From: Nitrospira sp.
GTDB lineage: Bacteria; Nitrospirota; Nitrospiria; Nitrospirales; Nitrospiraceae
Assembly: GCA_029194665.1 (NCBI GenBank)
Contig: JARFXO010000004.1
Span: forward strand, 62,001 to 126,000
DNA length: 64,000 nucleotides
Reading direction: 5' to 3'
Both the position numbers and the translations under genes were made by a program. The notes beneath the pieces were generated by a model. It was not told the origin of the DNA, ran no database searches, and was given only the letters and a program-made list of their open reading frames with translations. How positions within the stretch are numbered: the stretch's first letter is position 1; every line of letters begins with the position of its first letter. Below, one piece after another: positions 1 through 64,000 of the stretch.

Positions 1-905
1 AAGGAAGTAGTATCGGCTGGAGAGTTTCCGGTCGTGGATGGAGTTGACTGTGCCAATTCACTTTCTGTCTGCTGAGCTTCCTGCGCGGTGGTCGTGGTGT
101 TTGTGGCTTGAGTGGAGGACAGTGTCATGACTTCAGGCAAGTCCTCTTCCGCCACAATCTTGGCATCTGTATCCGCTGCGGGATTGATGTCCAAGGGGTC
201 CTGGATCTCGATTGATTTCAGTTTCTTGAGAACGGTGGCGGTTTCCTGCTTCAATTGCCTGCTTTCTTCCAGTGTGCCCTCATATCGAAGGACCAATGGG
301 TAGTGCGTTTCGGATCGGTTTTCTCGGCGCCGCGTGAGAGGAACACGGCGGAGCTTGAGCGGGATATTCGCGATGCGCCCGAATGTCATGTAGAGGAATT
401 CGAAGTAACTGTTGATGCTCGGGATACTGTCCTGATTGCCCGTGTCGATTTGGTACAGTCCCCCGGATCCTACCTTGGGTAGCATAACCATGAGGTTGGC
501 ACGCGCCCGGCATTTCCGCTGATCATAGAATTCGCATGTACAAGCTCGCGGTTCCCATTTGAATCGCTCGTTTAACCGCGAGGCTTGTTCGCCGTTGCCG
601 ATGCATTTCAGCAACTGGTTCTCTCCGTACAATTTGAGGGCCTGTGGAAACATTTTCGTTTCATCATCGGAAACGAAAATGATGTCCAGTTCTGTTGGCT
701 TGGGTCCATAGACGTGTTCGACTTCCGATGGCACGACGAAATAGGGAGTCTCCTTGGGGTAGAGGCCGTCTTTCCCATTTACTCTCACCCCGAGTTTAAT
801 GCGTCCGATGACAGGCACCCTGCGTCGGTCCGAGAGCCCTTTGATTCTGTGGAACGGGATGAATGTGCTGATTCGTGCGTCTTGGGTCTTGAGTGCTTCG
901 CCCAT
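1..905 (-). CDS. gp3-like recombination directionality / metal-binding protein (3' end off window)
   Basis: The reading frame is open from an ATG at 905 to the left window edge (about 301 codons), so the C-terminus is missing. A good ribosome site (GGAGATC) precedes the ATG. The middle carries a CxC...C cluster (CTCEFYDQRKC) followed by a pattern of the type LMVMLPKVGSGG...GRIANIPLKLR. I associate this with phage and ICE proteins annotated as gp3-like recombination directionality factors or 'hydrolase or metal-binding protein'. The C-terminal part is rich in Thr, Gln, Ser and Ala and looks disordered. It lies directly downstream of a RecB-type nuclease on the same strand, as in phage recombination modules. 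The family call comes from memory of the motif and should be tested by profile search. Confidence 0.65.
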   Translation of the reverse strand, partial: MGEALKTQDARISTFIPFHRIKGLSDRRRVPVIGRIKLGVRVNGKDGLYPKETPYFVVPSEVEHVYGPKPTELDIIFVSDDETKMFPQALKLYGENQLLKCIGNGEQASRLNERFKWEPRACTCEFYDQRKCRARANLMVMLPKVGSGGLYQIDTGNQDSIPSINSYFEFLYMTFGRIANIPLKLRRVPLTRRRENRSETHYPLVLRYEGTLEESRQLKQETATVLKKLKSIEIQDPLDINPAADTDAKIVAEEDLPEVMTLSSTQATNTTTTAQEAQQTESELAQSTPSTTGNSPADTTS

Positions 906-934
906 GGTGATCTCCTTCCGTGAGGGAATGAATG

Positions 935-2044
935 TTAGCTAGCCAGGGATTCGGTTTGGTTCCTCTGTTTGCGTTTCAGAGCTTTTTCGTGGAAGCGGTA
1001 CACCTCTAATTCTTCCTTTTTCCGGGTTGTCTTCGATCGTTCGACGAGATCGGTCGGCAGCAGGCTTTGGTCAAGCCGTTCTTCTGTTGATTCATTGATG
1101 GCGAGGACATAGCCTTGACCCTGTGCTCGTTGGATATGTTGGCTCGTGAGTTCCAGTTTCAATAATTGTTTGATCTCTTTGAACCGCTTGTTTTTAGGTT
1201 TCAGCTCAGCCTCCAATTTCAGATATTCCTCGATCGTCGGAATCAGCTCCGTGCGTAATTCCGCAATTCCAGTCAGGGGTTGACGGACAAACCCCTCCCA
1301 GCACTGCGTCCGGTATGGACAGTAGTGGCAGTGGTAGGAATCGTCATTCTCGAATGGTCGGGTAGGGAGTGTTCCAAATTCTCGGTGTGTTTCGATCTGG
1401 TCGAATTTGGTCATGGCCTGCTTGTACAGACCGATGAACTCCTGGTTGGGAAATGTGTGCTCGCCGTTGGAATGGATGGTCTCTACGACGGTTAACCGGT
1501 CGGCGTCGGTGTCGTACCGCAGGCGGAATTCAAGAAAGGCGCTTTGATTCTTGTTCTTAATGAGGAGGAGGCACTCATTGATTTCCGGGTTGATCCGTTG
1601 TACCCCGGTTACGTACATCGCGCATTGAGTGAAATGGTTGATGGGATAGTCGCCGTTGGAGAACCGGGTAAAAGTGAAGTGTTCATGACCCTTGAGTTCG
1701 AGCAGACGGTCGACACCGAGCAGATCGGTCACGATGCCATCGATCGCGCCGTTGATGTCATAGGTCTGGCCATTCCAGGTCGTCGTGCCACAGGTGACGC
1801 GCAGTTGGCGGCTATGCAATTGAAAGACGGTTTTCTCGATCCAGTTCAACACGAGCTCTTCGTGCCAAGTCCCGTCGTCCAACACGACAAGGAATCGTCC
1901 ATGGGGATCCTTGCCGGCGATCTCATTGGCTTGGTACGAAAGCTTTCTGATGCAGATCTCTGGCCCGGCGTTGGAAGGACGTGGTCGATAGGGCCACTCT
2001 TCGTAGCCCATCGCGGCAATGGGATGGATCAGTTCAGCAAGCAT
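935..2044 (-). CDS. RecB/Cas4-family PD-(D/E)XK nuclease with Fe-S cysteine cluster
   Basis: This 369-aa protein has the RecB-family nuclease core: Asp102 in GAIDGIV, Glu116-x-Lys118 in LLELKG, and a QxxxY motif (Gln140-Tyr144). One early cysteine (Cys31, in EICIRKLSYQ) and three late ones (Cys239, Cys242, Cys248) give the four-cysteine layout that binds a 4Fe-4S cluster in Cas4 and AddB-type nucleases. No cas1, cas2 or CRISPR array is nearby, so a phage-like or ICE exonuclease role in recombination or DNA-end processing is more likely than CRISPR adaptation. The C-terminal 120 residues are charged and helical. The ATG at 2044 has AAGGATC upstream. The gp3-like gene follows after 29 bp, suggesting one operon. 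Confidence 0.8.
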   Translation of the reverse strand: MLAELIHPIAAMGYEEWPYRPRPSNAGPEICIRKLSYQANEIAGKDPHGRFLVVLDDGTWHEELVLNWIEKTVFQLHSRQLRVTCGTTTWNGQTYDINGAIDGIVTDLLGVDRLLELKGHEHFTFTRFSNGDYPINHFTQCAMYVTGVQRINPEINECLLLIKNKNQSAFLEFRLRYDTDADRLTVVETIHSNGEHTFPNQEFIGLYKQAMTKFDQIETHREFGTLPTRPFENDDSYHCHYCPYRTQCWEGFVRQPLTGIAELRTELIPTIEEYLKLEAELKPKNKRFKEIKQLLKLELTSQHIQRAQGQGYVLAINESTEERLDQSLLPTDLVERSKTTRKKEELEVYRFHEKALKRKQRNQTESLAS

Positions 2045-2396
2045 TGGTTGATCCTTGGTGAAAATGGTTGGGAAAGGCCACGACAGAGATGGAGTGGCGC
2101 GGCCAGGATTGAGCTGGAGGGGTCTAAGGGTGTTCTGGGAGGGATCGATGTTCTGTTAATTGCAAGATTCATTTCCTCGGGTGATGAATGTTGCAAATCA
2201 TGGGAAGAAAAAGGGGATTACTCCATGACAGGGGACGTGACGATAGCCGGATATGTCACGATGATTAGGTCGACGATCCGAACAACTGCCAATGGGTCAT
2301 GGTGAAACGGAAGATTCGTGTCTTTGTTTCTCGGGAGTTTGGAGAACTGTCGGTCGCTGCCAGACATATTGTTTGGTGTATCAAGGAGGAAGAGAT
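2045..2396. other. intergenic stretch between divergent genes
   Basis: This stretch lies between the divergent nuclease gene (minus) and a small plus-strand gene. It should hold both promoters. I see no convincing gene, repeat or terminator in it; the open frames here lack ribosome sites. Confidence 0.4.
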
Positions 2397-2672
2397 ATGT
2401 CGGACGAGGTGTATGAATCGCGTGGAGCAATTGAAGTGGTCCTGGACGAATTTGTGACGACCCTGCGAGAGAACCCCCTTCAGACGTTGAACTATGCCTG
2501 GTTTGAAGGTGTTTCCGACTGGCTCTTGGCCCTGAAGCCTGAGAATGCCTATGTGTGGTTCTATCGATTAAGCCAGGAACTTGAGCGGCATAGTGTGGTG
2601 CACGGTTGTCATGCCAATGAAATCTTGATCGCGTTGATGGAACGGAAACTCTATGGTCTCCAGGTTCGGTAA
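2397..2672 (+). CDS. small hypothetical protein
   Basis: This 91-aa soluble protein starts at an ATG with a strong ribosome site (AAGGAGGAAGAG). Longer upstream starts exist, but they lack a ribosome site and this one is clearly better. The sequence is acidic and probably helical, without cysteine motifs or membrane segments, and I do not recognise a family. It is the first plus-strand gene and is divergent from the nuclease gene. Its 3' end overlaps the next possible gene by 20 bp, so the two may be cotranscribed. Confidence 0.6.
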   Translation: MSDEVYESRGAIEVVLDEFVTTLRENPLQTLNYAWFEGVSDWLLALKPENAYVWFYRLSQELERHSVVHGCHANEILIALMERKLYGLQVR

Positions 2673-2916
2673 GTTAGCCGCGTTACAGCGGATAATGGGG
2701 CTCCGTCGTCGATTGAAGCCGGCGCGTTGGAAGCAGGTTCCGTCTCATGTGAAACAAGCGGACCCTCCTCCGACCGTGGAGCTGTTTGGTCAGCCGCCCG
2801 TCCTGGAATTGCCAGGGCGACTACCGTCAGGCAAGAATCAGGTTGGCGTGGCCTGTGGAGAATCGGGACAACAACGGTATTCAAACACGGGTTTAAGGCA
2901 TGCGTTAAAGATGTAG
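2653..2916 (+). CDS. hypothetical protein, doubtful
   Basis: This 87-residue frame overlaps the end of the previous gene by 20 bp. It is basic at the N-terminus (GLRRRLKPARWKQ) and rich in proline in the middle. No domain is recognised. The overlap with a well-supported gene and the lack of stops support it weakly; the ribosome site is poor. Another small frame begins just downstream, so this may be the front part of a gene broken by a frameshift. Confidence 0.35.
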   Translation: MVSRFGKLAALQRIMGLRRRLKPARWKQVPSHVKQADPPPTVELFGQPPVLELPGRLPSGKNQVGVACGESGQQRYSNTGLRHALKM

Positions 2917-2974
2917 AAAAGGAGATTCTGTTGCAACCGCGCCAAGCTCGCAGGCGTATGCCAACAATAATTTG

Positions 2975-3151
2975 GTGACCGTGGAAGTGGAATATGTGCC
3001 CGGCGATCTGCTCACTCGTGATGTGCCGGGAATTGAGGACGCGCTCTGGCACTTATTGGAGCGATCACGGGTCTTGCTGAATGATCGCTGCCCGGTGAAT
3101 GTGATGTGGAAAGCGGCGTCCTCAGACCGTGACTCCCTCGTGTGCGTGTGA
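2975..3151 (+). CDS. small hypothetical protein, start uncertain
   Basis: A 58-residue frame begins at a GTG and ends at TGA 3149-3151. The sequence (for example DVPGIEDALWHLLERSRVLL) looks protein-like. The frame is open upstream to about 2905 but offers no ATG. A nearby AAAGGAG at about 2918-2925 is spaced for a TTG in a different, short frame. It may be the true 3' part of the preceding gene after a frameshift. The bases 3152-3324 after it hold no gene that I can see. Confidence 0.3.
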   Translation: MTVEVEYVPGDLLTRDVPGIEDALWHLLERSRVLLNDRCPVNVMWKAASSDRDSLVCV

Positions 3152-3324
3152 TGATCCTTCCGGCCTCCTGGTCGCTGCGGTGTGAGGTGATTGACCCTCA
3201 GCGTGATGTGCCAATACTCGTCCTGAAGTAACGGATTAGTAGTACTTCACTGTTCGCCTTCCTCGGCTCGTCCGTATTACCTCAATAGATCGATTCTCTT
3301 TTATCATTTCCGACTGAGGGTTTG

Positions 3325-4134
3325 ATGAAACAGACATTGTCTGTTGTTGTGCTGTTTGCCGTGTTGCTGACTACAGCGAGTGTCCCTTCTCCGGCATGGA
3401 GTTTATCTATTGTGAATTTGAATTCAGGCTATGGGACGAGTCTGGATGACGCGTATCCGGTTCCAAAGGGAACGTTTGCCGCGCAATCGGCTCTTCGGAC
3501 CGACCTCACGGAGAACGCAGTTGGTACCAAAGTAGGACGATTACGGGCCACGCATGATATCCGCCTGGGTGTGGCGGAAGATATTGAGTTCACGGCAGGT
3601 GGAACATCATTGCGAGGGTCTTTGAATCCTGCGACGGTCGAGGATCCGCGCTCCTTTAGCTTAGGAACAATGGTTCGCTTTTACAAACAACCAGAGCCAG
3701 GAGATTGGAAGCCGAGTACCGCGATTCGAGTGTCGAGCTCTATTCCTTTTCAGGGTGATCGGAAGAACCCCACTTTGAGAGGCACTCTTGTGACCTCCTG
3801 GAATGTACGCCACAACTGGTGGATTAGCGGGAATGTTTGGTATGAAGTCGTTCCTTCATTCCAACCTGGTCAATGGATTCCTGCTAGAACGAGCCTCTTT
3901 GGCGTCAATCTGGGGGCCGTCAAAGCTCTCGATGAGTCTTCAGCTGTCGTTCTTAATGTCCGCGTCATGCAGGATCCGCTCAAAACAGATTCGATGATAG
4001 TCGCTCCCGAACTGGGTTACCTGGTGGCTCTGGACAAGAAGTGGCAGCTTAGCTTGGGGGTGAATCGAGATTTTCTGGGAACGACAGGTCAGGCCATTGT
4101 CCGTGGAATGGCGGGTCTGACCTTTACATGGTGA
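3325..4134 (+). CDS. secreted outer-membrane beta-barrel-like protein
   Basis: This 269-aa protein has a clear signal peptide (hydrophobic core VVVLFAVLLTTASV, likely cleavage after PAWS). The rest shows alternating hydrophobic and polar strands, a WxVxxNWWxSGNVWY-like stretch and an aromatic last residue (FTW), as in outer-membrane barrels. It resembles the loosely defined putative MetA-pathway/transporter-like barrel family, but that match is tentative. The ATG is preceded by GAGGGTT. It sits at the head of the transfer cluster and may be an element-specific outer-membrane partner of the mating apparatus; no direct evidence links it to secretion. Confidence 0.6.
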   Translation: MKQTLSVVVLFAVLLTTASVPSPAWSLSIVNLNSGYGTSLDDAYPVPKGTFAAQSALRTDLTENAVGTKVGRLRATHDIRLGVAEDIEFTAGGTSLRGSLNPATVEDPRSFSLGTMVRFYKQPEPGDWKPSTAIRVSSSIPFQGDRKNPTLRGTLVTSWNVRHNWWISGNVWYEVVPSFQPGQWIPARTSLFGVNLGAVKALDESSAVVLNVRVMQDPLKTDSMIVAPELGYLVALDKKWQLSLGVNRDFLGTTGQAIVRGMAGLTFTW

Positions 4135-4477
4135 ACGTCATGTCTGATACAGTTTCCGATGCTGCGACGGGAGGTGTTATACGCTGCGATTACCAGGGCG
4201 AAGGAACGGTTTGTCTCTATAGGCTCACTAAGGCCTTTCATGTTGCGGTAAAGAACCCTGAGTCTCTTCATCGTCACAGCGGACTGTTTCGCGAGTTGCC
4301 ATCTCCCTCTCACATCCCTGCTCCATCGGTCATTCACTGCGCTCTTTAGTTTTCTGCTTTCGATGTTCCCGTTGTCGTAGGTCCCAATCCGTATAACTTC
4401 AGTGTGACTATAAGCGCTGCTGTTATTCGGCAAATTCATCAGAGCGATCATCGGCTCAGGGGGTGCTGAGAGGGACT
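4135..4477. other. intergenic stretch, no gene seen
   Basis: This gap separates the barrel gene from the OmpA-like lipoprotein gene, both on the plus strand. It is a plausible place for a promoter of the transfer operon. I did not find a strong hairpin, repeat or credible small gene here. Confidence 0.4.
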
Positions 4478-5350
4478 ATGTCGACAATGAGTTCCCGCTA
4501 TTCCGTTGGACAGGGTATTGGGATGGTTGCAGGAGTGTGTGCGGTACTCTCTCTGACTTCTTGTCTCGCTCCCACCAGGAGTGACTTGGCTGATCGGATC
4601 AATGTGTGCGGGCAACAGTATAAAGCGAAGGCGACGGTGGTCACGGTCGAAAAGCAGCCCCAGTGGCTGATTACGGAACCGCGTACCTGTGTCGATCACC
4701 CTGTGTTGAGTCCTCAGCCACAACCACGAGGTGAGGCTATGAAGAAACAAGAATTGGCTCCAATCAAGACGGTCGTGATGGGCGTTCTTCAGGGGCTGCC
4801 TCGCTTTGTTCCGCCAGGACAAAGTATCCCTGCCGCGGGTATTGCCGTTGTGGCTCCTGTCCTCCCCGGTCCTGTCCAGCAACCCCTGGCTCCTATGGGT
4901 GGTGGACAGGGTCCATCGATGCGTACTTGTGAAAATGGCAGCGAGGTTGTGCGTGAGGTGATTCAGTTTGCTCTGGGGTCGAACGTGATGACTGAGTCTG
5001 AACGCGCCAAACTTGCCCGATTTCATGGAATCCCTGTCTCGTATTTCCATCTTGAAGGGTTCACTGATCCAACCGGATCCGTGGCGATGAATGAGACGCT
5101 GGCGATGGAACGAGCACGAGGGGTTTCACGCGCCTTATCCGAAGTCGTGGGGAAGCAAATGCGCATCGAGGTCAGTGGCCGTGCTGGCTGCTGTCACAAA
5201 TCGACCGACGCTACAACGCGGCGGGTGGAAGTGACAGGTGTCATATGGAAGCCTTGTCAGCCATTGATCACGTCTGTTCCGTCCGTGAAGCCGACGAATA
5301 TGGTGTCACCTATTGAGCATAAAGGGGGGACTCCTTCTATGGCCAAGTAG
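4478..5350 (+). CDS. OmpA-like domain lipoprotein
   Basis: This 290-aa protein carries a lipoprotein signal with lipobox LTSC. The middle is proline-rich. The C-terminal third resembles the OmpA C-terminal peptidoglycan-binding domain: a strand ending in FALGSN, then HLEGFTDPTGS, repeated MNETLAMERARGVSRAL and a final VEVTGVIW. Pairs of cysteines (GCCH, VCG) are unusual for the domain and could form disulfides. The start at 4478 has GAGAGGGAC upstream; a GTG 15 bp earlier is less likely. Located just before the pilin genes, it may tether the secretion channel to peptidoglycan. That role is inferred from context. Confidence 0.7.
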   Translation: MSTMSSRYSVGQGIGMVAGVCAVLSLTSCLAPTRSDLADRINVCGQQYKAKATVVTVEKQPQWLITEPRTCVDHPVLSPQPQPRGEAMKKQELAPIKTVVMGVLQGLPRFVPPGQSIPAAGIAVVAPVLPGPVQQPLAPMGGGQGPSMRTCENGSEVVREVIQFALGSNVMTESERAKLARFHGIPVSYFHLEGFTDPTGSVAMNETLAMERARGVSRALSEVVGKQMRIEVSGRAGCCHKSTDATTRRVEVTGVIWKPCQPLITSVPSVKPTNMVSPIEHKGGTPSMAK

Positions 5351-5447
5351 CAGGCGTGCGCTTCCCATTTGGTTTGGTGCCTGTGAAGACAAACATAATC
5401 CGAAACGTTCCACACCAAATGGAGAAGTACGTCTAAGGAGGACATCC

Positions 5448-5765
5448 ATGAAAACGATCAGCAAGTACGCAAAAAAAGTTGGGTCAGTGGCAATGGTTCT
5501 CGGCATGGTCATGTTCGCCAGCTTCGTGGTGCTGGCAATCCCGGCTCATGCCGGTGCGGATGCCACATTCACGCCGCTGGTGACGTTGGTGACCAACTAC
5601 ATGCAGGGTTCGCTTGGCCTGTTGCTCGCCCTTGCGGCGGCCACCTATGGGCTGGTGTCGGCCATCGCCGGCCGCTGGGGCGCCATGTTCGGTGGGTTCG
5701 GCGTAGGAGCGGGATTCTTCTACGTTCCGACGATCCTTCCGACCATCGTGACGGGATTGCTGTAA
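5448..5765 (+). CDS. traA: F-type conjugative pilin, copy 1
   Basis: This 105-aa prepilin has a 35-residue leader ending in AHA, giving a predicted mature pilin of exactly 70 residues, the size of mature F pilin. Two hydrophobic segments (GSLGLLLALAAATYGLVSAI and GFGVGAGFFYVPTILPTIV) are separated by a short basic loop with GRWG, as expected for TraA/VirB2 pilins. The ATG has AAGGAGGAC upstream. A near-identical copy follows 120 bp downstream, before traL. The pilin would be processed in the inner membrane and polymerised into the mating pilus. Confidence 0.9.
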   Translation: MKTISKYAKKVGSVAMVLGMVMFASFVVLAIPAHAGADATFTPLVTLVTNYMQGSLGLLLALAAATYGLVSAIAGRWGAMFGGFGVGAGFFYVPTILPTIVTGLL

Positions 5766-5885
5766 GGGTTCGCTGAGATGGAGCGGCTGCGCGCCGCCTG
5801 GTTTCTCGCTACGGTGGAGACACCGGATCGCTGGGTCAACGATAACTGCACTTCAAACCGATACGTGCGTCTGGGGAGGGCGTTC

Positions 5886-6203
5886 ATGAAAACGATCAGC
5901 AAACATGTAAAGAAATTCGCGTCGATGGCGATAGTTCTCGGCATGGTCATGTTCGCCAGCTTCGTGGTGCTGGCAATCCCGGCTCATGCCGGTGCGGATG
6001 CCACATTCACGCCGCTGGTGACGTTGATCACCAATTATATGCAGGGTTCGCTCGGTTTGTTGCTCGCCCTTGTGGCGGCCACCTATGGGCTGGTGTCGGC
6101 CATCGCCGGCCGCTGGGGCGAAATGTTCGCCGGGTTTGGCGTGGGAGCCGGATTCTTCTACGTTCCGACGATCATTCCGACCATCGTGACGGGATTGCTA
6201 TAG
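5886..6203 (+). CDS. traA: F-type conjugative pilin, copy 2
   Basis: This second 105-aa prepilin is a tandem duplicate of the preceding gene. The mature 70-residue parts differ at only five positions: V13I, A28V, A44E, G47A and L62I. The leader differs more (KYAKKVGSVAM against KHVKKFASMAI). The duplication includes the ribosome-site region (GGGGAGGGCGTTC here). A strong terminator-like hairpin follows 10 bp after the stop codon, so both pilin genes may form a highly expressed unit partly separated from the traL-onward genes. Confidence 0.9.
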   Translation: MKTISKHVKKFASMAIVLGMVMFASFVVLAIPAHAGADATFTPLVTLITNYMQGSLGLLLALVAATYGLVSAIAGRWGEMFAGFGVGAGFFYVPTIIPTIVTGLL

Positions 6204-6213
6204 CCGGTATTGA

Positions 6214-6238
6214 GATGGGGCGGCCGGGCCGCCCCATC
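6214..6238 (+). terminator. intrinsic terminator-like hairpin after pilin genes
   Basis: An 11-bp perfect GC-rich stem (GATGGGGCGGC 6214-6224 with GCCGCCCCATC 6228-6238) and a 3-nt loop are followed by TTTCTT. It lies between the second pilin gene and traL. It could partly terminate transcription so that pilin mRNA exceeds that of downstream genes. Confidence 0.8.
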
Positions 6239-6261
6239 TTTCTTCCCAAGGAGGGACTGCT

Positions 6262-6540
6262 GTGGGTACCTTTATCCCGAGATACATGGATGCGCTTCCC
6301 CAAATTCTTTGGTGGGAGTTGGATGAACTGGTGATTCTCTTTCTGTCTTTTTTCCTCGGTCTGATTACACGCCAGCTCACCACGCTCTTGATCGTCGGTG
6401 TCATTAGCACATTCATTCTTGCGAAGCTCAAGAACGGCAAGAGTGATGGCTTTATTTTTCATTTGGCCTATTGGTATGGCGTTCCGTCTTTTGCGATCAA
6501 AGGCGTGCCTTCAGGGGCGATTCGGGAGTTCGTTGAGTAG
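6262..6540 (+). CDS. traL: F-type T4SS inner-membrane protein TraL
   Basis: This 92-aa protein matches TraL in size and pattern: an N-terminal PRYMDALPQILWWELDE, two adjacent hydrophobic segments (about residues 20-55) and a conserved C-terminal block with HLAYWYGVPS. It starts at GTG with a strong AAGGAGG site. TraL (VirB3-like) acts in the inner membrane during pilus assembly. It follows the pilin hairpin and lies 9 bp before traE. Confidence 0.9.
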   Translation: MGTFIPRYMDALPQILWWELDELVILFLSFFLGLITRQLTTLLIVGVISTFILAKLKNGKSDGFIFHLAYWYGVPSFAIKGVPSGAIREFVE

Positions 6541-6549
6541 GAGACTGTG

Positions 6550-7146
6550 ATGAAAATCGAACTGTGGAAATCATTGTTGCATACCAGGCAGATGCTCATC
6601 GTGTTTATGGCGTTGATCATCCTTCTATTGTCTGGTGCGTTGGTAACCAACGGCATCTTTCGAAGCCATGAAGTGCTTCACATCGTGCCGATGCAGATTC
6701 AGCAGGCGTACTCGGCGAGTGCCATGGATGGGGATGAACAGTATCGGAAGGCCATCGCGCTCTCGCTATTGCCATGGATTGCCAATGTCACTCCCGCGTC
6801 AGTCGAATACACCCATAAATTGTTCATGAGTTATGTCCCTCCAGATTTGTACGGGGTCATGGGAGAGTCGCTCGGAGCTGAAGCGGTGTATGTGAAGAAA
6901 CATAACTTGAACCGAGTGTTTTTCCCAACAGCGACTCGGGTGAGCGGAGACGAAATCATCATTCAGGGAATGGAGCGCCGGTTTGTTGGCAAAACTGAAA
7001 CCCAAGAGGAAGAACGTGAATATCACATCAAGCTGCGTTTTCAAGACTGGAAGCCGTGGGTTGTTGCTGTGCGTGGTATCCATCTGGATCGCACTAACAA
7101 CGCCGATGGAAAGTCTGGCGAGTCAGAGGCTGGTCATAACGGGTGA
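6550..7146 (+). CDS. traE: F-type T4SS assembly protein TraE
   Basis: This 198-aa protein has one N-terminal membrane anchor (MLIVFMALIILLLSGALVT) and a periplasmic domain, the TraE (VirB5/VirB8-like) layout. The order TraL-TraE-TraK-TraB is diagnostic of F-type systems. A GTG codon directly precedes the ATG chosen here. Its 3' end overlaps the beginning of traK by about 130 bp if traK starts at its best GTG. Confidence 0.85.
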   Translation: MKIELWKSLLHTRQMLIVFMALIILLLSGALVTNGIFRSHEVLHIVPMQIQQAYSASAMDGDEQYRKAIALSLLPWIANVTPASVEYTHKLFMSYVPPDLYGVMGESLGAEAVYVKKHNLNRVFFPTATRVSGDEIIIQGMERRFVGKTETQEEEREYHIKLRFQDWKPWVVAVRGIHLDRTNNADGKSGESEAGHNG

Positions 7147-7795
7147 CAGTCCGCAGCAGATCGTCCTCTCCAGTCGTGATCTGAACGTGCTTGTGTTTCC
7201 CAGCCAGGTCACGAGCGCTGTGACCTCAAAGACGGACCTCCAGGCTGACAAAGATGGTCGGAATGTGATCGTCCGTGCGCGAACCGGGCCTGCCGATTTA
7301 ATCATCACGGCAGGTTCCCTCACCTACGTGTTTGAAATCACTGTTCGGCCTGCGCTGAGCGCGCAGATGATCAATATCGATGACTTTCGCGGTGCCGCTA
7401 TGGATCGTGACGCGGATCCGATCCGACATGCAGCTGACTACCAAGATGGGTTACTCGAAGTCATTAACCTTGTGGCGAAGGGTTCGATTCCAAAAGGTTA
7501 CTTTGCCTCGACGATCCCTCAAGAATTTTATCCCAAGTGGCTCGAACTCAAAGTGTTGAATGCGGTCGAGTACAGAGGGCCGAAGTACCGTGTCACCGTC
7601 TATGTGCTCGAGAACATCGCGCAGACCAAGTACACGATTCGTCAGCCTGAATTCTACACCGGTCGTCAAAAAGCCATTGCGCTTGATCGTCAGGTTGTCG
7701 AACCGGGTGAGCGTGTAGAGATTCTGATTACCGATGATACGCCTCCTATTCGAGAAAAGGCGGCACCGAAGATCGATCCAGATTCCAAGAACTAG
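7016..7795 (+). CDS. traK: F-type T4SS secretin-like protein TraK
   Basis: TraK (VirB9-like) forms the outer-membrane core complex with TraV and TraB. The chosen GTG at 7016 has GAGGA upstream and gives a 259-aa protein with a basic start and a signal segment (LLLCVVSIWIALTTPMESLA), cleaved before SQR. The body shows the periplasmic beta-domain pattern of TraK (SPQQIVLSSRDLNVLVFPSQ). A start further upstream (TTG 6983) is possible. The 131-bp overlap with traE is unusually long. A frame opening without a signal peptide, at 7103, would make no functional sense. Confidence 0.8.
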   Translation: MNITSSCVFKTGSRGLLLCVVSIWIALTTPMESLASQRLVITGDSPQQIVLSSRDLNVLVFPSQVTSAVTSKTDLQADKDGRNVIVRARTGPADLIITAGSLTYVFEITVRPALSAQMINIDDFRGAAMDRDADPIRHAADYQDGLLEVINLVAKGSIPKGYFASTIPQEFYPKWLELKVLNAVEYRGPKYRVTVYVLENIAQTKYTIRQPEFYTGRQKAIALDRQVVEPGERVEILITDDTPPIREKAAPKIDPDSKN

Positions 7796-7822
7796 TTTGG
7801 GAGTAGGGGGGAGATTTGCACC

Positions 7823-9121
7823 ATGACGACCTTATCCGGACAGACTGGCCCGGTGTTACAGCCGGGCGATCCCATCAAAGCGGAAAAGACGACCCCATCG
7901 TCGAAAACCTTAGTGACCGCGGCTGTGGTGATCGGATTTGTTGCCCTGGCGATCGTACTGAGTCAATTTCGTACTCCGCCCGATGCTGTAGTCGCGACAA
8001 AGGCACCAAAGACGATCTCTATTGATACTGAAAAGGTTGACAAGGAGATCTTCCTCAAACAGGCCGGTTCCCGGATTGAGGCGTTGGAAGTAGAGAATGA
8101 TGTGCTGCGTCGAACACTGGATCTTGACCATAAAACTCAAGATGAGATCAGAAAACAGATCTCTGATTTATCAAAGCAGATCGGGAGTGTCCAGCGTTCC
8201 GGCGGAGTGACATTCGCGCCCGGCGATGGTAAGGGCGCTCGGCCGTCCGGCATGCCTCCGCTGCCGCCTCCATTGGCCCCTGGAGGGGCGTCTGTACAGC
8301 CAGCGGCCTTTCCTCTTCCGAAGGGTGGTGTACCTGGTGCACTTCCAGCAGGGCGTCCGGGCGCAACGGGTGTTCAGGCCGGTGGGGCCGTTGACCTTCC
8401 ACAAGATGGGATCCGTGTGCTCTTTAAGACTGATCCTGCGACGGTGAAGAAAGCCTCTGAGAAGAAACTGTGGTTGAACACCGGCGCGATTATCCCGGTC
8501 AAATTGTTGTCCGGGATGGATGCCCCCGCGAAAACTGCGAGTGGGGCCGGTGCTGGTGGAGCCTCACAAAACAGTCCCTATCCCGTGTTGATGGTCGTTC
8601 GGGATCTCATGAAGCTCCCGAATGAAGTCATGGTCGATGCTCGTGAGTGTTTCATCCTTGGTGAAGGGGTGGGGGAACTCTCGAGTGAGCGTGTGCAAAT
8701 ACGAGGTACTGCGATCTCGTGTGTCAAGCAGAATGGCGAAGCCGTCGACCTTGATCTGAGAGGATTCGTCAACGGTGAAGACGGCAAGCTCGGCTTGCGC
8801 GGCCGAGTCGTGATGAAAGAGGGTGCATTACTGGGTCGGACGCTACTGGCTGGTTTCGTTTCAGGGATTTCACAGGCATTTATGCCGTATCAGCAAGGGT
8901 TCGTTATCGCTCAAAGCCCCAACCAGGCATTTAATCTTCCTTCAGCCGGTCCGCTTGCCATGGCCGGGGCAGCGGGCGGCATGGGACAAGCGGCTCGGTT
9001 TCTCGCCCGACATTACAGCATGATGGCTGCCTCGGTCTTTCCGGTGATCGAGATCGATGCCCAACGTGAGGTGGACTTCATTGTCGGGACTGGTCGCGAA
9101 CTGGTGGATTACTTCCTGTAA
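7823..9121 (+). CDS. traB: F-type T4SS core protein TraB
   Basis: This 432-aa VirB10-like protein has a cytoplasmic start, one membrane segment (VTAAVVIGFVALAIVL, about residues 31-46), a coiled coil (about 70-115), a Pro/Gly-rich periplasmic linker (about 130-200) and a C-terminal VirB10/TrbI domain. It bridges the inner membrane with the TraK/TraV outer ring. The gene follows traK by 27 bp with GGGGGGAG upstream of its ATG. Confidence 0.92.
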   Translation: MTTLSGQTGPVLQPGDPIKAEKTTPSSKTLVTAAVVIGFVALAIVLSQFRTPPDAVVATKAPKTISIDTEKVDKEIFLKQAGSRIEALEVENDVLRRTLDLDHKTQDEIRKQISDLSKQIGSVQRSGGVTFAPGDGKGARPSGMPPLPPPLAPGGASVQPAAFPLPKGGVPGALPAGRPGATGVQAGGAVDLPQDGIRVLFKTDPATVKKASEKKLWLNTGAIIPVKLLSGMDAPAKTASGAGAGGASQNSPYPVLMVVRDLMKLPNEVMVDARECFILGEGVGELSSERVQIRGTAISCVKQNGEAVDLDLRGFVNGEDGKLGLRGRVVMKEGALLGRTLLAGFVSGISQAFMPYQQGFVIAQSPNQAFNLPSAGPLAMAGAAGGMGQAARFLARHYSMMAASVFPVIEIDAQREVDFIVGTGRELVDYFL

Positions 9122-9163
9122 CGGCGTGAGTTCGTCGGGCAGTCATTATTGAAGGGGGTTCAT

Positions 9164-9949
9164 ATGTCGACAACAAAAAGAGTGGGTGTTGGATTGACAG
9201 TCGCGGTGATGGTGGTCTGTGAGGTCATCGCATTCGGTCAAGTTTCCCAAGGGAGTGAACGGAGTGATGTACCGCAAATGCTCCAATCCACAATGGAACA
9301 GAAGTTTCCGGGAATGAAACTGCGTCGCGTGGCGAAGACTGAAATCCCGAGTTGGTATCTCGTTGAGACTGAGTCGGATAGTCCGGAAGGGCTGTGGTAC
9401 GTCCATGAGAGTGGTCGGTATGTGTTAGCAGGCGGGATGTTTGACATTCAACTTGGTCGCAACGTGACTCAGGAATATCTGAGAGAGCGGGAGCGCAGAG
9501 TGCTTGATTCACTGGATCTGAGCAAGACGATCCTCCTCCAGCCTGAGTCCCCGAAGATTACAAAACCTCTTTTAGTTGTCGATGATCTGGACTGCCCGGT
9601 TTGTCAGAAGCTGCATCCGGAAATCAAGAAGCTGGTTTCCTCAGGGATTCCTGTCGCCGTTCTGCTGCATCCCCTGACCACGATTCACCCCGATGCCTAT
9701 CGGAAATCAGTGGCGGTCTGGTGTTCTTCTGACCGTGCTGCCTCGCTGGATAAGGCCTTGACTGCTCAGCCTATCGAGAATCCAGCACAGCTTTGTCAGC
9801 ATCCGGTTGATGACATTTTGAAGTTTGGCCGGCGCCTCAAATTGCACAAGACTCCTACTGTGTTCCTGCCGAGCGGTCAACGTCTGGAAGGATTTGTCTC
9901 AGCAGAGCAATTGTTATCGATGCTTCAACTCGATGCGTCCAAACCGTGA
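9164..9949 (+). CDS. DsbC-like periplasmic thiol-disulfide isomerase
   Basis: This 261-aa protein has a signal segment (VGLTVAVMVVCEVIAF), a DsbC-like N-terminal dimerisation region (residues about 40-100) and a thioredoxin fold with active site CPVC (about 144-147). The cis-proline loop lies in HKTPTVFLPSGQ. Such DsbC/TrbB homologues occur inside many F-type clusters and keep cysteine-rich secretion proteins (TraU, TraN, TraH) correctly folded. The ATG at 9164 has GAAGGGGG upstream. It lies between traB and traV. Confidence 0.85.
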   Translation: MSTTKRVGVGLTVAVMVVCEVIAFGQVSQGSERSDVPQMLQSTMEQKFPGMKLRRVAKTEIPSWYLVETESDSPEGLWYVHESGRYVLAGGMFDIQLGRNVTQEYLRERERRVLDSLDLSKTILLQPESPKITKPLLVVDDLDCPVCQKLHPEIKKLVSSGIPVAVLLHPLTTIHPDAYRKSVAVWCSSDRAASLDKALTAQPIENPAQLCQHPVDDILKFGRRLKLHKTPTVFLPSGQRLEGFVSAEQLLSMLQLDASKP

Positions 9950-9986
9950 TCTGAGGCTGTGTTTGTCCTCAAAGGAGTAACGTCCC

Positions 9987-10748
9987 ATGATGTCCTCTCG
10001 CAGGCAAGTCAATCTTCTGGGCTATGAGTCCATGCACCAGTTCTTCTTTCCGGTTGTGAAGGGGCTCGCCCTCCTCTTGTTGGGGACATTGACTGCGTGC
10101 GGAGGGGGGTACCAATCAGATTTCTCGTGCAAAGGCTACCCGGATCAGGCGATTTGCGAATCGGTTTCCATGGCGTATGCGAATCGGTTTGATAAACCGG
10201 CAATGGTGACTGAGAAACATGGAGGCAATTCCTCATCTGATCATGGGGATTCGAAAGCTGCGCAGGATCTCCCGTTGCCGGTGAATGGCGCCTTTGCTGG
10301 TCGAGCGGAATCCTTTCTCGGCAAGCCGATCGTGACCCCTGCGAAGACTCTCCAGGTGTGGATCGCGCCATGGCAGGATGCGAAGGGTCGTCTCCACGAA
10401 GCGACGATTGTCTATCAAGTGGTAGAAGGTCCCCGATTTGTTTATGGACATCAATTTGGAGGCAAGGGAGCAGCCGCGTCATCCTATGGTCGATCTCGCG
10501 AGTTTATCCCTCGGAACTCCCGAATGGTGGAGCCGCCGAGTACTCGCAATCGTGCGGGTGGTCCGGCTACGGCTTCAGGTTTGTCGGCGGTTCAATCTCA
10601 TGAGCCAACCGGAGGTCCAACGGGTGGAGCGGAACATCCGCCTACGATGTCTCCTCTGCCACAGGGTTTGCCGCAAATGCCGGTTCCTGGTGGGGCGTCT
10701 CCGTACATGCTGGAGGATGGACCCCTGGGATTACCGACAATGCCATAA
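9987..10748 (+). CDS. traV: F-type T4SS outer-membrane lipoprotein TraV
   Basis: This 253-aa protein has a hydrophobic lead and a lipobox (LTAC, followed by GGGYQ), then the TraV signature of closely spaced cysteines (DFSCKGYPDQAICESV). The C-terminal half is Pro/Gly-rich and low in complexity. TraV (VirB7-like) anchors the TraK/TraB ring to the outer membrane. The position between the DsbC-like gene and traC is the usual one. AAAGGAG precedes the start; a second ATG directly follows it. Confidence 0.85.
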   Translation: MMSSRRQVNLLGYESMHQFFFPVVKGLALLLLGTLTACGGGYQSDFSCKGYPDQAICESVSMAYANRFDKPAMVTEKHGGNSSSDHGDSKAAQDLPLPVNGAFAGRAESFLGKPIVTPAKTLQVWIAPWQDAKGRLHEATIVYQVVEGPRFVYGHQFGGKGAAASSYGRSREFIPRNSRMVEPPSTRNRAGGPATASGLSAVQSHEPTGGPTGGAEHPPTMSPLPQGLPQMPVPGGASPYMLEDGPLGLPTMP

Positions 10749-10812
10749 GTTGATCGTGGGAAGTCGTGGGGGGGCCTCCATTGTTATGGGCTAAGAACAA
10801 GAAAGGTAGGAC

Positions 10813-13347
10813 ATGTCGACCATACTAGAAACTCGCGTGAAACAGACAGTTGAGCGGACCTCGTTGAGTGAATGGCTTCCCTATGAGGCTTACGACGAGA
10901 AGAATCGTGTCTATCGAATGGATGATGGCCGCATCGGAATCCTATGGGCCAGCCGACCGATCTTAGGGCTTGATGAAGGGCGGATTCAAAAGCTGACCAA
11001 CTTGTTTGAGTCGGATCTTCCTATCGGAACCACCTTTCAATTCATGCTCCATGCGTCCCCTATAATCGAACCGTGCTTGGATCAGCATGTGGTGCTTGCC
11101 GAACGGGGGACTCAGAGCCCCGAACATCATGCTGCTGCCCGTGCCAAGAAGGAGTTTTATCTGCACGCGAGAGATACATCTCTGATTCCAAATCCTCCCC
11201 TAAAGCCTCGTGACATCACACTCTATGTCTCCATTACGATGCCGGTAAAGGATATCAATCCTGATGGGTGGGACGAAGAATCGGTCTATCAGGCCTTAGA
11301 TGGGATCGAAGAACAGCTTCGCACGATGGGACTGTTGCCTCAGCGTGTACCTCCGCTCCAGTTTCTCTGGCTACTTCATGTCTTATTGAATCCCGGCCAT
11401 TCATGGAACGATCGTCCCCCTGGCTACTCAGATGAGATTCTCCTTCGTGATCAAGCCGTGCGGTTGGATACGGTGATGAACGTCAAAACCAAAATGCTGG
11501 AACTTGACAATAAATTCGTCAAGACCATGACCATCCAATCGTGGCCCCTTCATTGGCACGGAGGGCGTAATCGGGAGTTCATCGGTAGCTTGATGAAGCT
11601 GACCGATCAGCTCATTTGCCCCTTCTTCATCACATTAAACGTACTGAAGTTGGATCAAGTTTCAGAAAAGGCACGATTCAACAAGAAACATCTGGTGATC
11701 TCCAATCAAGCTAAAGGGTTGTTTCTGAACCTCATTCCCGTGTTTCGCTCAAAGCTCGAACATTCCAATGCGATGGCGGTAGAGATCGAGAATAGTCGTC
11801 AGTTTATTGGCCAGTTTTTCCAAGTGGCGATCTATGCCGATTCTCCTCGGCAGGCGCAACAACAAGCGGACTCCATGAAGTCCATCTATCGCGCGATGGA
11901 TATCAATCTTCAGGACGATTTCTTCATTGGCTTGAAGATTTTCCTCTGCGGCCTGCCGATGGCGTTGCCTTCTGACGCCAAGCTTTTGCGGGATGGGTTG
12001 CGCCGACTCAAGACGGTGCACACCGCTGTTCCCGCGCATTGTGCGCCATTGGTGGGGGATTGGAAGGGGGGCGGCTCCCCGGTCCTCTTATACACGTCCC
12101 GCTCCGGACAGGTTGTCTCACTCGATCTCTTTGCGAATCAACAAGGTAATTATAATTTTTCGGCGATTGCGACGTCCGGTGCCGGAAAGTCGTTCTGGAT
12201 GAATGACTTGATCGAGAACTATCTGCAGGTGGGTGGGCGTGGATGGATTATCGATGCCGGGTATAGCTACGTCAAACTATGTGAACTTCGCAAGGGCCAG
12301 TATATCCAATATGCGAAGCAAGGGGCGAAGCTGTGTTTCAACCCATTCTCCAAGCTCGTGCATTGGGGTGATGGCTCCAGCGCCTATGACGATGATTATG
12401 CCGATGAGATGGAGCGAGCAAAGGATCGTGCAGATGAATTCTGGTCGTTGGTTGCGATCCATGCCCAGATGGTGAGTCCGTCGCAGAAACTGAACGATGT
12501 ACAGATGGCCCTCCTCGAGGAAGCCATTCAGTTCGTCCTTCAGGACGAAGGCAATAGTGGAACGCCCACGCACGTAATGATGCGTCTTCGAGAATCGAAG
12601 GATGATCGCGCACAGGATATGGCGTTAGTTCTGCAGAAGTTTTCCAAGGGCGGTATGTACGAGCATCTGTTCAATCGGGTGAACAATATCAATTTTGAAA
12701 ATGATTTGGTGGTGATGGAGATGGACGGGCTAGGAGACCAGAAAGCTCTAGGCTCTGTCCTCCTGCTCTCGGTCCAGATGAGCATTCAAAGCGCCATGTT
12801 TGAAAAAACGAATAAAGGACGCCGTAAGTTCTTGGTCATGGATGAAGCGTGGGATCTCCTCTCGGATGGGGGAAACTGCGGTCCGTTTTTCGAAAAGGCT
12901 GTGCGCCGGGTCAGAAAATATGGGGGATCGATTGGAACCATTACCCAGAACATTGATGACTATGACGTGAAGATGAAGGAAGTCGGGATGGCTCTGTTGG
13001 GGAATTCCGATTTCAAGCTCCTACTGAAGCAACATCCCGAGAGTATCGAAAGCATGCGGCGTACTGGAAAGATCAAGCTGAACGATTTCGAGTATTCCCT
13101 TTTGGAGAGCGTGGACCGGGGAAGGGGATATTCGGAGATCTTTGCCATCACGCCCTTTGGTCGAGGTGTTGTCCGCCTGGTGGTCCCACGACAGACCCAG
13201 TTGCTCTACACGACCGATCCCGATGAACTCCATATGATTGCACAGGTTCGAAAGGAACATGGCGAGGATCTGAGTATTACCGAGGTCATCAAGATCATGA
13301 TTCAAGAGGAACACCGTCGGAGCGGTCAATCAGCGCGGACTACTTAG
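10813..13347 (+). CDS. traC: F-type T4SS ATPase TraC
   Basis: This 844-aa protein is the VirB4-class ATPase that powers pilus assembly. Walker A (TSGAGKSF) lies near residue 455, Walker B (KFLVMDEAW) near residue 673, followed by conserved blocks such as KYGGSIGTITQN and FKLLLKQ. The N-terminal half is the TraC-specific domain (SLSEWLPYEAYD at the start). The length is normal for the family. AAAGGTAGGAC precedes the ATG. Confidence 0.95.
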   Translation: MSTILETRVKQTVERTSLSEWLPYEAYDEKNRVYRMDDGRIGILWASRPILGLDEGRIQKLTNLFESDLPIGTTFQFMLHASPIIEPCLDQHVVLAERGTQSPEHHAAARAKKEFYLHARDTSLIPNPPLKPRDITLYVSITMPVKDINPDGWDEESVYQALDGIEEQLRTMGLLPQRVPPLQFLWLLHVLLNPGHSWNDRPPGYSDEILLRDQAVRLDTVMNVKTKMLELDNKFVKTMTIQSWPLHWHGGRNREFIGSLMKLTDQLICPFFITLNVLKLDQVSEKARFNKKHLVISNQAKGLFLNLIPVFRSKLEHSNAMAVEIENSRQFIGQFFQVAIYADSPRQAQQQADSMKSIYRAMDINLQDDFFIGLKIFLCGLPMALPSDAKLLRDGLRRLKTVHTAVPAHCAPLVGDWKGGGSPVLLYTSRSGQVVSLDLFANQQGNYNFSAIATSGAGKSFWMNDLIENYLQVGGRGWIIDAGYSYVKLCELRKGQYIQYAKQGAKLCFNPFSKLVHWGDGSSAYDDDYADEMERAKDRADEFWSLVAIHAQMVSPSQKLNDVQMALLEEAIQFVLQDEGNSGTPTHVMMRLRESKDDRAQDMALVLQKFSKGGMYEHLFNRVNNINFENDLVVMEMDGLGDQKALGSVLLLSVQMSIQSAMFEKTNKGRRKFLVMDEAWDLLSDGGNCGPFFEKAVRRVRKYGGSIGTITQNIDDYDVKMKEVGMALLGNSDFKLLLKQHPESIESMRRTGKIKLNDFEYSLLESVDRGRGYSEIFAITPFGRGVVRLVVPRQTQLLYTTDPDELHMIAQVRKEHGEDLSITEVIKIMIQEEHRRSGQSARTT

Positions 13348-13371
13348 TTGGTGCCGTCTGGGAGGAATGTG

Positions 13372-13944
13372 ATGAATGCAGATATGGTTGTCACGCAACC
13401 CAAAATACAGGTAGCCGGCAGGATTACTCGCTGGATCGATGAGCATCCTCGTGTGTTTTGGGGAATGGTCTTTGTCTATGCGGCGATCTTTACGTTGGCC
13501 GCTATTTCTCCTTGGTATCAAATTCATATGCGAGATCAGGAGAGCTGGCCGTTTCATACGGTGTTCTTGATTAAGAAGGGGAGGTTGCCTGAACGCGGGG
13601 AGTTGGTAGCTTTCCAGCTACGGGAGGAATACGTCGAGCGCATTGAACCCCATGCTCCGAGAACACAAATACCCGTGAATACGATGTGGATGAAGCGAGT
13701 CTTGGGTATGCCTGGGGATCGGGTGGATGTTGTTGAGAATCAAGTGGTGATCAACGGACAACCGGTTGCGTCTGGACTCGGTCGTGATCGTTTTGGTGTT
13801 CCGATCTACCTCACGAGTTTCCGCGGGGAGATTCCACTACATCAGTATTATGTCTCTCTTCCTCATCCGCGGTCTTTTGATTCGCGATATTACGGGATGG
13901 TGAAAGAAAGTGACGTGATCGGTCTTGCAGTTCCCTTGTTCTAG
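13372..13944 (+). CDS. conjugation-associated S26 signal peptidase (TraF/TrhF type)
   Basis: This 190-aa inner-membrane protein has one membrane segment (VFWGMVFVYAAIFTLAAIS, about 28-46) and a periplasmic S26 peptidase domain. The likely catalytic dyad is Ser58 (in ESWP, the short S-x-P form seen in plasmid peptidases) and Lys108 (in MKRVLGMPGD). The C-terminus keeps HPRSFDSRYYG, the YVLGDN-like region of the family. It probably processes pilin or another secretion component. The ATG at 13372 has GGGAGGAATGTG upstream and lies 25 bp after traC. Confidence 0.85.
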   Translation: MNADMVVTQPKIQVAGRITRWIDEHPRVFWGMVFVYAAIFTLAAISPWYQIHMRDQESWPFHTVFLIKKGRLPERGELVAFQLREEYVERIEPHAPRTQIPVNTMWMKRVLGMPGDRVDVVENQVVINGQPVASGLGRDRFGVPIYLTSFRGEIPLHQYYVSLPHPRSFDSRYYGMVKESDVIGLAVPLF

Positions 13945-14085
13945 TCTATCTCGTAAACCTGGGTGTGGGACTTGTTTCGGGGATTCTTCGCCCAGGCGAT
14001 TCGGCCTCTTGCTCTTACGCCGGGGCACGGTCTTACAGTTCTTGATCATAGCTACATGTCCACGTTGTTCTAGGAGGTTCGTTCA

Positions 14086-15285
14086 ATGATGCCGCTGCAT
14101 CTCCTTGTAGCCAATCTGGTTCTGGGTCTCGGTATTGTTTCTTCCTGGCCGGTTCTGGCTGGGCAAATGACTCCAAGTCAAACACCATCAGAAAAGACCC
14201 ATCAACAGATCGCTTCTGAAATTGCGCGATATTCAAGGCAGCACGTACAGCAGACGATGCCGTCGAAAACACCGAAAGAGATGCGGAAGGATGGCGTGTA
14301 TTTGCTCGTGTCGTTCTCAATGCCTGAAGAAACTCTCAAAGAGTACTTCCGTCAAGCAAAGCAGCTGGGCGCGCGTGTGCTGATTCAGGGCCTGGTGAAC
14401 AATTCCTTTAAGGAAACACAGACCCGAATCATGCGGATTTATATGACAGCTGAAAATCAGCCCGATGAGTCGACACATGCCGGTATCGCCATTGATCCTG
14501 TGATATTTCGGAAAGCGTCCGTGTCGGGAGTTCCAGCGTTAGTCTTTTGGTCTGAGGATCATTATTGGATGGCCTCAGGGGCGGGGAGCGTTGAGTACTT
14601 GCTTCGTGTGCTTGCGAGACATGATCGGCAATTAGATTCTTGGGTGGGTTGGTTAGAGCGGCGTCAGCAGGGCTTTTTGCAAGGAGGGCCAACGACAGAA
14701 CCCAGACCGAAGCTTCCTGCGATAAGTGCGAATTACAAGGTCGCGGGTGAATACCAAACCTTCCAGATTGCTGAGCGGGACATGATCACAATGATGAAGG
14801 AAGGCATTGCGAAGGTTGACTGGGAGAAGGTGAGACAACACGAAGAGGAGATTCTCAAGGGGAAGCTTCATCGGGGACCAGGGCTGAAGATCCCTGATGC
14901 TCAATCACCCAGGACCTTCCTCGTCGATATGACCATGGAGTATCCGGAAGACATTACAGATCCGACGTCCAAAACAATCTTGGTGAAGGCAGGCGCTCGT
15001 GTCAATCCGTTACAGAAGGTGAAGTGGCCTTATGCGATGATCTTTCTCAATGCCGACAATCAGGATCAGGTGCGTTGGGCTCGACGGTATCTCGATGCAC
15101 ACGATCGGATGTATGTGAAGGTGGCTGTGACCGAAGGGGATATTGCTGAAGCGATGAAGGCGCTTGAACACCGGGTCTATTGGGCCGATACGTATCTGCT
15201 GCAACGGTTTGGTGTGGTGGCCGTGCCCAGTGTGGTCAAGCAAGAGGGGGAACGGTTGAAGGTACAGGAGTATGCGTTGCGATGA
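14086..15285 (+). CDS. TrbC-TraW fusion protein
   Basis: This 399-aa secreted protein joins two F-type pilus-assembly proteins that are separate in F. After a signal peptide (LVANLVLGLGIVSSWPVLA), residues about 55-190 match the TrbC domain (VYLLVSFSMPEETLKEYF, GARVLIQGLVNNSF, SVSGVPALVFW). Residues about 280-399 match TraW (RTFLVDMTMEYPEDI, ILVKAGARVNPL, FLNADNQDQVRWA). TrbC and TraW interact in F, so the fusion is functionally sensible. The stop codon overlaps the traU start (ATGA), indicating translational coupling. Confidence 0.85.
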   Translation: MMPLHLLVANLVLGLGIVSSWPVLAGQMTPSQTPSEKTHQQIASEIARYSRQHVQQTMPSKTPKEMRKDGVYLLVSFSMPEETLKEYFRQAKQLGARVLIQGLVNNSFKETQTRIMRIYMTAENQPDESTHAGIAIDPVIFRKASVSGVPALVFWSEDHYWMASGAGSVEYLLRVLARHDRQLDSWVGWLERRQQGFLQGGPTTEPRPKLPAISANYKVAGEYQTFQIAERDMITMMKEGIAKVDWEKVRQHEEEILKGKLHRGPGLKIPDAQSPRTFLVDMTMEYPEDITDPTSKTILVKAGARVNPLQKVKWPYAMIFLNADNQDQVRWARRYLDAHDRMYVKVAVTEGDIAEAMKALEHRVYWADTYLLQRFGVVAVPSVVKQEGERLKVQEYALR

Positions 15286-16415
15286 TGACCCAAGCCGTGA
15301 ATGAACCTAGCTGGTTGATGAATGCACGCTGGTTCGGTGTTCTGAAGCGGGGTGTCCTTAGCGTGATTCTGGTTATTCTCTGCGGTCTGCCTTTCTCGGG
15401 GGTAGTGGCTCCAGACACTGCCGAAGCCTTTTGTCAGACGAGCACCAATGTTCTTGCCAGCTCGCTCGCTACGACATGTTGGGAGTGTATGTTTCCCATT
15501 AGCATGTCGGGGTTCACGCTCTTTAATGCTGGTGAGGACTATACCGTTCCGGCGGTTGGACCAGGACGAGCCCCGTACTACGGGTCTGTTTTGTGTGGTT
15601 GTATTTGCTTCAACGGTGTCTGTATCCCCGGACTTCCCTTCGGCATCTGGGAGCCCAAAAACCTGATTGAAGTGGTGCATGATCCCCTCTGTTTCCCGTC
15701 GTTGGGAGTGTCGCTGACGGGTGGATTCACCCATATTGGGCGCGGGTCTGAATCGACCCAGATGGACGATACGGAACTGAATCACTCCTTTTGGAATGTT
15801 CATTATATCTCCTATCCCCTTTGGTTTCTGATCGGTATTGGGCTCGATATCGCTTGTCTCAATCCGGGGGGGATCGCGGATGAGATTGATGTCGTGTTCA
15901 TCTCCGAGATTGATCCGTCCTGGAACGACGACATTCTCAACTTGATGCTGTTTCCCGAGGCGTTGCTCATTGCAAATCCGATTGCGCTCAGTGCATGTGC
16001 GGCCGATTCACTCGCTTCGTCCTTAGGATTTCCCATCGATGCCTTGTTTTGGTGTGCAGGGTCACAAGGATTTCTCTATCCTCCGGATGGCAACCATTCA
16101 GGTGCTGGTACGGATCTCGGTCCCGCTGCATTGTCGGGATTTCATATGTTGTCCAAGCTCGCGCGCGTAGGTGCGGAGGCGTATACCGCCGGCAATGGAG
16201 CTCTGATCTGCGATGACTTTCCGACAGGGCTTATCGTGAAGAGCCAGTACAAGTATCAATTGATCTATCCCATTCCAAATACCGGGACGATAGGACCGTG
16301 CTGTCAGCCGGTTGGTCGAACCCTCATGATGTGGGGTCTGAATAAATCCATCCCTGCAGTCGGTGAGGATTATGTGTTCCTACTATGGAAGCTCCAGCGA
16401 TGTTGCATGCTGTAA
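15282..16415 (+). CDS. traU: F-type T4SS mating-pair protein TraU
   Basis: This 377-aa cysteine-rich periplasmic protein begins with an ATGATG that overlaps the preceding stop. A signal segment (VLSVILVILCGLPFSGVVA) is followed by the TraU pattern: CWECMFPISMSGF, YYGSVLCGCICF, IGIGLDIACLNPGG, CAADSLASS and CCQPVGRT. The many cysteines need the DsbC-like and TraF proteins encoded in the same operon. TraU supports DNA transfer and mating-pair stabilisation. Confidence 0.93.
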   Translation: MMTQAVNEPSWLMNARWFGVLKRGVLSVILVILCGLPFSGVVAPDTAEAFCQTSTNVLASSLATTCWECMFPISMSGFTLFNAGEDYTVPAVGPGRAPYYGSVLCGCICFNGVCIPGLPFGIWEPKNLIEVVHDPLCFPSLGVSLTGGFTHIGRGSESTQMDDTELNHSFWNVHYISYPLWFLIGIGLDIACLNPGGIADEIDVVFISEIDPSWNDDILNLMLFPEALLIANPIALSACAADSLASSLGFPIDALFWCAGSQGFLYPPDGNHSGAGTDLGPAALSGFHMLSKLARVGAEAYTAGNGALICDDFPTGLIVKSQYKYQLIYPIPNTGTIGPCCQPVGRTLMMWGLNKSIPAVGEDYVFLLWKLQRCCML

Positions 16416-16442
16416 CCCGTGTCGCCGGGAAGGGGAGGTGAG

Positions 16443-17357
16443 ATGATGCGAGCTAGTTTTGGTAAGGCGGAAGTCGGTTTCCGCATCCTTACCATTTCTG
16501 TGGTCTTTCTCCTCCTACAAGTCGTGAGTGTCTTAGCCGAAGTCTTTCCCGGTACGATGGATTACATCGATCATTCACGCGAAGGGTGGTTTTTCTACAA
16601 AGACCCTCCGGTACAGATGGACGAGGAGGATGACGATGAAGAGATGCCTCCACAGCTCAAGATGCTTCCTGGAGATATTTGGTCGGACCCTGCCAAGCAT
16701 CGGCCGTTGCTGAAGAAGCTTCCCATTGATGGGATGAATCTCGAACGGCTGCCGGCGATGTTTCTCAAGGAGCTGGTTGACGCGAAGAAAGAAATGGCCT
16801 TAGACCTTCCCACCGTCCCCAATGTGACGGAGTACATTAAAGTTCAGCAGGCCGCATTCGATCGGTCGCAGAGGTTTACGGATGCGTATCAGGTGGCGAT
16901 GTATACGAATCCACAATTGGATTCATCGACGAAGCATCCGACCTCGACCTACGGGCATCAGATCGAAGCTGAGGTCACGAAACAGCAAGAAGAAGCATTG
17001 CTCGCGAGTGCGTCCGAAGAGGCCGGCCTGTTCTTCTTTTTCACGTCGACCTGCCCCTACTGTAAAGAGCAGGCCAAGATCGTCAAGCTCTTTGCCGATC
17101 AGTACGATCTGAAGATATTCCCCGTGTCGCTCGATGGTCAAGGTCTTCCTGAGTATCCACGGCCGGTCCGGGACAATGGGATGGCCGATAAGATTGGTGT
17201 GCATATGGTCCCGACGATCTATCTCGCGATCCCGCACGACAACTTCTTGAAACCCATTGGCGCTGGGCTGATGACGCTCAACGATTTACGAGAAAGAGTG
17301 TTGGTTCTTCTTCAGAAGAAGGACCTACTGCTTCAAGAACAGAAACGCAGTTCCTAA
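16443..17357 (+). CDS. traF: F-type T4SS thioredoxin-fold protein TraF
   Basis: This 304-aa periplasmic protein has a signal peptide, a TraF-specific helical region (about 40-180) and a C-terminal thioredoxin fold with CPYC at about 204-207, so it is a redox-active TraF; F plasmid TraF lacks the motif. A long acidic run (EEDDDEE) lies near residue 60. The ATG is preceded by AGGGGAGGTG. The order TraU-TraF-TraH-TraG is standard. Confidence 0.9.
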   Translation: MMRASFGKAEVGFRILTISVVFLLLQVVSVLAEVFPGTMDYIDHSREGWFFYKDPPVQMDEEDDDEEMPPQLKMLPGDIWSDPAKHRPLLKKLPIDGMNLERLPAMFLKELVDAKKEMALDLPTVPNVTEYIKVQQAAFDRSQRFTDAYQVAMYTNPQLDSSTKHPTSTYGHQIEAEVTKQQEEALLASASEEAGLFFFFTSTCPYCKEQAKIVKLFADQYDLKIFPVSLDGQGLPEYPRPVRDNGMADKIGVHMVPTIYLAIPHDNFLKPIGAGLMTLNDLRERVLVLLQKKDLLLQEQKRSS

Positions 17358-17371
17358 CCACACGAGGATGC

Positions 17372-18706
17372 ATGATCGGACGCACTATTTGTATTTGGTT
17401 CTGTGTGCTGACGTTACTTCTTCTCCCTGTCTTGTCTGAGGCGCAGAGCCTCGATTCTTCTCTGCAAAACATGTTTACGTCCTGGGGTACTGGGGTCACC
17501 ACACCTCCGGGGTCATATCAGAGCCAGAGCAAGGGGTACTTTAGCGGGGGCGGCGTCTCCGTTCGTACGTTCCAAAACAGCTTTAACGTGTTTTCAGTTG
17601 CTCCCCCACGCCTCAGCGTCGGGTGTCAGGGAATCGACGTGTACTTGGGGGCGTTCTCGTATGGAAAGCTCAGTCGGTACGTGAATCTTTTGACGCAGAT
17701 TGGAACGAGTGCCGTTCTGGGCTATGCGTTTCAACTTGCGATGAAAGCGATTTGCCCGGATTGTGCCGACGTTCTCAATAAGATTGAGGCGGCGGCCCGC
17801 GCGCTGAATGTTGCTGGTCGTATCCAGCCTTGTCAAACAGGCAATGAGATTGCGAAGGCATTGTCCGGAGATGAAAGTGCTCAGAATCGTCTCGCGAGTC
17901 GCTATGGCGACGCGTGGCAGAAAATGAAAGAAGCCGGAGCCTCTATCGGCGATGTCTTCGAAGATCGGGATACGACCGCTACCCAGACTACGCAACAAGC
18001 GACCACGGCGATGAAGGGCACGACCTATGACGTGACCGGAAATCTTGTTTGGGATGTTCTGGGTCTTGCTGGTGCGGACGACATGACAAGGCGATTGATT
18101 ATGTCAGCAACCGGTACGGTTATTGTCGATGATACGGGCGATGTCCAAACCCGTGAACCAACCCTCACCTTTGAACAACTGGTCGACACTGATACTGGGG
18201 ATACGGTCAGAGTGTTCGATTGTGGCGGGACACCGGAATGCCTTACCCCTACCGTGGTGGGCGATACCACGGTCCAAGGATTTCACAATCGTGTCTATGA
18301 CGCCCTCACGAACATCGTCACGGCGATTCAAGCTGGAACTGCTCTGGCGGCCGCGGATATTACCTTGATCAACATGTCGCCTGCGCCGATGTATCGGATG
18401 ATCTCTGAGTATGGGCGGGATCCTCAGATGGCGGATCAAATTGTTCGCCTCAGTGCAGAAATGATTGCAGCGGATATGGCCTATCAATGGATGCGATGGG
18501 CGGGGCAAGAAGTGAGTCGCAATGTTGATGGGATGAAGAAGCAGAAACCGGAATTCCCTGGCGATATTGCCAAGTTCAAAACGGAACTGCGTGCTCGTTT
18601 GCAGTTGGCGTCGACCGATCTCGCGAAGCGGGCCGGGATGCTGAACAACCTGAATCAGCTCATGCAGTTGGTCAAGACCGAGGGTCAGCTGAAGTCTCGG
18701 AAGTAG
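17372..18706 (+). CDS. traH: F-type T4SS pilus assembly protein TraH
   Basis: This 444-aa secreted protein has a signal peptide (VLTLLLLPVLSEAQS) and the TraH blocks SLQNMFTSWG, GYFSGGGVSVR, SVGCQGIDVYLGAFSY and AMKAICPDCADVLNKI. The C-terminal third is helical. TraH is an outer-membrane-associated pilus assembly protein. It starts 14 bp after traF. Confidence 0.93.
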   Translation: MIGRTICIWFCVLTLLLLPVLSEAQSLDSSLQNMFTSWGTGVTTPPGSYQSQSKGYFSGGGVSVRTFQNSFNVFSVAPPRLSVGCQGIDVYLGAFSYGKLSRYVNLLTQIGTSAVLGYAFQLAMKAICPDCADVLNKIEAAARALNVAGRIQPCQTGNEIAKALSGDESAQNRLASRYGDAWQKMKEAGASIGDVFEDRDTTATQTTQQATTAMKGTTYDVTGNLVWDVLGLAGADDMTRRLIMSATGTVIVDDTGDVQTREPTLTFEQLVDTDTGDTVRVFDCGGTPECLTPTVVGDTTVQGFHNRVYDALTNIVTAIQAGTALAAADITLINMSPAPMYRMISEYGRDPQMADQIVRLSAEMIAADMAYQWMRWAGQEVSRNVDGMKKQKPEFPGDIAKFKTELRARLQLASTDLAKRAGMLNNLNQLMQLVKTEGQLKSRK

Positions 18707-18754
18707 TGGTGTCAAGGCCGCGCCGATCAGTCACTTTGACGATGAGGTAGTCCG

Positions 18755-21700
18755 GTGTGGGATCTTTATACATATGGCAACGGTGACGTGATTAGCCAGG
18801 TCATGCTTGGTCTTCGGATCATGATGACCACCGGTCGTTTTGAGAGTCTCTTTCACCTTGCCCTCCTGGGCTTCGTGCTGTTCGGACTGGTCTACTATGC
18901 CTTCAATCGCCGCGCTCCTATGCTGCCCCTGTTTTTGGGAGCGATCATTATTCTGTATGCGAGTGTGCGGATCACGGTTGATGTCTCGGTCATGGACCAA
19001 GTCAACCCTGATGTGGCAGACGTCGTTGTCACGGGTGTTCCCATCGCCGTGGCCTTGCCGGCGTATGTTACCGGACAAGTCGGGTTCTTTGTCACCCAGT
19101 TGGTTGAAGCATCGTTTGCGATTCCTGTTCAATACACTCAGGGGCAATCGACGTACAATCGTCCTCTCTTTGATTTTCAGAAAGTATTAACTGCGACTCT
19201 TACCGATTCGGATTTAGCGAGGAATTTGGACATCTATTTCATGTTTTGTGTGTTCCCCGAGGTCGATCTGCAACAGAAGAATCTGGGTACGTTGATGTCT
19301 GCTGGCGATCTTCTGGCCGCATTTGCCGCGACGAATAATGCGCTTACGGCTCTGGGCTATGCTGGCGGCACCAGAGAGGCGGCACCGAGAACGTGTCCAG
19401 ACTTCTACAATATCCTCGTCGCGCCAGCGTTCACCGGGCCTGGTGCGGACTACACCAATGCCATGCGTCTCTTGCGTACGAAACTTCAGCTGACTGCTGC
19501 AAGTCCAATTGATGAGATCGGCTTGACTGATGACCTCCGGGCTAACCTCCTGCCAGTAGCTGGTCAGGACAGTACTCAGCTTATCAATAATGTCTTGTTG
19601 ATCAATCGTTGGCGCCATGCGGAGCATGAAGATGCGAAGCGGAAGGCGGATCCCGCGGAAAGTATCCTGCTTGAACAGCGAGCGGTTCGTCAGGATTTGA
19701 AAGAACAGGCGTTCTCCCGATCGAATGTGGCGCAGAAGATGATTCCCATGCTACGGACCATTGTCGAGGCCATGGTGTATATCATGAGCCCATTTATTCT
19801 CATCCTCGCTATTTCTCCAGGGATGATGAAGATGGTCAGTCTCTACTGGAAGTGTTTTCTGTGGTTGCTCACATGGGGACCGTTATATGCGGTCATGAAC
19901 TTCGTTTTGTTCCAAGAGGCTCGCTCCCGATTGGGTGGTCTGTTGGCTGCGGCTACGAGCGCCAATGTGAACATGGAAACGTATGATGCACTGAACGAGT
20001 TCATTGCAATGATGAATTCCACAGCCGCCGACTATGCATTTCTGGTTCCAGGCATTGGCTGGGCCTTGGTGTGGGGTGGGTCAGCGATCGGGAGTTCGTT
20101 TGGAGCCGGTGCCAAGACGGCGGAAGGTGCGGCGTCTTCAGTGGCATCGCAGTTTGCACGAGGGGAAGGCCGGGCACTTCTTGAAGGTCCAGCGTATCAC
20201 ACGGAGCCTGTCAGTCTTCCACGTGGTCAAGTGATCGGTCATGGGGTGGAGTCTGGTCCTCAATTCTCTATTCCTGTCGGAGCCGGGGGAGTCAGAGTCG
20301 ACAATCAGAACGGGACCGCCGATATTTTTGATAGTCATGGCGGGGTGACGAAGCTGGGCTCGAACGGCACGGTGATATATCACGGGAGTGAGGGGCAATA
20401 TACTCGTCGCGCAGACGGATCCTATGAGTCCGGTGTGTTCCGGCATAGCATGTTTGATTCTCACAGCGGCCAACAGGTTCAGGTCCAAACCTCTGTATTT
20501 GGAGACATGGTCGAAGACCGATTCACCTATACGGGGGGAGATGGGGTGGGGCGTTCCGTGATGGTTCAGCGGAATCAGAATAGTGGCGTCATCAGTGATC
20601 GAACAGAGCAGAGCATCCATGACGGGTTGCGTGAGAATCGGACTATTTCTGATAAGGGGTATGAATCGTTCAATCAGAGCGGCAATTTGATGCTGTGGCG
20701 GCATTATGGCGATCGGGTTGAGGCCGACCAAGCGTTAGTCACTGTGGCTGGTTTTCGTGAGTCCGGGATGAGCTCCGATCAACTAACCAACGCCACTATG
20801 CAGAGCACGATCGATGGTAAGTCGTTCCAGTCTGGAACGTTGGAAAAGAAGAATGGTCAGTGGCACTTTTTCGCGCAGCAGTTTGAGAAGGAAAAGGGAG
20901 GGAAGGAAACAGGCATTGCCGGTGGCCTGCAACGAACGATCCTTGGTGGGCCAGACCATGAACAGTTTTTCCTCGAGACGGGGAACAAGTCTTTCATGAC
21001 GGTTGGTCCGTTTGGCCAGTCAGGTTTTATTGCAGGGTCTGTTCTCGCTCGAGGCACGGTCGATGATACGGATAAGGCCAATCCCAAGACCAATTATTCG
21101 AATTTCTCTGTCTCGGAGGATCGAGGAGGAATCACCCATACTGTATTTGGACAGGTTCGGAAGGACGAAGATGGCATGGAAAAGCTCTTTGTCTCTCACG
21201 AATCGTGGGAGCAAGGCTCCAAAGGAATGCAGCACGGTCCGCAAACCATTGGTGGATACACGTTCGAGGGAACGTTTACGGGTCTGACCGGAAAGGCGAA
21301 TGACTCGAATGTTCCAACCTTGTTCAATGGGATGATCATGGATTCAAAGAATCCCAGCGCACAACCATTTCAGGCTTCTGCACTGTTAAAAGATGGAAAG
21401 GTGGCATTCCTGTCCGGGCAGGATGGCGACATCAAAACAAGTCACGAGAAGCGAACTCTTTCGGATGGAACGCAGCTGGAAGGCACCTTTACTGAAGTGA
21501 ACGGCTTTGGCAAAGATAGCTCACCAGTTACCCTGTTTAACGGCAAAGAGAAAAGCCTGGTCGAGCCGGAACGTCAAGTCAGTGGTTTGCTGGAGGGGGA
21601 TAAGCTTGTCAGCATGAAGGGCGGATCGGGGATACACACCCAAGATATTGGAACAGATATCACTCCAGACGGGAATATCCGCAGAGGTGTGACAGATACA

Positions 21701-23311
21701 TACTCTGGCGCAGATGGCAAAAACCCTATGGTTCGTTATGATGGCGTCAAAGAAGACTCGCGTACTGGGGAAAAGACTGCCTCAAGATCTACCTTCTTGG
21801 GTGGTGAGCGCATCATGGAGCAAGATCAGCGGGGTTATCAGAAGGGTGTGTTCGATCTGGTCCAGGAGATGTATGGGCATCGGAAAGAAGGATTTGGCAT
21901 TGATTCATTTCAGGGCAGTTTCATGGTCTATGACTCGAATCAAGGCCAAGAGATTCCTATGTACGCGCAACTGTTTTATCAAACCGGCGAGGACGGCACG
22001 CGCGTGAGTGATACGCCGATTGGAGGGATCGTTAGAAATACCGTTGATGAAAGTTATTCCTCCTTCATTACCACGGAGTCGGGCGAACAGGTGTGGGGGA
22101 TTAAGCAGGGTGCGCAAGATATGAAAAGGGGTATCTCAGTCGGAACGTTCCAAAGCACGATGACGGCGAAAACCGGTGAAGGTGGTGAAATTCACACCAG
22201 AGAATTAGGCAAGAAGATCGGAAAGGATGGTCAACGGGAGCTGCTGTCTCACAGTGTTGTGAGCGGATTTAGCCGGCAGCACCTCAATGAAGATGTGAGC
22301 AAGGGAACATTTGCGGTCACAGATCCTAAGACTGGTGGCTCAAGGAAGGTAAATGGGTGGGTCGCTCGTGACCCTCAAACCCATCAAGTGATGGCGTACG
22401 ATGTGACTGACACGGGTAAAGGGGTCATTGGAGAATTTCGAACTTCGAAGGAAGGGAAGCCGGTATATAGCGTTCGAGAATTCACGGCCTCTCCGGATGG
22501 GAAGGGGATGGTTGAAAGAACTCGTGAAGTCAATCAGGACTACTTCGTGCAGAACGGATATGTCACGAGCAATTATCGAGACCAAGAAGGGAATGTAATT
22601 TTATCAGAGGGAAAAAAAGGAACTGACCATCACGATTTCAATCGTGTCCAGTTTCACTCTGACAGCGGGTCCAATCTCTCTGTCACGCAAATGGTGTTCA
22701 AGGCTATGGGTACGGATATGTCGAATCCTTCAAAGGTTGAAGAGGGCATTGCCTATGGCATTGAGAGTGGCAGGCTGGGGATTGATGGGCTTAACAAATT
22801 TCTCATTCTTAGGGGCCGCGGACTAGGGCAATCGCGTAGAGGCGGGGGCATAGAGGGAGGGGGGCCCACGTCTGGTGGTCATGGTCCTTCGGGGCCTGGG
22901 AGCGGCTCTCCATCTGGGCAGGGCCCACAGTTTCTTAGTTCTGAGCAGAATAAGAACGAATGGATGGCTTCGTATGGGAGCATGCTTCAAAATGCTGCAG
23001 AGTTCGCTAGAATGAGCGTAAGCAGTGCGGTCTCGGCCGGGCATTTTGCTCCAGACTCACCTGAGGCCGCAAGTTATGCCGCCACGCAAGCATACGAATC
23101 GATCAAATCTCAATCCAGGGCCTTGGTGCAGGGGGACGAGGACATTTCCTTCCCCTCGATGCCCAGGATTCTCGATGATCAACCCTCTCTTTTGAAATCG
23201 CCGTCGAATGGAGAGGGAGCGCCTTCTGCTCGAACGCGCGGAAGTGATCGTGGTTCTTCACAATCTTCTCAGCCGTCGCCCTCGCGATCAAATGAATCAG
23301 TTATGAAGTAA
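18755..23311 (+). CDS. traG: very long F-type mating protein TraG
   Basis: This 1518-aa protein has a TraG N-terminal membrane domain (residues about 1-480) with hydrophobic segments at the start, at PIAVALPAYVTGQVG, at MSPFILILAISPGMM and at the LVPGIGWALVWGG block. A GTG start with GAGG upstream is used. Residues about 500-1350 form a long polar, glycine-rich periplasmic extension made of short beta-type repeats. Two adjacent units (about 830-905 and 905-970) align: LEGTFT-x-G-x(8-10)-TLFNG-x(20)-DG-K. The end is Ser/Pro/Gly-rich and probably disordered. F TraG is about 938 residues, so the extension is roughly 580 residues longer. It may set mating-pair or exclusion specificity. Confidence 0.9.
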   Translation: MWDLYTYGNGDVISQVMLGLRIMMTTGRFESLFHLALLGFVLFGLVYYAFNRRAPMLPLFLGAIIILYASVRITVDVSVMDQVNPDVADVVVTGVPIAVALPAYVTGQVGFFVTQLVEASFAIPVQYTQGQSTYNRPLFDFQKVLTATLTDSDLARNLDIYFMFCVFPEVDLQQKNLGTLMSAGDLLAAFAATNNALTALGYAGGTREAAPRTCPDFYNILVAPAFTGPGADYTNAMRLLRTKLQLTAASPIDEIGLTDDLRANLLPVAGQDSTQLINNVLLINRWRHAEHEDAKRKADPAESILLEQRAVRQDLKEQAFSRSNVAQKMIPMLRTIVEAMVYIMSPFILILAISPGMMKMVSLYWKCFLWLLTWGPLYAVMNFVLFQEARSRLGGLLAAATSANVNMETYDALNEFIAMMNSTAADYAFLVPGIGWALVWGGSAIGSSFGAGAKTAEGAASSVASQFARGEGRALLEGPAYHTEPVSLPRGQVIGHGVESGPQFSIPVGAGGVRVDNQNGTADIFDSHGGVTKLGSNGTVIYHGSEGQYTRRADGSYESGVFRHSMFDSHSGQQVQVQTSVFGDMVEDRFTYTGGDGVGRSVMVQRNQNSGVISDRTEQSIHDGLRENRTISDKGYESFNQSGNLMLWRHYGDRVEADQALVTVAGFRESGMSSDQLTNATMQSTIDGKSFQSGTLEKKNGQWHFFAQQFEKEKGGKETGIAGGLQRTILGGPDHEQFFLETGNKSFMTVGPFGQSGFIAGSVLARGTVDDTDKANPKTNYSNFSVSEDRGGITHTVFGQVRKDEDGMEKLFVSHESWEQGSKGMQHGPQTIGGYTFEGTFTGLTGKANDSNVPTLFNGMIMDSKNPSAQPFQASALLKDGKVAFLSGQDGDIKTSHEKRTLSDGTQLEGTFTEVNGFGKDSSPVTLFNGKEKSLVEPERQVSGLLEGDKLVSMKGGSGIHTQDIGTDITPDGNIRRGVTDTYSGADGKNPMVRYDGVKEDSRTGEKTASRSTFLGGERIMEQDQRGYQKGVFDLVQEMYGHRKEGFGIDSFQGSFMVYDSNQGQEIPMYAQLFYQTGEDGTRVSDTPIGGIVRNTVDESYSSFITTESGEQVWGIKQGAQDMKRGISVGTFQSTMTAKTGEGGEIHTRELGKKIGKDGQRELLSHSVVSGFSRQHLNEDVSKGTFAVTDPKTGGSRKVNGWVARDPQTHQVMAYDVTDTGKGVIGEFRTSKEGKPVYSVREFTASPDGKGMVERTREVNQDYFVQNGYVTSNYRDQEGNVILSEGKKGTDHHDFNRVQFHSDSGSNLSVTQMVFKAMGTDMSNPSKVEEGIAYGIESGRLGIDGLNKFLILRGRGLGQSRRGGGIEGGGPTSGGHGPSGPGSGSPSGQGPQFLSSEQNKNEWMASYGSMLQNAAEFARMSVSSAVSAGHFAPDSPEAASYAATQAYESIKSQSRALVQGDEDISFPSMPRILDDQPSLLKSPSNGEGAPSARTRGSDRGSSQSSQPSPSRSNESVMK

Positions 23312-23334
23312 CGTGAATACAATTATTGAATGTT

Positions 23335-23359
23335 GCCACTTCTTCTCAACGAAAGTGGC
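23335..23359. other. hairpin after traG
   Basis: Perfect 7-bp arms GCCACTT (23335-23341) and AAGTGGC (23353-23359) lie 24 bp after the traG stop. No T run follows, so it is a weak terminator candidate. Confidence 0.35.
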
Positions 23360-23529
23360 CATTGCACGTCATGTAAAAGGTCAGCTCGAGTCCCTGTTTT
23401 TCCTTACTGGGCCATAGATGTGGAGGTGATAGTGCGATGGGCTCCACGTGGACAGTGATACGGAACGGTCCGCGCAAGGTATCGAGATGATCGCGCACGT
23501 TTGCGGTCTCTCGATCGGAGAAAGTGTCA

Positions 23530-23757
23530 TGATCAGGAACGGAAAGCGGCCTGTTCATCCTGGAGAGGTCCTGCTCCGGGAATTAATGATGCTGCCAGAT
23601 CTGCCGGTTAAGGCTAATAGGCGGGCCAAGGCCATTGACGTTCCAGCGAACCAGATTACGGCGATGACCAAAAGATAGCGCGGCATCACCGGGCGAACGG
23701 CGGTAAGTCTGGCGACCGTTTCAATACCACTGCTGATTTCTGGAAGAACCTGTAGAA
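23530..23757 (+). pseudogene. higA: degraded HigA-type antitoxin gene
   Basis: From ATG 23530 the product reads like a HigA/XRE antitoxin: NGKRPVHPGEVLLRELM, then IDVPANQIT. The frame is broken by TAG at about 23676-23678. Directly after it RGITGRTAVSLAT continues the family pattern in the same frame, and after a shift the typical ending RFNTTADFWKNL follows (to about 23757). A stop and a frameshift thus break the gene. No intact HigB toxin is visible upstream. Confidence 0.75.
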
Positions 23758-24058
23758 GACCGACGAGTGCCGACTGCTGAAAGGGCTTTGCCGAGTATGC
23801 TCAGGAAGCGCATCGAACATGCAGGAAAGAATTCCTCTAGTGCTTGATGCTCTTTCCCATGCTACAATTGGACGGGCAGAAGTGCCGTGAATCACAATAG
23901 TGATGAAGATCACGATGAAGGCTCAGGAGCTACCGCACGCGCTGACCTAGCCGAGTTCCCGTGTTGAGAATCGGTTCGTGGAGGGTTCCATGACCATCCC
24001 CATGGAGTAGGGGTTCTTGAGGGCGGGAGCGGTAGGCGAGAGACCGGGGGGAAACGTA
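23758..24058. other. gap, no gene seen
   Basis: Between the HigA remnant and the DUF433 gene I see no credible gene, repeat or hairpin. The promoter of the toxin-antitoxin pair should lie at its right end. Confidence 0.35.
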
Positions 24059-24298
24059 ATGAACTATGAAGAGTACATCGTGCGTGATGCGACGATCTGT
24101 GGCGGAGAGCCTGTGGTCAAGGGAACACGAGTGACAGTGCGCACGATTCTCGCGAGCTTGGCCGAGGGCGCAAGCACCCAAGAACTCCTTGATGATTTTC
24201 CAACCCTGACGGAGCGTGCGGTGCGCGCCGTGATTGCCTTCGCCGCCACTTCTGCCGAAGAGGATCTGCCTCTTCCCAGCGTCCCGCATATCGCGTGA
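24059..24298 (+). CDS. DUF433 antitoxin
   Basis: This 79-aa protein matches the DUF433 antitoxin family: ICGGEPVVKGTRVTVRTILA, followed by the helix ELLDDFPTLTERAVRAVIAF. The family is the usual partner of DUF5615 PIN-like toxins and carries a helix-turn-helix for autoregulation. The ATG lies after a purine-rich GGGGGGAAACGTA. It overlaps the toxin gene by 4 bp (GTGA), as is typical. Confidence 0.9.
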   Translation: MNYEEYIVRDATICGGEPVVKGTRVTVRTILASLAEGASTQELLDDFPTLTERAVRAVIAFAATSAEEDLPLPSVPHIA

Positions 24299-24666
24299 AG
24301 GTCAAACTGGACGAGAACCTCCCGGCCCGACTGGTCCGGCTGCTTGCCGAACTAGGACACGATGCCGATACGGTTCCGCAGGAAGGGTTGGCTGGAAGAC
24401 CGGACGCCGACATCTGGGTTGCGGCTCAAACTGCAGCGCGTTTCCTCATCACACAAGACTTAGACTTTTCCGACATCCGCCGCTTCGCACCGGGCACGCA
24501 CCAGGGACTCTTACTGGTACGACTTCGGGCTCCAGGTCGTGAAGTGCTCGCCCGGCGAGTACATGCTATATTCCAGACGGAGCCTGTCGAAACCTGGAAG
24601 CAAGCCTTTGTTGTAGTCACCGATCATAAGCTCCGAGTCCGACGCCCCAAAGCAGGAGAAAAGTAA
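24295..24666 (+). CDS. DUF5615 PIN-like toxin
   Basis: This 123-aa protein starts at the GTG overlapping the antitoxin stop. It has the DUF5615 (Mut7-C/PIN-like RNase) pattern: LDENLPARLVRLLAELGHDADTV at the N-terminus and FLITQDLDFSDI in the middle, with the acidic residues Asp-Glu and Asp-x-Asp-Phe expected for metal binding. Together with the DUF433 protein it is a complete toxin-antitoxin pair in the cargo zone of the element. Confidence 0.9.
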   Translation: MKVKLDENLPARLVRLLAELGHDADTVPQEGLAGRPDADIWVAAQTAARFLITQDLDFSDIRRFAPGTHQGLLLVRLRAPGREVLARRVHAIFQTEPVETWKQAFVVVTDHKLRVRRPKAGEK

Positions 24667-24858
24667 CAAGGAATCTTCCCAGTCTCTCGGCCAGTCATAC
24701 GATCACGTTGCTGCCTGCCACCCGACTCTCCTAAAACTGTCCCCTGATTGTCGTGCATTGAATCTTCTATCAGATGACGCGGCACGGCTCGCACCTGTTT
24801 TGCTTAGACGGAATAAATTGGTTCTGATTAGCCGGCCGGCCAGTTCCACGTTCCACTA

Positions 24859-25053
24859 TTAGGTCTGATCCAACTCGCGATAGTCTCGATCACGGTGGAG
24901 AATCCGTGCAAGCTTCACCGCATTGGCTTTTTCATCGATCGCATAGACAATGCGATATTCGCCCTGTGTGACACGAAAGCCGGTGAAACCTCGGTAGGTG
25001 AAATGAGCGAGCTGTTGAGAGTCTGGAGGACGAGGAGAGGGACGAAGACTCAT
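24859..25053 (-). pseudogene. RelE/ParE-family toxin, N-terminally truncated
   Basis: The 64 residues from the only ATG match the C-terminal two thirds of RelE/ParE toxins (FTYRGFTGFRVTQGEYRIVY...LHRDRDYREL). The same frame continues upstream in family-like fashion (AVFDTLEDLGHTDAKRLRQVFLKI) to about 25140, where an in-frame TGA interrupts it without a start codon. A full family member is usually 85-95 residues, so the gene is probably a remnant. No antitoxin is visible next to it. Confidence 0.55.
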
Positions 25054-25313
25054 GATCTTGAGAAAGACTTGGCGAAGGCGCTTTGCATCGGTATGCCCGA
25101 GATCTTCAAGTGTGTCGAAGACCGCTTGTTCGCTTCAAACTGGTCTTGATCGGCGGGGAAGGAATGACGAGGTAGAGGATGTCGCCTTCAGACTAGGTTA
25201 TCTGATGCGGATGTCTGTTTTGTCTATTTCGTTCGTCGATCCAAAGAAACCAGATCCCCACCACCGCCGCAAAAAGGAAACAGCAGGTCCGCCATCTTTT
25301 CGTTTCCGTTCGA

Positions 25314-26276
25314 TCAGTCGCGCACACGTAGCTCGCGTACGCCGCGGCCGATCTTGCGACGAATGAGTGTGCGCAGCGTCACTCCGTCTGCATAGCCGAC
25401 CTGAGCGGCAATCTGATCAACACTGGCCGTACTCGTTTGTAGCAGATGCACCGCGCGCTCGACGCGAAGATCCTGAAAGTAAGCTAGCGGGGACTTGCCC
25501 AGCACGGATTGCAGGCGACGCGCCAGGGTGCGTTCACTGGTCACGGCTGCGTGAGCCGCTTCGCTGAGCGAGAACCCATCAGCGAGCTGTCGCCGTGCCC
25601 ATCGCTCGAACCGTTCGACGAGCGGGTCTGAGTGCGCAAGATGGTCGGGAATCATGAACGCCGCCTGCGAGGGCCGCGGATCAACCAGCAGGTAGCGAGC
25701 GGTCAGCGCCGCCAGCGCAGGACTGCGGCGACGCACCAGCCATAATGCCAGATCGAGGTGTGCCAGCGCGGCGCCGCCGGTGACGAACCGAGATGAACTC
25801 ACAATCATTCGCGAGTCGTCGAGTATGACATGCGGGTACCGTTCACGAAAGAACGGGGCGAGCCACCATGATGTCGTCGCACGATGGCCGTTGAGCAGCG
25901 ACGTGCCAGCAAGGACAAATGTTCCCGTGCACGCAGCACCCACAAGCGCGCCGCTGCCAGACCAGCGACGAAGGAGTGTTTGCGCGTCCGTGACGTCTCG
26001 CCGTTCAAGCGCAATTCGCAAGGTGTCCGGCATCTTCGCCCCGAGCGCCGGCACAAGCGCGACATCCGGGCGCGCAAGTCGTCCCGCCGACCGTACAGGC
26101 ACAGACAGCCCGTGACTGGTGTATACGCGGGGACGGACACCCACGACCGTCACATCGAAACGTGCCGAAGGTGTTCCAGCGGATTCCGCCAGGTCGTTCG
26201 CCGTTCCGAACGTGTCGAGCAGCGTAGTTAAGCCGGTGTCGAAGACTTCATTCAGAGCAAGCACGTAAATTCGCAT
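25314..26276 (-). CDS. GlxA-family AraC-type transcription regulator
   Basis: This 320-aa protein has an N-terminal DJ-1/PfpI-like domain (residues about 1-180; GAACTGTFVLAGTSLLNG with the nucleophile-elbow cysteine at the usual place) and a C-terminal AraC helix-turn-helix pair (about 215-315; SERTLARRLQSVLGKSPLAYFQDLRVERA, then IAAQVGYADGVTLRTLIRR). Such GlxA-type regulators control small metabolic operons. It is divergent from an ABM-domain gene, whose promoter region (26277-26380) it probably controls. The arginine/alanine-rich, GC-rich coding differs from the transfer genes and suggests separate acquisition. Confidence 0.85.
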   Translation of the reverse strand: MRIYVLALNEVFDTGLTTLLDTFGTANDLAESAGTPSARFDVTVVGVRPRVYTSHGLSVPVRSAGRLARPDVALVPALGAKMPDTLRIALERRDVTDAQTLLRRWSGSGALVGAACTGTFVLAGTSLLNGHRATTSWWLAPFFRERYPHVILDDSRMIVSSSRFVTGGAALAHLDLALWLVRRRSPALAALTARYLLVDPRPSQAAFMIPDHLAHSDPLVERFERWARRQLADGFSLSEAAHAAVTSERTLARRLQSVLGKSPLAYFQDLRVERAVHLLQTSTASVDQIAAQVGYADGVTLRTLIRRKIGRGVRELRVRD

Positions 26277-26380
26277 GGCGATAACTGTATCATAATTGTC
26301 ACTTCTGCCACTAGCACGGATTCGCACTCGTCGCTAGAATTTCACGACACGTTGTTTAACCTCAAATAGGAGTGATTATC

Positions 26381-26683
26381 ATGGTGCGAGTTGCTCTATT
26401 CGTGCGATTGAAAGCCAAACCGGGAAAAGAAGCGGATGTCGCCCGCCTTCTTGAAAGCGGGCTCGCCCTGGCGAATCAGGAAGCCACGACGCCGATCTGG
26501 TTCGCCCTGCGATTGGGGCCAGCGACGTTTGGCATCTTCGATGCCTTCGCTGATGATGCAGGTCGCAAGGCACATTTGGCTGGCCCCATTGCCGCAGCAC
26601 TGATGGCCAAGGCATCCGAGTTGCTTGCTGAACCGCCACAGATCGAGCAAGTTGACGTGCTCGGCGCGAAGATCCCGCACTGA
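26381..26683 (+). CDS. antibiotic biosynthesis monooxygenase (ABM) domain protein
   Basis: This 100-aa protein has the dimeric alpha-beta barrel pattern of ABM/quinol monooxygenase-like proteins: VRVALFVRLKAKPGKEADVA, then WFALRLGPATFGIFDAFAD, KAHLAGPIA and a final VDVLGAKIPH. Its substrate cannot be told from sequence. A good ribosome site (TAGGAGTG) precedes the ATG. It forms a divergent pair with the GlxA-type regulator, which probably senses a related compound. Confidence 0.8.
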   Translation: MVRVALFVRLKAKPGKEADVARLLESGLALANQEATTPIWFALRLGPATFGIFDAFADDAGRKAHLAGPIAAALMAKASELLAEPPQIEQVDVLGAKIPH

Positions 26684-27052
26684 GGTCTAGCAAAGAGGGA
26701 AGTGTGTTGGCGATCAGTTCGGTCGGTGTGAGGAGATTGCTTGCCGATCTGCCATGAGCGGCAACCAGCGGCTTGCCGGAGGCTGCCGCTCGACTGATGG
26801 CAAGACATTTGGTAGACAAGACTGGCTGTCTGGAAGCCCGTCAAAAACGTTGTGAAGAACGAGCCGCCATTTTATGGATATAGTTGAAGATAAATAGTAG
26901 CTGTCAATGGAGTCTAAAAGAACTGTTTAAGAGTCACATCTGGAATCGGAAGCAAAATCGGGAGCGAACCGGGAGTGGATCTTGGCGGATGTTTCTACGC
27001 GCAGAACGTCCGGTTCGAGTCCTCTTCGGCTTACCTCTTCTTGGGCAGCGAT
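26684..27052. other. gap, no gene seen
   Basis: This stretch lies between the ABM gene and the convergent PilZ gene. I see no convincing gene; the open frames on the minus strand are shadows of the ABM gene. No strong terminator hairpin was found. Confidence 0.35.
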
Positions 27053-27640
27053 TTAGACTGAGCGGTCGGCCCTCTCCTCACCGCCCTCCATCAGATCCCT
27101 GATCACCTGCCCCAAGCGCTGTTGCTCAGTCTCCGTGATCCGAAAGAAGGCCAGGCCGAATATCTGGCCGCACACCCACTGCACGCTTGCCGCCTCAACC
27201 ATGAGCGGCCATTCTACGTCTGGCGCATAGATACGCAGCTCCAACGATACGCCCGGCTCCACGGTGACCGGGCTCTCGATGCGACATCCGCCCGTAGACA
27301 GATCAAGCATGACGCCCATCCCTTCCAGCTTCGTGGAGGCCGAAAACGTGGTACGGAATTGCACACGGAGGCGCGGCGTAGCCCGGCGATCCACAGTCTT
27401 CATATCCATGACGGACCGGCCTTCCACCTTCCCATCAATGAGGCGTTGGCCAAACGCAATCCCGTGGATATCAGCTTCCTGCTCAGTCATATACAAGCCA
27501 TCGGCTGAGAATTCAGAAGTTCTGACACCCCGGTGATCGTCCACGGAGATGAAGATGCGAAGCTGCCATTTCTCACCGTCTGCCAAATGATGCGGGACGG
27601 ACTGAATTGTGTATCCCTGATACTCGACAGTCCTTCCCAT
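27053..27640 (-). CDS. PilZ-domain protein
   Basis: This 195-aa protein has a short N-terminal domain (residues 1-80) and a C-terminal PilZ domain (about 84-185). The c-di-GMP-binding motifs are visible: RRATPRLRVQF (RxxxR type) and LDLSTGGCRIES (DxSxxG type). The N-terminal part (EYQGYTIQSVPHHLADGEKWQL) has no family name that I know but recalls proteins common in Nitrospira-like genomes. A role as a c-di-GMP effector is likely; its target is unknown. Confidence 0.85.
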   Translation of the reverse strand: MGRTVEYQGYTIQSVPHHLADGEKWQLRIFISVDDHRGVRTSEFSADGLYMTEQEADIHGIAFGQRLIDGKVEGRSVMDMKTVDRRATPRLRVQFRTTFSASTKLEGMGVMLDLSTGGCRIESPVTVEPGVSLELRIYAPDVEWPLMVEAASVQWVCGQIFGLAFFRITETEQQRLGQVIRDLMEGGEERADRSV

Positions 27641-28082
27641 GGGCGTAATTCTTCCCCTTCGGCCGCAGGCCCTGCTGCTTCAACTCCTGCACACCAGTCT
27701 CTATGGCTTCAATCAACAGGCCTTACTCGACGGTCCCCCACCGCGCGGCGCGCTGTACTTGTTTCATCAGATCGCGGGGAATGTTCAGAAATATTCACGA
27801 CCCGCCCTTATCTTCTGGCGCTTTCCCTTTCGACATTTTGCGAGGGTATCACAGGCGGGCGGACTAGGTACATATTCCTTGACATCATCTACCGTGTGAA
27901 CTGCACTGCCCTACTTAATTTGTGGACGAGAACATTTCTCGATTGCGACTATCCTTTTATAAAGAATTCAGGTGCTTCCGAAGTTCCACTTCCAAAGGGA
28001 TATAAGAGATATTTGGTAGCACTCGCCTGCTACTCTGTAACGAGGCTCACGGCTCCCTTCCCATGATCGTTTTGAACAGATT
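27641..28082. other. gap, no gene seen
   Basis: This AT-rich stretch separates the PilZ gene and a lipoprotein gene, both on the minus strand. It holds an open plus-strand frame (27533-28066) without a ribosome site that partly opposes the PilZ gene; I regard it as spurious. No repeats or terminators stand out. Confidence 0.35.
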
Positions 28083-28520
28083 TCACTGTATTTCCGGTAT
28101 ATTCCCCGACGCATTCTCCCAGTCCACATTGTAGGCGGGGCAAAGGAGGGTACCGGCGACCACAGTCCCGATATTCCGCTTTGCCTCATACCGTTTCCCC
28201 TTCCACCGTTCCGCCAGATCAATCCGCTGGTGCTCCCGAACTCGCTGTCTCGCTCTGACAATCCATCCCATCCCATCACTATGGGGTTCAACCGCGATTT
28301 GAGGTGGTTCTAAGACCTCGGTTCGCTCGACTGTCACCCGCTCAGAGAACGAATCCAGGCTGATGGGTACGAAGATTGAGGAGCACCCGACCAGGAATAC
28401 GGGGAAAATCGCTCCGGCCGCTAGAGCCAAAACCCGTATCTCTTGTCTGACGACTTGCAGGTATTGGGGTGAACTCAATGGAGCAGGAAGGGCGGAGTAA
28501 CTGCGGTACCGTACATTCAT
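28083..28520 (-). CDS. hypothetical lipoprotein
   Basis: This 145-aa protein has a basic N-terminus, a hydrophobic segment (VLALAAGAIFPVFLVGC) ending in a lipobox (LVGC) and a short soluble domain of about 95 residues. No known domain is recognised. The N-terminal tail before the hydrophobic core is long (about 30 residues), so a start further downstream is possible. The gene is divergent from the NusA-like gene and may belong to the transfer region, but context alone does not prove it. Confidence 0.55.
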   Translation of the reverse strand: MNVRYRSYSALPAPLSSPQYLQVVRQEIRVLALAAGAIFPVFLVGCSSIFVPISLDSFSERVTVERTEVLEPPQIAVEPHSDGMGWIVRARQRVREHQRIDLAERWKGKRYEAKRNIGTVVAGTLLCPAYNVDWENASGNIPEIQ

Positions 28521-28620
28521 AAGGGATATCCGGTCCGAGAATGAACCATCAAGACTTTCTGAAATGACTTACTGGATGGGGCAGGGCTGGCTCGTATCAC
28601 CCCTATAGCATAGGCGATTT

Positions 28621-29277
28621 ATGGACATGATTCCAATTGGACATTTAGTCGCAGGCCGGGTTGTTCGTGCCTACCCAGATAAAGATGCGTATCTGGTGTG
28701 GTTGCACGAATCCAATACGTTTGCCCTCCTTCCGAAACGGTATCAGGACCATCCACTCAAGATACGCGACTCGGTCTCTGCTGCAGTTTTTAAGTATGGG
28801 GGAGCATACCCGATACTTTCTCAACGCTGCGCGCACTTTTTCCGGAAAATCGCCGAATCTGTTCTCCTGCCGGCACTTCGTGAACACGGCATCTCTGTCC
28901 ATCGGGTTGCGACTGTGGAACATGCCGATTTCGTCAAAATCGCTCTTAAGCATAGTGATCCGACAAAAGATCCAGTGAAGGTGTGCAAGGCCCTTATCCC
29001 GCAGTTTACCAGTCAGATTTCCCGCACCATCTGTCTCGTTCGTTACAGCCAGGATCTCGAAGCCTATATCGTCAACGCACTGTCCCCGGCTCCGGCACGA
29101 GCCATCCGGCATATCTTTGTGTACCGAGAAGAACGACGAGCCCGTGTGATCGTTGAACGCGGCACGATAGGGGCTTTTCTCGGAAAGGCCGCCATGAATG
29201 TTGCGACGGCGAGCAAGTTAACCGGGATCGGTATCGAGCCGTTCGATGAGTCTGAACTAGCTGGGGGAACAACGTAA
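28621..29277 (+). CDS. short NusA-like protein (S1-KH1-KH2, no N-terminal domain)
   Basis: This 218-aa protein aligns with the RNA-binding part of NusA. Residues about 5-85 look like the S1 domain (GHLVAGRVVRAYPDKDAYLV, then YPILSQRCAHFFRKI where NusA has its LSRxxPxFL block). Residues about 95-160 resemble KH1 (VEHADFVKIALKHSDPTKDPV, DLEAYIVNALSPA). The end resembles KH2 (ARVIVERGTIGAFLGKAAMN, NVATASKLTGIGIEP). The RNA-polymerase-binding N-terminal domain and the acidic repeats of full NusA are absent; normal NusA is about 350-500 residues. It opens a plus-strand transfer block that also encodes a NusG-like protein, so a role in antitermination or RNA binding on the long tra transcripts is likely but inferred. 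Confidence 0.8.
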   Translation: MDMIPIGHLVAGRVVRAYPDKDAYLVWLHESNTFALLPKRYQDHPLKIRDSVSAAVFKYGGAYPILSQRCAHFFRKIAESVLLPALREHGISVHRVATVEHADFVKIALKHSDPTKDPVKVCKALIPQFTSQISRTICLVRYSQDLEAYIVNALSPAPARAIRHIFVYREERRARVIVERGTIGAFLGKAAMNVATASKLTGIGIEPFDESELAGGTT

Positions 29278-29287
29278 GGAGGCGTCT

Positions 29288-29995
29288 ATGACAACAACCG
29301 CAATTACCCAGAACGGTCAGGTGGGCCAGGTCCAGCCGCCTGCCGCCGTCCAGCCTGCGGGTCGAGAGAGCAACAAAGGGCAACAGCGGACTCGGGATCT
29401 GAAACACCGCATTCAGGATCGTCGCGACCGCACAAAGGATCCGTCTTCTATTCTCATTCTTCATCGCACGACGGAAGGCAGGATTCTCTCAAACTTGCTC
29501 TTCCCCTTCGACAAAATCGTTCAGCGCCTTCGTCGTGGTGCTGGTGACCAAGTGCCGATGGAAACCGTTCACGCTGTGCAGGTTCGGATTGAAAATTGGA
29601 TGGAGCAATGTCGGGCCCTCCTCCAAAGTTTTGGAGTCGGGAACAATGTGTGGCAGTGGAAAGAACCCGCGTCTGATATTAACGACCGAATGGTGTTGGC
29701 AGGCCGGAAGAATGCGGTGGTGATCGTGCCACGAGTGCAGGACACCACGAAGGTGGTACCTCTGATTCGAGCGCTCGATGACACCATGCTGCGGATTCGG
29801 ATGGAGGCCGAAGACCTGTCGAAATACAAAGACCAGTTTCGTCTTCTCGGGGAACTGGTGGTTGGGCTGCATCAAATCATTCAGCACGGTGCCCGTGTCA
29901 CGGACACAGAATACAGAATCAACGATGACCTTGGAAAGCTGTTACGGCAGAGCTCTCCCGCGAAGGACGCAAGCCCATCCGCCCATCAATCATAA
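29288..29995 (+). CDS. hypothetical protein in transfer block
   Basis: This 235-aa soluble protein has a Gln/Pro/Ala-rich disordered start (about 1-55) and a helical body with heptad-like spacing (SNLLFPFDKIVQRLRRGAG, VHAVQVRIENWMEQCRALLQ, LLGELVVGLHQIIQ). No family is recognised. The ATG has GGAGG upstream and follows the NusA-like gene by 10 bp, so the two are probably cotranscribed. It might be a partner of the NusA-like protein. Confidence 0.6.
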   Translation: MTTTAITQNGQVGQVQPPAAVQPAGRESNKGQQRTRDLKHRIQDRRDRTKDPSSILILHRTTEGRILSNLLFPFDKIVQRLRRGAGDQVPMETVHAVQVRIENWMEQCRALLQSFGVGNNVWQWKEPASDINDRMVLAGRKNAVVIVPRVQDTTKVVPLIRALDDTMLRIRMEAEDLSKYKDQFRLLGELVVGLHQIIQHGARVTDTEYRINDDLGKLLRQSSPAKDASPSAHQS

Positions 29996-30013
29996 TTTCT
30001 GAAGGAGGACCCC

Positions 30014-31075
30014 ATGTATCGCGCAGTACTGTTGTTGCCAATCATACTCATGGCCCCTGGTTGTGTGGGTTGGGGGACCTACGATGAGTTGCATGCCAAG
30101 CACGATCATCTGTTGGATGTGAAAGAACAGTGGGAGAGCGAACAGCAGTCGCTTGAAACCCGAGTCGAAGATACGGCTCGGGCCTATCAGCATGTGAGTG
30201 TGGAGCAGACCTCATTGAAGCACCAGGTCGATAGGGTCATCGACACGATGCGGAGTGCGAAGGAAGATCTTCGTATCGCCGGTGTGAAGATCGATCGGCA
30301 AGATGCAATCCTTCGCACGCAACAGGAGCAAATGACTGATCTGGGCAAGAAATTTGTTTCGGTCATGAGTCAGGTGGCTACTTTGGCTGAAACCAATTCC
30401 GCGTTGGCCAATCGGATGGATCAGATTCTTGTTCGCTTGAACAAGGTCGTTCAGGCGAAGCACGCGGGGCCTGCAGAATCCGCTAAGACCAAACATGGAT
30501 CCGCTCAAGCGAAGGCTGCTCTTGATAGGCCAGACGAGGCTGTGGTGAAGGGAGACGACAAGAGCGACAAGAGCAAGGTCGCTTCCGCAGATTCCATGCA
30601 GGCTTTTGTGCCCGGCGTCCAACTCCCTGGTAGTGCTGCCTACTCACTAATGAACCCAGTCGTTCCAGGAGTGGGACCTTCGGTAGGCTCGGTCGCTTCA
30701 ACACCACAAGATCTGCCTCAAACTGAGGCGCGTACTGTTCCTTCGCTAGAGAAACAGCATGTTCCTGAGGTCGCGAGTGTACCGGTCGTTCCAGCGGTAA
30801 AGCCGGCTGTTATTGAGGCAAAAAAGAGTTTCATTGCTGAATGGATACAAAAGCTTCGTCCAACTGTGGTGAAGGCTCCGGTAGCGCCCAAGCCCAGTGC
30901 AATGACTTCAGGAGGTGGGCAGAAGGCTTCGGATGTGGCTGAGAAGTCGAATGGGGAGGCGTTCGCTGCGCCCATGCCATCCGATTCACTCACAATTAGC
31001 ACTCACCGTGGAGTGCCTGCGACTGGCCCTATGCCAGGGGCGCCGTCTTCGGATGCTCCTGCAGTGAAGCCGTGA
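30014..31075 (+). CDS. coiled-coil lipoprotein
   Basis: This 353-aa protein has a signal sequence with a lipobox-like APGC. Residues about 25-150 form a long coiled coil (HDHLLDVKEQWESEQQSLET and following heptads). The remaining 200 residues are rich in Pro, Ala, Val, Ser and Lys and probably disordered. Coiled-coil lipoproteins may span the periplasm in secretion systems. No known T4SS family was recognised. AAGGAGGACC precedes the ATG. Confidence 0.65.
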   Translation: MYRAVLLLPIILMAPGCVGWGTYDELHAKHDHLLDVKEQWESEQQSLETRVEDTARAYQHVSVEQTSLKHQVDRVIDTMRSAKEDLRIAGVKIDRQDAILRTQQEQMTDLGKKFVSVMSQVATLAETNSALANRMDQILVRLNKVVQAKHAGPAESAKTKHGSAQAKAALDRPDEAVVKGDDKSDKSKVASADSMQAFVPGVQLPGSAAYSLMNPVVPGVGPSVGSVASTPQDLPQTEARTVPSLEKQHVPEVASVPVVPAVKPAVIEAKKSFIAEWIQKLRPTVVKAPVAPKPSAMTSGGGQKASDVAEKSNGEAFAAPMPSDSLTISTHRGVPATGPMPGAPSSDAPAVKP

Positions 31076-31079
31076 GGTC

Positions 31080-31574
31080 ATGATGAAGGTGCTGACAATT
31101 CCGTATTTCCCCTTTCGTCAATATGAACCGATCGATGCCTTAACAGAGTTCCAAACGGTAGGGCTGGCCTCTTGGCGAGATTGGTGGGCCAAGTACTTCG
31201 ATATTGTTGGTGGGCGCGCTCGGGTCTATGAACGTCCGACCATGAGTGCCATCCAGGACGCGACCTCTCGGATGAAACAGGAGGCTAAGGATCTGGGTGC
31301 CGATGCCATCATCGGGTATTCGATTTCCGTGTTTCCGTTGAATTCAAAGGGGATGGGCATGTCTCAGGTTCTCGTCTGCGGAACGGCCGTACGATTCGTA
31401 TCCATGCCGGCGTCGAAAGTGGCTTCGCGCACCACTCGACCGGGTGAGGAGCCGACTGAACAGACAATTGCCGAACACTCGGTTCCGGTCGAGGTGTTTC
31501 CAGGTTTTTCAGATCTGGATATCCAAGTGCCATCTCTCGACGGTGTCAGTAGGTCGTCCTCGATTGTGAAGTAA
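31080..31574 (+). CDS. YbjQ/UPF0145-like domain protein
   Basis: Residues about 20-108 match the YbjQ-type putative heavy-metal-binding domain (PF01906): IVGGRARVYERPTMSAIQDA, KQEAKDLGADAIIGYSIS, and the end GMSQVLVCGTAVRF. The remaining 55 residues are variable. The family forms pentameric beta barrels of unclear function. It lies between the coiled-coil lipoprotein and TraN. A signal peptide is absent, so it should be cytoplasmic unless recruited. Confidence 0.75.
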   Translation: MMKVLTIPYFPFRQYEPIDALTEFQTVGLASWRDWWAKYFDIVGGRARVYERPTMSAIQDATSRMKQEAKDLGADAIIGYSISVFPLNSKGMGMSQVLVCGTAVRFVSMPASKVASRTTRPGEEPTEQTIAEHSVPVEVFPGFSDLDIQVPSLDGVSRSSSIVK

Positions 31575-31582
31575 GAAATGTC

Positions 31583-33475
31583 ATGATACATGTGTTGATT
31601 GCCCTCTCGATGATCCTGTTCTGTGCGTTGGCATTGCCCGCGGCACCGGTTGAGGCGAACCATTGTGCGGCGATGCCCGACGCGTATCAGCAGGCAAATT
31701 GCGAGATCGGCCATCAGAAGGCTAGTGGAATTGTCGGTGGGGGAATCATTGCTCCTCATATGGGCAATGTTCCTCAATATTCAGGATCGCCTGGGTGTGT
31801 GACGGCCAGGTGTTCCGGCGCATCACAAGAGGGATATTTTACTGACACCGGTGATACGTCGGCTCTCAATTCTGCGGGCGGCTCAGCGGCTGGCACAGAT
31901 CCTCGTTATGGGGAGATGATGACCACACAGACAGACAAAACTGGCTACAATCTTTCAACGAGCGCTCCTGTGACTACAGCTGAAGCTAATGCGGCGGGAT
32001 ATACAGGGTCGACGGGCGTGGGAAGTACCTGTATCGATGTTCAGACCTGTACTAGTTGGACGGCTGGGACGCCAGCAATACAGCAGTGCACGGCTTCTGG
32101 GTCGGCCGTTGCGAATTGTCATATTGGGGTCACGACGACTGCCCGGACATTGAATTTCACATTGACAATGCCATCGCCACTTCCGATTGTTGGGTGGTCG
32201 TCTCCGCATAGTGTGTTTGTTCATCTTCAAAGTTTAGGTGGTAGAAATTACCAGGCCTTAATTGGACGTGGTCATGGCTCCGTATGGAGCTGGTACACGC
32301 TCTATACCTTTACCGCTCCTGATCCTGGTCTTGCTCCGGACGAGATCGTCGTACAGAGCGGTGTGTCTGTGAATATCACTGTCCAGGGAGACGGAGGGCC
32401 TGGGTGCGGGACGTGGAGAGGCGATGTGCCCGTGGGGGCTTTATGGGAAGTGCTGGCGTGTTCTGCGAGTGGTGACCAATCTGGTTGGGCGAGATTGAAC
32501 AGCGGTTTCGGATTTTATGATATTCGAAAAGATGTCATTGATGATGGGTGTGGAGGGCTTCGCGCGAGCGGATGGTTACTCCAGACATCCGTCTGTAATG
32601 ATAACGTGCCGCGTCAGGTGACCACGGATACCGGCAAAGTGCTCACGCTTCCCCCACCAACGATATTCCCTTTGAATAATTGTTGGGATCGGGATGAGCA
32701 GTGGGGTTATCAAGGCACTGCTCCTGATACCTGTGCTCCGCTGTTGAGCCAGGGATGTAGTCAGATTGCTTCTGTGTGTACCGTTCCCCTTCCTGGCGGC
32801 TGTGATACCTATCAGAACACCTTCTCCTGTCCATCTGATTCAGTCTGTGCTTCCTATACGACCGTGCAACAGTGTACCGATTGTGGAACTCCCGGGAGTC
32901 CTGTTCCGTTCTGTGTTGACAAGACTACTCCTCCCAATACCAATCTGGCTTTAGCCGCGACCTGGCTACAAATCGCGAAGGATATTGAGGATGATTGGGA
33001 TCCTGCGAATCTCAGGATTTTTACAGGTCAACGCCGCACGTGTGATTATGACACAGCGGGGCAAATCATTGTGAATTGTTGTGATACGGATCCGTCTAAA
33101 TTATTTGGAACCTGTTCGCAAGAGGAAATTGATCTGGCCTACGATCGCCAGAATCGGAAGGCCCACTTTGTCGGGACGCATTGTGTGACGCAAGTGTTTG
33201 GCATGTGTATTCGCAAGGAGGAAGTCTATTGTTCGTTCCGGACCGAGCTGGCTCGGTTAATTCACGATCAGGGACGTCCTCAGATCGGCAAGTCGTGGGG
33301 GACCGCTGACACGCCGGATTGCACCGGGTTCACAGTCCCGGAATTCACCAGCCTGAATTTTGCCGCGATGGATTTTAGTGAATGGTATCGCAATGTGAGT
33401 GCCAGCATTGATCCAGTGGCGATTACGAATCAGATGACTACGAAGATCTGTGCTTATACGGGCACTTGTCCTTGA
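31583..33475 (+). CDS. traN: F-type mating-pair stabilisation protein TraN
   Basis: This 630-aa secreted protein (signal MIHVLIALSMILFCALALPA) is cysteine-rich. The C-terminal region carries the TraN signature: HFVGTHCVTQVFGMCIRKEE, YCSFRTELARLIHDQGRPQ, then DCTGFTVPEFTSLNFAAMDF. TraN sits in the outer membrane of the donor and contacts the recipient surface. The central region (about 100-330) is variable, as expected for receptor specificity. It lies apart from the main tra cluster. Confidence 0.92.
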   Translation: MIHVLIALSMILFCALALPAAPVEANHCAAMPDAYQQANCEIGHQKASGIVGGGIIAPHMGNVPQYSGSPGCVTARCSGASQEGYFTDTGDTSALNSAGGSAAGTDPRYGEMMTTQTDKTGYNLSTSAPVTTAEANAAGYTGSTGVGSTCIDVQTCTSWTAGTPAIQQCTASGSAVANCHIGVTTTARTLNFTLTMPSPLPIVGWSSPHSVFVHLQSLGGRNYQALIGRGHGSVWSWYTLYTFTAPDPGLAPDEIVVQSGVSVNITVQGDGGPGCGTWRGDVPVGALWEVLACSASGDQSGWARLNSGFGFYDIRKDVIDDGCGGLRASGWLLQTSVCNDNVPRQVTTDTGKVLTLPPPTIFPLNNCWDRDEQWGYQGTAPDTCAPLLSQGCSQIASVCTVPLPGGCDTYQNTFSCPSDSVCASYTTVQQCTDCGTPGSPVPFCVDKTTPPNTNLALAATWLQIAKDIEDDWDPANLRIFTGQRRTCDYDTAGQIIVNCCDTDPSKLFGTCSQEEIDLAYDRQNRKAHFVGTHCVTQVFGMCIRKEEVYCSFRTELARLIHDQGRPQIGKSWGTADTPDCTGFTVPEFTSLNFAAMDFSEWYRNVSASIDPVAITNQMTTKICAYTGTCP

Positions 33476-33511
33476 CGCCAACGAGGAGCAAGTCACACCT
33501 ATAGGATGATC

Positions 33512-34069
33512 ATGAAAAAGCAGGTGGTTGGGTGTGTCTTATTGGTTGTGACAGGGGTGCCTTCAATGTCAGTCGCCGCTCCTGAGCAGTCTCCCCATTT
33601 GGTAAATCCTTTTTGGTACGTGAACCATCCGTGTGTGTATCACGCGGCTACTCGATACAGACTCACGCCGCGTATTCTCGAAGCCATTGTCCACGTTGAG
33701 TCGAAGGGGAATCCGTATGCTGTCTCCGTCAATGAAAAAGGGGAAGGACATACCCAGGGACCATTGACCTATACCGAGGCAAAAGCCGTGGTTCAGAAGT
33801 TGTGGAAGGAAGGCAAGAATTTTGATGTTGGTCTGACTGAGATTAATTCGATCCATATGAAGACCTATCGTCTCGACCCCGTCCTGCTTTTGGACCCATG
33901 CACAAATCTCTACTGGGGGGCCTTTATCCTTCGCCAAAAGGTCAATCAATTTGGCGAGGGATGGGTTGCCGTTGGACGGTACAACGGAAGTCGTAACGTG
34001 GTGGGCTATAGCTGGAAGATCTTTGAGGCGCTGAAAGTCCTCGACCAAGTTGTCCATGGCAAGCGATAG
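33512..34069 (+). CDS. lytic transglycosylase (SLT family) of the transfer system
   Basis: This 185-aa periplasmic protein has a signal peptide (VVGCVLLVVTGVPSMSVAA) and an SLT domain: TPRILEAIVHVESKGNPYAV with the catalytic Glu in HVESKGNP, FDVGLTEINSIH, LLDPCTNLYWGAFILRQ and AVGRYNG. It opens the peptidoglycan layer for the secretion channel, like VirB1 and F orf169. The ATG at 33512 has TAGGATGATC upstream; another ATG lies 6 bp earlier. Confidence 0.9.
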   Translation: MKKQVVGCVLLVVTGVPSMSVAAPEQSPHLVNPFWYVNHPCVYHAATRYRLTPRILEAIVHVESKGNPYAVSVNEKGEGHTQGPLTYTEAKAVVQKLWKEGKNFDVGLTEINSIHMKTYRLDPVLLLDPCTNLYWGAFILRQKVNQFGEGWVAVGRYNGSRNVVGYSWKIFEALKVLDQVVHGKR

Positions 34070-34092
34070 GGAAGGATCACGAGGAGGCAGGA

Positions 34093-34581
34093 ATGGGAGA
34101 CTCTGACGTTGTATCCCTGACCGTTCCCGGCGACTTGCCCCCTGTGGAGGTTCCTCGCCGTCTTGATTCTTCTGAGCATTACGCCGTGGATGTTGTAGTC
34201 GGGAAGGAGCGCCGTGTGATTGAGGGGCTGCGCCGTCTGGGCTATCTCGAGGTGACGTCTCCGATTGCTGGCTATGTTCAGTTTTCTGCTAAGGACATCA
34301 ATCGCGACATTATTCGGCAAATCCCGAATGTCCGACAGCTCATGGCATTGGGGCACGAGTCTCTCTCTGTCCCATCGAGTGAACAATCGGGTACAGCATC
34401 GTTCAAAGAAGGGGATCTTGTGCGAATCCGATGTGGCACGTACAAGAAATTGTCAGGAATTCTCCTTGCCTGGAAAGATCAAGCCGGAGTGGTCGACACT
34501 ATTATCTTCGGCCGCTCCGTCCGGGTGCCTGTTGATCATGATGAGATTGAGTCCATTCCTTTACCGGAAGCCTGGAAGTAG
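34093..34581 (+). CDS. NusG-like (NusG/RfaH superfamily) protein
   Basis: This 162-aa protein has the two-domain NusG layout. The N-terminal half (YAVDVVVGKERRVIEGLRRL, then PIAGYVQFSAK and a turn with IPNVRQLM) fits the NGN domain, including the PGYV-like motif. The C-terminal half (FKEGDLVRIRCGTYKKLSGI, then VDTIIFGRSVRVPVDHDEIE) fits the KOW domain. Core NusG in most bacteria is about 175-185 residues, so the size is right. Conjugative plasmids often carry RfaH/ActX-type NusG paralogues that let RNA polymerase read long transfer operons. Here it shares a block with a NusA-like protein. No ops-like sequence was located. Confidence 0.8.
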   Translation: MGDSDVVSLTVPGDLPPVEVPRRLDSSEHYAVDVVVGKERRVIEGLRRLGYLEVTSPIAGYVQFSAKDINRDIIRQIPNVRQLMALGHESLSVPSSEQSGTASFKEGDLVRIRCGTYKKLSGILLAWKDQAGVVDTIIFGRSVRVPVDHDEIESIPLPEAWK

Positions 34582-34583
34582 TC

Positions 34584-35963
34584 ATGTGTAATCTTCATCA
34601 GTGGATCCCTCGATGGTGGGGTAAAGCCCATCCTCCCATCGTTCAGCCTGTCCGGACGCAGATCAATATCGATCTCGATACGATCGCGAGGAACATTTGG
34701 CTTCCCTACAACATCGACTTTATTCAGGAGTCGGGCGATCTCAGCGAAAAGCCCGTCGAGCTCGATCCTGCGGCGATCGATGATCCTGAAATCATCAAAG
34801 AGATTCGATTGAGCAAAGAAATCGAACAGGCTCAGTTACAGGCCGAGCAGCCTCCCGCGCCTTCAACTCCCTCACTCCCAACCAAGCCGAATGTGGTTAT
34901 GCAGCTTGTTGAGTCGATCGATGTTCGACCGAAACTGAATCTTCCTGTTCAGGCCGAAGGATCATCTGAAATCATTCGGGAACTGATTCTCCCAAACGAG
35001 AACATTCTTCGGACGCAAGGGGTGCTCACGCAAACGCTGGAACTAGCGAGGGTCATCGAGCAGAAAGGGACTTGTCCGTCGATTGTGACGATCGCTCCAG
35101 AAAAGGATTCGGAGTATGCCGATCTATGGGCCATTCGTAACACGCTGGCCCAGGTGTCCATGGCGAATCACACCCTACGTGTCTCACAGATTGCGTTGCG
35201 CCTTGTACGGGAGCAGTACCGAGATCACCAGCTCCTGGTGCCGAAGGTGCTGATTACTGCGTTGGGCCATGATCTCGGCAAGATCCCCGATTTCCGCGCT
35301 GCCGGCATCTATTCCATGGGAGACCATCCCATGATGTCTGCGGTGAAGTTGCAGGAAATATTCAAGGGGACGGATCTCCCTTGGTTCCATGAGGTGATTG
35401 AGGCGATCAAATCACATCATCGCACGAGCAAAGAGCCGCTCGATGTGTTATTGAAGCGAGCGGACGGGGAAGCGCGACAATATGAGTTGGCCGCCACCAA
35501 GGGGAATTTGGTTGTGAAGCCATGGGATGAGTGGTGCACGGTTCCGGAGATTCTGCAGCTCATTGAACCTCGGATCAACCTCCTCGGTCGCGGGAACAAA
35601 TGGGCCGCCTTGGCCATGAAAGATATCGTCTACGTGGTGCCGGAAGTGCTGCTCGAAGCTGCTCGTCATCTCAGCGAATCGAAGGGGGTGGTGGACATCA
35701 CCTTGATTCGTCAGTCTGATTATGAAGGGGCATTGCGAAAGATGGTAGCCCAGTTCCGGGACGCGCATCTTTTGGCGCTGGATGTGGGTGATGGTTTCTA
35801 TGGGAGAAAGTTTGCCATTCAGACTCCCAAAACAGGCGGAGTCCGTCGATCGTATCTGGTCCCGATTAAGATTGGTGCCTTTGCGGTGTCTCCTGGCGAG
35901 CTCGAGGCGCGTAAGCGCGGGGTGCTCAAGATTGTGAGTGATGTGCGACTCGAGAGTGCGTAG
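34584..35963 (+). CDS. HD-domain protein, function unknown
   Basis: This 459-aa protein holds an HD metal-hydrolase domain in residues about 175-330: NHTLRVSQIALRL, then GHDLGK with His229-Asp230, DHPMMSAVKL, IKSHHRTSKEP and a late Asp in KRADGEAR. The start (WLPYNIDFIQES) and the C-terminal 100 residues (DVGDGFYGRKFAIQT, RRSYLVPIKIGAF) belong to no family that I recognise. HD domains also form the core of MOBH relaxases, but the PASxxHHH motif typical of those is not visible. It could be a divergent processing protein or a nucleotide phosphohydrolase. The gene starts 2 bp after the NusG-like stop. Confidence 0.65.
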   Translation: MCNLHQWIPRWWGKAHPPIVQPVRTQINIDLDTIARNIWLPYNIDFIQESGDLSEKPVELDPAAIDDPEIIKEIRLSKEIEQAQLQAEQPPAPSTPSLPTKPNVVMQLVESIDVRPKLNLPVQAEGSSEIIRELILPNENILRTQGVLTQTLELARVIEQKGTCPSIVTIAPEKDSEYADLWAIRNTLAQVSMANHTLRVSQIALRLVREQYRDHQLLVPKVLITALGHDLGKIPDFRAAGIYSMGDHPMMSAVKLQEIFKGTDLPWFHEVIEAIKSHHRTSKEPLDVLLKRADGEARQYELAATKGNLVVKPWDEWCTVPEILQLIEPRINLLGRGNKWAALAMKDIVYVVPEVLLEAARHLSESKGVVDITLIRQSDYEGALRKMVAQFRDAHLLALDVGDGFYGRKFAIQTPKTGGVRRSYLVPIKIGAFAVSPGELEARKRGVLKIVSDVRLESA

Positions 35964-35971
35964 GAGGGGGT

Positions 35972-36226
35972 GTGGAGGATCTGCTGTTCTGGATAAACCC
36001 GTTGGCCTACATTACCGAAGAACAGTATTTGGCTTGGTGGACTTGGGTCTCCCATCTCGTATTGAAGGGGCTTCCGCTTCATCTGATGACCCTGTCGGCT
36101 CTAGGCGCAACCTTCTGGTTCGGTGCGTATAAGCTGCGCGCCGGCATCGGACTGTTTTGCTTTCTCATCACCATCCTATGCGCGTACGTTCACCCTTTCA
36201 TGCGACTCTTGAATTTAGGTGAATGA
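35972..36226 (+). CDS. small membrane protein
   Basis: This 84-aa protein starts at GTG with TAGGAGGGG upstream. It has two likely membrane segments (VLKGLPLHLMTLSALGATFW and AGIGLFCFLITILCAYV) and an aromatic N-terminus. The stop overlaps the next start (ATGATGA), so the two are translated together. No family is recognised. Confidence 0.7.
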   Translation: MEDLLFWINPLAYITEEQYLAWWTWVSHLVLKGLPLHLMTLSALGATFWFGAYKLRAGIGLFCFLITILCAYVHPFMRLLNLGE

Positions 36227-36960
36227 TGGAACGTGGAGCCCGACCTGGCCCACTGTTTTCTGAGGGCAGTCCCCGTAGTCAACCGCGCAGCTTGATTACG
36301 GCGATCAGCGAGATTCAGGAACTGGCGATCGTTGAGAAGATGGGTAGGAGTCTTCCCGAGCAGATCATGCTGCTGGATCGGAGCTTCGCCTATGCCGAGG
36401 TTGGTGTCTACGGCGTGGCTCTCGATGCCTTGTTCAGCGTCATTGGGATTCCGCTCAGCATTGCCGTCTGCTGGAATCTGATGCCGATCTTTGGGTCGTG
36501 GACACCCGGGCTGTTTGATAAATGCATTGCCTTGTTTATCGGTGTCGGGTACGGCGTCGTCTTTAACGTGATGATTGGACGGACCCTTGGCGGGTGTTAC
36601 TACGGCAAGGTTTGTAAGCGATCAATCGATCTTATTTACGAAACGATGATCTATTGCAACGTGTTCAAGATCCTGATTCTCTTTCTGGCCTTTCACGGGA
36701 TCCGGAACGTTCTCACTCCGGAATTTGCGCATAACATCTTCGATACACTCTGGCCGGCGTTCCGACCATTCATGTCTACCGACTCGGCCGTTGTGTTTCA
36801 GGACTGGATGGTCAATATGCGTGAAGTGATGATCGTGTCGAGCTGGTGGGCTCTGGCAACGACACTGCTCTCTCTCCTGGTGCCCTACTTCTACTTCCAA
36901 CGTGGCGAGAAACGCGCCGCGGAGGAACACCGTCTCAACGTGCTCTACGACGGCTACTAG
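36223..36960 (+). CDS. polytopic membrane protein of transfer block
   Basis: This 245-aa protein has about five hydrophobic segments (near residues 65-85, 95-125, 140-160 and 205-225) and hydrophilic ends. It may be an exclusion or mating-pair-associated membrane protein, as often encoded near the end of transfer regions, but no family match is visible. ATGATG at the start overlaps the previous stop codon; ATG 36223 is used. Confidence 0.7.
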   Translation: MMERGARPGPLFSEGSPRSQPRSLITAISEIQELAIVEKMGRSLPEQIMLLDRSFAYAEVGVYGVALDALFSVIGIPLSIAVCWNLMPIFGSWTPGLFDKCIALFIGVGYGVVFNVMIGRTLGGCYYGKVCKRSIDLIYETMIYCNVFKILILFLAFHGIRNVLTPEFAHNIFDTLWPAFRPFMSTDSAVVFQDWMVNMREVMIVSSWWALATTLLSLLVPYFYFQRGEKRAAEEHRLNVLYDGY

Positions 36961-37039
36961 CTCTTTTCTTCATTTGAATCTTCCGAGCTTGCGGGCGAGG
37001 GTAGTCTGCTGTCCCAAGATTGGATTCAGACGTGAAACG

Positions 37040-37067
37040 GAGGAGCCCCCCCTTAGGAGGGCTCCTC
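37040..37067. terminator. hairpin between convergent genes
   Basis: Arms GAGGAGCCC (37040-37048) and GGGCTCCTC (37059-37067) form a 9-bp GC-rich stem between the plus-strand transfer block and the convergent parR-like gene. T-rich bases follow only weakly on the minus side (CCGTTTC), so it is a candidate bidirectional terminator. Confidence 0.6.
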
Positions 37068-37078
37068 GTCGAAGAGTG

Positions 37079-37363
37079 TTAGACGCCGCTCTTCTTGGCC
37101 TGTGTGATGAGGGTTTTGATATTGAACCCTCCCAAGGAATGGATCATTTCGGCTGATGGAACCGTGTCGTCATCTGGCCGGCGCTTGCTTGGTTGTCCCT
37201 GGACGTGATCGGCTTGTTGCTTGTTGGCAAGGTGTTTCTGAAGTCCGATAAACAATAATCGCTTCAGCGTCGTGGGCCGTTGCTCTCGCCGAACTCGCCG
37301 AAGGTACCGTTTGATCATCGCATCTCGCTCGCTGTTGTTATTGAGATAGACCAGAACTTTCAT
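37079..37363 (-). CDS. ParR-like partner of ParM
   Basis: This 94-aa basic protein lies 8 bp after the parM-like gene. The N-terminal half (VYLNNNSERDAMIKRYLRRV, TLKRLLFIGLQKHL) suits a small ribbon-helix-helix or helical DNA-binding protein, and the rest is polar. Position and size match ParR/StbB adaptors that link the ParM filament to the centromere DNA. The sequence itself does not give a firm family match, so the call rests mainly on context. Confidence 0.6.
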   Translation of the reverse strand: MKVLVYLNNNSERDAMIKRYLRRVRREQRPTTLKRLLFIGLQKHLANKQQADHVQGQPSKRRPDDDTVPSAEMIHSLGGFNIKTLITQAKKSGV

Positions 37364-37371
37364 CTCTCACC

Positions 37372-38478
37372 TCATGCAGGCGTGCCCACTATCGGTGCTC
37401 CCTCTGTTTCGCCTACACGACTGTCGTTCGCAGAAGCCTCCGTACGCTCGGGGGACGCTGCCTCGTGGTATCCGTGCCGGGCTTCCTGCCATCGAGCGTA
37501 TTGGAGATAGCCCATGGCATTCGCAAACTGACTATCCTTTAAGACTTGATAGGAGGGCCGATAGGCACCGAGATACGGTTCCACCAATGGGACGCCGCCT
37601 CCACAAAAGACGAGTCGATCCACATTCGGAGCGCCGTTTCCCCACAAATGGGTGATCTCATTAAACAGTCGTTCGGTCAGGGGCTTGATGCAGGGTTGGA
37701 TGAGGTTCGCGATGATGTTTGCTGGAATCACTTCGCCCTTGATGCGAAGCGGCCGGATACCACGGAACGCCCAGTCTACTTCGTAGGCATCGACGGGTCG
37801 ATTATGTTGTTGAGCCAGACGATTGGCTACCTGAGCAAACACTTCGCCGACGCCAATGATCAGGCCGGCCGACGACTTCGCCAGGAATTGGCCATCGCTA
37901 AAGCACACGAGCTCTGTGGTCCTGGTTCCAATATCAATCAACCCGACCCGGCCCTCATTCAGTTGGGGATCCTGGGCCGCTGCGGCGCAGTACGCGCCCA
38001 CGCCTTGCGGCAGGATGGTGATTTCTTCGGCGTGCAGGCCACGTCGCAGCACGTCCCGAATCTGCTGGTGGGCTTTGACGGCGCTGTAGATATGCAGCGG
38101 CAGCCCGGTCATGACATGGGCTTTGGGGGCGATAAACTTCGAGGCGTATTGGATGATTGCCCGGAATCTGACCGATGTCCACCAGCTGTCATATTGTTCG
38201 ACGAATCGGAATTCCCGTGTGGCTGCGTTTTCTCCGACGATGTACTCAACCCCGTCCAGAAACACTGCGGGGCAGGCTGCTGACGCGATGCCTAAATCAA
38301 TGGACCCAATATCCCCAGGAGCCACGAGAGACGGGAAGATATGCTGGGCCCCTGAGGAATCCATGATCTTGGTGTACCCATACCCCACATCGAGGCTGAA
38401 GATGGGTAGCCTCCGCGGACTGCTGTTCGTGACCCGTTGTGCGGATTTGGTACGTGAGTGCACGGATGATTTTTTCAT
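37372..38478 (-). CDS. parM: ParM/StbA-type actin-like segregation protein
   Basis: This 368-aa protein has the actin-like ATPase motifs of ParM: phosphate-1 loop LDVGYGYTK, the central LIDIGTRTTEL (phosphate-2), and FCGGGV near residue 310 (adenosine motif). The N-terminal 30 residues are a basic tail. ParM filaments push plasmid copies apart. The ATG at 38478 has AAGGAGCAC upstream; a longer frame to 38634 lacks a ribosome site. The centromere-like site should lie in 38479-39002. Confidence 0.9.
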   Translation of the reverse strand: MKKSSVHSRTKSAQRVTNSSPRRLPIFSLDVGYGYTKIMDSSGAQHIFPSLVAPGDIGSIDLGIASAACPAVFLDGVEYIVGENAATREFRFVEQYDSWWTSVRFRAIIQYASKFIAPKAHVMTGLPLHIYSAVKAHQQIRDVLRRGLHAEEITILPQGVGAYCAAAAQDPQLNEGRVGLIDIGTRTTELVCFSDGQFLAKSSAGLIIGVGEVFAQVANRLAQQHNRPVDAYEVDWAFRGIRPLRIKGEVIPANIIANLIQPCIKPLTERLFNEITHLWGNGAPNVDRLVFCGGGVPLVEPYLGAYRPSYQVLKDSQFANAMGYLQYARWQEARHGYHEAASPERTEASANDSRVGETEGAPIVGTPA

Positions 38479-39002
38479 ACAGTGCTCCTTCCTAGTGAGA
38501 TGAACAACATGACCTTCCAAGGAAGTTATACGGAATTGAGGCAGACGCCTTTCAGCTCGACGTGTGGTGGCGAAAATGGTGGCAAGAAACCAGGATGTGT
38601 TCTGACACCTGCTCTGAAACCCTCGAAGAAACAATCAGGTAGGGTGATGGAGTTCTGTATAGAGCCATGACGTTATTCCGCATGTATTACGCGACCGATC
38701 AGGGGCGCTCTAAAATTAGGCTCTCATTGCAGATATGCTGCACGTATAACCAGTCGATGTTGTTAAAGAAAAGACATGTCAGAGGCGATGAGGGGCAGTG
38801 CGAGGCCCTGATGGGTTGTCGTAATGGTCTCGGAATTTTGTGCGGACAATATGGACAGGGATTCAGGCGTGTCAGGACAGGGTTGTTACCATTTTGTGAA
38901 CACCCTAAGACTAATATTCATTAGTCGTTTCGGAAAATCGGATAGGGATGGGTGTCTGCCTCGTATACCCTCTGGTAAGCAGCAGCAAAAGTAGCGTCAA
39001 TT
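38479..39002. other. divergent intergenic region next to parM
   Basis: This 524-bp region separates parM (minus) from a plus-strand gene. It is the expected place for the partition site and promoters. I see no clear array of direct repeats. A 7-bp inverted repeat lies at 38909-38926 and a short CTTCC/GGAAG dyad at about 38514-38525. An 85-codon open frame at 38667-38924 has no ribosome site and is unlikely to be real. Confidence 0.4.
38909..38926. promoter_or_regulatory. small palindrome, candidate operator
   Basis: Perfect 7-bp arms GACTAAT and ATTAGTC with a 4-bp centre lie about 100 bp before the plus-strand gene at 39024. The AT-rich dyad could be a repressor site. Confidence 0.35.
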
Positions 39003-39023
39003 ATGTCAACCGGTGAGGGAGTC

Positions 39024-39521
39024 ATGGAGCACGTTGGGGAGGGTTCTCAAGAGAAGGTGGTGTTAGGGGAGGCTGATCGCTTTGAGCTGGGAAGAGATCG
39101 TGAAGAACTCTGGAAGGGCAAGCTGGTTCGAAAGTGCGGGTATCTCCAACGGCAATCGGAATTGGTAGCAACGATCACTGCTTTGGAGAATGACACGGAT
39201 CGGAAGCGGATTATCGAGGAACTGATCAAGGCCCTTGAAGAAGAGATTGGATGGGCCCCTAAGTTCACGAAGATTGAGCGATGGATGGAGGCGGTCTTCG
39301 AGAATGAGATGAAAAAAAGGCCGTACCGTGTCGCCACAGAGGCGATGCGGTATTTCCATATCGAACAATCGAAATTGCGATCCCTGAGAAAGCTTGCCCG
39401 GAAAGTGAAGCGGCGAGTTGTGATGAGGAATGTACGTGAGCAGGGCCAGAGTGAAGAGGTGACGACATTACATCTCTCAATTGAGGATGGATTGCCGGCC
39501 ATAGGGAGATTCTCCTCATGA
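39024..39521 (+). CDS. hypothetical charged protein
   Basis: This 165-aa protein is highly charged and helical (LERDREELWKGKLVRK-like region, EKALEEEIGW, LRSLRKLARKVKRRVV). It has no membrane segment or cysteine motif. The ATG at 39024 has GAGGGAGTC upstream and is better than an ATG 21 bp earlier. The gene overlaps the next one by 4 bp. No family is recognised. Confidence 0.6.
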   Translation: MEHVGEGSQEKVVLGEADRFELGRDREELWKGKLVRKCGYLQRQSELVATITALENDTDRKRIIEELIKALEEEIGWAPKFTKIERWMEAVFENEMKKRPYRVATEAMRYFHIEQSKLRSLRKLARKVKRRVVMRNVREQGQSEEVTTLHLSIEDGLPAIGRFSS

Positions 39522-39974
39522 TGGGACGAACGCATTGTATGGTACCGGTCGGAATGGCCGCCTGGTTATTTGGTCCTGATCCAGGACCGATTATAGTGGC
39601 CGGGAGTACCGGGGTCTTACCGGACATCGACGAAATCAAAAGTCATATGGGGTATCGGGTTTGGACTTCAGAATTTTGCTCACTCATTCGGCGGGTTGGC
39701 CGGTGCCGTTATTCTGGCCATGTGATGTCGTTTGGAGCCGACATGGAGCCTGGCGGGGATGATCGACTGGACTTGCCAACTCGTGCTCGATGCCCTATCA
39801 GGTGGTATCCCGTTATGGTGGCCATCGGTGGGCGCGCGCCAATCGGAAAATGCTTGGATTGCTGGATTACACACTCATGCTCGTTGGACTGGTGTCACTG
39901 ATGGCGTACTTGGCGATCAACAGTGGCTGCAGGGTTGGATCGACCTTCTGAAGGACGATAACGTGCGAACGTAG
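39518..39974 (+). pseudogene. decayed DUF457/YdjM-like membrane hydrolase gene
   Basis: The start (MMGRTHCMVPVGMAAWLFGP, then PDIDEIKSHMGYR) matches the DUF457/YdjM family of membrane-bound putative metal hydrolases. After about codon 47 the family pattern continues only in other frames: NFAHSFGGLAGAVILAM, then QLVLDALSGGIPLWWPS, then a hydrophobic segment LDYTLMLVGLVSLMAYLAI. At least three frame changes are needed, so the gene is decayed or the assembly has several indels here. The last frame ends at TAG 39972-39974. Confidence 0.7.
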
Positions 39975-39988
39975 TAAAGAGGGAAGTA

Positions 39989-41071
39989 ATGTTCGATGTA
40001 GAGAAGCTACCGTTGCCGGCATGCCGACCGACTGGACTCCTCACGATGATCCAGCGGGCTACGGATGCCAGCCTTGTACAGTCTCTTGGCGTCCAACCGA
40101 TCCTGGTGCAGGGGATTGGTCGTAACCCCAAACAGTGGGAAGGGCGGGTCTACTTTGACCTTGAAGATCCAGAGCAACCCACCGTGCGTCTTCGAGCGTG
40201 GATTTCAGGGAAACGGGCTCCTCAGTGGAATCAAGTCTTGTTCCTGACGGTCCTGATTCGGACGAAGATTAAAAAGCCTGGGGTGATGATTGAACCAGAG
40301 TTGGAAGTGGTAGGGATTCAGGAATCTGGTCAAGTTGCCTCCTCTCGCGATGAGCTTCGCAAGAAGTTCATCGCGGCCATCAATGCCAAGAAACTCGTGG
40401 TGGCAGATATATTCCTGAAAGAGATGCCGAAGGTCATCCTAGTGACGAATCAAGGCGGGGAAGCCGATCGGGACATTCAAAGCCAACTGGTGGGGTATCG
40501 GGATCTGTTGGCGTGGGAGATCCAGTCCGTACGGATGACGGAACCTCAGAGTGTGTCGACGACCTTGAAGGATGTGTTGGGGAAAGTAGGACAGGTGGAT
40601 TTGGTGGTCTTGGCTCGTGGAGGAGGAGAAGGGATTGCGGCCTTAGATCATGAGCAAGTGCTTCAGGCTGCGTCAGCTCGTACTGTTCCATTGGTGACAG
40701 CCATCGGCCATGCCAACGATCATACACTTCTGGACGATATTGCAGACTTCTCGTTAGCGGTTCCAAGTATGGTTGGGAAGTGGCTGGCTGAGCAATTAGA
40801 AATGAAAGCCCGTCGTCAGGCTGACTCAAAGCGCTTGTCTGGATTGAAATTGGAAGAGGAATTGAAAAAGTTGCAAGGAGAGATGGTGGCGGTAGGGAAA
40901 GCGAGAGTGGAAGAACAGAAGGCTCTCCTCCAACTGCAGACGGACTGGGGAGCGTTGGTGGATCGGGTGAACAACCTGAGTCAGAACAGATCGCTTTGGC
41001 GAACCGGCGCGCTTGTGGCGTGGGTCTTCATCGGGGGGTGGATTGCGGGGAAGATTCTGGGCTGGTGGTAA
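39989..41071 (+). CDS. XseA-like (exonuclease VII large subunit-like) protein with membrane anchor
   Basis: This 360-aa protein keeps the N-terminal OB-like fold of exonuclease VII large subunit (residues about 25-110) and the catalytic-domain hallmarks VDLVVLARGGGEG, then VPLVTAIGHANDHTLLDDIA and AVPSMVGKWL (compare RGGGS and SAVGHETD in XseA). A coiled coil follows (about 265-315), and the last 25 residues form a membrane segment (GALVAWVFIGGWIAGKILGWW). E. coli XseA is 456 residues and soluble; the coiled coil is shortened here. No XseB partner is visible. It may act on single-stranded DNA at the membrane during transfer. Confidence 0.8.
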   Translation: MFDVEKLPLPACRPTGLLTMIQRATDASLVQSLGVQPILVQGIGRNPKQWEGRVYFDLEDPEQPTVRLRAWISGKRAPQWNQVLFLTVLIRTKIKKPGVMIEPELEVVGIQESGQVASSRDELRKKFIAAINAKKLVVADIFLKEMPKVILVTNQGGEADRDIQSQLVGYRDLLAWEIQSVRMTEPQSVSTTLKDVLGKVGQVDLVVLARGGGEGIAALDHEQVLQAASARTVPLVTAIGHANDHTLLDDIADFSLAVPSMVGKWLAEQLEMKARRQADSKRLSGLKLEEELKKLQGEMVAVGKARVEEQKALLQLQTDWGALVDRVNNLSQNRSLWRTGALVAWVFIGGWIAGKILGWW

Positions 41072-41088
41072 CATTGAATACAAAGCCC

Positions 41089-41103
41089 TGCCGCCGTAGG
41101 CGG
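41089..41103. other. GC hairpin after XseA-like gene
   Basis: GCCGCC-GTA-GGCGGC forms a 6-bp stem with a 3-nt loop, 17 bp after the stop codon of the XseA-like gene. No T run follows. It has the same size as the leader hairpins further right but no minus-strand gene start follows it. Confidence 0.4.
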
Positions 41104-41181
41104 CCTCTTGAAGACAGGGAATGTGGAAGAGGCCGATGCAGTCACCCGACGATGTCCGGCTTGACTGTCCTTCCATCCCTG

Positions 41182-41207
41182 CCCCTCTCATCTTGTAATG
41201 AGAGGGG
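41182..41207. other. 10-bp inverted repeat
   Basis: Perfect arms CCCCTCTCAT (41182-41191) and ATGAGAGGGG (41198-41207) with a 6-nt loop lie between the XseA-like gene and the convergent small gene. AAAA follows on the plus strand (TTTT precedes it on the minus strand), so it is not a typical intrinsic terminator in either direction. Confidence 0.5.
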
Positions 41208-41323
41208 AAAATACCCTCAGACAGATCGTCACAGGTGCTCACGAAGGGAGAGTCGCTCCCTGAATCGGATCTTCACGACTCTCAATCCTTGGAGCGGCCT
41301 GCTCCCTGTTCGGCTCTAGGCTC

Positions 41324-41500
41324 TCATGCAGCGGCGAAGCGCGTGCGTATCGCGCGCGAAGCCGCCATCTGCTCTTCTGACTGGTACCAGCCAATTCGGG
41401 CCCAGTGCTCCACCAAAAGCATCTGTGGCAACAGCTTAGTAGGGCGGATCAGCCGGCAATTTCTCCATGCGCCTACCGTGAACCAAGGCAACCTGGCCAC
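41324..41500 (-). CDS. small hypothetical protein
   Basis: This 58-aa basic protein starts at a GTG with AAGGA upstream. It reads MARLPWFTVGAWRNCRL at the start and ends RAIRTRFAAA; no family is recognised. A GC-rich hairpin at 41525-41539 lies 24 nt before the start, the same arrangement as at several neighbouring minus-strand genes, which supports it as a real gene. Confidence 0.5.
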   Translation of the reverse strand: MARLPWFTVGAWRNCRLIRPTKLLPQMLLVEHWARIGWYQSEEQMAASRAIRTRFAAA

Positions 41501-41524
41501 AGGTTCCTTGGATCTGGCGTAGTA

Positions 41525-41539
41525 CCTGGTCGGACCAGG
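41525..41539 (-). promoter_or_regulatory. leader hairpin
   Basis: CCTGGT-CGG-ACCAGG, a 6-bp stem with a 3-nt loop, lies 24 nt upstream of the GTG at 41500. No T run follows it on the minus strand. Confidence 0.5.
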
Positions 41540-41626
41540 GCGGCGTAGCGCGGAGAACACCCGCGCGGAGCCGCCTGTCCTCTGCCTGAGGTCAGGACCG
41601 CACCCACTCGAAAGCGAGATGCAGTG

Positions 41627-41806
41627 CTAGGCCCAGCCCAGTGCCTTGCGCATCGCCGCGCGTCGTTCATCTTGATCGCGCAGTTCACGTTCCAGTCGAG
41701 TGTTCCGACGTCGAGCAATGGCGTCGACGATGTGACATTCGGCACGACCAAGTTGAACACGGGCTTGCTCGTTCAATGGGAATCGACCAGACAGTTTCTG
41801 AGCCAT
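41627..41806 (-). CDS. small charged hypothetical protein
   Basis: This 59-aa protein is short but well supported. Its ATG at 41806 has CCGGAGGTCC upstream and the frame ends at TAG 41627-41629. It is basic and helical (ARVQLGRAECHIVDAI, RRRNTRLERELRDQDE). No family is recognised; it may bind nucleic acid. A GC-rich hairpin lies 46 nt upstream of its start. Confidence 0.6.
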   Translation of the reverse strand: MAQKLSGRFPLNEQARVQLGRAECHIVDAIARRRNTRLERELRDQDERRAAMRKALGWA

Positions 41807-41852
41807 CGTGGACCTCCGGGTTCATAGTGAAGAATCACCCGAGAGTGTCACT

Positions 41853-41867
41853 GCCCGCGGAGCGGGC
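41853..41867 (-). promoter_or_regulatory. leader hairpin
   Basis: GCCCGC-GGA-GCGGGC lies 46 nt upstream of the ATG at 41806. The same 15-bp sequence recurs at 47559-47573 and 58192-58206. No T run follows it in the direction of transcription. Confidence 0.65.
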
Positions 41868-41992
41868 CATCTTTCTAGAGGGGAGGGAGTCCATAGTGTG
41901 AAGGAAGGGCTGGTTCTGTCATCCCCCAGTTTCCCAAGCACTGCTCGGTGACCTCGTTCAGGTGAGTTCCCCTGGTCGTGTCGTATCCGCGA

Positions 41993-42397
41993 TTACCGAT
42001 CAATCAATCCGGCTGGTCGCGGGATAGTGGCTCGCTGCGGTTCATGCGGCCATTCGATCCGAATCTTGGCGGTGCAGATGCGGGCATCGGCATGCCATGT
42101 GGTGTCGTAGTCGATCGTGGGGCTCGATGAATGTCGCACACGGAGAACCTGGGTTTGGTAGCTGTAAGCCACACGTGCGATCTGCAGGGCGACGTTTTTG
42201 GCCTGATCGCAGGCCAGCGATTCATTCTGCGTAGGTTGGCTGGCTCCATCGGCAACAATGATGTCGTATTCAGCGAGCGTTGGTTGCGGCACGGGGATGC
42301 CAGGTCGACCATCGTCGGCCAGGACAAGCAGCGGGACCATCATGATGGCACACACCAGCGTGAACAGCATGAGACGGGTCATCGATGACAGTTGCAT
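41993..42397 (-). CDS. small secreted hypothetical protein
   Basis: This 134-aa protein has a signal peptide (LMLFTLVCAIMMVPLLVLA) cleaved before DDGRPG. The mature part has two cysteines (SLACDQAKN, ARICTAKIR) that could form a disulfide. The pattern CDQAKNVALQIARVAYSYQT is reminiscent of small periplasmic proteins, but no family is assigned. GGAGGACTC precedes the ATG, and a hairpin lies 50 nt upstream. Confidence 0.65.
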   Translation of the reverse strand: MQLSSMTRLMLFTLVCAIMMVPLLVLADDGRPGIPVPQPTLAEYDIIVADGASQPTQNESLACDQAKNVALQIARVAYSYQTQVLRVRHSSSPTIDYDTTWHADARICTAKIRIEWPHEPQRATIPRPAGLIDR

Positions 42398-42447
42398 GAG
42401 TCCTCCAGCGTTAAGGTGAGTCAGAGAGACAAGGAGTCACGCGGCCT

Positions 42448-42462
42448 GCTCGCGCCGCGAGC
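42448..42462 (-). promoter_or_regulatory. leader hairpin
   Basis: GCTCGC-GCC-GCGAGC lies 50 nt upstream of the ATG at 42397. Its sequence differs from the GCCCGC type but the stem and loop sizes are the same. Confidence 0.5.
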
Positions 42463-42518
42463 CTGGTTTAGGAGTTCGGACGGAAGAGCATGGTGAAGCC
42501 GTGTCGCAGCAATTGGGC

Positions 42519-42857
42519 TCAAGCGCCGGTATCATCTCGGCGGCCCAGTCGTTCGCCGAGCTCTTGTAGGTCGGGCCAGGCGATCTTGTTGTTGATAGGG
42601 TGGGTGCCGAATTGACTCGCATCGGCTCCAACTACCTCGGTTAATTCCCGCGAGCTTGTGGAGGCGTCGCATGGGAACAGCGTGGTCGTGACGCGATACC
42701 CATCTGGCTCCCCATCGTAATGGTCTGGGGAGTAATCGAGATGTTGGCAACCTCTTTGGAATAGGGACCAAAGCCGGTCAGCTCTCCGTTCATACCCATG
42801 ATGTATTACTTTGTTGGTCGGACAAAGTTCTACATCCGCTCTTGCGTAAAGGTACAT
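42519..42857 (-). CDS. hypothetical protein
   Basis: This 112-aa frame starts 7 nt after the stop of the upstream gene, which suggests translational coupling. The sequence is soluble, with a central stretch DYSPDHYDGEPDGYRVTTTL and a C-terminal helix. No family is recognised. The ribosome site is weak. Confidence 0.5.
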   Translation of the reverse strand: MYLYARADVELCPTNKVIHHGYERRADRLWSLFQRGCQHLDYSPDHYDGEPDGYRVTTTLFPCDASTSSRELTEVVGADASQFGTHPINNKIAWPDLQELGERLGRRDDTGA

Positions 42858-42864
42858 CGTATAG

Positions 42865-43125
42865 TCATGGAGTGGATGTCAGACATGCGTTGGCCTCCTC
42901 GCGCATGACCCGGTCGAATTCTTCGGCTATCTCGACGGTATAGCAGTCGGCCGTGTAGTGCATCGGATCGGCGCAGAGACAGCGATCCCCGAAGACACAG
43001 CCGATCGTAAAATCAGCATCGTGGTCATCATGAAGAGCTTCGCCTTCTGTGATGTCGTCATCACCGTTACCCCCTGTCAGATCGTCATAGACTTCCAGCT
43101 GCAACTGATCGTTGATCGGTGGCAT
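42865..43125 (-). CDS. small acidic cysteine-containing protein
   Basis: This 86-aa protein is very acidic (LTGGNGDDDITEGEALHDDH) and has three clustered cysteines (GCVFGDRCLCADPMHY) plus a fourth in TADCYTVEI, a possible small metal site. GAGGAGGTT precedes the ATG. It lies 27 bp after the RNase H gene in the same operon. Its family is unknown; an acidic DNA-mimic role is only a speculation. Confidence 0.6.
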   Translation of the reverse strand: MPPINDQLQLEVYDDLTGGNGDDDITEGEALHDDHDADFTIGCVFGDRCLCADPMHYTADCYTVEIAEEFDRVMREEANACLTSTP

Positions 43126-43152
43126 CTGAACCTCCTCACTGAGGTGCGAGGC

Positions 43153-43929
43153 TTAGCGGAATAAGTCGACCGGAAACCTGGGGTAAAAGGACCCGGTTTC
43201 AGCAGCGGTGCGGGCGACACGGTCCACGCGGCTGTTCCCTGGCTCGCCGCTGTGTGCTTTGATTTTTGTCCAGGCGATTGAGACGAAGGACTGTTGAACG
43301 GTGTGGCGGTACCGATGAGTCAGCGGAGTGGACGTCCGCCACGTGCCTTCAGCCCAGTGCTTCAGGCCCATGTAATCGAACCTGATCTCAACGGTCTTGC
43401 AGTTATGGAAATGACACCAGTCGATCGCTTTTTCGACGGCATGACATTCGCCCGCAATGTTCCGAATCTTGAGCGCGTCCGCGTCTGAGAAGCAGCCCGC
43501 CATCCCATCGATCGGAGCGCCATCGCGCCACACCTCGAATGCCCAACCGATGGCCGCGTGGTCGTCCTGATGCTCAATGTAGGAGCCATCCACATAGATG
43601 ACTGTCGTGCCGGGCTCTTGCTCGATCGTCATGCGTGAGGTCGATGGAGCTTGGGGAACGATCGTGCGTCCCTTGAAGAGTTGCTCGATCTGTTGCCAGA
43701 AATCGAGTGGCCAGGTTTGGCCATCGGCGACGAGCGAATGGCCTTTCTTGCCGACATAGACTGTGGCGTCGAACCGCATATTGGTCTGGGGTTGGAGGAC
43801 CACCATCTTCTGTCCGTATTGGATGGCTTTCCCCATCTCGGCATAGATGTCGGCGTCTGCCAGAGTCGAGATGAACGCGAGAGTCGCCGTCTGGGCTTCT
43901 TCGGTCGCCGCGATTAGCGCAGGTGTCAT
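43153..43929 (-). CDS. RNase H-domain protein
   Basis: This 258-aa protein has a C-terminal ribonuclease HI domain (about 108-242) with all four acidic catalytic residues: Asp114 (YVDGSY), Glu161 (AGECHA), Asp185 (IRFDYMG) and Asp236 (RVDRVAR), plus KAHSGEPGNSRVD, the family's late histidine loop. The N-terminal 105 residues are a separate domain with no known match. RNase H removes RNA from RNA-DNA hybrids and could process primers or R-loops on the element. The ATG at 43929 has GGAGGATACC upstream; a hairpin lies 43 nt before it. Confidence 0.85.
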   Translation of the reverse strand: MTPALIAATEEAQTATLAFISTLADADIYAEMGKAIQYGQKMVVLQPQTNMRFDATVYVGKKGHSLVADGQTWPLDFWQQIEQLFKGRTIVPQAPSTSRMTIEQEPGTTVIYVDGSYIEHQDDHAAIGWAFEVWRDGAPIDGMAGCFSDADALKIRNIAGECHAVEKAIDWCHFHNCKTVEIRFDYMGLKHWAEGTWRTSTPLTHRYRHTVQQSFVSIAWTKIKAHSGEPGNSRVDRVARTAAETGSFYPRFPVDLFR

Positions 43930-43972
43930 GGTATCCTCCTGTTGTCTAAGCAATCACGGAGATTGACACCAT

Positions 43973-43987
43973 GCCCGCGCAGCGGGC
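43973..43987 (-). promoter_or_regulatory. leader hairpin
   Basis: GCCCGC-GCA-GCGGGC lies 43 nt upstream of the RNase H start codon at 43929; only the loop differs from the 41853 copy. Confidence 0.6.
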
Positions 43988-43992
43988 CTTGA

Positions 43993-44069
43993 GTCGTCCT
44001 CACGAGCCGTTGATGTAGACATGACAAGCTTCTCGAGGGGAAGGTCTGGAGCCGGCTCGTGGGGACGAC
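43993..44069. repeat. 17-bp imperfect inverted repeat
   Basis: Arms GTCGTCCTCACGAGCCG (43993-44009) and CGGCTCGTGGGGACGAC (44053-44069) match at 16 of 17 positions around a 43-bp centre. It lies in the leader region of the RNase H operon, beside a leader hairpin. Confidence 0.7.
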
Positions 44070-44084
44070 GGCTCCGTAGCGGTC

Positions 44085-44231
44085 TCACCACCTAGGCGAG
44101 CCGACTAGTGATGTAACCGAGGGCGGAAGAGAGGGCAGTAATCCAGCGATCGATTCGGCCAGGTGGAATACATCCTCGATGCTGCAGGCAGCGAACTTGT
44201 CAGCCACCAAAGAGTACGTGAAGACTCCCAT
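44085..44231 (-). CDS. small hypothetical protein, overlapping
   Basis: This 48-residue frame starts inside the end of the upstream gene (ATG overlapping its last codons) and reads SIEDVFHLAESIAGLLPSLP. The overlap suggests coupling. No family is recognised, and the frame could be chance. Confidence 0.35.
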   Translation of the reverse strand: MGVFTYSLVADKFAACSIEDVFHLAESIAGLLPSLPPSVTSLVGSPRW

Positions 44232-44547
44232 CGGCCTGATACGCCACTGTCTTATTGCCCACATCCTGATTCTGGTCGTTCTGGACGCTCTTGAGCATGA
44301 TTGATGGAACGGAGATGCCAAGTTCGGTCAGCTTGTCCTGAAAATACTCGACCGATTGTGTGCCTTGAAAAGGCAGGTTCTCGTCATCGAGATTGGAGTA
44401 CAGATAGGGCGAGGAGTCTTCATCTGGACAAGTCTTGGGGTCTTGAGAGGAAACAGTCATGAAAACGTATTGGAGCGGACGGTCCCATCCGAGGTCCACC
44501 GTGACCGGTCTCCCATTCAGTGCGGTCTGAAATATGTGATGGCTCAT
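44200..44547 (-). CDS. hypothetical protein
   Basis: This 115-aa soluble protein starts at an ATG with CCGGAGGAGATT upstream. The start (HHIFQTALNGRPVTVDLGWD) and the pattern GRPVTVDLGWDRPLQYVFMT look like a compact beta-rich protein. Its C-terminus reads VAYQADGSLHVLFGG. It resembles small proteins common on plasmids of this kind, but no family is named. Confidence 0.65.
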   Translation of the reverse strand: MSHHIFQTALNGRPVTVDLGWDRPLQYVFMTVSSQDPKTCPDEDSSPYLYSNLDDENLPFQGTQSVEYFQDKLTELGISVPSIMLKSVQNDQNQDVGNKTVAYQADGSLHVLFGG

Positions 44548-44674
44548 AATCTCCTCCGGATCTCAATCGCAGAATTCGTGCTGCCGAAATTCCCGTACCG
44601 TAAACATGGTCGGTGCTGGAGAGGATCACACGTCATGCCGTAATATTGGAATCTTCCCGAGACAGGATCGCAGT

Positions 44675-44944
44675 CTACTTCGTAGGGCTATGAGGTGAAG
44701 ATCCTTGGAATGATGGCTGACAGAGGGGGTTCAGAATCCCTGGATCGGCCATGATGTCTGCCCGTGGGATCCGTACAGGATTGTTTGGATCGATCACGAC
44801 GAACTCAAAATCAAACCAGGGTTGAAGCGCGTCTTCGGCGTGAATGCGGCGGGCTTCACTGACCGTATACCCTTCCTGCTCAAAGGCTTTCCGAAGCGTA
44901 CTGCGGGCCAAGGCGTCTTCATCGAGGATGAGAATTTTTGCCAT
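44675..44944 (-). CDS. short receiver-domain-like protein
   Basis: This 89-aa protein begins like a response-regulator receiver domain: KILILDEDALARSTLRKAFE with the acidic pocket, then GYTVSEARRIHAEDAL and FVVIDPNNP with the expected phosphoacceptor Asp. After this the family pattern stops; the conserved Thr/Ser and Lys strands and the last helices are missing or altered. Full receivers have about 115-120 residues. It could be an atypical stand-alone regulator or a truncated remnant. The ATG has CAGGAGGTGCC upstream. Confidence 0.7.
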   Translation of the reverse strand: MAKILILDEDALARSTLRKAFEQEGYTVSEARRIHAEDALQPWFDFEFVVIDPNNPVRIPRADIMADPGILNPLCQPSFQGSSPHSPTK

Positions 44945-45122
44945 GAGGCACCTCCTGGTGCAACGCAACGAGAGGAGTCTGTACTGAAGATCTACGAGAT
45001 GGAAGGATTGTGGCGGTCAGTGCCTATGTTGAGGACGCCCTGCTCGTATCGACATCTGGCCGGGTGGTGTTCGTGCTCCCAAGGTGGGTCTGTTATCCCA
45101 TCTGTTGTACGTGTCAGACGAT

Positions 45123-45308
45123 TTACCGCGATCCGGTATCGTGAAGATGGCGTCTGTTCGGCCGGATCTTCCTGAGGAACGGGTTTAGCTCGATGTACAT
45201 TGGGCGATGCCGCAAATACGAAGAACGGAATTTCCGAACGAGGATGCTCATGCCGTTAACGATTCCGATCACAGCGACGACAACTCCAAGCACGATCAAG
45301 GAATTCAT
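45123..45308 (-). CDS. small membrane protein
   Basis: This 61-aa protein has one N-terminal membrane helix (NSLIVLGVVVAVIGIVNGMSI) and a very basic tail (RKFRSSYLRHRP, FLRKIRPNRRHL). A strong ribosome site (AAAGGAGGAATCTC) precedes the ATG. Its function is unknown. Confidence 0.6.
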   Translation of the reverse strand: MNSLIVLGVVVAVIGIVNGMSILVRKFRSSYLRHRPMYIELNPFLRKIRPNRRHLHDTGSR

Positions 45309-45399
45309 GAGATTCCTCCTTTCTGGATCACATGCGCCTCATTGATGAGCTGCTATCGAGGTCTTATCGGATGGCTGTCGGCCATGGCCGGCCCGGTTA

Positions 45400-45717
45400 T
45401 TATGTGGATGGAAGAAGTGAGGCGGCGTCTGTGGTGCGAGGGAGGTCGAAGTATCGATCAAGCTTCCCGAGTTCTCGATAACGTTCTTTCATGCGTACGA
45501 AACCGAAACTGTAGAACCAGCTCCAGGCGTTGTGGGTATGAACGAGATCGCGCACAACTGGGACCAGTCGTAAGGCTTGGGCACGTGTGGGGAGGGGGCC
45601 GACGAGCAAGCCGAATCGGCCCATGTCGTAGACCGAGCAGTCATAGGAGTCGGGGTCCTCTTCGAGGTGCTCCTCGTGACAATCGAGGAGGACGCGACAG
45701 AGTTTGGGAGTCGGCAT
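45400..45717 (-). CDS. hypothetical protein
   Basis: This 105-aa protein is soluble. The pattern SYDCSVYDMGRFGLLVGPLP, then a helix RAQALRLVPVVRDLVH, then WSWFYSFGFVRMKERY is protein-like, but no family is recognised. The start (ATG 45717) lies 35 nt after the macro-domain gene, so the two are probably in one operon. Confidence 0.55.
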   Translation of the reverse strand: MPTPKLCRVLLDCHEEHLEEDPDSYDCSVYDMGRFGLLVGPLPTRAQALRLVPVVRDLVHTHNAWSWFYSFGFVRMKERYRELGKLDRYFDLPRTTDAASLLPST

Positions 45718-45752
45718 ACCCGTCGCTTCGTGAAGATCAGGTGTTGGCTAGG

Positions 45753-46193
45753 TTATGCCTTGGACGGAGACAGGATCACGAACCGGTCATCCCAGCGCGC
45801 AGACAGAATGGGGTGGACAGCATCCCAGTGCAGTTGGCCTAGGCCACACCCCAAGCGCACCGTATAGACGTCCTTGAGTCCCATGTTGTTCACATAGCGG
45901 AGGAGTTCGTCTGCTGATTGGGTGATGAGAGCGAGGGGGCTTGGTTCAAACGGATCATCTTTGGTAGGTATTGAGAAAATCCGATGGTCCGGAAACGCAT
46001 AGACGTGATTGCCAGAACGAGAGAGCAATTCGCCGAGTTGACGAGGAAGAGTGGGGAAACGAAGCGCGGCCACCTTGGCGAGCCCTGCACCCATCACGGC
46101 CTCGCCCGAACGAGAGACCCTCCCATTTGTGGTGATGCCAATATATGCTCCCGTACTCCAGAATTCCCAGAGATCGCCGGTCTGTTCGCGCAT
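45753..46193 (-). CDS. macro-domain-like ADP-ribose-binding protein
   Basis: This 146-aa protein has the macro-domain pattern: ITTNGRVSRSGEAVMGAGLAK in the ADP-ribose loop region, ALRFPTLPRQLGELL, then VRLGCGLGQLHWD and VHPIL near the end. The family binds or hydrolyses ADP-ribose groups on nucleic acid or protein. No DarT-like toxin lies next to it. A hairpin lies 39 nt upstream of its ATG, which has AGGAGGAGCT upstream. Confidence 0.75.
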   Translation of the reverse strand: MREQTGDLWEFWSTGAYIGITTNGRVSRSGEAVMGAGLAKVAALRFPTLPRQLGELLSRSGNHVYAFPDHRIFSIPTKDDPFEPSPLALITQSADELLRYVNNMGLKDVYTVRLGCGLGQLHWDAVHPILSARWDDRFVILSPSKA

Positions 46194-46232
46194 AGCTCCT
46201 CCTATTGCTCTTTCATAACACGAGGGTGTGTG

Positions 46233-46246
46233 CCCGGCAACGGGCC
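46233..46246 (-). promoter_or_regulatory. leader hairpin
   Basis: GCCCG-GCAA-CGGGC, a 5-bp stem with a 4-nt loop, lies 39 nt upstream of the macro-domain start at 46193. A variant of the GCCCGC type. Confidence 0.5.
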
Positions 46247-46259
46247 AAATGGTGGGAGT

Positions 46260-46532
46260 TCAAGGTAGGACGTGTGAGGCCAGCGACAACAGTTTGGCGC
46301 CAATGAGGGCACATAGAGCACAAGCGATGAGTCCCAGGAGGGGGTGTAATGGACTCACGCCATTGATGATCCGGAGCAAGAGGAGACAGAAAATGGCGAG
46401 GATGGTAAGGCCGGCCACGATGAGGGTTCCTGCAAAGAGCCATCGAATCAGGGTGTTCAAGCCATGCTCGAGGGATTGTCCCAATGGTACTGGTTGGAGT
46501 CGTTCTGATGCGCGGCGGCCAGTGGTCTGCAT
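46260..46532 (-). CDS. small two-helix membrane protein
   Basis: This 90-aa protein has two hydrophobic segments (WLFAGTLIVAGLTILAIFCL and LLGLIACALCALIGAKLLSL) and a basic N-terminus. AAGGAACAGCCC precedes the ATG at 46532. No family is recognised. Confidence 0.55.
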   Translation of the reverse strand: MQTTGRRASERLQPVPLGQSLEHGLNTLIRWLFAGTLIVAGLTILAIFCLLLLRIINGVSPLHPLLGLIACALCALIGAKLLSLASHVLP

Positions 46533-46666
46533 GGGCTGTTCCTTATATCGGCCATGACTGCTTGAAAACAGATTTGAGCGCCAAGCGCCGCTCGTTCTTC
46601 GATCGTCAACGGAGTGAGATAAGGAGCCAGGACATCTTCGATGTCATCGAGGTGGCCTAAGTGGAG

Positions 46667-46927
46667 TCAATGACAGCTCTTCGAACGGTCCGGTTGGCCA
46701 TTAGGCAACCATTCCGGGATTCTGACAAAAACTCCCGTTTCGAGAGCCTGCATGACATCGTCAGTGTCGGGATCTGTGAAGGAGTGTCCTCGCTTGGAGA
46801 AGCGAAACCGGTACTCATTGATTGTAATGATGCGGTTGTTCCTGAGTTGACGTGCGATCATCGCATGGAGCCGTTCGATCGGAGTCGCTATCACGTTGAG
46901 TGGAACTGCTGTTGTGGTTTCATTCAT
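46667..46927 (-). CDS. small hypothetical protein
   Basis: This 86-aa soluble protein reads IATPIERLHAMIARQLRNNR, then YRFRFSKRGHSFTDPDTDDV. The ATG at 46927 has GAGGCTCACGG upstream; a TTG start 24 nt earlier is possible. After its stop the same frame stays open for about 40 codons. No family is recognised. Confidence 0.5.
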   Translation of the reverse strand: MNETTTAVPLNVIATPIERLHAMIARQLRNNRIITINEYRFRFSKRGHSFTDPDTDDVMQALETGVFVRIPEWLPNGQPDRSKSCH

Positions 46928-46955
46928 TCCGTGAGCCTCGTCTAGGAACAATGAA

Positions 46956-46977
46956 GCCCCTGATCGTTCCCAGGGGC
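46956..46977. terminator. hairpin after SSB1
   Basis: Arms GCCCCTG (46956-46962) and CAGGGGC (46971-46977) lie between the SSB1 gene (minus) and the next minus-strand gene. It may act as a terminator for SSB1 or as a leader hairpin of the 46927 gene. No strong T run follows. Confidence 0.4.
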
Positions 46978-47068
46978 AAGGGGGCGGTAATACAGCCGGA
47001 GCCGCTTCGGCGTGTAGATACCCTGAACTTGGAAGCAGTGAACCTCAGGGTATCTCGTCGTCCACAAA

Positions 47069-47485
47069 CTATGCGCTGTGATTTCTGCCTGCACGGACTA
47101 TTGTGTATTCAAAGCCGGCGATCTCATGTTTCCGGCCTTTCTTGTTCTCCTTGCCTTCCCACTCCTGGTAGTCCAGGGCGCCATTCACCTTGATCTGGTC
47201 GCCTTTCCTGAGCTCTTGCGCGGCCTTTTCTGCGGTTTCTCCGCGGAAGACCACGTCAACCCAGTTGGTTTTCTTGACGAGCTGCTGTGTGTCGTCGAGC
47301 CAGCTCCGGTGCGAAGCCAGCGACACGCGCACGATCGCCTTCTTGGTGCCGCTCAAATACTCGAGTACGGCATCTTTGCCTAACTGCCCGCCGATCTCGA
47401 TCTTGTTGATGTCGTTGTAGGGCTTGGGAGGTATTTGCTGATGTGGGGTGGATTCGTTGGATGCGGCTCGTGCAGCAGTGGTCAT
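47069..47485 (-). CDS. single-stranded DNA-binding protein, SSB-like 1
   Basis: This 138-aa protein has the OB-fold pattern of bacterial SSB: NKIEIGGQLGKDAVLEYL, KAIVRVSLASHRSWL, TNWVDVVFRGETAEKAAQEL and KGDQIKVNGALDYQEWEG. There is no acidic C-terminal DDDIPF-type tail, so it may not recruit host proteins as core SSB does. The ATG at 47485 has AAGGAGGAAATC upstream; a hairpin lies 73 nt before it. Confidence 0.85.
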   Translation of the reverse strand: MTTAARAASNESTPHQQIPPKPYNDINKIEIGGQLGKDAVLEYLSGTKKAIVRVSLASHRSWLDDTQQLVKKTNWVDVVFRGETAEKAAQELRKGDQIKVNGALDYQEWEGKENKKGRKHEIAGFEYTIVRAGRNHSA

Positions 47486-47558
47486 GATTTCCTCCTTGGA
47501 ACACGTTGTGAAGCTGCGCTGTCCTCTGTGTTGCGAACTGTCATTGAGGGAGTGCAAT

Positions 47559-47573
47559 GCCCGCGGAGCGGGC
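47559..47573 (-). promoter_or_regulatory. leader hairpin
   Basis: GCCCGC-GGA-GCGGGC lies 73 nt upstream of the SSB1 start at 47485; identical to the copies at 41853 and 58192. Confidence 0.65.
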
Positions 47574-47619
47574 CTGGGTTTGATCGAATGTCTGAACCAT
47601 TCGTCGCAGCGATGGCGTG

Positions 47620-48111
47620 TCAAAGTTGTGGGTCATTAGGGATGACATAGCCGTCACTCCGAATGAGTCGTGTTTCTGGGCTGGTGGGGGTGACCGTCGA
47701 AGGGGCCAGTCGGAGGTCGGCGATCTGCAACGGCCCCATGACAAATGGCCGATTGGGATAGTCGACTTGGATAGCGTGTAACAACGTGTCGGCTGGAATT
47801 GAGCTGTTGATGAGAATCACGTGTTTTTCAGCTCGATCGGTGAATCGTACGTGCCAGCCTTGCACACTGGGAACGTAGAAAGGCATGGCATCGTGAAGAG
47901 GCATCCCGGGATCCTTGGTAACCTCCTCAAGTTGTTCAGTCTCCTGTCGTTCAGGAATCGACTGAGGTCGGTTAGATGCCTCCAAGACGGCACGTAACCC
48001 TTGGTAGATCCGTTTGGCCGCGTCCGACCAGTTCGGATTGAGCGGAAGTCCACGGAAGGCGGCTTGAGAGGCTTTGTGTTCATCGTGACTTAAGAGACGG
48101 TCAACAGGCAT
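47620..48111 (-). CDS. hypothetical protein
   Basis: This 163-aa soluble protein has a helical first half (SDAAKRIYQGLRAVLEASNR) and a beta-type second half (HVRFTDRAEKHVILINSSIP, NRPFVMGPLQIADLRL). It lies 86 bp after the helicase gene on the same strand. No family is recognised. Confidence 0.6.
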   Translation of the reverse strand: MPVDRLLSHDEHKASQAAFRGLPLNPNWSDAAKRIYQGLRAVLEASNRPQSIPERQETEQLEEVTKDPGMPLHDAMPFYVPSVQGWHVRFTDRAEKHVILINSSIPADTLLHAIQVDYPNRPFVMGPLQIADLRLAPSTVTPTSPETRLIRSDGYVIPNDPQL

Positions 48112-48197
48112 GACGGTGTCCTGGTTGATGAGCGGATTCGTTGCATAGGGGAATCACTCGTCGACACCGTTGGGTCATCAGAGACGCCATCTTTTTT

Positions 48198-50636
48198 TTA
48201 GACGGCTTGGAGGCGGTTTCGTTGATGATTGATCTGGGTCAGGACTGCGGTGAGGCTGGCATCGGATTGGAAAATGGATGCGCCGATATGCATGTTCAGT
48301 GCGGGAAGGACGGAACAGGCGGATACAGCGACCCCGTCTTCTTTTGCGATGGAGATACATTCCCACAAAATGGGTTCTGGACTGTGTTGCAATTGGGCCA
48401 AGGCCTCACCGTGTCCAATGACAATGAGTTTCCCTTTGGCCCGGGTGATCGCGACATTGATCAGTAGATGGGGGCAGGCATCTGCGAACTGACTGCCGAG
48501 CATCGAGCGAGTAATGTTTTCAGTATTGACCGTATCGAAAATCAGGATGTCGCTGGCTCGGCCTTGAAATCGATGCACCGTCCCGACTCGTACCTGGTCT
48601 TGGAGTCCTTCATGCCGGACGATCCGCTCGATGAGGTCGACTTGGGCGCGGTAGGGGGTAATGATGCTGACTCCTGGGAGTGGGTCGGGCACATTCAACG
48701 CTTGTTTCGCCAGCCGTACGGCGAGGAGAGCGTGATAGACGTTGAAGGGCGAGCCTTTCGGATCTCGAAGGGTGACAGGTTGGGCCTGGGTCGTATCGAT
48801 GAAGATCAAGGCTTCTCCCGGAGCTGGGGCGTGAGCCGTCAGTGATTCGCGCATGCTCTCCAGGTTGGGAGCCGATTCGTAGCGGAGTCCGGCTCTGGCG
48901 TACAGTCGGCTGGCCACACGAGCAATATGGGGATGCATGCGGTATTGTGTGCTGAGGGCCACGACGCGGGGATCGTTCCCAGAGGAAATCTGAGCCAGTC
49001 GGTAGATGCAACGCGCGAGCCACTGTTTGGTGGCTTCGGTATGTACCGTGGCGATGGGTGGAAGTTGCAGAAAGTCTCCCACGACGATCACCCGCTTGTT
49101 GGCGAGACAGGCTGCGGCAAAGATTGCCGGGGCGATGCCCATACTGGCTTCTTCGATGATCACGGTGTCGAATCGCTGATGTTCGAGGAGCCGGGACGTG
49201 TAGCTTCGGGTCAGGGTTGTGGCGACAATCGGAGCGTTGTGTATTAACAATTCTTCTGTGCGGCTCAGTCTTTGCTCGATCGTCCGCAGTTTCTTCTCCA
49301 GCTCCTCTTTTATTTTCGTGAATTGTGTCTGGATCGTGGTGAGTTCTGCCGTGGTCCAAATGTTGGCGTCCCATGCGACTGGTTGGGACAGACGCTCTAA
49401 GGTCGCAATGTGGTTGGCGGTCCACGGGAATTTCGTGTCCAGGGTCTTCTGGACTTCAGTCAGTCGTTCTTGATCGCGTTGCTGACTTCCTGACAACCGA
49501 TGAAACTGGTCGAGGAGCTGGTGTCGTGTGGGCCGTTTCAGGATCCGGAGCACTGGGGGCAGGGCATCTATCTCCTGAATCTCGTGATTGATATCGTTGA
49601 GCGTGAGTTGTCGTTCTTCGATCGTGTGTTGGAGGACACGGCTCGCCTTCTCTGATTCCATGCGCTCGTGCTGGAGTGCTCGAATGGTGGTTTGCGCACG
49701 ATCGTACTCGGTCAGGACGGTGAGACAGGATTCAATAGTCTTGAGGTCCTGGTCCAGATCGTTGACCTGGTTTCGGATCTGACCGGCTTCTGTTTCCAGG
49801 GGAACGTTGTACGCGATCGTCAACGCTTCCAAATTCACCATCTGTGATCGATCGCTGCTATCCGGGCTTGGGCTGCCTAGACGGACTAAGCTGCCTTCGG
49901 TCAGTTTTGGCCGTCGGTCGAGGGTGGTATCAACGATATGATCGATCGCCGTATTGGTGGGTGAGCAGATCAAGGTCCGTTCTCCGAGGTCATTCAAGGC
50001 AAGACTGATCGTTGAGATCACTTCGCTTTTGCCGGTTCCCGGGGGGCCAATCACATAGGTCACATCCTGTTGGATGCTTTTGGTGAAGGCGTCGAGTTGT
50101 TCTGTATTGAGCGAACCGGTCGGTGTGATGGGGGTGTATGCAAGCAAGTCCGGCCGTGCTGAGGGATCGAAGGTCTTGAGCGCGAGCGACGTGCCGAATC
50201 GCTCGGTTTGCCGGCCGATCTGAATGAGTCGCTTATCGAGACTTTGTAGGAGTCGGAGTGAATCAAATGCCAGTTGGGCTTCTGGAATCTCAGGGGTCAG
50301 CTCGGCGTCGATCGCCAGAGCCAATCCATCCAAGGAAAACCCGACGACACGACAAGGGAATCGATTGGCATTCAGGACTAACGATGGATTGCCCTCGTCG
50401 AGAATTTGAGCGGGGATGGGTTCGCTCTGAAAGAGGAAATAGTTGGTGCGTCCGGACTTGTGTTGTCGCTTGCCGTCCTTCAGCGGGAGGGCGAACGTTT
50501 CCTGTCCGGATTGGGGTTTGCGACCGCTGAGTTCATCGCGAATGGCATCCCGGAAGGCTTGGAGGAGGAGTTGGAGCCGGACATGGTCTGGCTTGCCAGA
50601 TGCGCTGTCATAAAAGGCCGGCGTAGGCGCAGTCAT
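48198..50636 (-). CDS. UPF1/DNA2-like SF1 helicase/ATPase
   Basis: This 812-aa protein is a superfamily-1 (AAA_11/AAA_12) ATPase. Walker A (IGPPGTGKSE) is at about 195-205, followed by LICSPTNTAIDHIV (motif Ia). A coiled-coil insertion of about 150 residues (from about 270 to 430) precedes Walker B (VIIEEASMG), motif III (VVGDFLQLPPI), motif V (VGTVHRFQGRASDI) and motif VI (INVAITRAKGKL). It unwinds or translocates on nucleic acid. The N-terminal 170 residues are an unknown domain. The ATG at 50636 has AGAAGGAGGCTC upstream; a hairpin lies 60 nt before it. Confidence 0.9.
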   Translation of the reverse strand: MTAPTPAFYDSASGKPDHVRLQLLLQAFRDAIRDELSGRKPQSGQETFALPLKDGKRQHKSGRTNYFLFQSEPIPAQILDEGNPSLVLNANRFPCRVVGFSLDGLALAIDAELTPEIPEAQLAFDSLRLLQSLDKRLIQIGRQTERFGTSLALKTFDPSARPDLLAYTPITPTGSLNTEQLDAFTKSIQQDVTYVIGPPGTGKSEVISTISLALNDLGERTLICSPTNTAIDHIVDTTLDRRPKLTEGSLVRLGSPSPDSSDRSQMVNLEALTIAYNVPLETEAGQIRNQVNDLDQDLKTIESCLTVLTEYDRAQTTIRALQHERMESEKASRVLQHTIEERQLTLNDINHEIQEIDALPPVLRILKRPTRHQLLDQFHRLSGSQQRDQERLTEVQKTLDTKFPWTANHIATLERLSQPVAWDANIWTTAELTTIQTQFTKIKEELEKKLRTIEQRLSRTEELLIHNAPIVATTLTRSYTSRLLEHQRFDTVIIEEASMGIAPAIFAAACLANKRVIVVGDFLQLPPIATVHTEATKQWLARCIYRLAQISSGNDPRVVALSTQYRMHPHIARVASRLYARAGLRYESAPNLESMRESLTAHAPAPGEALIFIDTTQAQPVTLRDPKGSPFNVYHALLAVRLAKQALNVPDPLPGVSIITPYRAQVDLIERIVRHEGLQDQVRVGTVHRFQGRASDILIFDTVNTENITRSMLGSQFADACPHLLINVAITRAKGKLIVIGHGEALAQLQHSPEPILWECISIAKEDGVAVSACSVLPALNMHIGASIFQSDASLTAVLTQINHQRNRLQAV

Positions 50637-50696
50637 TGAGCCTCCTTCTGGGGTCCGGTCAGTGTGTGAGGGCATGATCGCGGGGCAGGAAAGGCT

Positions 50697-50713
50697 GGCG
50701 CTCGGAGAGCGCC
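50697..50713 (-). promoter_or_regulatory. leader hairpin
   Basis: GGCGCTC-GGA-GAGCGCC, a 7-bp stem with the same GGA loop as the GCCCGC copies, lies 60 nt upstream of the helicase start at 50636. Confidence 0.55.
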
Positions 50714-51194
50714 CTGTTCTGGCGAGGGTCGTGAAGGTCAGGCGGTTGGCAGTTGGAGTGGGTAGGGGCTCGCGCTTTTCTGGAGAGCAAGGCTGGTACG
50801 GATTATGCGGAGCCAGCAGAAAGATTTTATCTGAAGACCTCTTGTTTTTGAAAAGACGGTTGGAGTACCATGCGTTATCTATTTGGTTTCGTAGGCTCTG
50901 CTGAAACATTTCTGCTGTACGCTCGTACAGATTTTCATCTCTCTCGTTGTGATGTGTTCTTTCGATTGATCATCGTAAGGCACTCACGTGTTCACTTCGT
51001 TCTTTCCATCTTCCCCGCGTCTTCCCTCTGACGCTCTCTGCATTCTGTTTCACCTCCACTGCGTTTCTCACCATCCGATCTCTTGATGCATGAAGTATCA
51101 CTGAGATCTACCATCGTGCTTTGTCAGTCCCATTTCACCATCATATTCACATTGGTTGCGCACATGTTGCCAGCCGCTAACAGGAGGTGCCTTC
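50714..51194. other. divergent intergenic region
   Basis: This stretch separates the helicase gene (minus) and a plus-strand gene. It is pyrimidine-rich around 50940-51080. I see no credible gene or repeat in it. It should contain promoters for both directions. Confidence 0.35.
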
Positions 51195-51647
51195 ATGATG
51201 TCATGTGCCACTCGCATTACTATCCAGTCTGTCGCAGTTGATGGAATCCGTCCGCTGTATGCTCAACGTGGATGGTTTCTTGGCACCATTGCTGAAGTAG
51301 ATCGAATCGTACGATGCAGCGAATCCTTTGCCTCTGAACAGGATGCGCGGCGCATATGTTGGGCATTACGGCAAGAGGGCGTGGTGGATCAGGATTATGT
51401 CAGTCAGGAAGCCTTGCCAAATCTGTATCTGGATGTGGGAGGGATGTCGTTGTTCTCGCCAAATCGGTCAGAATGTCGTGCGGTGTTCTCGAAGCCCCAG
51501 GCAATTGTGCGAGTGTTACGGATGGAACGTGATCAGTTGGTGCAGGATTGTGAGTTACCGTTCGTCAGGATGGTGATTCGTGCTGTCCGCTGGTGTCGTG
51601 TAGTCCGTGCCTCGTTCATTGGTCGAACGGTCATGATGTCGCACTGA
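51195..51647 (+). CDS. hypothetical protein
   Basis: This 150-aa protein starts with ATGATG, with AGGAGGTG upstream. It reads ITIQSVAVDGIRPLYAQRGW, then SFASEQDARRICWALRQEGV, and has a basic C-terminus. No family is recognised. It is the first of a group of small plus-strand genes in this island. Confidence 0.6.
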   Translation: MMSCATRITIQSVAVDGIRPLYAQRGWFLGTIAEVDRIVRCSESFASEQDARRICWALRQEGVVDQDYVSQEALPNLYLDVGGMSLFSPNRSECRAVFSKPQAIVRVLRMERDQLVQDCELPFVRMVIRAVRWCRVVRASFIGRTVMMSH

Positions 51648-51800
51648 GATCATGTCGTCGATCCCGCCCGGTGTGCCTCCTGCATAGTTCGGTCTTCTCA
51701 TCGCGTCGACATCCTCAATCATCACATTCACCACCATTCAAATCATGCTGCGTACCGTGTGTAGTCGAAAGGCTAGACACGTATGCGCCGAGGAGTATGC

Positions 51801-52058
51801 ATGTACGACAACGCAACCATTAAGGTGGAATTGCGCAGTGTAGGAAAGGCCGTTCATGTGGATCTCACAGGATCGGATGAGCTGTTGCAGTGGGCGTATA
51901 ACGATTTAGCGAGTCGCTTTGAATTGCTAATCGAGGCAGGAGTACTGAAGTGGTATAAAGCGCGAGCTGACCATTTTGTGCTTATGCCCCAAGATGATTG
52001 GAAGCCTGCTGAAGTGGTCTATGAGTTAAAGCAGCAACTGCGGCTTCAATCTCCTTAA
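51801..52058 (+). CDS. small hypothetical protein
   Basis: This 85-aa protein starts at ATG 51801 with GAGGAG upstream. It is a compact alpha-beta sequence (IKVELRSVGKAVHVDLTGSD, FELLIEAGVLKWYKARADHF). No family is recognised. Its last 77 bp overlap the 3' end of a convergent gene. Confidence 0.55.
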   Translation: MYDNATIKVELRSVGKAVHVDLTGSDELLQWAYNDLASRFELLIEAGVLKWYKARADHFVLMPQDDWKPAEVVYELKQQLRLQSP

Positions 52059-52257
52059 CCAGCTTCGATTCATGGGGTTCAAGTGTAATGGTGGCACTCA
52101 GATTCTGTATTTGAGTGAGTACGCGTTCACTGAATCCTTCGAGTCGGCAAAAGCTGTCCCTTCCTACAAATTCTGCATTGCTTCGCCAGATCGTTTCCCG
52201 ACTGTTGAGTAATTCAGACAGCTTGCGGGTAATTTCGAGTTCTGGTGTCACCTTCAT
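51982..52257 (-). CDS. small hypothetical protein
   Basis: This 91-aa helical protein starts at an ATG with GGGAGGGACGC upstream (minus strand). It reads ELEITRKLSELLNSRETIW and ends in an alanine-rich helix. It is convergent with the 51801 gene and overlaps it by 77 bp. Because both have good ribosome sites, both may be real; this one is less certain. Confidence 0.45.
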   Translation of the reverse strand: MKVTPELEITRKLSELLNSRETIWRSNAEFVGRDSFCRLEGFSERVLTQIQNLSATITLEPHESKLVKEIEAAVAALTHRPLQQASNHLGA

Positions 52258-52346
52258 GCGTCCCTCCCTGTTGGACCGTTTCCTCCCATCAATCTAGCAC
52301 TGGGATTCGATACGGTCAATGACGGGAAAGGCAAAGGAGTTACGTG

Positions 52347-52754
52347 ATGAATCAACATGAATTGGCAGAATCAGATTGGCGTGGGGTCTATCGAACGCAT
52401 GTCCAATTTATTCTTGCACAGCTCTTTTCTGCTGGAAATGCTGTGATTCATGCACGTGCCGGCGAAGTGCTTTGTGAGTATCAAGAAGCGCTTCTGTTGG
52501 TACGGGATTTGGTGCAGCAGATTCAAGGGAGCGTTTCGTCAAAGGGCTGTCTCTTTGAGGACTGGGAGTATCAATGCGCAAAACGAGTCCTTGCTGCATC
52601 GTGGCAACTCGGACCGGTTTCGCGTGATGCACTCTTGGTCTTTACGGGATATTCAGAAGCGCAGCTGCACAACATGGCTCAAGCGGCAATTGAGGCTCGA
52701 ACCGAAGCCTACACTGCGCTCTATGGTTCGCCGGCACCACAAGCTTGGGGTTAG
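52347..52754 (+). CDS. hypothetical helical protein
   Basis: This 135-aa protein is mainly helical (HVQFILAQLFSAGNAVIHAR, EVLCEYQEALLLVRDLVQQI, LHNMAQAAIEARTEAYTALY). A GTG directly before the ATG is also possible; AAAGGAG lies upstream. No family is recognised. It precedes the zinc-ribbon gene and may share its transcript. Confidence 0.55.
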   Translation: MNQHELAESDWRGVYRTHVQFILAQLFSAGNAVIHARAGEVLCEYQEALLLVRDLVQQIQGSVSSKGCLFEDWEYQCAKRVLAASWQLGPVSRDALLVFTGYSEAQLHNMAQAAIEARTEAYTALYGSPAPQAWG

Positions 52755-52861
52755 TGTACGTTGCCTGCTTCAATGATTGCTGTCTCGCATTTCCCTGTTC
52801 ACGTCCATCGCATCATCACTCTAACCATGGCAACCCTGTTGCCCTTGAAAGGATCACCATT

Positions 52862-54313
52862 ATGTCGACCATGGGACACACATCATCAAAATTAACTGCA
52901 ATTCGGGCGATCTTGAGTGCGGCGCCGTCGTATTCTCGTTCGCATCTCTATCGATGGGGACGATTGGATCAGACGGATTTGAAGCGGTTAGTTCAAGAGC
53001 TCGAAGAAGGTGGTCATGTTGTCGATCCGAACCAACTCTATCAACTGCGATACCGCTTGTACGAGATGGACATGGCTGAGTTTTCGAATCATTTGGTGCG
53101 AGTCGCTCGAACCAATGAAGAAAACCGTTATGAGGAAGACCATGAGCCAGAATCACCGTCGTACCCAAAGCGAACGAAATTGGGACATCCTCATTTCGTA
53201 TGTCTTGAGGATGGACGGATTGCGAGGCGGATCGATCTCGCTCGGGCCTTACCGCTTTGTGGATTGCGGTCACCAGTGCTGATGACAGAGATCGAACGTC
53301 GCGCGAATGCACAGAATGGAATCAGTCGTGTCCGTTGGATCACTGGTTCGATCAAGTGTACTCGGTGCGACGGCTATCATCTGTCACCTGCGAAGACTGT
53401 TGAGCCGCCTGGACCCACTGTGACATCTGAAACCATGACTGAAACATGCCGTCATTGTGGAGCCTCCTCGTTGGTAACTGAATGGGTTGGAACAGCGCAA
53501 TATGGTTTTGGCGATAAACGTTGTTTGATCTGTGGATGGTACCAATTGGAGACTTTCAACTTGATACCACAGGATGTGCTCTTGCGGAATCAGGAAGCAC
53601 TTGCTCATGCCATGGTTCACACAGTCACTGGAACTCAGGAAGATGGGATTGAAGTCAATGAGGAGACAAACGATCTTCACATTGTCGGCGATCTCGATCA
53701 GCTGGATCCGGTGCAGAATCAAGGAGTGACAAGTGTAGATGGCGAAATGGAAGACATGTGTGCGGATGGACTGACAGCGGTTGATCTTGAAGCATCCGAT
53801 GATCTCCTGGATCCGGATGACCGTTCAAGTGCAGGAGAGGAGACTCACGCGCAAGATGATACTGGTCTTGAGGCTGATGAATATCTTGTCTCGTTGCAGA
53901 ATCGACTCTGGAAGGACAAATCGTGCAAAGCGCTCCGATGTGCATTACTGGAACGGTCTCTGACGAATCCAATGGCTCTTGAGCGGTTGGATTTGGTCTG
54001 GACGGTCGCTTCGGTACTCGCAGAATCATCGGAGGGTATGACGCTCGCACAACAACAAGAGGTCGCGACATGGTTGATGGGGTCTTCAGATGAGGATCTC
54101 CGTAATCTGTTGCCGCCGATGGATCTTGCAAGGGAACTAACCATGGAGAAGCCGGAGTATATCCTGCCTCCTGTCTCTGGCAAAATTACCCAGTGGAAGC
54201 GGGCGTGTCGAAACCGATTGGCTCGCTTTCAGTATCCTCGGGCCGGCGCGCGCATTCTGGCACCTAGTTTTGGAGTGTCCGAGCGTGCGTTTCTGGCTGC
54301 CGTAGGACTATAG
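52862..54313 (+). CDS. large zinc-ribbon protein, family member 1
   Basis: This 483-aa protein has three CxxC pairs: Cys166/169 (KCTRCDGYH), Cys196/199 (CRHCGAS) and Cys221/224 (CLICGW). The last two pairs fit a zinc ribbon. The middle (about 250-360) is strongly acidic, and the C-terminal 130 residues are helical, ending in a block like GARILAPSFGVSERAFL. A second protein at 56334-57737 has the same order of parts. GAAAGGATC precedes the start. No known family was recognised, and a nucleic-acid-binding role is inferred from the zinc ribbon and the SSB neighbours. Confidence 0.65.
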   Translation: MSTMGHTSSKLTAIRAILSAAPSYSRSHLYRWGRLDQTDLKRLVQELEEGGHVVDPNQLYQLRYRLYEMDMAEFSNHLVRVARTNEENRYEEDHEPESPSYPKRTKLGHPHFVCLEDGRIARRIDLARALPLCGLRSPVLMTEIERRANAQNGISRVRWITGSIKCTRCDGYHLSPAKTVEPPGPTVTSETMTETCRHCGASSLVTEWVGTAQYGFGDKRCLICGWYQLETFNLIPQDVLLRNQEALAHAMVHTVTGTQEDGIEVNEETNDLHIVGDLDQLDPVQNQGVTSVDGEMEDMCADGLTAVDLEASDDLLDPDDRSSAGEETHAQDDTGLEADEYLVSLQNRLWKDKSCKALRCALLERSLTNPMALERLDLVWTVASVLAESSEGMTLAQQQEVATWLMGSSDEDLRNLLPPMDLARELTMEKPEYILPPVSGKITQWKRACRNRLARFQYPRAGARILAPSFGVSERAFLAAVGL

Positions 54314-54491
54314 CTGCATGCGGAGTCGAGGGGGCATTTCTCTTAGAGCGTGGATGACCATACTCTGAAAGAATCATGTTCCCTCGGCTTCTGTGCGGTT
54401 ATCTCTGGAGTGTGTTGTGGAATGCATCGAAGTGTGGAGGGACACTTTGGTCGGCGACATGTACGACGCGTATCATGACTCGATACGACAT

Positions 54492-54575
54492 AAAAGGAGG
54501 ATTCTTGACTGCAAGGATGGTGTTTCTAATTGTTGAAACGCGCGGGTGTATCCTTGAGCGAATCCTCCTTTTTTT
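54492..54575 (+). ncRNA. nested hairpin ending in T run (structured terminator or small RNA)
   Basis: Outer arms AAAAGGAGGATTC (54492-54504) and GAATCCTCCTTTT (54560-54572) pair fully. Inside lie a second pair (CAAGGAT with ATCCTTG) and a third (GTTTC with GAAAC). Seven Ts follow. This gives a roughly 80-nt folded RNA with an intrinsic terminator 180 bp after the zinc-ribbon 1 gene. It may be its terminator or a separate small RNA; the outer arm also contains a ribosome-site-like AGGAGGA. Confidence 0.6.
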
Positions 54576-54652
54576 ATCCTAAATCTCGGAAAGGCAGGAG
54601 CCTGAGGCACCCCGACGAATCGGAATGCCCCAGGGATCAGAAGCAGCGTGAA

Positions 54653-55000
54653 TTACGCAGCCTTCTTCATTGGCTTTGGGCCGAAATCTACACCGTCATT
54701 GTCGGCGATGATCTGGGTGTACGTCACCCGATCCTCGGTTCCGGCATTCACGGTCCGGTTCTGCAACCGTCCTGCGATCTCGACCCACTGGCCCTTGACG
54801 AGATGCTGCTTGCAGTTCTCGCCGTTCTTGCCCCACACGCTGACCGAGAAGAAGTCCGTCTCGGGCTTCTCCGTGGAGTCCTTCTTCGGGCGCCGATCGA
54901 CGGCGACTCGAAAGTTCACCACCTTCTTGTCGTTGACCGTGGCTTCGGCGAGATCGCTGGCGATGCGGCCTTTGATTTCGACTTTTGCACGACTACGCAT
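54653..55000 (-). CDS. single-stranded DNA-binding protein, SSB-like 2
   Basis: This 115-aa protein is an SSB OB fold: KVEIKGRIASDLAEATVNDK, KVVNFRVAVDRRPK, DFFSVSVWGKNGENCKQHLV and GQWVEIAGRLQNRTVN. It is shorter than core SSB and lacks the acidic C-terminal tip. The ATG at 55000 has AGGAGGTTTAATA upstream. It lies downstream of the zinc-ribbon 2 gene, separated now by an IS element, and is convergent with zinc-ribbon 1. A weak hairpin (GTGGC/GCCAC, 55028-55042) lies 27 nt before the start. Confidence 0.85.
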   Translation of the reverse strand: MRSRAKVEIKGRIASDLAEATVNDKKVVNFRVAVDRRPKKDSTEKPETDFFSVSVWGKNGENCKQHLVKGQWVEIAGRLQNRTVNAGTEDRVTYTQIIADNDGVDFGPKPMKKAA

Positions 55001-55227
55001 TATTAAACCTCCTGAAACAGTGATTGAGTGGCACGAGGCCACATCGTATGATCCCGGAACTCCTCGTGTGAGGCAGACTCCGTCGCGGCCTATCCGCACG
55101 CCGGGTAGAGTCATATCGTGAATGTGCTTTGGGGTTGAAGCCGCCCGGACGATCTAGGGAAGGTCTGATTTATTCTTCTCGCGGGATGTGCTACGGATAG
55201 CGCAGCACTGAACGGGAGGCGTACCCC

Positions 55228-56181
55228 ATGCAGCAGACCTTTGCGGAAGCGAGCTTTGAACAGTATCGCAAGTCTACCCGCCGCGAGCGGTTCCTCAATG
55301 AGATGAACCGGGTGGTGCCCTGGGCGGAATTAGTGGCCGTGATCGAGCCGGTCTACCCCAAGGCTGACGGGCCGGGACGTCCGCCGGTCGGGATCGAACG
55401 CATGCTGCGCCTCCATTGTCTCCAACAGTGGTTCAACCTGTCAGATCCGGCGGTGGAAGAAGCGCTGTATGACTCCCGCGCCATGCGGCAGTTCGTCGGG
55501 ATTGATCTGGGCCGTGAGCCCGTCCCCGATGAGACGACGATCTGTAAGTTTCGGCATCTGCTGGAAGCGCACACGTTGGGGAAACAGCTGTTTGCCCGGA
55601 TCGGGGAGTATCTGACCAAGCAGGGGCTGCAGGTGAGCCGAGGGACCATCGTGGATGCGACGATCATCAGTGCGCCCAGTTCGACAAAGAATCGGACGAA
55701 GGCGCGAGATCCCGAGATGCATCAGACAAAGAAAGGCAACCAGTGGTACTTCGGCATGAAGGCCCATATCGGCGTGGACAGCCAGACGAAAGTAATTCAT
55801 TCGGTTGCCGCGACGGCTGCCAATGTGCATGACAGTCAGGTGTTACCGGAATTGTTGCATGGCCAGGAGACGCGGGTGTGGGGCGATGCGGCCTATAGCG
55901 GGCAACGCGCGGTGATTCGGCAGCACGCCCCCCACGCCAAGAGTTTCATCCAGACCAAAGCACATCGCCATCGGCCGCTGAGTGAGGAGGAGCGGACTCG
56001 GAATCGTACGAAGTCGAAGGTCCGTGCCAAAGTGGAACATGCGTTCTTGGTGATCAAGCGGATCTTCGGCTGGGCCAAAGTCCGCTATCGGGGGCTGGCG
56101 AAGAACACCCACTGGCTCCAGATCAGCTGTGGCTTGGCGAATCTGTACGTGGCACGACGGCGGCTCTTGGCGGGAACGTAG
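55228..56181 (+). CDS. IS5-family transposase
   Basis: This 317-aa DDE transposase has the IS5 layout: an N-terminal helical domain (RRERFLNEMNRVVPW, GIERMLRLHCLQQWF), GTIVDATIISAPSS with the first Asp, VWGDAAYSGQ with the second Asp, and the Y-2-R-x-E region ending in KVRAKVEHAFLVIKRIFGW with the Glu. The length is normal and the frame is unbroken, so it should be active. GGGAGGCG precedes the ATG. Confidence 0.95.
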   Translation: MQQTFAEASFEQYRKSTRRERFLNEMNRVVPWAELVAVIEPVYPKADGPGRPPVGIERMLRLHCLQQWFNLSDPAVEEALYDSRAMRQFVGIDLGREPVPDETTICKFRHLLEAHTLGKQLFARIGEYLTKQGLQVSRGTIVDATIISAPSSTKNRTKARDPEMHQTKKGNQWYFGMKAHIGVDSQTKVIHSVAATAANVHDSQVLPELLHGQETRVWGDAAYSGQRAVIRQHAPHAKSFIQTKAHRHRPLSEEERTRNRTKSKVRAKVEHAFLVIKRIFGWAKVRYRGLAKNTHWLQISCGLANLYVARRRLLAGT

Positions 56182-56190
56182 GGAACATGT

Positions 56191-56212
56191 GCCCGGCAGC
56201 GGGCAGCGGGCC
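56191..56212. repeat. GCCCGG hairpin inside IS end
   Basis: GCCCG-GCAG-CGGGC followed by AGCGGGCC lies between the transposase stop and the right IS end. It resembles the leader hairpins, but it belongs to the IS and has no minus-strand gene start after it. Confidence 0.35.
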
Positions 56213-56333
56213 ATCGGAGAGTGGGGCCCCCCCACCAAAAGGCTCTCGGACCAGCCGATGTCCACCGAATTCGCCCTGGTGGCCAGCCCTGAAGCAGAAT
56301 TCCAAGTGAAAACGTGAATTAATCAGACCTTCC

Positions 56334-57737
56334 CTAGGCAGCCTGGCTTGGAATCGCAGTTGAACTTGTATGAGTTGGACTGGCCGGTAGGTAGCCCAAG
56401 AGTTGGGCGAGATGCCGTAAGGCCTCTTCACTCAGATCATGGTCTCTTGCCACGATTCGGCATCCCGCTTCTTTGGATCGAAACCGGCGCAACTTCTCTC
56501 CGAGGACCTGAACCAGCGGGGTCAAGAGGCGATCAGTCTTTAGGAACCAGTCGACGGGAGGGGCAGCCAGGAACGGGTTAGGGGATTCTGGATCTCCTGC
56601 CATGAGCACAATGTCCTCTTGTACTAAGGTGGACAGCCACTGTGCGATCGCGTTGGCCTCCTCCGAGGTAATGTGTTCTGGGGATTTGAGGAGCAGCCGA
56701 CCGGCCGCGGCCCAGAGCGCCATCCGATTCTCCGGGTTATCGAGTTCCTGGAGTGCCTGATTCAGCATGGCCTGGCGCATCGGGGTCCGGCCACTGGTGA
56801 AGAGTTGGTAGGCCGGTGCATTAATCCGATCTCTCAGATCAGCAGGATCTTGGATCTCACTCTGATCGTCTCCACTGACTTCCTCGCCCGGGACATCGTG
56901 ACAGGATTCGAAATCTAGTCCGGGATCATCAGGATCGTGGGACGACACCAACTCCTCGATGTCGAGTTCGTGGTCGGTGTTCGCCTCTTCTTCGATTCCG
57001 TCGTATTCGAGGTCGTTGTTTCGCAGGAGCGCCAGGGAAATGTGTTCTTCGTTGGTTGAGACCTCTTCCCTGCTCAATTCAGGCATCCCCCGGTCACGTT
57101 CTTCTTCAATCGTGCGATAGATCCGGAGCGAGCAGACGAGACACCGGAGGGTGTCGGCCTCTTCTCGCACGTAACAGGCTTCGGCATCACTCTGGCATTT
57201 CCGACACTTCAGGCGCTCGTGGTGAGCCGTTCCGGTCGAATGCTCTTTCTTATTCAGGGACTGCGGGGTGCAATGGAACCCTTCGCACGACGCGCAGCGT
57301 CTACGTCCGATTCGATTGGCGAAGGTGTGAAGAGCTTCGTTGAGACTGAGAATGCACTGAATCCCACAGAGTGTTTGCACCCGATGGGCGTCCAAACGAA
57401 GTACCCGTTGGCCGTTTGGCATGATGTTGAATTGTGGCCGGCTGGTGGATTGCCGGACTGAGATCATCTTTGGGAATACCGGCTGGGGATCTTCATCCGC
57501 AAACCGGGTTTCACGGGAGAAGACACGGTCCCGATCTCGTAACCGCCAGGCTTCCAGGTGCAGATTGTAGAGTTGAGTCGTTTCGGTGAACACCCGCTCT
57601 GTATCTTCCTCTCGGTAGATGTAGACCTTGTCTTGGAGCCTGGGAAGGTCCTCGTCTGCGTCGATCGAGAGTTCTGTGGATCCCGGTGGGACAGGGTCTC
57701 CATTGGCCGATTGGGCGGTAGTGGGTTCGTGAGTCAT
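56334..57737 (-). CDS. large zinc-ribbon protein, family member 2
   Basis: This 467-aa protein is built like the one at 52862: an early CxxC (RRCASCEGFH), then CRKCQSD and LRCLVCSL forming a possible zinc ribbon, an acidic middle (about 220-310) and a helical C-terminus (VQVLGEKLRRFRSKEAGCRI). Its start (57737) overlaps the SSB3 stop by 4 bp, so the two are translated together. An IS element sits exactly at its stop codon: the last TAG is formed within the CTAG target duplication, so the product is unchanged. Confidence 0.65.
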   Translation of the reverse strand: MTHEPTTAQSANGDPVPPGSTELSIDADEDLPRLQDKVYIYREEDTERVFTETTQLYNLHLEAWRLRDRDRVFSRETRFADEDPQPVFPKMISVRQSTSRPQFNIMPNGQRVLRLDAHRVQTLCGIQCILSLNEALHTFANRIGRRRCASCEGFHCTPQSLNKKEHSTGTAHHERLKCRKCQSDAEACYVREEADTLRCLVCSLRIYRTIEEERDRGMPELSREEVSTNEEHISLALLRNNDLEYDGIEEEANTDHELDIEELVSSHDPDDPGLDFESCHDVPGEEVSGDDQSEIQDPADLRDRINAPAYQLFTSGRTPMRQAMLNQALQELDNPENRMALWAAAGRLLLKSPEHITSEEANAIAQWLSTLVQEDIVLMAGDPESPNPFLAAPPVDWFLKTDRLLTPLVQVLGEKLRRFRSKEAGCRIVARDHDLSEEALRHLAQLLGYLPASPTHTSSTAIPSQAA

Positions 57738-58126
57738 CGCGTGCTCCCTTGGCCATTCAGAGCCGGCGCGGGTTGTCCGACCGCCTCTTGTTGTTTCCGG
57801 GGCTTGCTGAGCAACGTGAAGTTGCAAGGATGGGCTGCGTGAAGATGGTAGTACCGGTGTTGCGTATCCCCTTTTTTGAACGTCTTGGATTGCCATTGCC
57901 CGGTGACGCGGACCTCATGTCCCACGACCAGGGCTTTATACGTGTTCTCCGACACGCCATTCACCTTCACATCGATGTACATTGGATCGTCGTACTTTTC
58001 CGAAGGGTTGTCGGAGTGCACGGCCATTGAGAAACTCAAGAGGTTTCCGTACTCGGGCCGGTAGTCCGGAGGATGGGTGATGTTCCCTTCGAGCGTATTG
58101 ACATTGGTGTGACCGCGTTTGGACAT
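57734..58126 (-). CDS. single-stranded DNA-binding protein, SSB-like 3
   Basis: This 130-aa protein has an OB-type SSB pattern: TNVNTLEGNITHPPDYR, NLLSFSMAVHSDNP, MYIDVKVNGVSENTYKALV and GHEVRVTGQWQSKTFKKGD. It is more divergent than the other two and ends in a basic-polar tail. AAGGAGATCATTGCC precedes the ATG; a hairpin lies 65 nt upstream. Its coupling with zinc-ribbon protein 2 suggests that they act together. Confidence 0.75.
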   Translation of the reverse strand: MSKRGHTNVNTLEGNITHPPDYRPEYGNLLSFSMAVHSDNPSEKYDDPMYIDVKVNGVSENTYKALVVGHEVRVTGQWQSKTFKKGDTQHRYYHLHAAHPCNFTLLSKPRKQQEAVGQPAPALNGQGSTR

Positions 58127-58191
58127 GGCAATGATCTCCTTCTCACATGATTTGTTGCTGCAGCTGCAGCAGATACCCGGATCGTATCCAT

Positions 58192-58206
58192 GCCCGCGGA
58201 GCGGGC
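58192..58206 (-). promoter_or_regulatory. leader hairpin
   Basis: GCCCGC-GGA-GCGGGC lies 65 nt upstream of the SSB3 start at 58126; identical to the 41853 and 47559 copies. Confidence 0.65.
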
Positions 58207-58235
58207 CTCTCCTGTCCGGTGGTTGACGCGGAGTT

Positions 58236-58395
58236 AGGCGCGTGGTCGTTGGGTGAGCTTGCTTTGAGCGAGTCGAGCCAAAAGGAATGATTCTCGGGCC
58301 GCTTGATCGAGTGGGAGCATCTTGAGATCGAGAAGGGCTTGTCGCAGGAAGGGCGACGTATTGGGGTCGGCGAGAATGGTGGCTGCTACTTTTTT
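58236..58395 (-). pseudogene. C-terminal fragment of an unknown gene
   Basis: A frame of about 50 codons reads like protein (ILADPNTSPFLRQALLDLKM, then ARESFLLARLAQSKL) but has no start codon; an in-frame TAA lies just upstream. It ends at TAG/TAA near 58236, shortly before the leader hairpin of SSB3. It is probably the end of a gene cut by a rearrangement. Confidence 0.45.
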
Positions 58396-58520
58396 AGATC
58401 TTTACACATACAAGTGGATCATTCTCTGATCCGATCCTGTATGACAGGCTTGTCTGGGGCGGTGTTCCAGGCGTTCCCTCCCGCCTGAATCTGGTGCAGA
58501 TTCTGGCGTAGCGTCACCGC

Positions 58521-59124
58521 ATGCAATACCCCACGTCAATCCGTGCCCTGTTCTCGCTGCCGGCTTCGTCGCGGCTTCCCGGCTCAGCGGCGTCTTCGGT
58601 AACTGCTACGCCAGGGTCTTGGTGCGCCGACGCCGAAAGAACTGCCCGCGGCTCGCAGCGTGGCCACCGGTGCAGCGGTCGCCATACGCACCGGCTGTGC
58701 CGCACCTTTCGGCTTGTGGGTTCCGTCTCTACCTTCAGTTCGAGCGGTTTCTGGCCCACTGCCTGCGGTGTCGTGGCATGTACGGAGAGCACCTCGACTG
58801 GCTCGCGAAGACCCCACACGTCACTCAGCGCTTCGCCCTATACGTGGGCGCGCTCTGGCGAGAAATGACCAACACGGCAGTGGCCAAGGCGGAATGCTTC
58901 CACGGCATCATGGTCAAGAACCTCAACTCGATCTACATGCGGCAGCTGATCGCTTGCGCTGCGGGCGAGCGGCGGACGAGATGGCCATCCGGAAGGGGCA
59001 CGACTACCGCATCATCGTCAGCGATCTCGACCGAATGTTGCCAATCTGGGTTGGCGGTACGGGCTGCACCGAGGCCGACAGGGATCTCATCTTTGCCGCG
59101 CTGGGCAGGTGGAAGTTCTTGTAA
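58521..59124 (+). pseudogene. ISL3-family transposase remnant
   Basis: Pieces of an ISL3-type transposase occur in two or more frames: an N-terminal start (MQYPTSIRALFSLP), a middle (HVTQRFALYVGALWREMTNT, then AECFHGIMVKNLNSIYM) and a catalytic-domain start in another frame (MAIRKGHDYRIIVSDLDRML, then IWVGGTGCTEADRDLIF). The protein ends at 59124, far short of a full ISL3 transposase (about 400 residues or more). It is a frameshifted, truncated remnant. Confidence 0.75.
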
Positions 59125-59140
59125 GCCGAAGACCCTCTAA

Positions 59141-59323
59141 GAGTCTTCCCTCGAAATTTTATTTGTGCCTCCGAGGCGCATACGAAATGTGAAATGATTA
59201 GGCTTTGATCGTGAGTTGAGGTCAGGGAGGGGAGGGCAGGATCAATTTTTCTCTGTTATACGGCCTATACCATGCGGACACGGAGACCGTCTGGAAGGGG
59301 GAGGTGCGTAGGTGGTTGATTTC
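59141..59323. other. gap, no gene seen
   Basis: Between the ISL3 remnant and the tRNA-like fragment no gene or repeat is visible. Confidence 0.35.
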
Positions 59324-59374
59324 GGTGGGGCGTGTAGGGGTTGAACCTACGGCCCGCTGATGAAAAGCAGCAGA
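59324..59374 (-). pseudogene. tRNA-Lys-like 3' half (possible attachment-site scar)
   Basis: Read on the minus strand, the bases give a perfect T arm (GTAGG-TTCAACC-CCTAC), a following 3' acceptor-like strand (ACGCCCCACCG) and part of an anticodon arm (GCTGCTTTTCATCAGC) that resembles tRNA-Lys but lacks a base. The 5' half is missing. Such 3' tRNA fragments often mark the ends of integrated elements. It directly follows the Doc stop codon. Confidence 0.5.
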
Positions 59375-59376
59375 GT

Positions 59377-59757
59377 TTACTGACAGTTTTTCTTGATCCA
59401 GAGGGCAAAGTCTTCCTCTGAAACCTTGGTGCTGGCGAGCGCCAGCATGATTTGCGTGGCTTCGGCTTCGTCGGCGATCAGCTCTTTGCCGTTTCGGCTG
59501 AGAAAGACATATCCGGTCATAAAGGCTGTTCGCTTATTGCCGTCGATAAAAGGGTGATTGCGGACAATGCCGGTGATATAGGCGGCGGCGAGCGTAAAAA
59601 GATCGGTGTTGCCGTAGGAATGTATGTTCTGCGGCCGGGCAAGGGCGGAGTCGAGCAACCCTTCATCGCGGATACCGGGAGCGCCGCCGTGTTCAGAGAG
59701 AAGCTCCTCATGCAGCGAGAGCACGAAGTCTTTCAGTATCCAGACAAGCTTTTTCAT
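59377..59757 (-). CDS. doc: Doc-type toxin (Fic/DOC family)
   Basis: This 126-aa protein has the DOC motif HPFIDGNKRTA (HxFxxGNKR) near residue 67 and a start like a death-on-curing protein (FVLSLHEELLSEHGGAPGIR, then GLLDSALARPQN). Doc toxins phosphorylate EF-Tu and stop translation. It overlaps the antitoxin by 4 bp (ATGA), typical of these pairs. Confidence 0.92.
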   Translation of the reverse strand: MKKLVWILKDFVLSLHEELLSEHGGAPGIRDEGLLDSALARPQNIHSYGNTDLFTLAAAYITGIVRNHPFIDGNKRTAFMTGYVFLSRNGKELIADEAEATQIMLALASTKVSEEDFALWIKKNCQ

Positions 59758-59981
59758 TTTGCCAGAGCCCGCAGGGTGTTGCGGTACTTGGCCATACCTT
59801 TCCGGGCGATGTCCATCTGTTTCTCAAACTCGGGATCGTACTGTGTGATGCGGTAGCCGCCGTCCGGGGCTTCGGTTAAGAAAATCTTGTCTCCCTCGTT
59901 GAGCTTGAGGCGGGAGAGGACTTCCCTTGGAAGGACGAGCCCAAGTGAGTTTCCGACCTTGCGAATCTTTAAATCGAGCAT
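59754..59981 (-). CDS. AbrB/SpoVT-type antitoxin
   Basis: This 75-aa protein has a swapped-hairpin AbrB domain at its N-terminus (LKIRKVGNSLGLVLPREVL, then LKLNEGDKIFLTEAPDGGY) and a toxin-binding tail (FEKQMDIARKGMAKYRNTL). It neutralises the Doc toxin encoded next to it and probably represses the operon. The ATG at 59981 has AAAGGGG upstream. Confidence 0.92.
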   Translation of the reverse strand: MLDLKIRKVGNSLGLVLPREVLSRLKLNEGDKIFLTEAPDGGYRITQYDPEFEKQMDIARKGMAKYRNTLRALAK

Positions 59982-60341
59982 GGACAACCCCTTTCGATGT
60001 TGTTACTCATGTTATAACATATCGTGACCGCTGTCAATGCGCTTGTGACAGGCGGACTAAGGCGTAACGTCGCGCTCGCCGCCGCGATTCCTGTTGCACT
60101 CTTTGGCGGCATGGTTCTTTTGGGCGCGACGGCGGGGTGCATCTGCGAAACTATCTGTGAATTTGGAGAGGACTTCCTTAGCAGGTGTGACGATCTCCTG
60201 GTCGGTTTTTTCGATCTCCTCAAGACGGTCCTGATAGCCGTCGGTGTGCCGCCAAGATTGGCCTGTGGTTTTGGCAGGACAGGGCATTTCGGGCGATGAA
60301 ATCTCTCTCCCTGTTGCGATAAATTTCTGCCGTCTTGTTTT
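59982..60341. other. region with one weak small frame
   Basis: A minus-strand frame at 60057-60287 (76 codons) reads DRLEEIEKTDQEIVTPAKEV and a basic tail, and could be a small protein, but its ribosome site is poor. A palindrome-like TTGTTACTCATGTTATAACA lies near 60000-60020, in the promoter region of the Doc/AbrB operon. Nothing else stands out. Confidence 0.35.
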
Positions 60342-60758
60342 CTAGGAGGGCGTGAGCTGCAGTCCTTCGCGCTCCTGTTCGTGGGCATTGAGGATTCTAC
60401 AGAACTGCTCGAGCTTAATCTTGGAGCGCATCGATCGCGCTTCGTGCTGTTTAAGCGAGAGGGCACGGGAGGGTACTGTCAACTTGCCGAGGAAGCTGAA
60501 ATCCGTGAGGTTTTGGCGATGGACAAGAAGACAAATCCCTCTGCTGACCAGCGGTATCCGATAGAGATTCTCCGCCACGCAAGATGGGGGGCCGTAGAAT
60601 TTCTGTACCCGCGGCAGTTCGTCGTAGAAATGGAGAAGAGGGGGGCATTCCACCAGGCTGACATCACCTTCGACGTAGGTTACGATGAGGTGTTCTTTAG
60701 GGTTCACCCAGACGCCGAAATACCAACCGTCCTGGTGGGTGTCGTACTGCACCCACAC
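60342..60758 (-). CDS. hypothetical protein, N-terminus uncertain
   Basis: This 138-aa protein starts at GTG and reads WVQYDTHQDGWYFGVWVNPK, YVEGDVSLVECPPLLHFYDE, then a basic-helical end. In the same frame just upstream lies a TAA, and before it a short frame (MPEKNIVITKKGNRLIRWQD) with GGAGG. The cysteine-rich bit between them (TCNFNRCSQN) fits the protein, so a broken or mis-started longer gene is possible. No family is named. Confidence 0.5.
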   Translation of the reverse strand: MWVQYDTHQDGWYFGVWVNPKEHLIVTYVEGDVSLVECPPLLHFYDELPRVQKFYGPPSCVAENLYRIPLVSRGICLLVHRQNLTDFSFLGKLTVPSRALSLKQHEARSMRSKIKLEQFCRILNAHEQEREGLQLTPS

Positions 60759-61229
60759 ACGATTCTGGCTGCATCTGTTGAAGTTACAGGTTTATCGGTT
60801 ATGCAAATCCTGCCAACGTATAAGCCGGTTCCCTTTTTTGGTGATGACGATGTTTTTCTCGGGCATCCGGTTGTCCTCCAAACGGTCAAAGTTGCTAAGC
60901 AGCGGGGTTAGCTACTTCCGTTTGAATCACTGCCCAGAGGGCCTCTGTGTTCTTTGCCGTGGGGGATATTCGTCTCGAGAGGATGGTGCCATGTTTCTTT
61001 GGATTCCAGTGCCGGCACAGGTGGTCCAGATAGGGGTCGTACAAATCGCGCTGGTGAGAACCCCGATAGGGTCTAGTCGTTGGGACAGTTCGTTTGTGCA
61101 TGGGCTGTGATCTGCAGGTGAGGAGCAGGCAGGTTCTGCCAGGTTCGACTCAGGCGTTGTACACCTAGGAGGCATTCTCGAGTGAAGCCTTGAGCAGGGC
61201 TCCAGTCTATGCAAGCTGGTGTTCGAGGG
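60759..61229. other. gap with a 24-codon frame
   Basis: Apart from the short minus-strand frame MPEKNIVITKKG (about 60807-60881, GGAGG upstream), I see no credible gene here. Confidence 0.35.
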
Positions 61230-61502
61230 TTATTCATTTGCCAACGTTCTTAACGTTTCTGCATGGCACCGTTTCGGTGCGCACCAACAGGCCAAGTGTT
61301 TCCCGCGCAACGGCTTGAGCCATTCTGGATCCACACTGAGTCTCCATTGCGCGTATTGGGCGAATAGCTCACACACTCGATCTCGGTCCTGCTCTCCATG
61401 CATCACGAATGGATTGCCCCAGTCCGATCCGCGATCGACTTTGATCGTCCCTTCAGGCAGCACAGCCAACCCCTTCAAACTCAAGATCCTAAGATTCGTC
61501 AT
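61230..61502 (-). CDS. DUF4326-domain protein
   Basis: This 90-aa protein matches the DUF4326 family, with the pattern GSDWGNPF, then YAQWRLSVDPEWLKPLRGKH and the signature CWCAPKRCHAETL. Members are found in phages and mobile elements and are of unknown role; the Cys-x-Cys...Cys-His residues may bind metal. The ATG at 61502 has GGAGGGC upstream; another ATG lies 3 nt earlier. Confidence 0.85.
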   Translation of the reverse strand: MTNLRILSLKGLAVLPEGTIKVDRGSDWGNPFVMHGEQDRDRVCELFAQYAQWRLSVDPEWLKPLRGKHLACWCAPKRCHAETLRTLANE

Positions 61503-61681
61503 CATGCCCTCCATTGCTATGTATGATCACAAAGGAAGCACTTTGACGAAGTCCAGATCTGTGGCGTTTAGCTGAGCACAGGGTGTTTGGCTTCATGAGG
61601 TTCAATGGCCTCATACGTGTGCGGTAGTCCCTGGGAACCTGACCGAAACCGATACGCGTTCCCGTAAGCATCCAGGTTGAT

Positions 61682-61882
61682 CTAGCGTCGCATCTGTCGA
61701 TGCTTATACAGATGGAGAACGATGCCTCGTGAGCACCAGACCTGTCCCATCCCCATAAAATTCTGACATTCGTTCACAGCGAAGAGTTTCTCTCGAGAGG
61801 CGCCCAGTTGATTTGATCCACACGCATTTCTAATGTGACAGAGAGTCCCAGTATTATCCAGCACCACCAGACCATCTGTCAT
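61682..61882 (-). CDS. small hypothetical protein
   Basis: This 66-aa frame starts at an ATG with GAAAGGACA upstream. It reads GLVVLDNTGTLCHIRNACGS and later CQNFMGMGQVWCSRGIVLHL, with four cysteines. The start resembles a beta-strand plus turn. No family is recognised. Confidence 0.4.
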   Translation of the reverse strand: MTDGLVVLDNTGTLCHIRNACGSNQLGASREKLFAVNECQNFMGMGQVWCSRGIVLHLYKHRQMRR

Positions 61883-62022
61883 TGTCCTTTCTTACTGTCG
61901 TCGTGCTTCTGGTTGGGGCTCTAGGGCCAGGCTTTGGATCTTCCCGGGTGCGGAGCAGCAAGGATGCGTGCCGCGTCTTTTTGTGTGCGGTGGTCCACCT
62001 TCTAAGTGAAATAATGAGAAAC

Positions 62023-62217
62023 TTAAGCGGGCATTGCATTTACGTTTCTTTTGGATCCTCGTTGCCCTTTTTGTATGGGCCGAAGCTTGGTTGCACCCAA
62101 GGCACGAATTTGTATGGAATGGGAAAAGCGTCGGGCGCACGTAACGCAGCGCATGGGCATAGGTTCATCATCGGTTGGGACAAGAAGGCCGCCGCAATGT
62201 TCGCGCGGACAGTACAT
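62023..62217 (-). CDS. small zinc-ribbon-like protein
   Basis: This 64-aa protein from ATG 62217 has the zinc-binding pattern YCPREHCGGLLV and RCVTCARRF, then a basic tail. GGAGC lies upstream of the ATG. The short length and the CxxxxC...CxxC pattern suggest a metal-binding DNA- or RNA-associated protein. It belongs to no family that I know. Confidence 0.5.
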   Translation of the reverse strand: MYCPREHCGGLLVPTDDEPMPMRCVTCARRFSHSIQIRALGATKLRPIQKGQRGSKRNVNAMPA

Positions 62218-62399
62218 GGGGGTGCTCCACTGTGAGGGGGTGAACGGGACAATAGTGATGACCAACGAAGTGCCGCGGCCGAATTGGTCTTATTGGAATC
62301 GTTCACACTGCTGGCAGTGGGAATCTCTCTCGATAGAGGAGTGAGTCTCTGTCCCGCATTGGGCGCAGAGAGGTCCTCCTCGATGGCGAGGGAAGGAGT

Positions 62400-62743
62400 C
62401 TAGCTGTAGGTTGGATAGGGGATGCCAGGTCCGGATCGTACGCGTGCGAAGTTCGAGATGACGTTGCTCATCATGTCAGTTGCAATACCTTCACCATCAT
62501 GGAAGAGGCAGCTTTGAGTGAGTGTGCTGTAATCACCGGCTGTGACCACGTCTGCGCATCGTTGGCAGGTTCGCCATCTGACGGGGTCGGGAAACTCTTG
62601 GATGGATTCTGGATTCGTATGGGTTGTCGCTTCGGCGAGGGAACAAGGTGGTGCCAATTGGTTTCTTCAGAAGTCGCAAGGTCGGTCTTCGTCATTCCAC
62701 CCATTCCGATCTGCATCGATGCTCTTCGCCGGTAGGCTTTTCC
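62400..62743. other. region with overlapping weak frames
   Basis: Two minus-strand frames overlap here. One (from about 62657, TTG start) reads WRTCQRCADVVTAGD and QSCLFHDGEG, a possible zinc site. The other (62471-62716) begins GGMTKTDLATSEETN. They may be one gene broken by a frameshift. Neither has a convincing ribosome site. Confidence 0.35.
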
Positions 62744-63016
62744 TCATTCGGGCAAAAACTCTTCTATAGATTGAGGGTGACGATTTTCTGCTTCTAGCCA
62801 CCAGCTGGTTCGTTGTTGACGATCGTGAGAATACTGGAAGAAGGCGTTTGTTGGATCAGCGGCGGCATTGTCGTAAAGCTCTTGTGTTTCTTGTCTTTGG
62901 TCAATCATCCCCTGGGGATTGCAGTCGAAGCAGTCGATCCCCAATTGAGATGAACACCAGAATGGAGGGAAGGCACTGAGCAGGGAGAGGAGATACCAAC
63001 TTGGACCGAGGAACAT
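62744..63016 (-). CDS. small hypothetical protein
   Basis: This 90-aa frame starts at an ATG with GAAGGGGGACC upstream. The first 25 residues are hydrophobic (GPSWYLLSLLSAFPPFWCSS), possibly a membrane anchor or signal, and the rest is polar. No family is recognised. Confidence 0.4.
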   Translation of the reverse strand: MFLGPSWYLLSLLSAFPPFWCSSQLGIDCFDCNPQGMIDQRQETQELYDNAAADPTNAFFQYSHDRQQRTSWWLEAENRHPQSIEEFLPE

Positions 63017-63126
63017 GGGGGTCCCCCTTCCTTCAGGTGGCTCCTACATGAAGAAAGGATACCTCGTTGCTCTGCAACCTGCAACAGGGTGGGGGCACTA
63101 TTCCAACTTGGACTGAATAGGACTAG

Positions 63127-64000
63127 CAGTCTGCTGAAAAACCCCTCGCAAAGCGGTGTGTAATATGATTCTCTGTTTTCAGGAAGAACGGAGGGTCACT
63201 CATGCGCGGAACATTTGAAGATCAGGGACGGTTATTTTCATATATTTCACCGGAGCAACGGGTCGCGGCACGGCACCCGCTCCGGACCATACGCACGCTG
63301 GTGCGCGAGGTGCTCAGCGAACTGGACCGCGACTTCCGCAAGCTGTATTCAACGACGGGGCGCCCGTCCATCCCGCCCGAACAGTTGCTGAGCGCGCTGC
63401 TACTGCAAGTGTTTTACGGCGTACGGAGTGAGCGGCAACTGATGGAGCAGCTGGACTACAATCTTCTGTACCGCTGGTTCGTCGGGCTTTCGCCGGACGA
63501 CGCGGTGTGGGATGCGACGACGTTTACGAAGAATCGCGAGCGATTGCAGCAAGGCGATATGTTCAATCGCTTCATGGAGAAGCTGTTGCATCACCAAGAT
63601 GTCACACCCCTGTTGTCGGACGAGCATTTCTCCGTCGACGGCACACTGATCGAAGCGTGGGCCGGCCACAAAAGCTTCAAGCCGAAGGACGGCAAAGACG
63701 GCGACGGGGAGCACTTCCACGGCACGACACGCAAGAACGAGACGCATGAAAGCACGACCGATCCCGACAGCCGCCTCTACCGCAAGAGCGAGGGCAAGGA
63801 AAGCAAACTCTGCTACATGGGCCACGCCACAATGGAAAACAGGAACGGCCTGGCCGTCGCGGGGCTGGTCACACAGGCAAGCGGCACGGCGGAACGTGCA
63901 GCATCGGAGGAGATGCTAGAGAAGAAAGCATCTCAACATGCACGCATCACGGTCGGCGCGGACAAGGCCTATGATGTTGAAGCACACGTGGAACGCCTGC
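63127..64000 (+). mobile_element. second IS5-type insertion sequence (3' part off window)
   Basis: The left end near 63127 (CAGTCTGCTGAAAAACCCC) has the form AGxCTGCTGAAAAA often seen at the ends of IS5-like elements. The transposase frame begins about 75 bp further and continues past the window edge. The right end cannot be seen. Confidence 0.6.
63202..64000 (+). CDS. IS5-type transposase, partial (3' end off window)
   Basis: The frame is open from ATG 63202 (GGAGGGTCACTC upstream) to the right edge, about 266 codons. It has RPSIPPEQLLSALLLQVFYG, SERQLMEQLDYNLLYRWFVG, a catalytic Asp in HFSVDGTLIEAWA and GADKAYDV near the edge with the second Asp. It belongs to a different subgroup from the transposase at 55228. 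The Glu region lies beyond the window. Confidence 0.9.
   Translation, partial: MRGTFEDQGRLFSYISPEQRVAARHPLRTIRTLVREVLSELDRDFRKLYSTTGRPSIPPEQLLSALLLQVFYGVRSERQLMEQLDYNLLYRWFVGLSPDDAVWDATTFTKNRERLQQGDMFNRFMEKLLHHQDVTPLLSDEHFSVDGTLIEAWAGHKSFKPKDGKDGDGEHFHGTTRKNETHESTTDPDSRLYRKSEGKESKLCYMGHATMENRNGLAVAGLVTQASGTAERAASEEMLEKKASQHARITVGADKAYDVEAHVERL

Follow-up and report, generated by a model that had tools for sequence, protein, structure and literature searches.

NusG paralogues are known on mobile genetic elements, and NusA is usually regarded as a one-copy core factor. In 2022, the chromosomally encoded RfaH was described as the one processive antiterminator then known for conjugation operons of Gram-negative bacteria (PMC8955417). 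ActX is a NusG paralogue which is encoded in plasmid pilus operons and whose function is unknown (PMC7819879), and LoaP, likewise a specialised NusG paralogue, acts as an antagonist of NusA (PMC12691694). AcaB is a transfer activator of IncC plasmids, and its gene lies near traN (PMC11493245).

The locus considered here lies in a 64,000-nucleotide stretch of a Nitrospira sp. contig (the window, whose first letter is position 1). It is an F-type transfer region which encodes a NusA-like protein, NusAL (Table 1). The open reading frame is real and contains the peptides quoted in a sequence-only reading of the window, which had described the product as the S1, KH1 and KH2 domains of NusA, lacking both the RNA-polymerase-binding N-terminal domain and the C-terminal acidic repeats. 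A new finding is that a minimal NusG-like protein (NusGL) and a probable AcaB-fold protein (AcaBL) are encoded in these elements as well. The sequence-only reading took in neither partner, the former 5 kb downstream and the latter immediately downstream, and both shift the favoured mechanism.

Table 1. Features of the NusAL locus (window coordinates unless a contig is named).
Feature	Position	Strand	Description and evidence
Main tra operon traL-E-K-B-dsbC-V-C-trhF-W-U-F-H-G	6262..23311	+	gene-by-gene homology and order in sister elements
TraU	contig C4:77462-78409		PF06834
NusAL (NusA-like protein)	28621..29277	+	218 aa; S1-KH1-KH2 of NusA, no N-terminal RNA-polymerase-binding domain; pI 9.5
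NusAL S1 domain	28621..28830	+	residues ~1-70; AF2 strands 9-17, 23-28, 33-38, 51-59, 64-67; family-profile alignment to NusA
NusAL KH1 domain	28831..29091	+	residues ~71-157; GxxG loop deleted
NusAL KH2 domain	29092..29262	+	residues ~158-214; loop GKAA; TIGR01953 E 3.6e-10
AcaBL	29288..29995	+	235 aa, directly after NusAL; AF2 pLDDT 85.2; AcaB top structural match
Lipoprotein, predicted	30014..31075	+	353 aa; lipobox by eye; position conserved
YbjQ-family protein	31080..31574	+	PF01906 E 1.5e-15; position conserved
TraN, F-type mating-pair stabilization protein	31583..33475	+	PF06986 E 3.9e-44; TIGR02750 E 6.8e-41
SLT lytic transglycosylase	33506..34069	+	PF01464 E 2.4e-14
NusGL	34093..34581	+	162 aa; shortened NGN and KOW; KOW retains FGR motif
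HD-domain protein	34584..35963	+	PF01966 E 1.5e-9; also in Desulfosarcina and Pelobacter plasmid F-type regions
Two small conserved genes, end of block	35972..36960	+	84 and 245 aa; synteny; no Pfam match for either protein

Searched as a single sequence, NusAL matches the NusA family TIGR01953 through its KH2 region (E 3.6e-10), the NusA structure 1hh2 in the PDB through its KH region (E 8e-7), and PF13184 KH_5 slightly short of the Pfam cut-off (E 8.3e-5); single-sequence HMM searches give no match for S1. The profile of the 18 family members aligns over positions 5-214 to residues 110-321 of 4mtn_A (E 1.4e-15), which covers S1, KH1 and KH2. The AlphaFold2 model (pLDDT 92.8, pTM 0.86) contains the S1 barrel and both KH folds. 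Its top 17 Foldseek matches are all bacterial NusA (best E 1.4e-17), followed by archaeal NusA, and VIA-align places it on NusA with Z 22.1 over 207 residues at 2.9 Å. The two checks proposed with the sequence-only reading, a search against NusA domains and a comparison of the model with NusA crystal structures, thus bear out the three domains, S1 included.

The absence of the N-terminal RNA-polymerase-binding domain holds for the whole family: it is missing from all 18 NusAL sequences, every one of which begins at S1. The GxxG loop of KH1 is gone in 18/18 NusAL sequences and kept in the 36 chromosomal NusA compared in a joint alignment (34 scored by pattern, two by eye). At this position NusAL reads DPVKVCKALIP-----QFTS and the host NusA DPVGACVGIKGSRVQAVVRE; the host loop itself reads DPVGACVGIKGSRV, and the region is deleted in all NusAL. 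The GxxG of KH2 is kept in 16 of the 18 distinct sequences, the exceptions being the window copy (GKAA) and that of genome G255 (GPKA). Given its KH2 loop, the window protein may grip RNA weakly. NusAL scores 39.4 bits against TIGR01953, below the curated NusA cut-off of 253.4. Because it lacks the N-terminal domain and the KH1 loop and falls short of the curated score, NusAL is classed as a NusA paralogue and not as NusA. It would be an element-specific paralogue cut down to the RNA-binding half of the protein.

The host genome (4.8 Mb) has a full-length NusA of 383 aa on another contig (C1:297255-298262; TIGR01953, 411 bits). This protein has a short tail after KH2 and no long acidic repeats, so that the only large part missing in NusAL is the N-terminal domain. 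The acidic repeats are indeed absent from NusAL, as had been noticed, but their absence does not distinguish it from the host protein. A maximum-likelihood tree was built with chromosomal NusA of Nitrospirota, Holophagae and Bacillota, and its root is undefined. NusAL forms one clade in this tree, with 100/100 support and a very long branch, apart from chromosomal NusA, a topology that fits a single old origin. NusAL as a truncated host nusA is ruled out, since the host keeps its own NusA and the two proteins fall into different clades.

When 79 genomes of the genus and 396 of the phylum Nitrospirota were searched with profiles, a standalone NusAL, with open frames of 214-249 aa, was found in 19 Nitrospirota genomes (G000, which is that of the window, G007, G060, G090, G091, G097, G099, G149, G220, G227, G255, G305, G313, G321, G349, G392, G409, G412 and G425). 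The proteins of G313 and G425 are identical, which leaves 18 distinct sequences, all of them basic (pI 9.2-9.8). In five close pairs, NusAL has a dN/dS of 0.07-0.14. These values are among the lowest of the gene block and indicate strong purifying selection. The GKAA loop which replaces GxxG in the window KH2 is what a functionless relic might show. However, considering these dN/dS values, the frames that are open in 19/19 genomes and the full-length profile and structure matches, a functionless relic or chance domain resemblance has a negligible probability. Indeed, chance resemblance to NusA is ruled out by the profile, structure and selection tests.

A stretch of 33,586 bases of the element is 100.000% identical in G313 and G425, two genomes placed in different genera. 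This suggests either a very recent transfer or the contamination of one of the assemblies.

The profile searches covered Nitrospirota, and the methods applied beyond that phylum are weak for distant relatives, so the true range of NusAL may be wider. With this sensitivity, a tblastn search of 72,556 plasmids with four NusAL members found nothing beyond ordinary NusA and short matches to KH domains. In phage records the matches were likewise of the ordinary NusA kind, the single IMG/VR match was a false one, in a coiled coil, and a scan of genome contigs gave just one chromosomal NusA. A Niveibacterium match from the plasmid search was rejected as a NusAL; the gene sits between rimP and rpsO. 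PHROGs holds no match for NusAL, AcaBL or NusGL. Among plasmid genes annotated as nusA, one is found on the 375-kb plasmid pY5S7-1 of Paenibacillus amylolyticus (324486-325559, 357 aa), beside a helix-turn-helix regulator, and a similar one on a plasmid of Paenibacillus sp. 37.

Eighteen of the 19 NusAL copies lie visibly within F-type transfer regions, and the 19th (G409) is on a 6.9-kb contig. The expected link with transfer genes thus holds for every orthologue with enough context. In the window, homology to sister elements identifies TraL/E/K/B/V/C/W/U/F/H/G upstream of NusAL, and TraN lies downstream. The usual gene order is traG, a variable stretch, NusAL, an AcaB-like protein of 200-240 aa, a lipoprotein, YbjQ, TraN, SLT, NusGL, HD and two small proteins. 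The YbjQ-family protein (PF01906), beside TraN, recurs consistently in these transfer blocks. The variable stretch between traG and nusAL is a cargo slot whose content differs between elements; in the window (23448-28520) it includes a DUF433-like/PIN-like pair (24017-24666, by eye), a GlxA-type regulator (25314-26327, minus strand, by eye) and a PilZ protein (27053-27640, minus strand, PF07238 E 1.5e-9). Further along, positions 39989-41071 encode a 360-aa protein resembling the large subunit of exonuclease VII (PF02601 E 5.5e-19), near a ParM-type actin gene. In G097 and G349, TraN is about 338 aa long, compared to 625-689 aa in most relatives, and TraU is not found in either genome; these elements are possibly reduced or incomplete.

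KH and S1 domains can bind single-stranded DNA. NusAL, a basic protein (pI 9.2-9.8) encoded in a transfer block, might therefore handle nucleic acids during transfer, in either the donor or the recipient, by binding the element's single-stranded DNA or early transcripts. We consider this very unlikely, because the gene directly after NusAL is that of AcaBL, rather than a relaxase or leading-region gene, and SSB-like ORFs are seen by eye elsewhere in the window (e.g., 47069-47623).

AcaBL directly follows NusAL wherever the contig permits. It matches no named sequence family, the one weak match being TIGR03761 (E 0.095). The top Foldseek match of its model is AcaB (6n8a, probability 0.96, E 0.068), and VIA gives Z 10.4 over 147 residues, with 11% identity, the next match having Z 7.0. 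By fold alone, AcaBL is a probable AcaB-fold protein. The assignment is kept at this level because AcaBL is mostly helical; helical folds readily give middling scores, and a Z of about 10 is inconclusive among them. Half-length proteins of 130-156 aa which match AcaBL weakly are found, up to three per genome, in the TraU-bearing genomes G370 (contigs C60, C12 and C77), G205 (C74) and G376 (C140).

NusGL does not reach the Pfam and NCBIfam cut-offs, but its family profile matches NusG in the PDB (E 2.9e-9) and aligns with Nitrospirota NusG over both NGN and KOW (hhalign, E 5.7e-16, probability 98.6). The same alignment shows that its NGN is about 23 residues shorter than that of NusG. The FGR motif of KOW, or a close form of it, occurs in most members and aligns with the position of F165/R167 of E. 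coli NusG. These two residues of the E. coli protein are used for S10 and Rho. S10 and Rho share the KOW surface of NusG (PMC7819879).

The three genes occur together. TraU (PF06834) is found in 37 of 396 Nitrospirota genomes, and NusAL in 15 of these 37; TraU cannot be required of every NusAL genome, as the requirement fails for G097 and G349, in which the contigs with NusAL are short. Strong AcaBL matches occur in the same 15 genomes, one copy being cut by a contig end, and elsewhere they are at best weak. NusGL accompanies 14 of these 15 NusAL elements, twelve with a strong match and G149 and G255 with divergent copies of 137 and 140 aa; in G412, only a short, unclear ORF occupies its slot. 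The other 22 TraU genomes have no NusAL, AcaBL or NusGL and just chromosomal-type NusA and NusG. These counts are not independent, since the elements have a common ancestry. More telling are G149 and G255, the two most divergent elements: their gene order is broken up, yet they retain NusAL, AcaBL and the 137/140-aa NusGL.

We give about an even chance that NusAL, AcaBL and NusGL form a module by which one clade of F-type elements controls the expression of its own transfer genes, probably at elongation. The main tra operon is its likely target. NusAL has RNA-binding folds and no polymerase anchor, and is inherited with NusGL and a likely transfer regulator, which suggests control of the tra transcripts; a role in elongation, with NusGL linking the module to polymerase, is favoured. 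AcaBL would act on tra promoters. NusGL would ride the host RNA polymerase via its remaining NGN and contact the ribosome (S10) or Rho via KOW. NusAL, unable to dock by an N-terminal domain, would join by way of nascent RNA that its S1 and KH2 bind, possibly with recruitment through NusGL as well. Long tra transcripts would then be made more processively and with less polarity. RNA binding by NusAL, joint action of the three proteins, an effect on elongation and antitermination are what we infer here. That the three assemble on RNA polymerase as an element-specific tra elongation complex is a more tentative proposal, to which we give somewhat less than an even chance.

The combination of S1 and KH without an RNA-polymerase domain, which holds in 18/18 sequences, is also typical of RNA-binding regulators, and NusGL is encoded 5 kb away from NusAL, in G149 even in another transcription unit. 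NusAL could therefore act post-transcriptionally, by binding tra mRNA (e.g., its leaders) and controlling how it is translated or how stable it is, without contacting RNA polymerase; NusGL would then work separately. This seems unlikely, albeit the strongest of the alternatives, because the specific S1-KH1-KH2 arrangement of NusA is kept family-wide, beyond what a mere RNA-binding fold would need, and because NusAL co-occurs with NusGL.

It is also conceivable that NusAL, which shares the S1-KH1-KH2 surface with NusA, antagonises the host protein, for which LoaP offers a precedent among specialised NusG paralogues. NusAL would compete for RNA or for the contacts of NusA on NusG or the ribosome, and thereby lift NusA-dependent pausing and termination on tra operons, or disturb host transcription. 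However, lacking the N-terminal domain, it has no means of direct competition for the main RNA-polymerase site. The loss of the KH1 loop makes it a weaker competitor for RNA, and the protein is very divergent from host NusA. Moreover, hairpins resembling intrinsic terminators, a common target of NusA, show no enrichment across the tra region, with 17 found against 16.9 expected in one count and 5 against 13.6 in the other. Antagonism of host NusA is thus improbable.

The hairpin counts bear on the module reading as well. A tra operon laden with terminators is not supported by them, nor is the relief of intrinsic termination. If the module acts in antitermination, relief of Rho-dependent polarity is more likely.

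A sequence motif which was spotted post hoc may be related to this control. GTAATAC lies shortly upstream of nusAL, on the coding strand and always in the same orientation, in 12 elements of four subgroups (L009, L036, L038-L040 and L057-L063; G091 has one mismatch). The form GTAWTAC is also found upstream of parM in several elements, and in the window it occurs at 3274-3280, 42 bases before the ORF at 3322, the first of the tra region, and at 38684-38690; the window's own nusAL has no GTAATAC upstream. The motif is a candidate promoter element, operator or RNA site.

The statement that no described element has its own NusA-like protein stands: no precedent for an element-encoded NusA paralogue was found in the open-access literature. 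If the assignment is true, NusAL would be the first element-encoded NusA paralogue, and these elements would be the first with both NusA and NusG paralogues. The findings suggest that these elements of Nitrospira-like bacteria run their own version of the transcript-elongation control of the cell. A mobile NusA paralogue which has long been kept without its polymerase domain, alongside a NusG paralogue and a probable transfer regulator, would demonstrate that a mobile element can possess a partial Nus complex. NusAL would also be a natural test of the RNA-binding half of NusA uncoupled from the N-terminal domain.

NusAL resembles NusA itself in how S1-KH1-KH2 are folded and arranged (Z 22 over 207 residues) and in a full-length profile match, but it lacks the N-terminal domain, its KH1 GxxG loop is deleted, and it is encoded by an element in a host with a normal NusA. 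The archaeal NusA-like proteins (2cxc, 9fjl) similarly have the KH domains of NusA but no N-terminal domain of the bacterial kind. They are cellular gene products without S1, whereas NusAL includes this domain and is far closer to bacterial NusA in its matches. The gene of AcaBL lies close to traN, and a lipoprotein gene stands between them, just as for AcaB of IncC. AcaBL also probably has the AcaB fold, but the two proteins have 11% identity and no sequence-level match. No NusA-like neighbour of acaB is known to us from IncC.

ActX, RfaH and LoaP are likewise copies of a core elongation factor encoded near genes that they possibly control, and ActX is element-linked. They belong with NusG, whereas NusAL is a paralogue of NusA; as for NusGL, its NGN is much shorter and it stands as a set of its own. 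With conAn of pLS20, the shared logic would be element-encoded elongation control over a long conjugation operon (PMC8955417). conAn relies on a small protein and an RNA at the operon start, in an operon with many intrinsic terminators; none of these is seen here, and the module, unlike conAn, does not lie at the start of the tra operon (PMC8955417).
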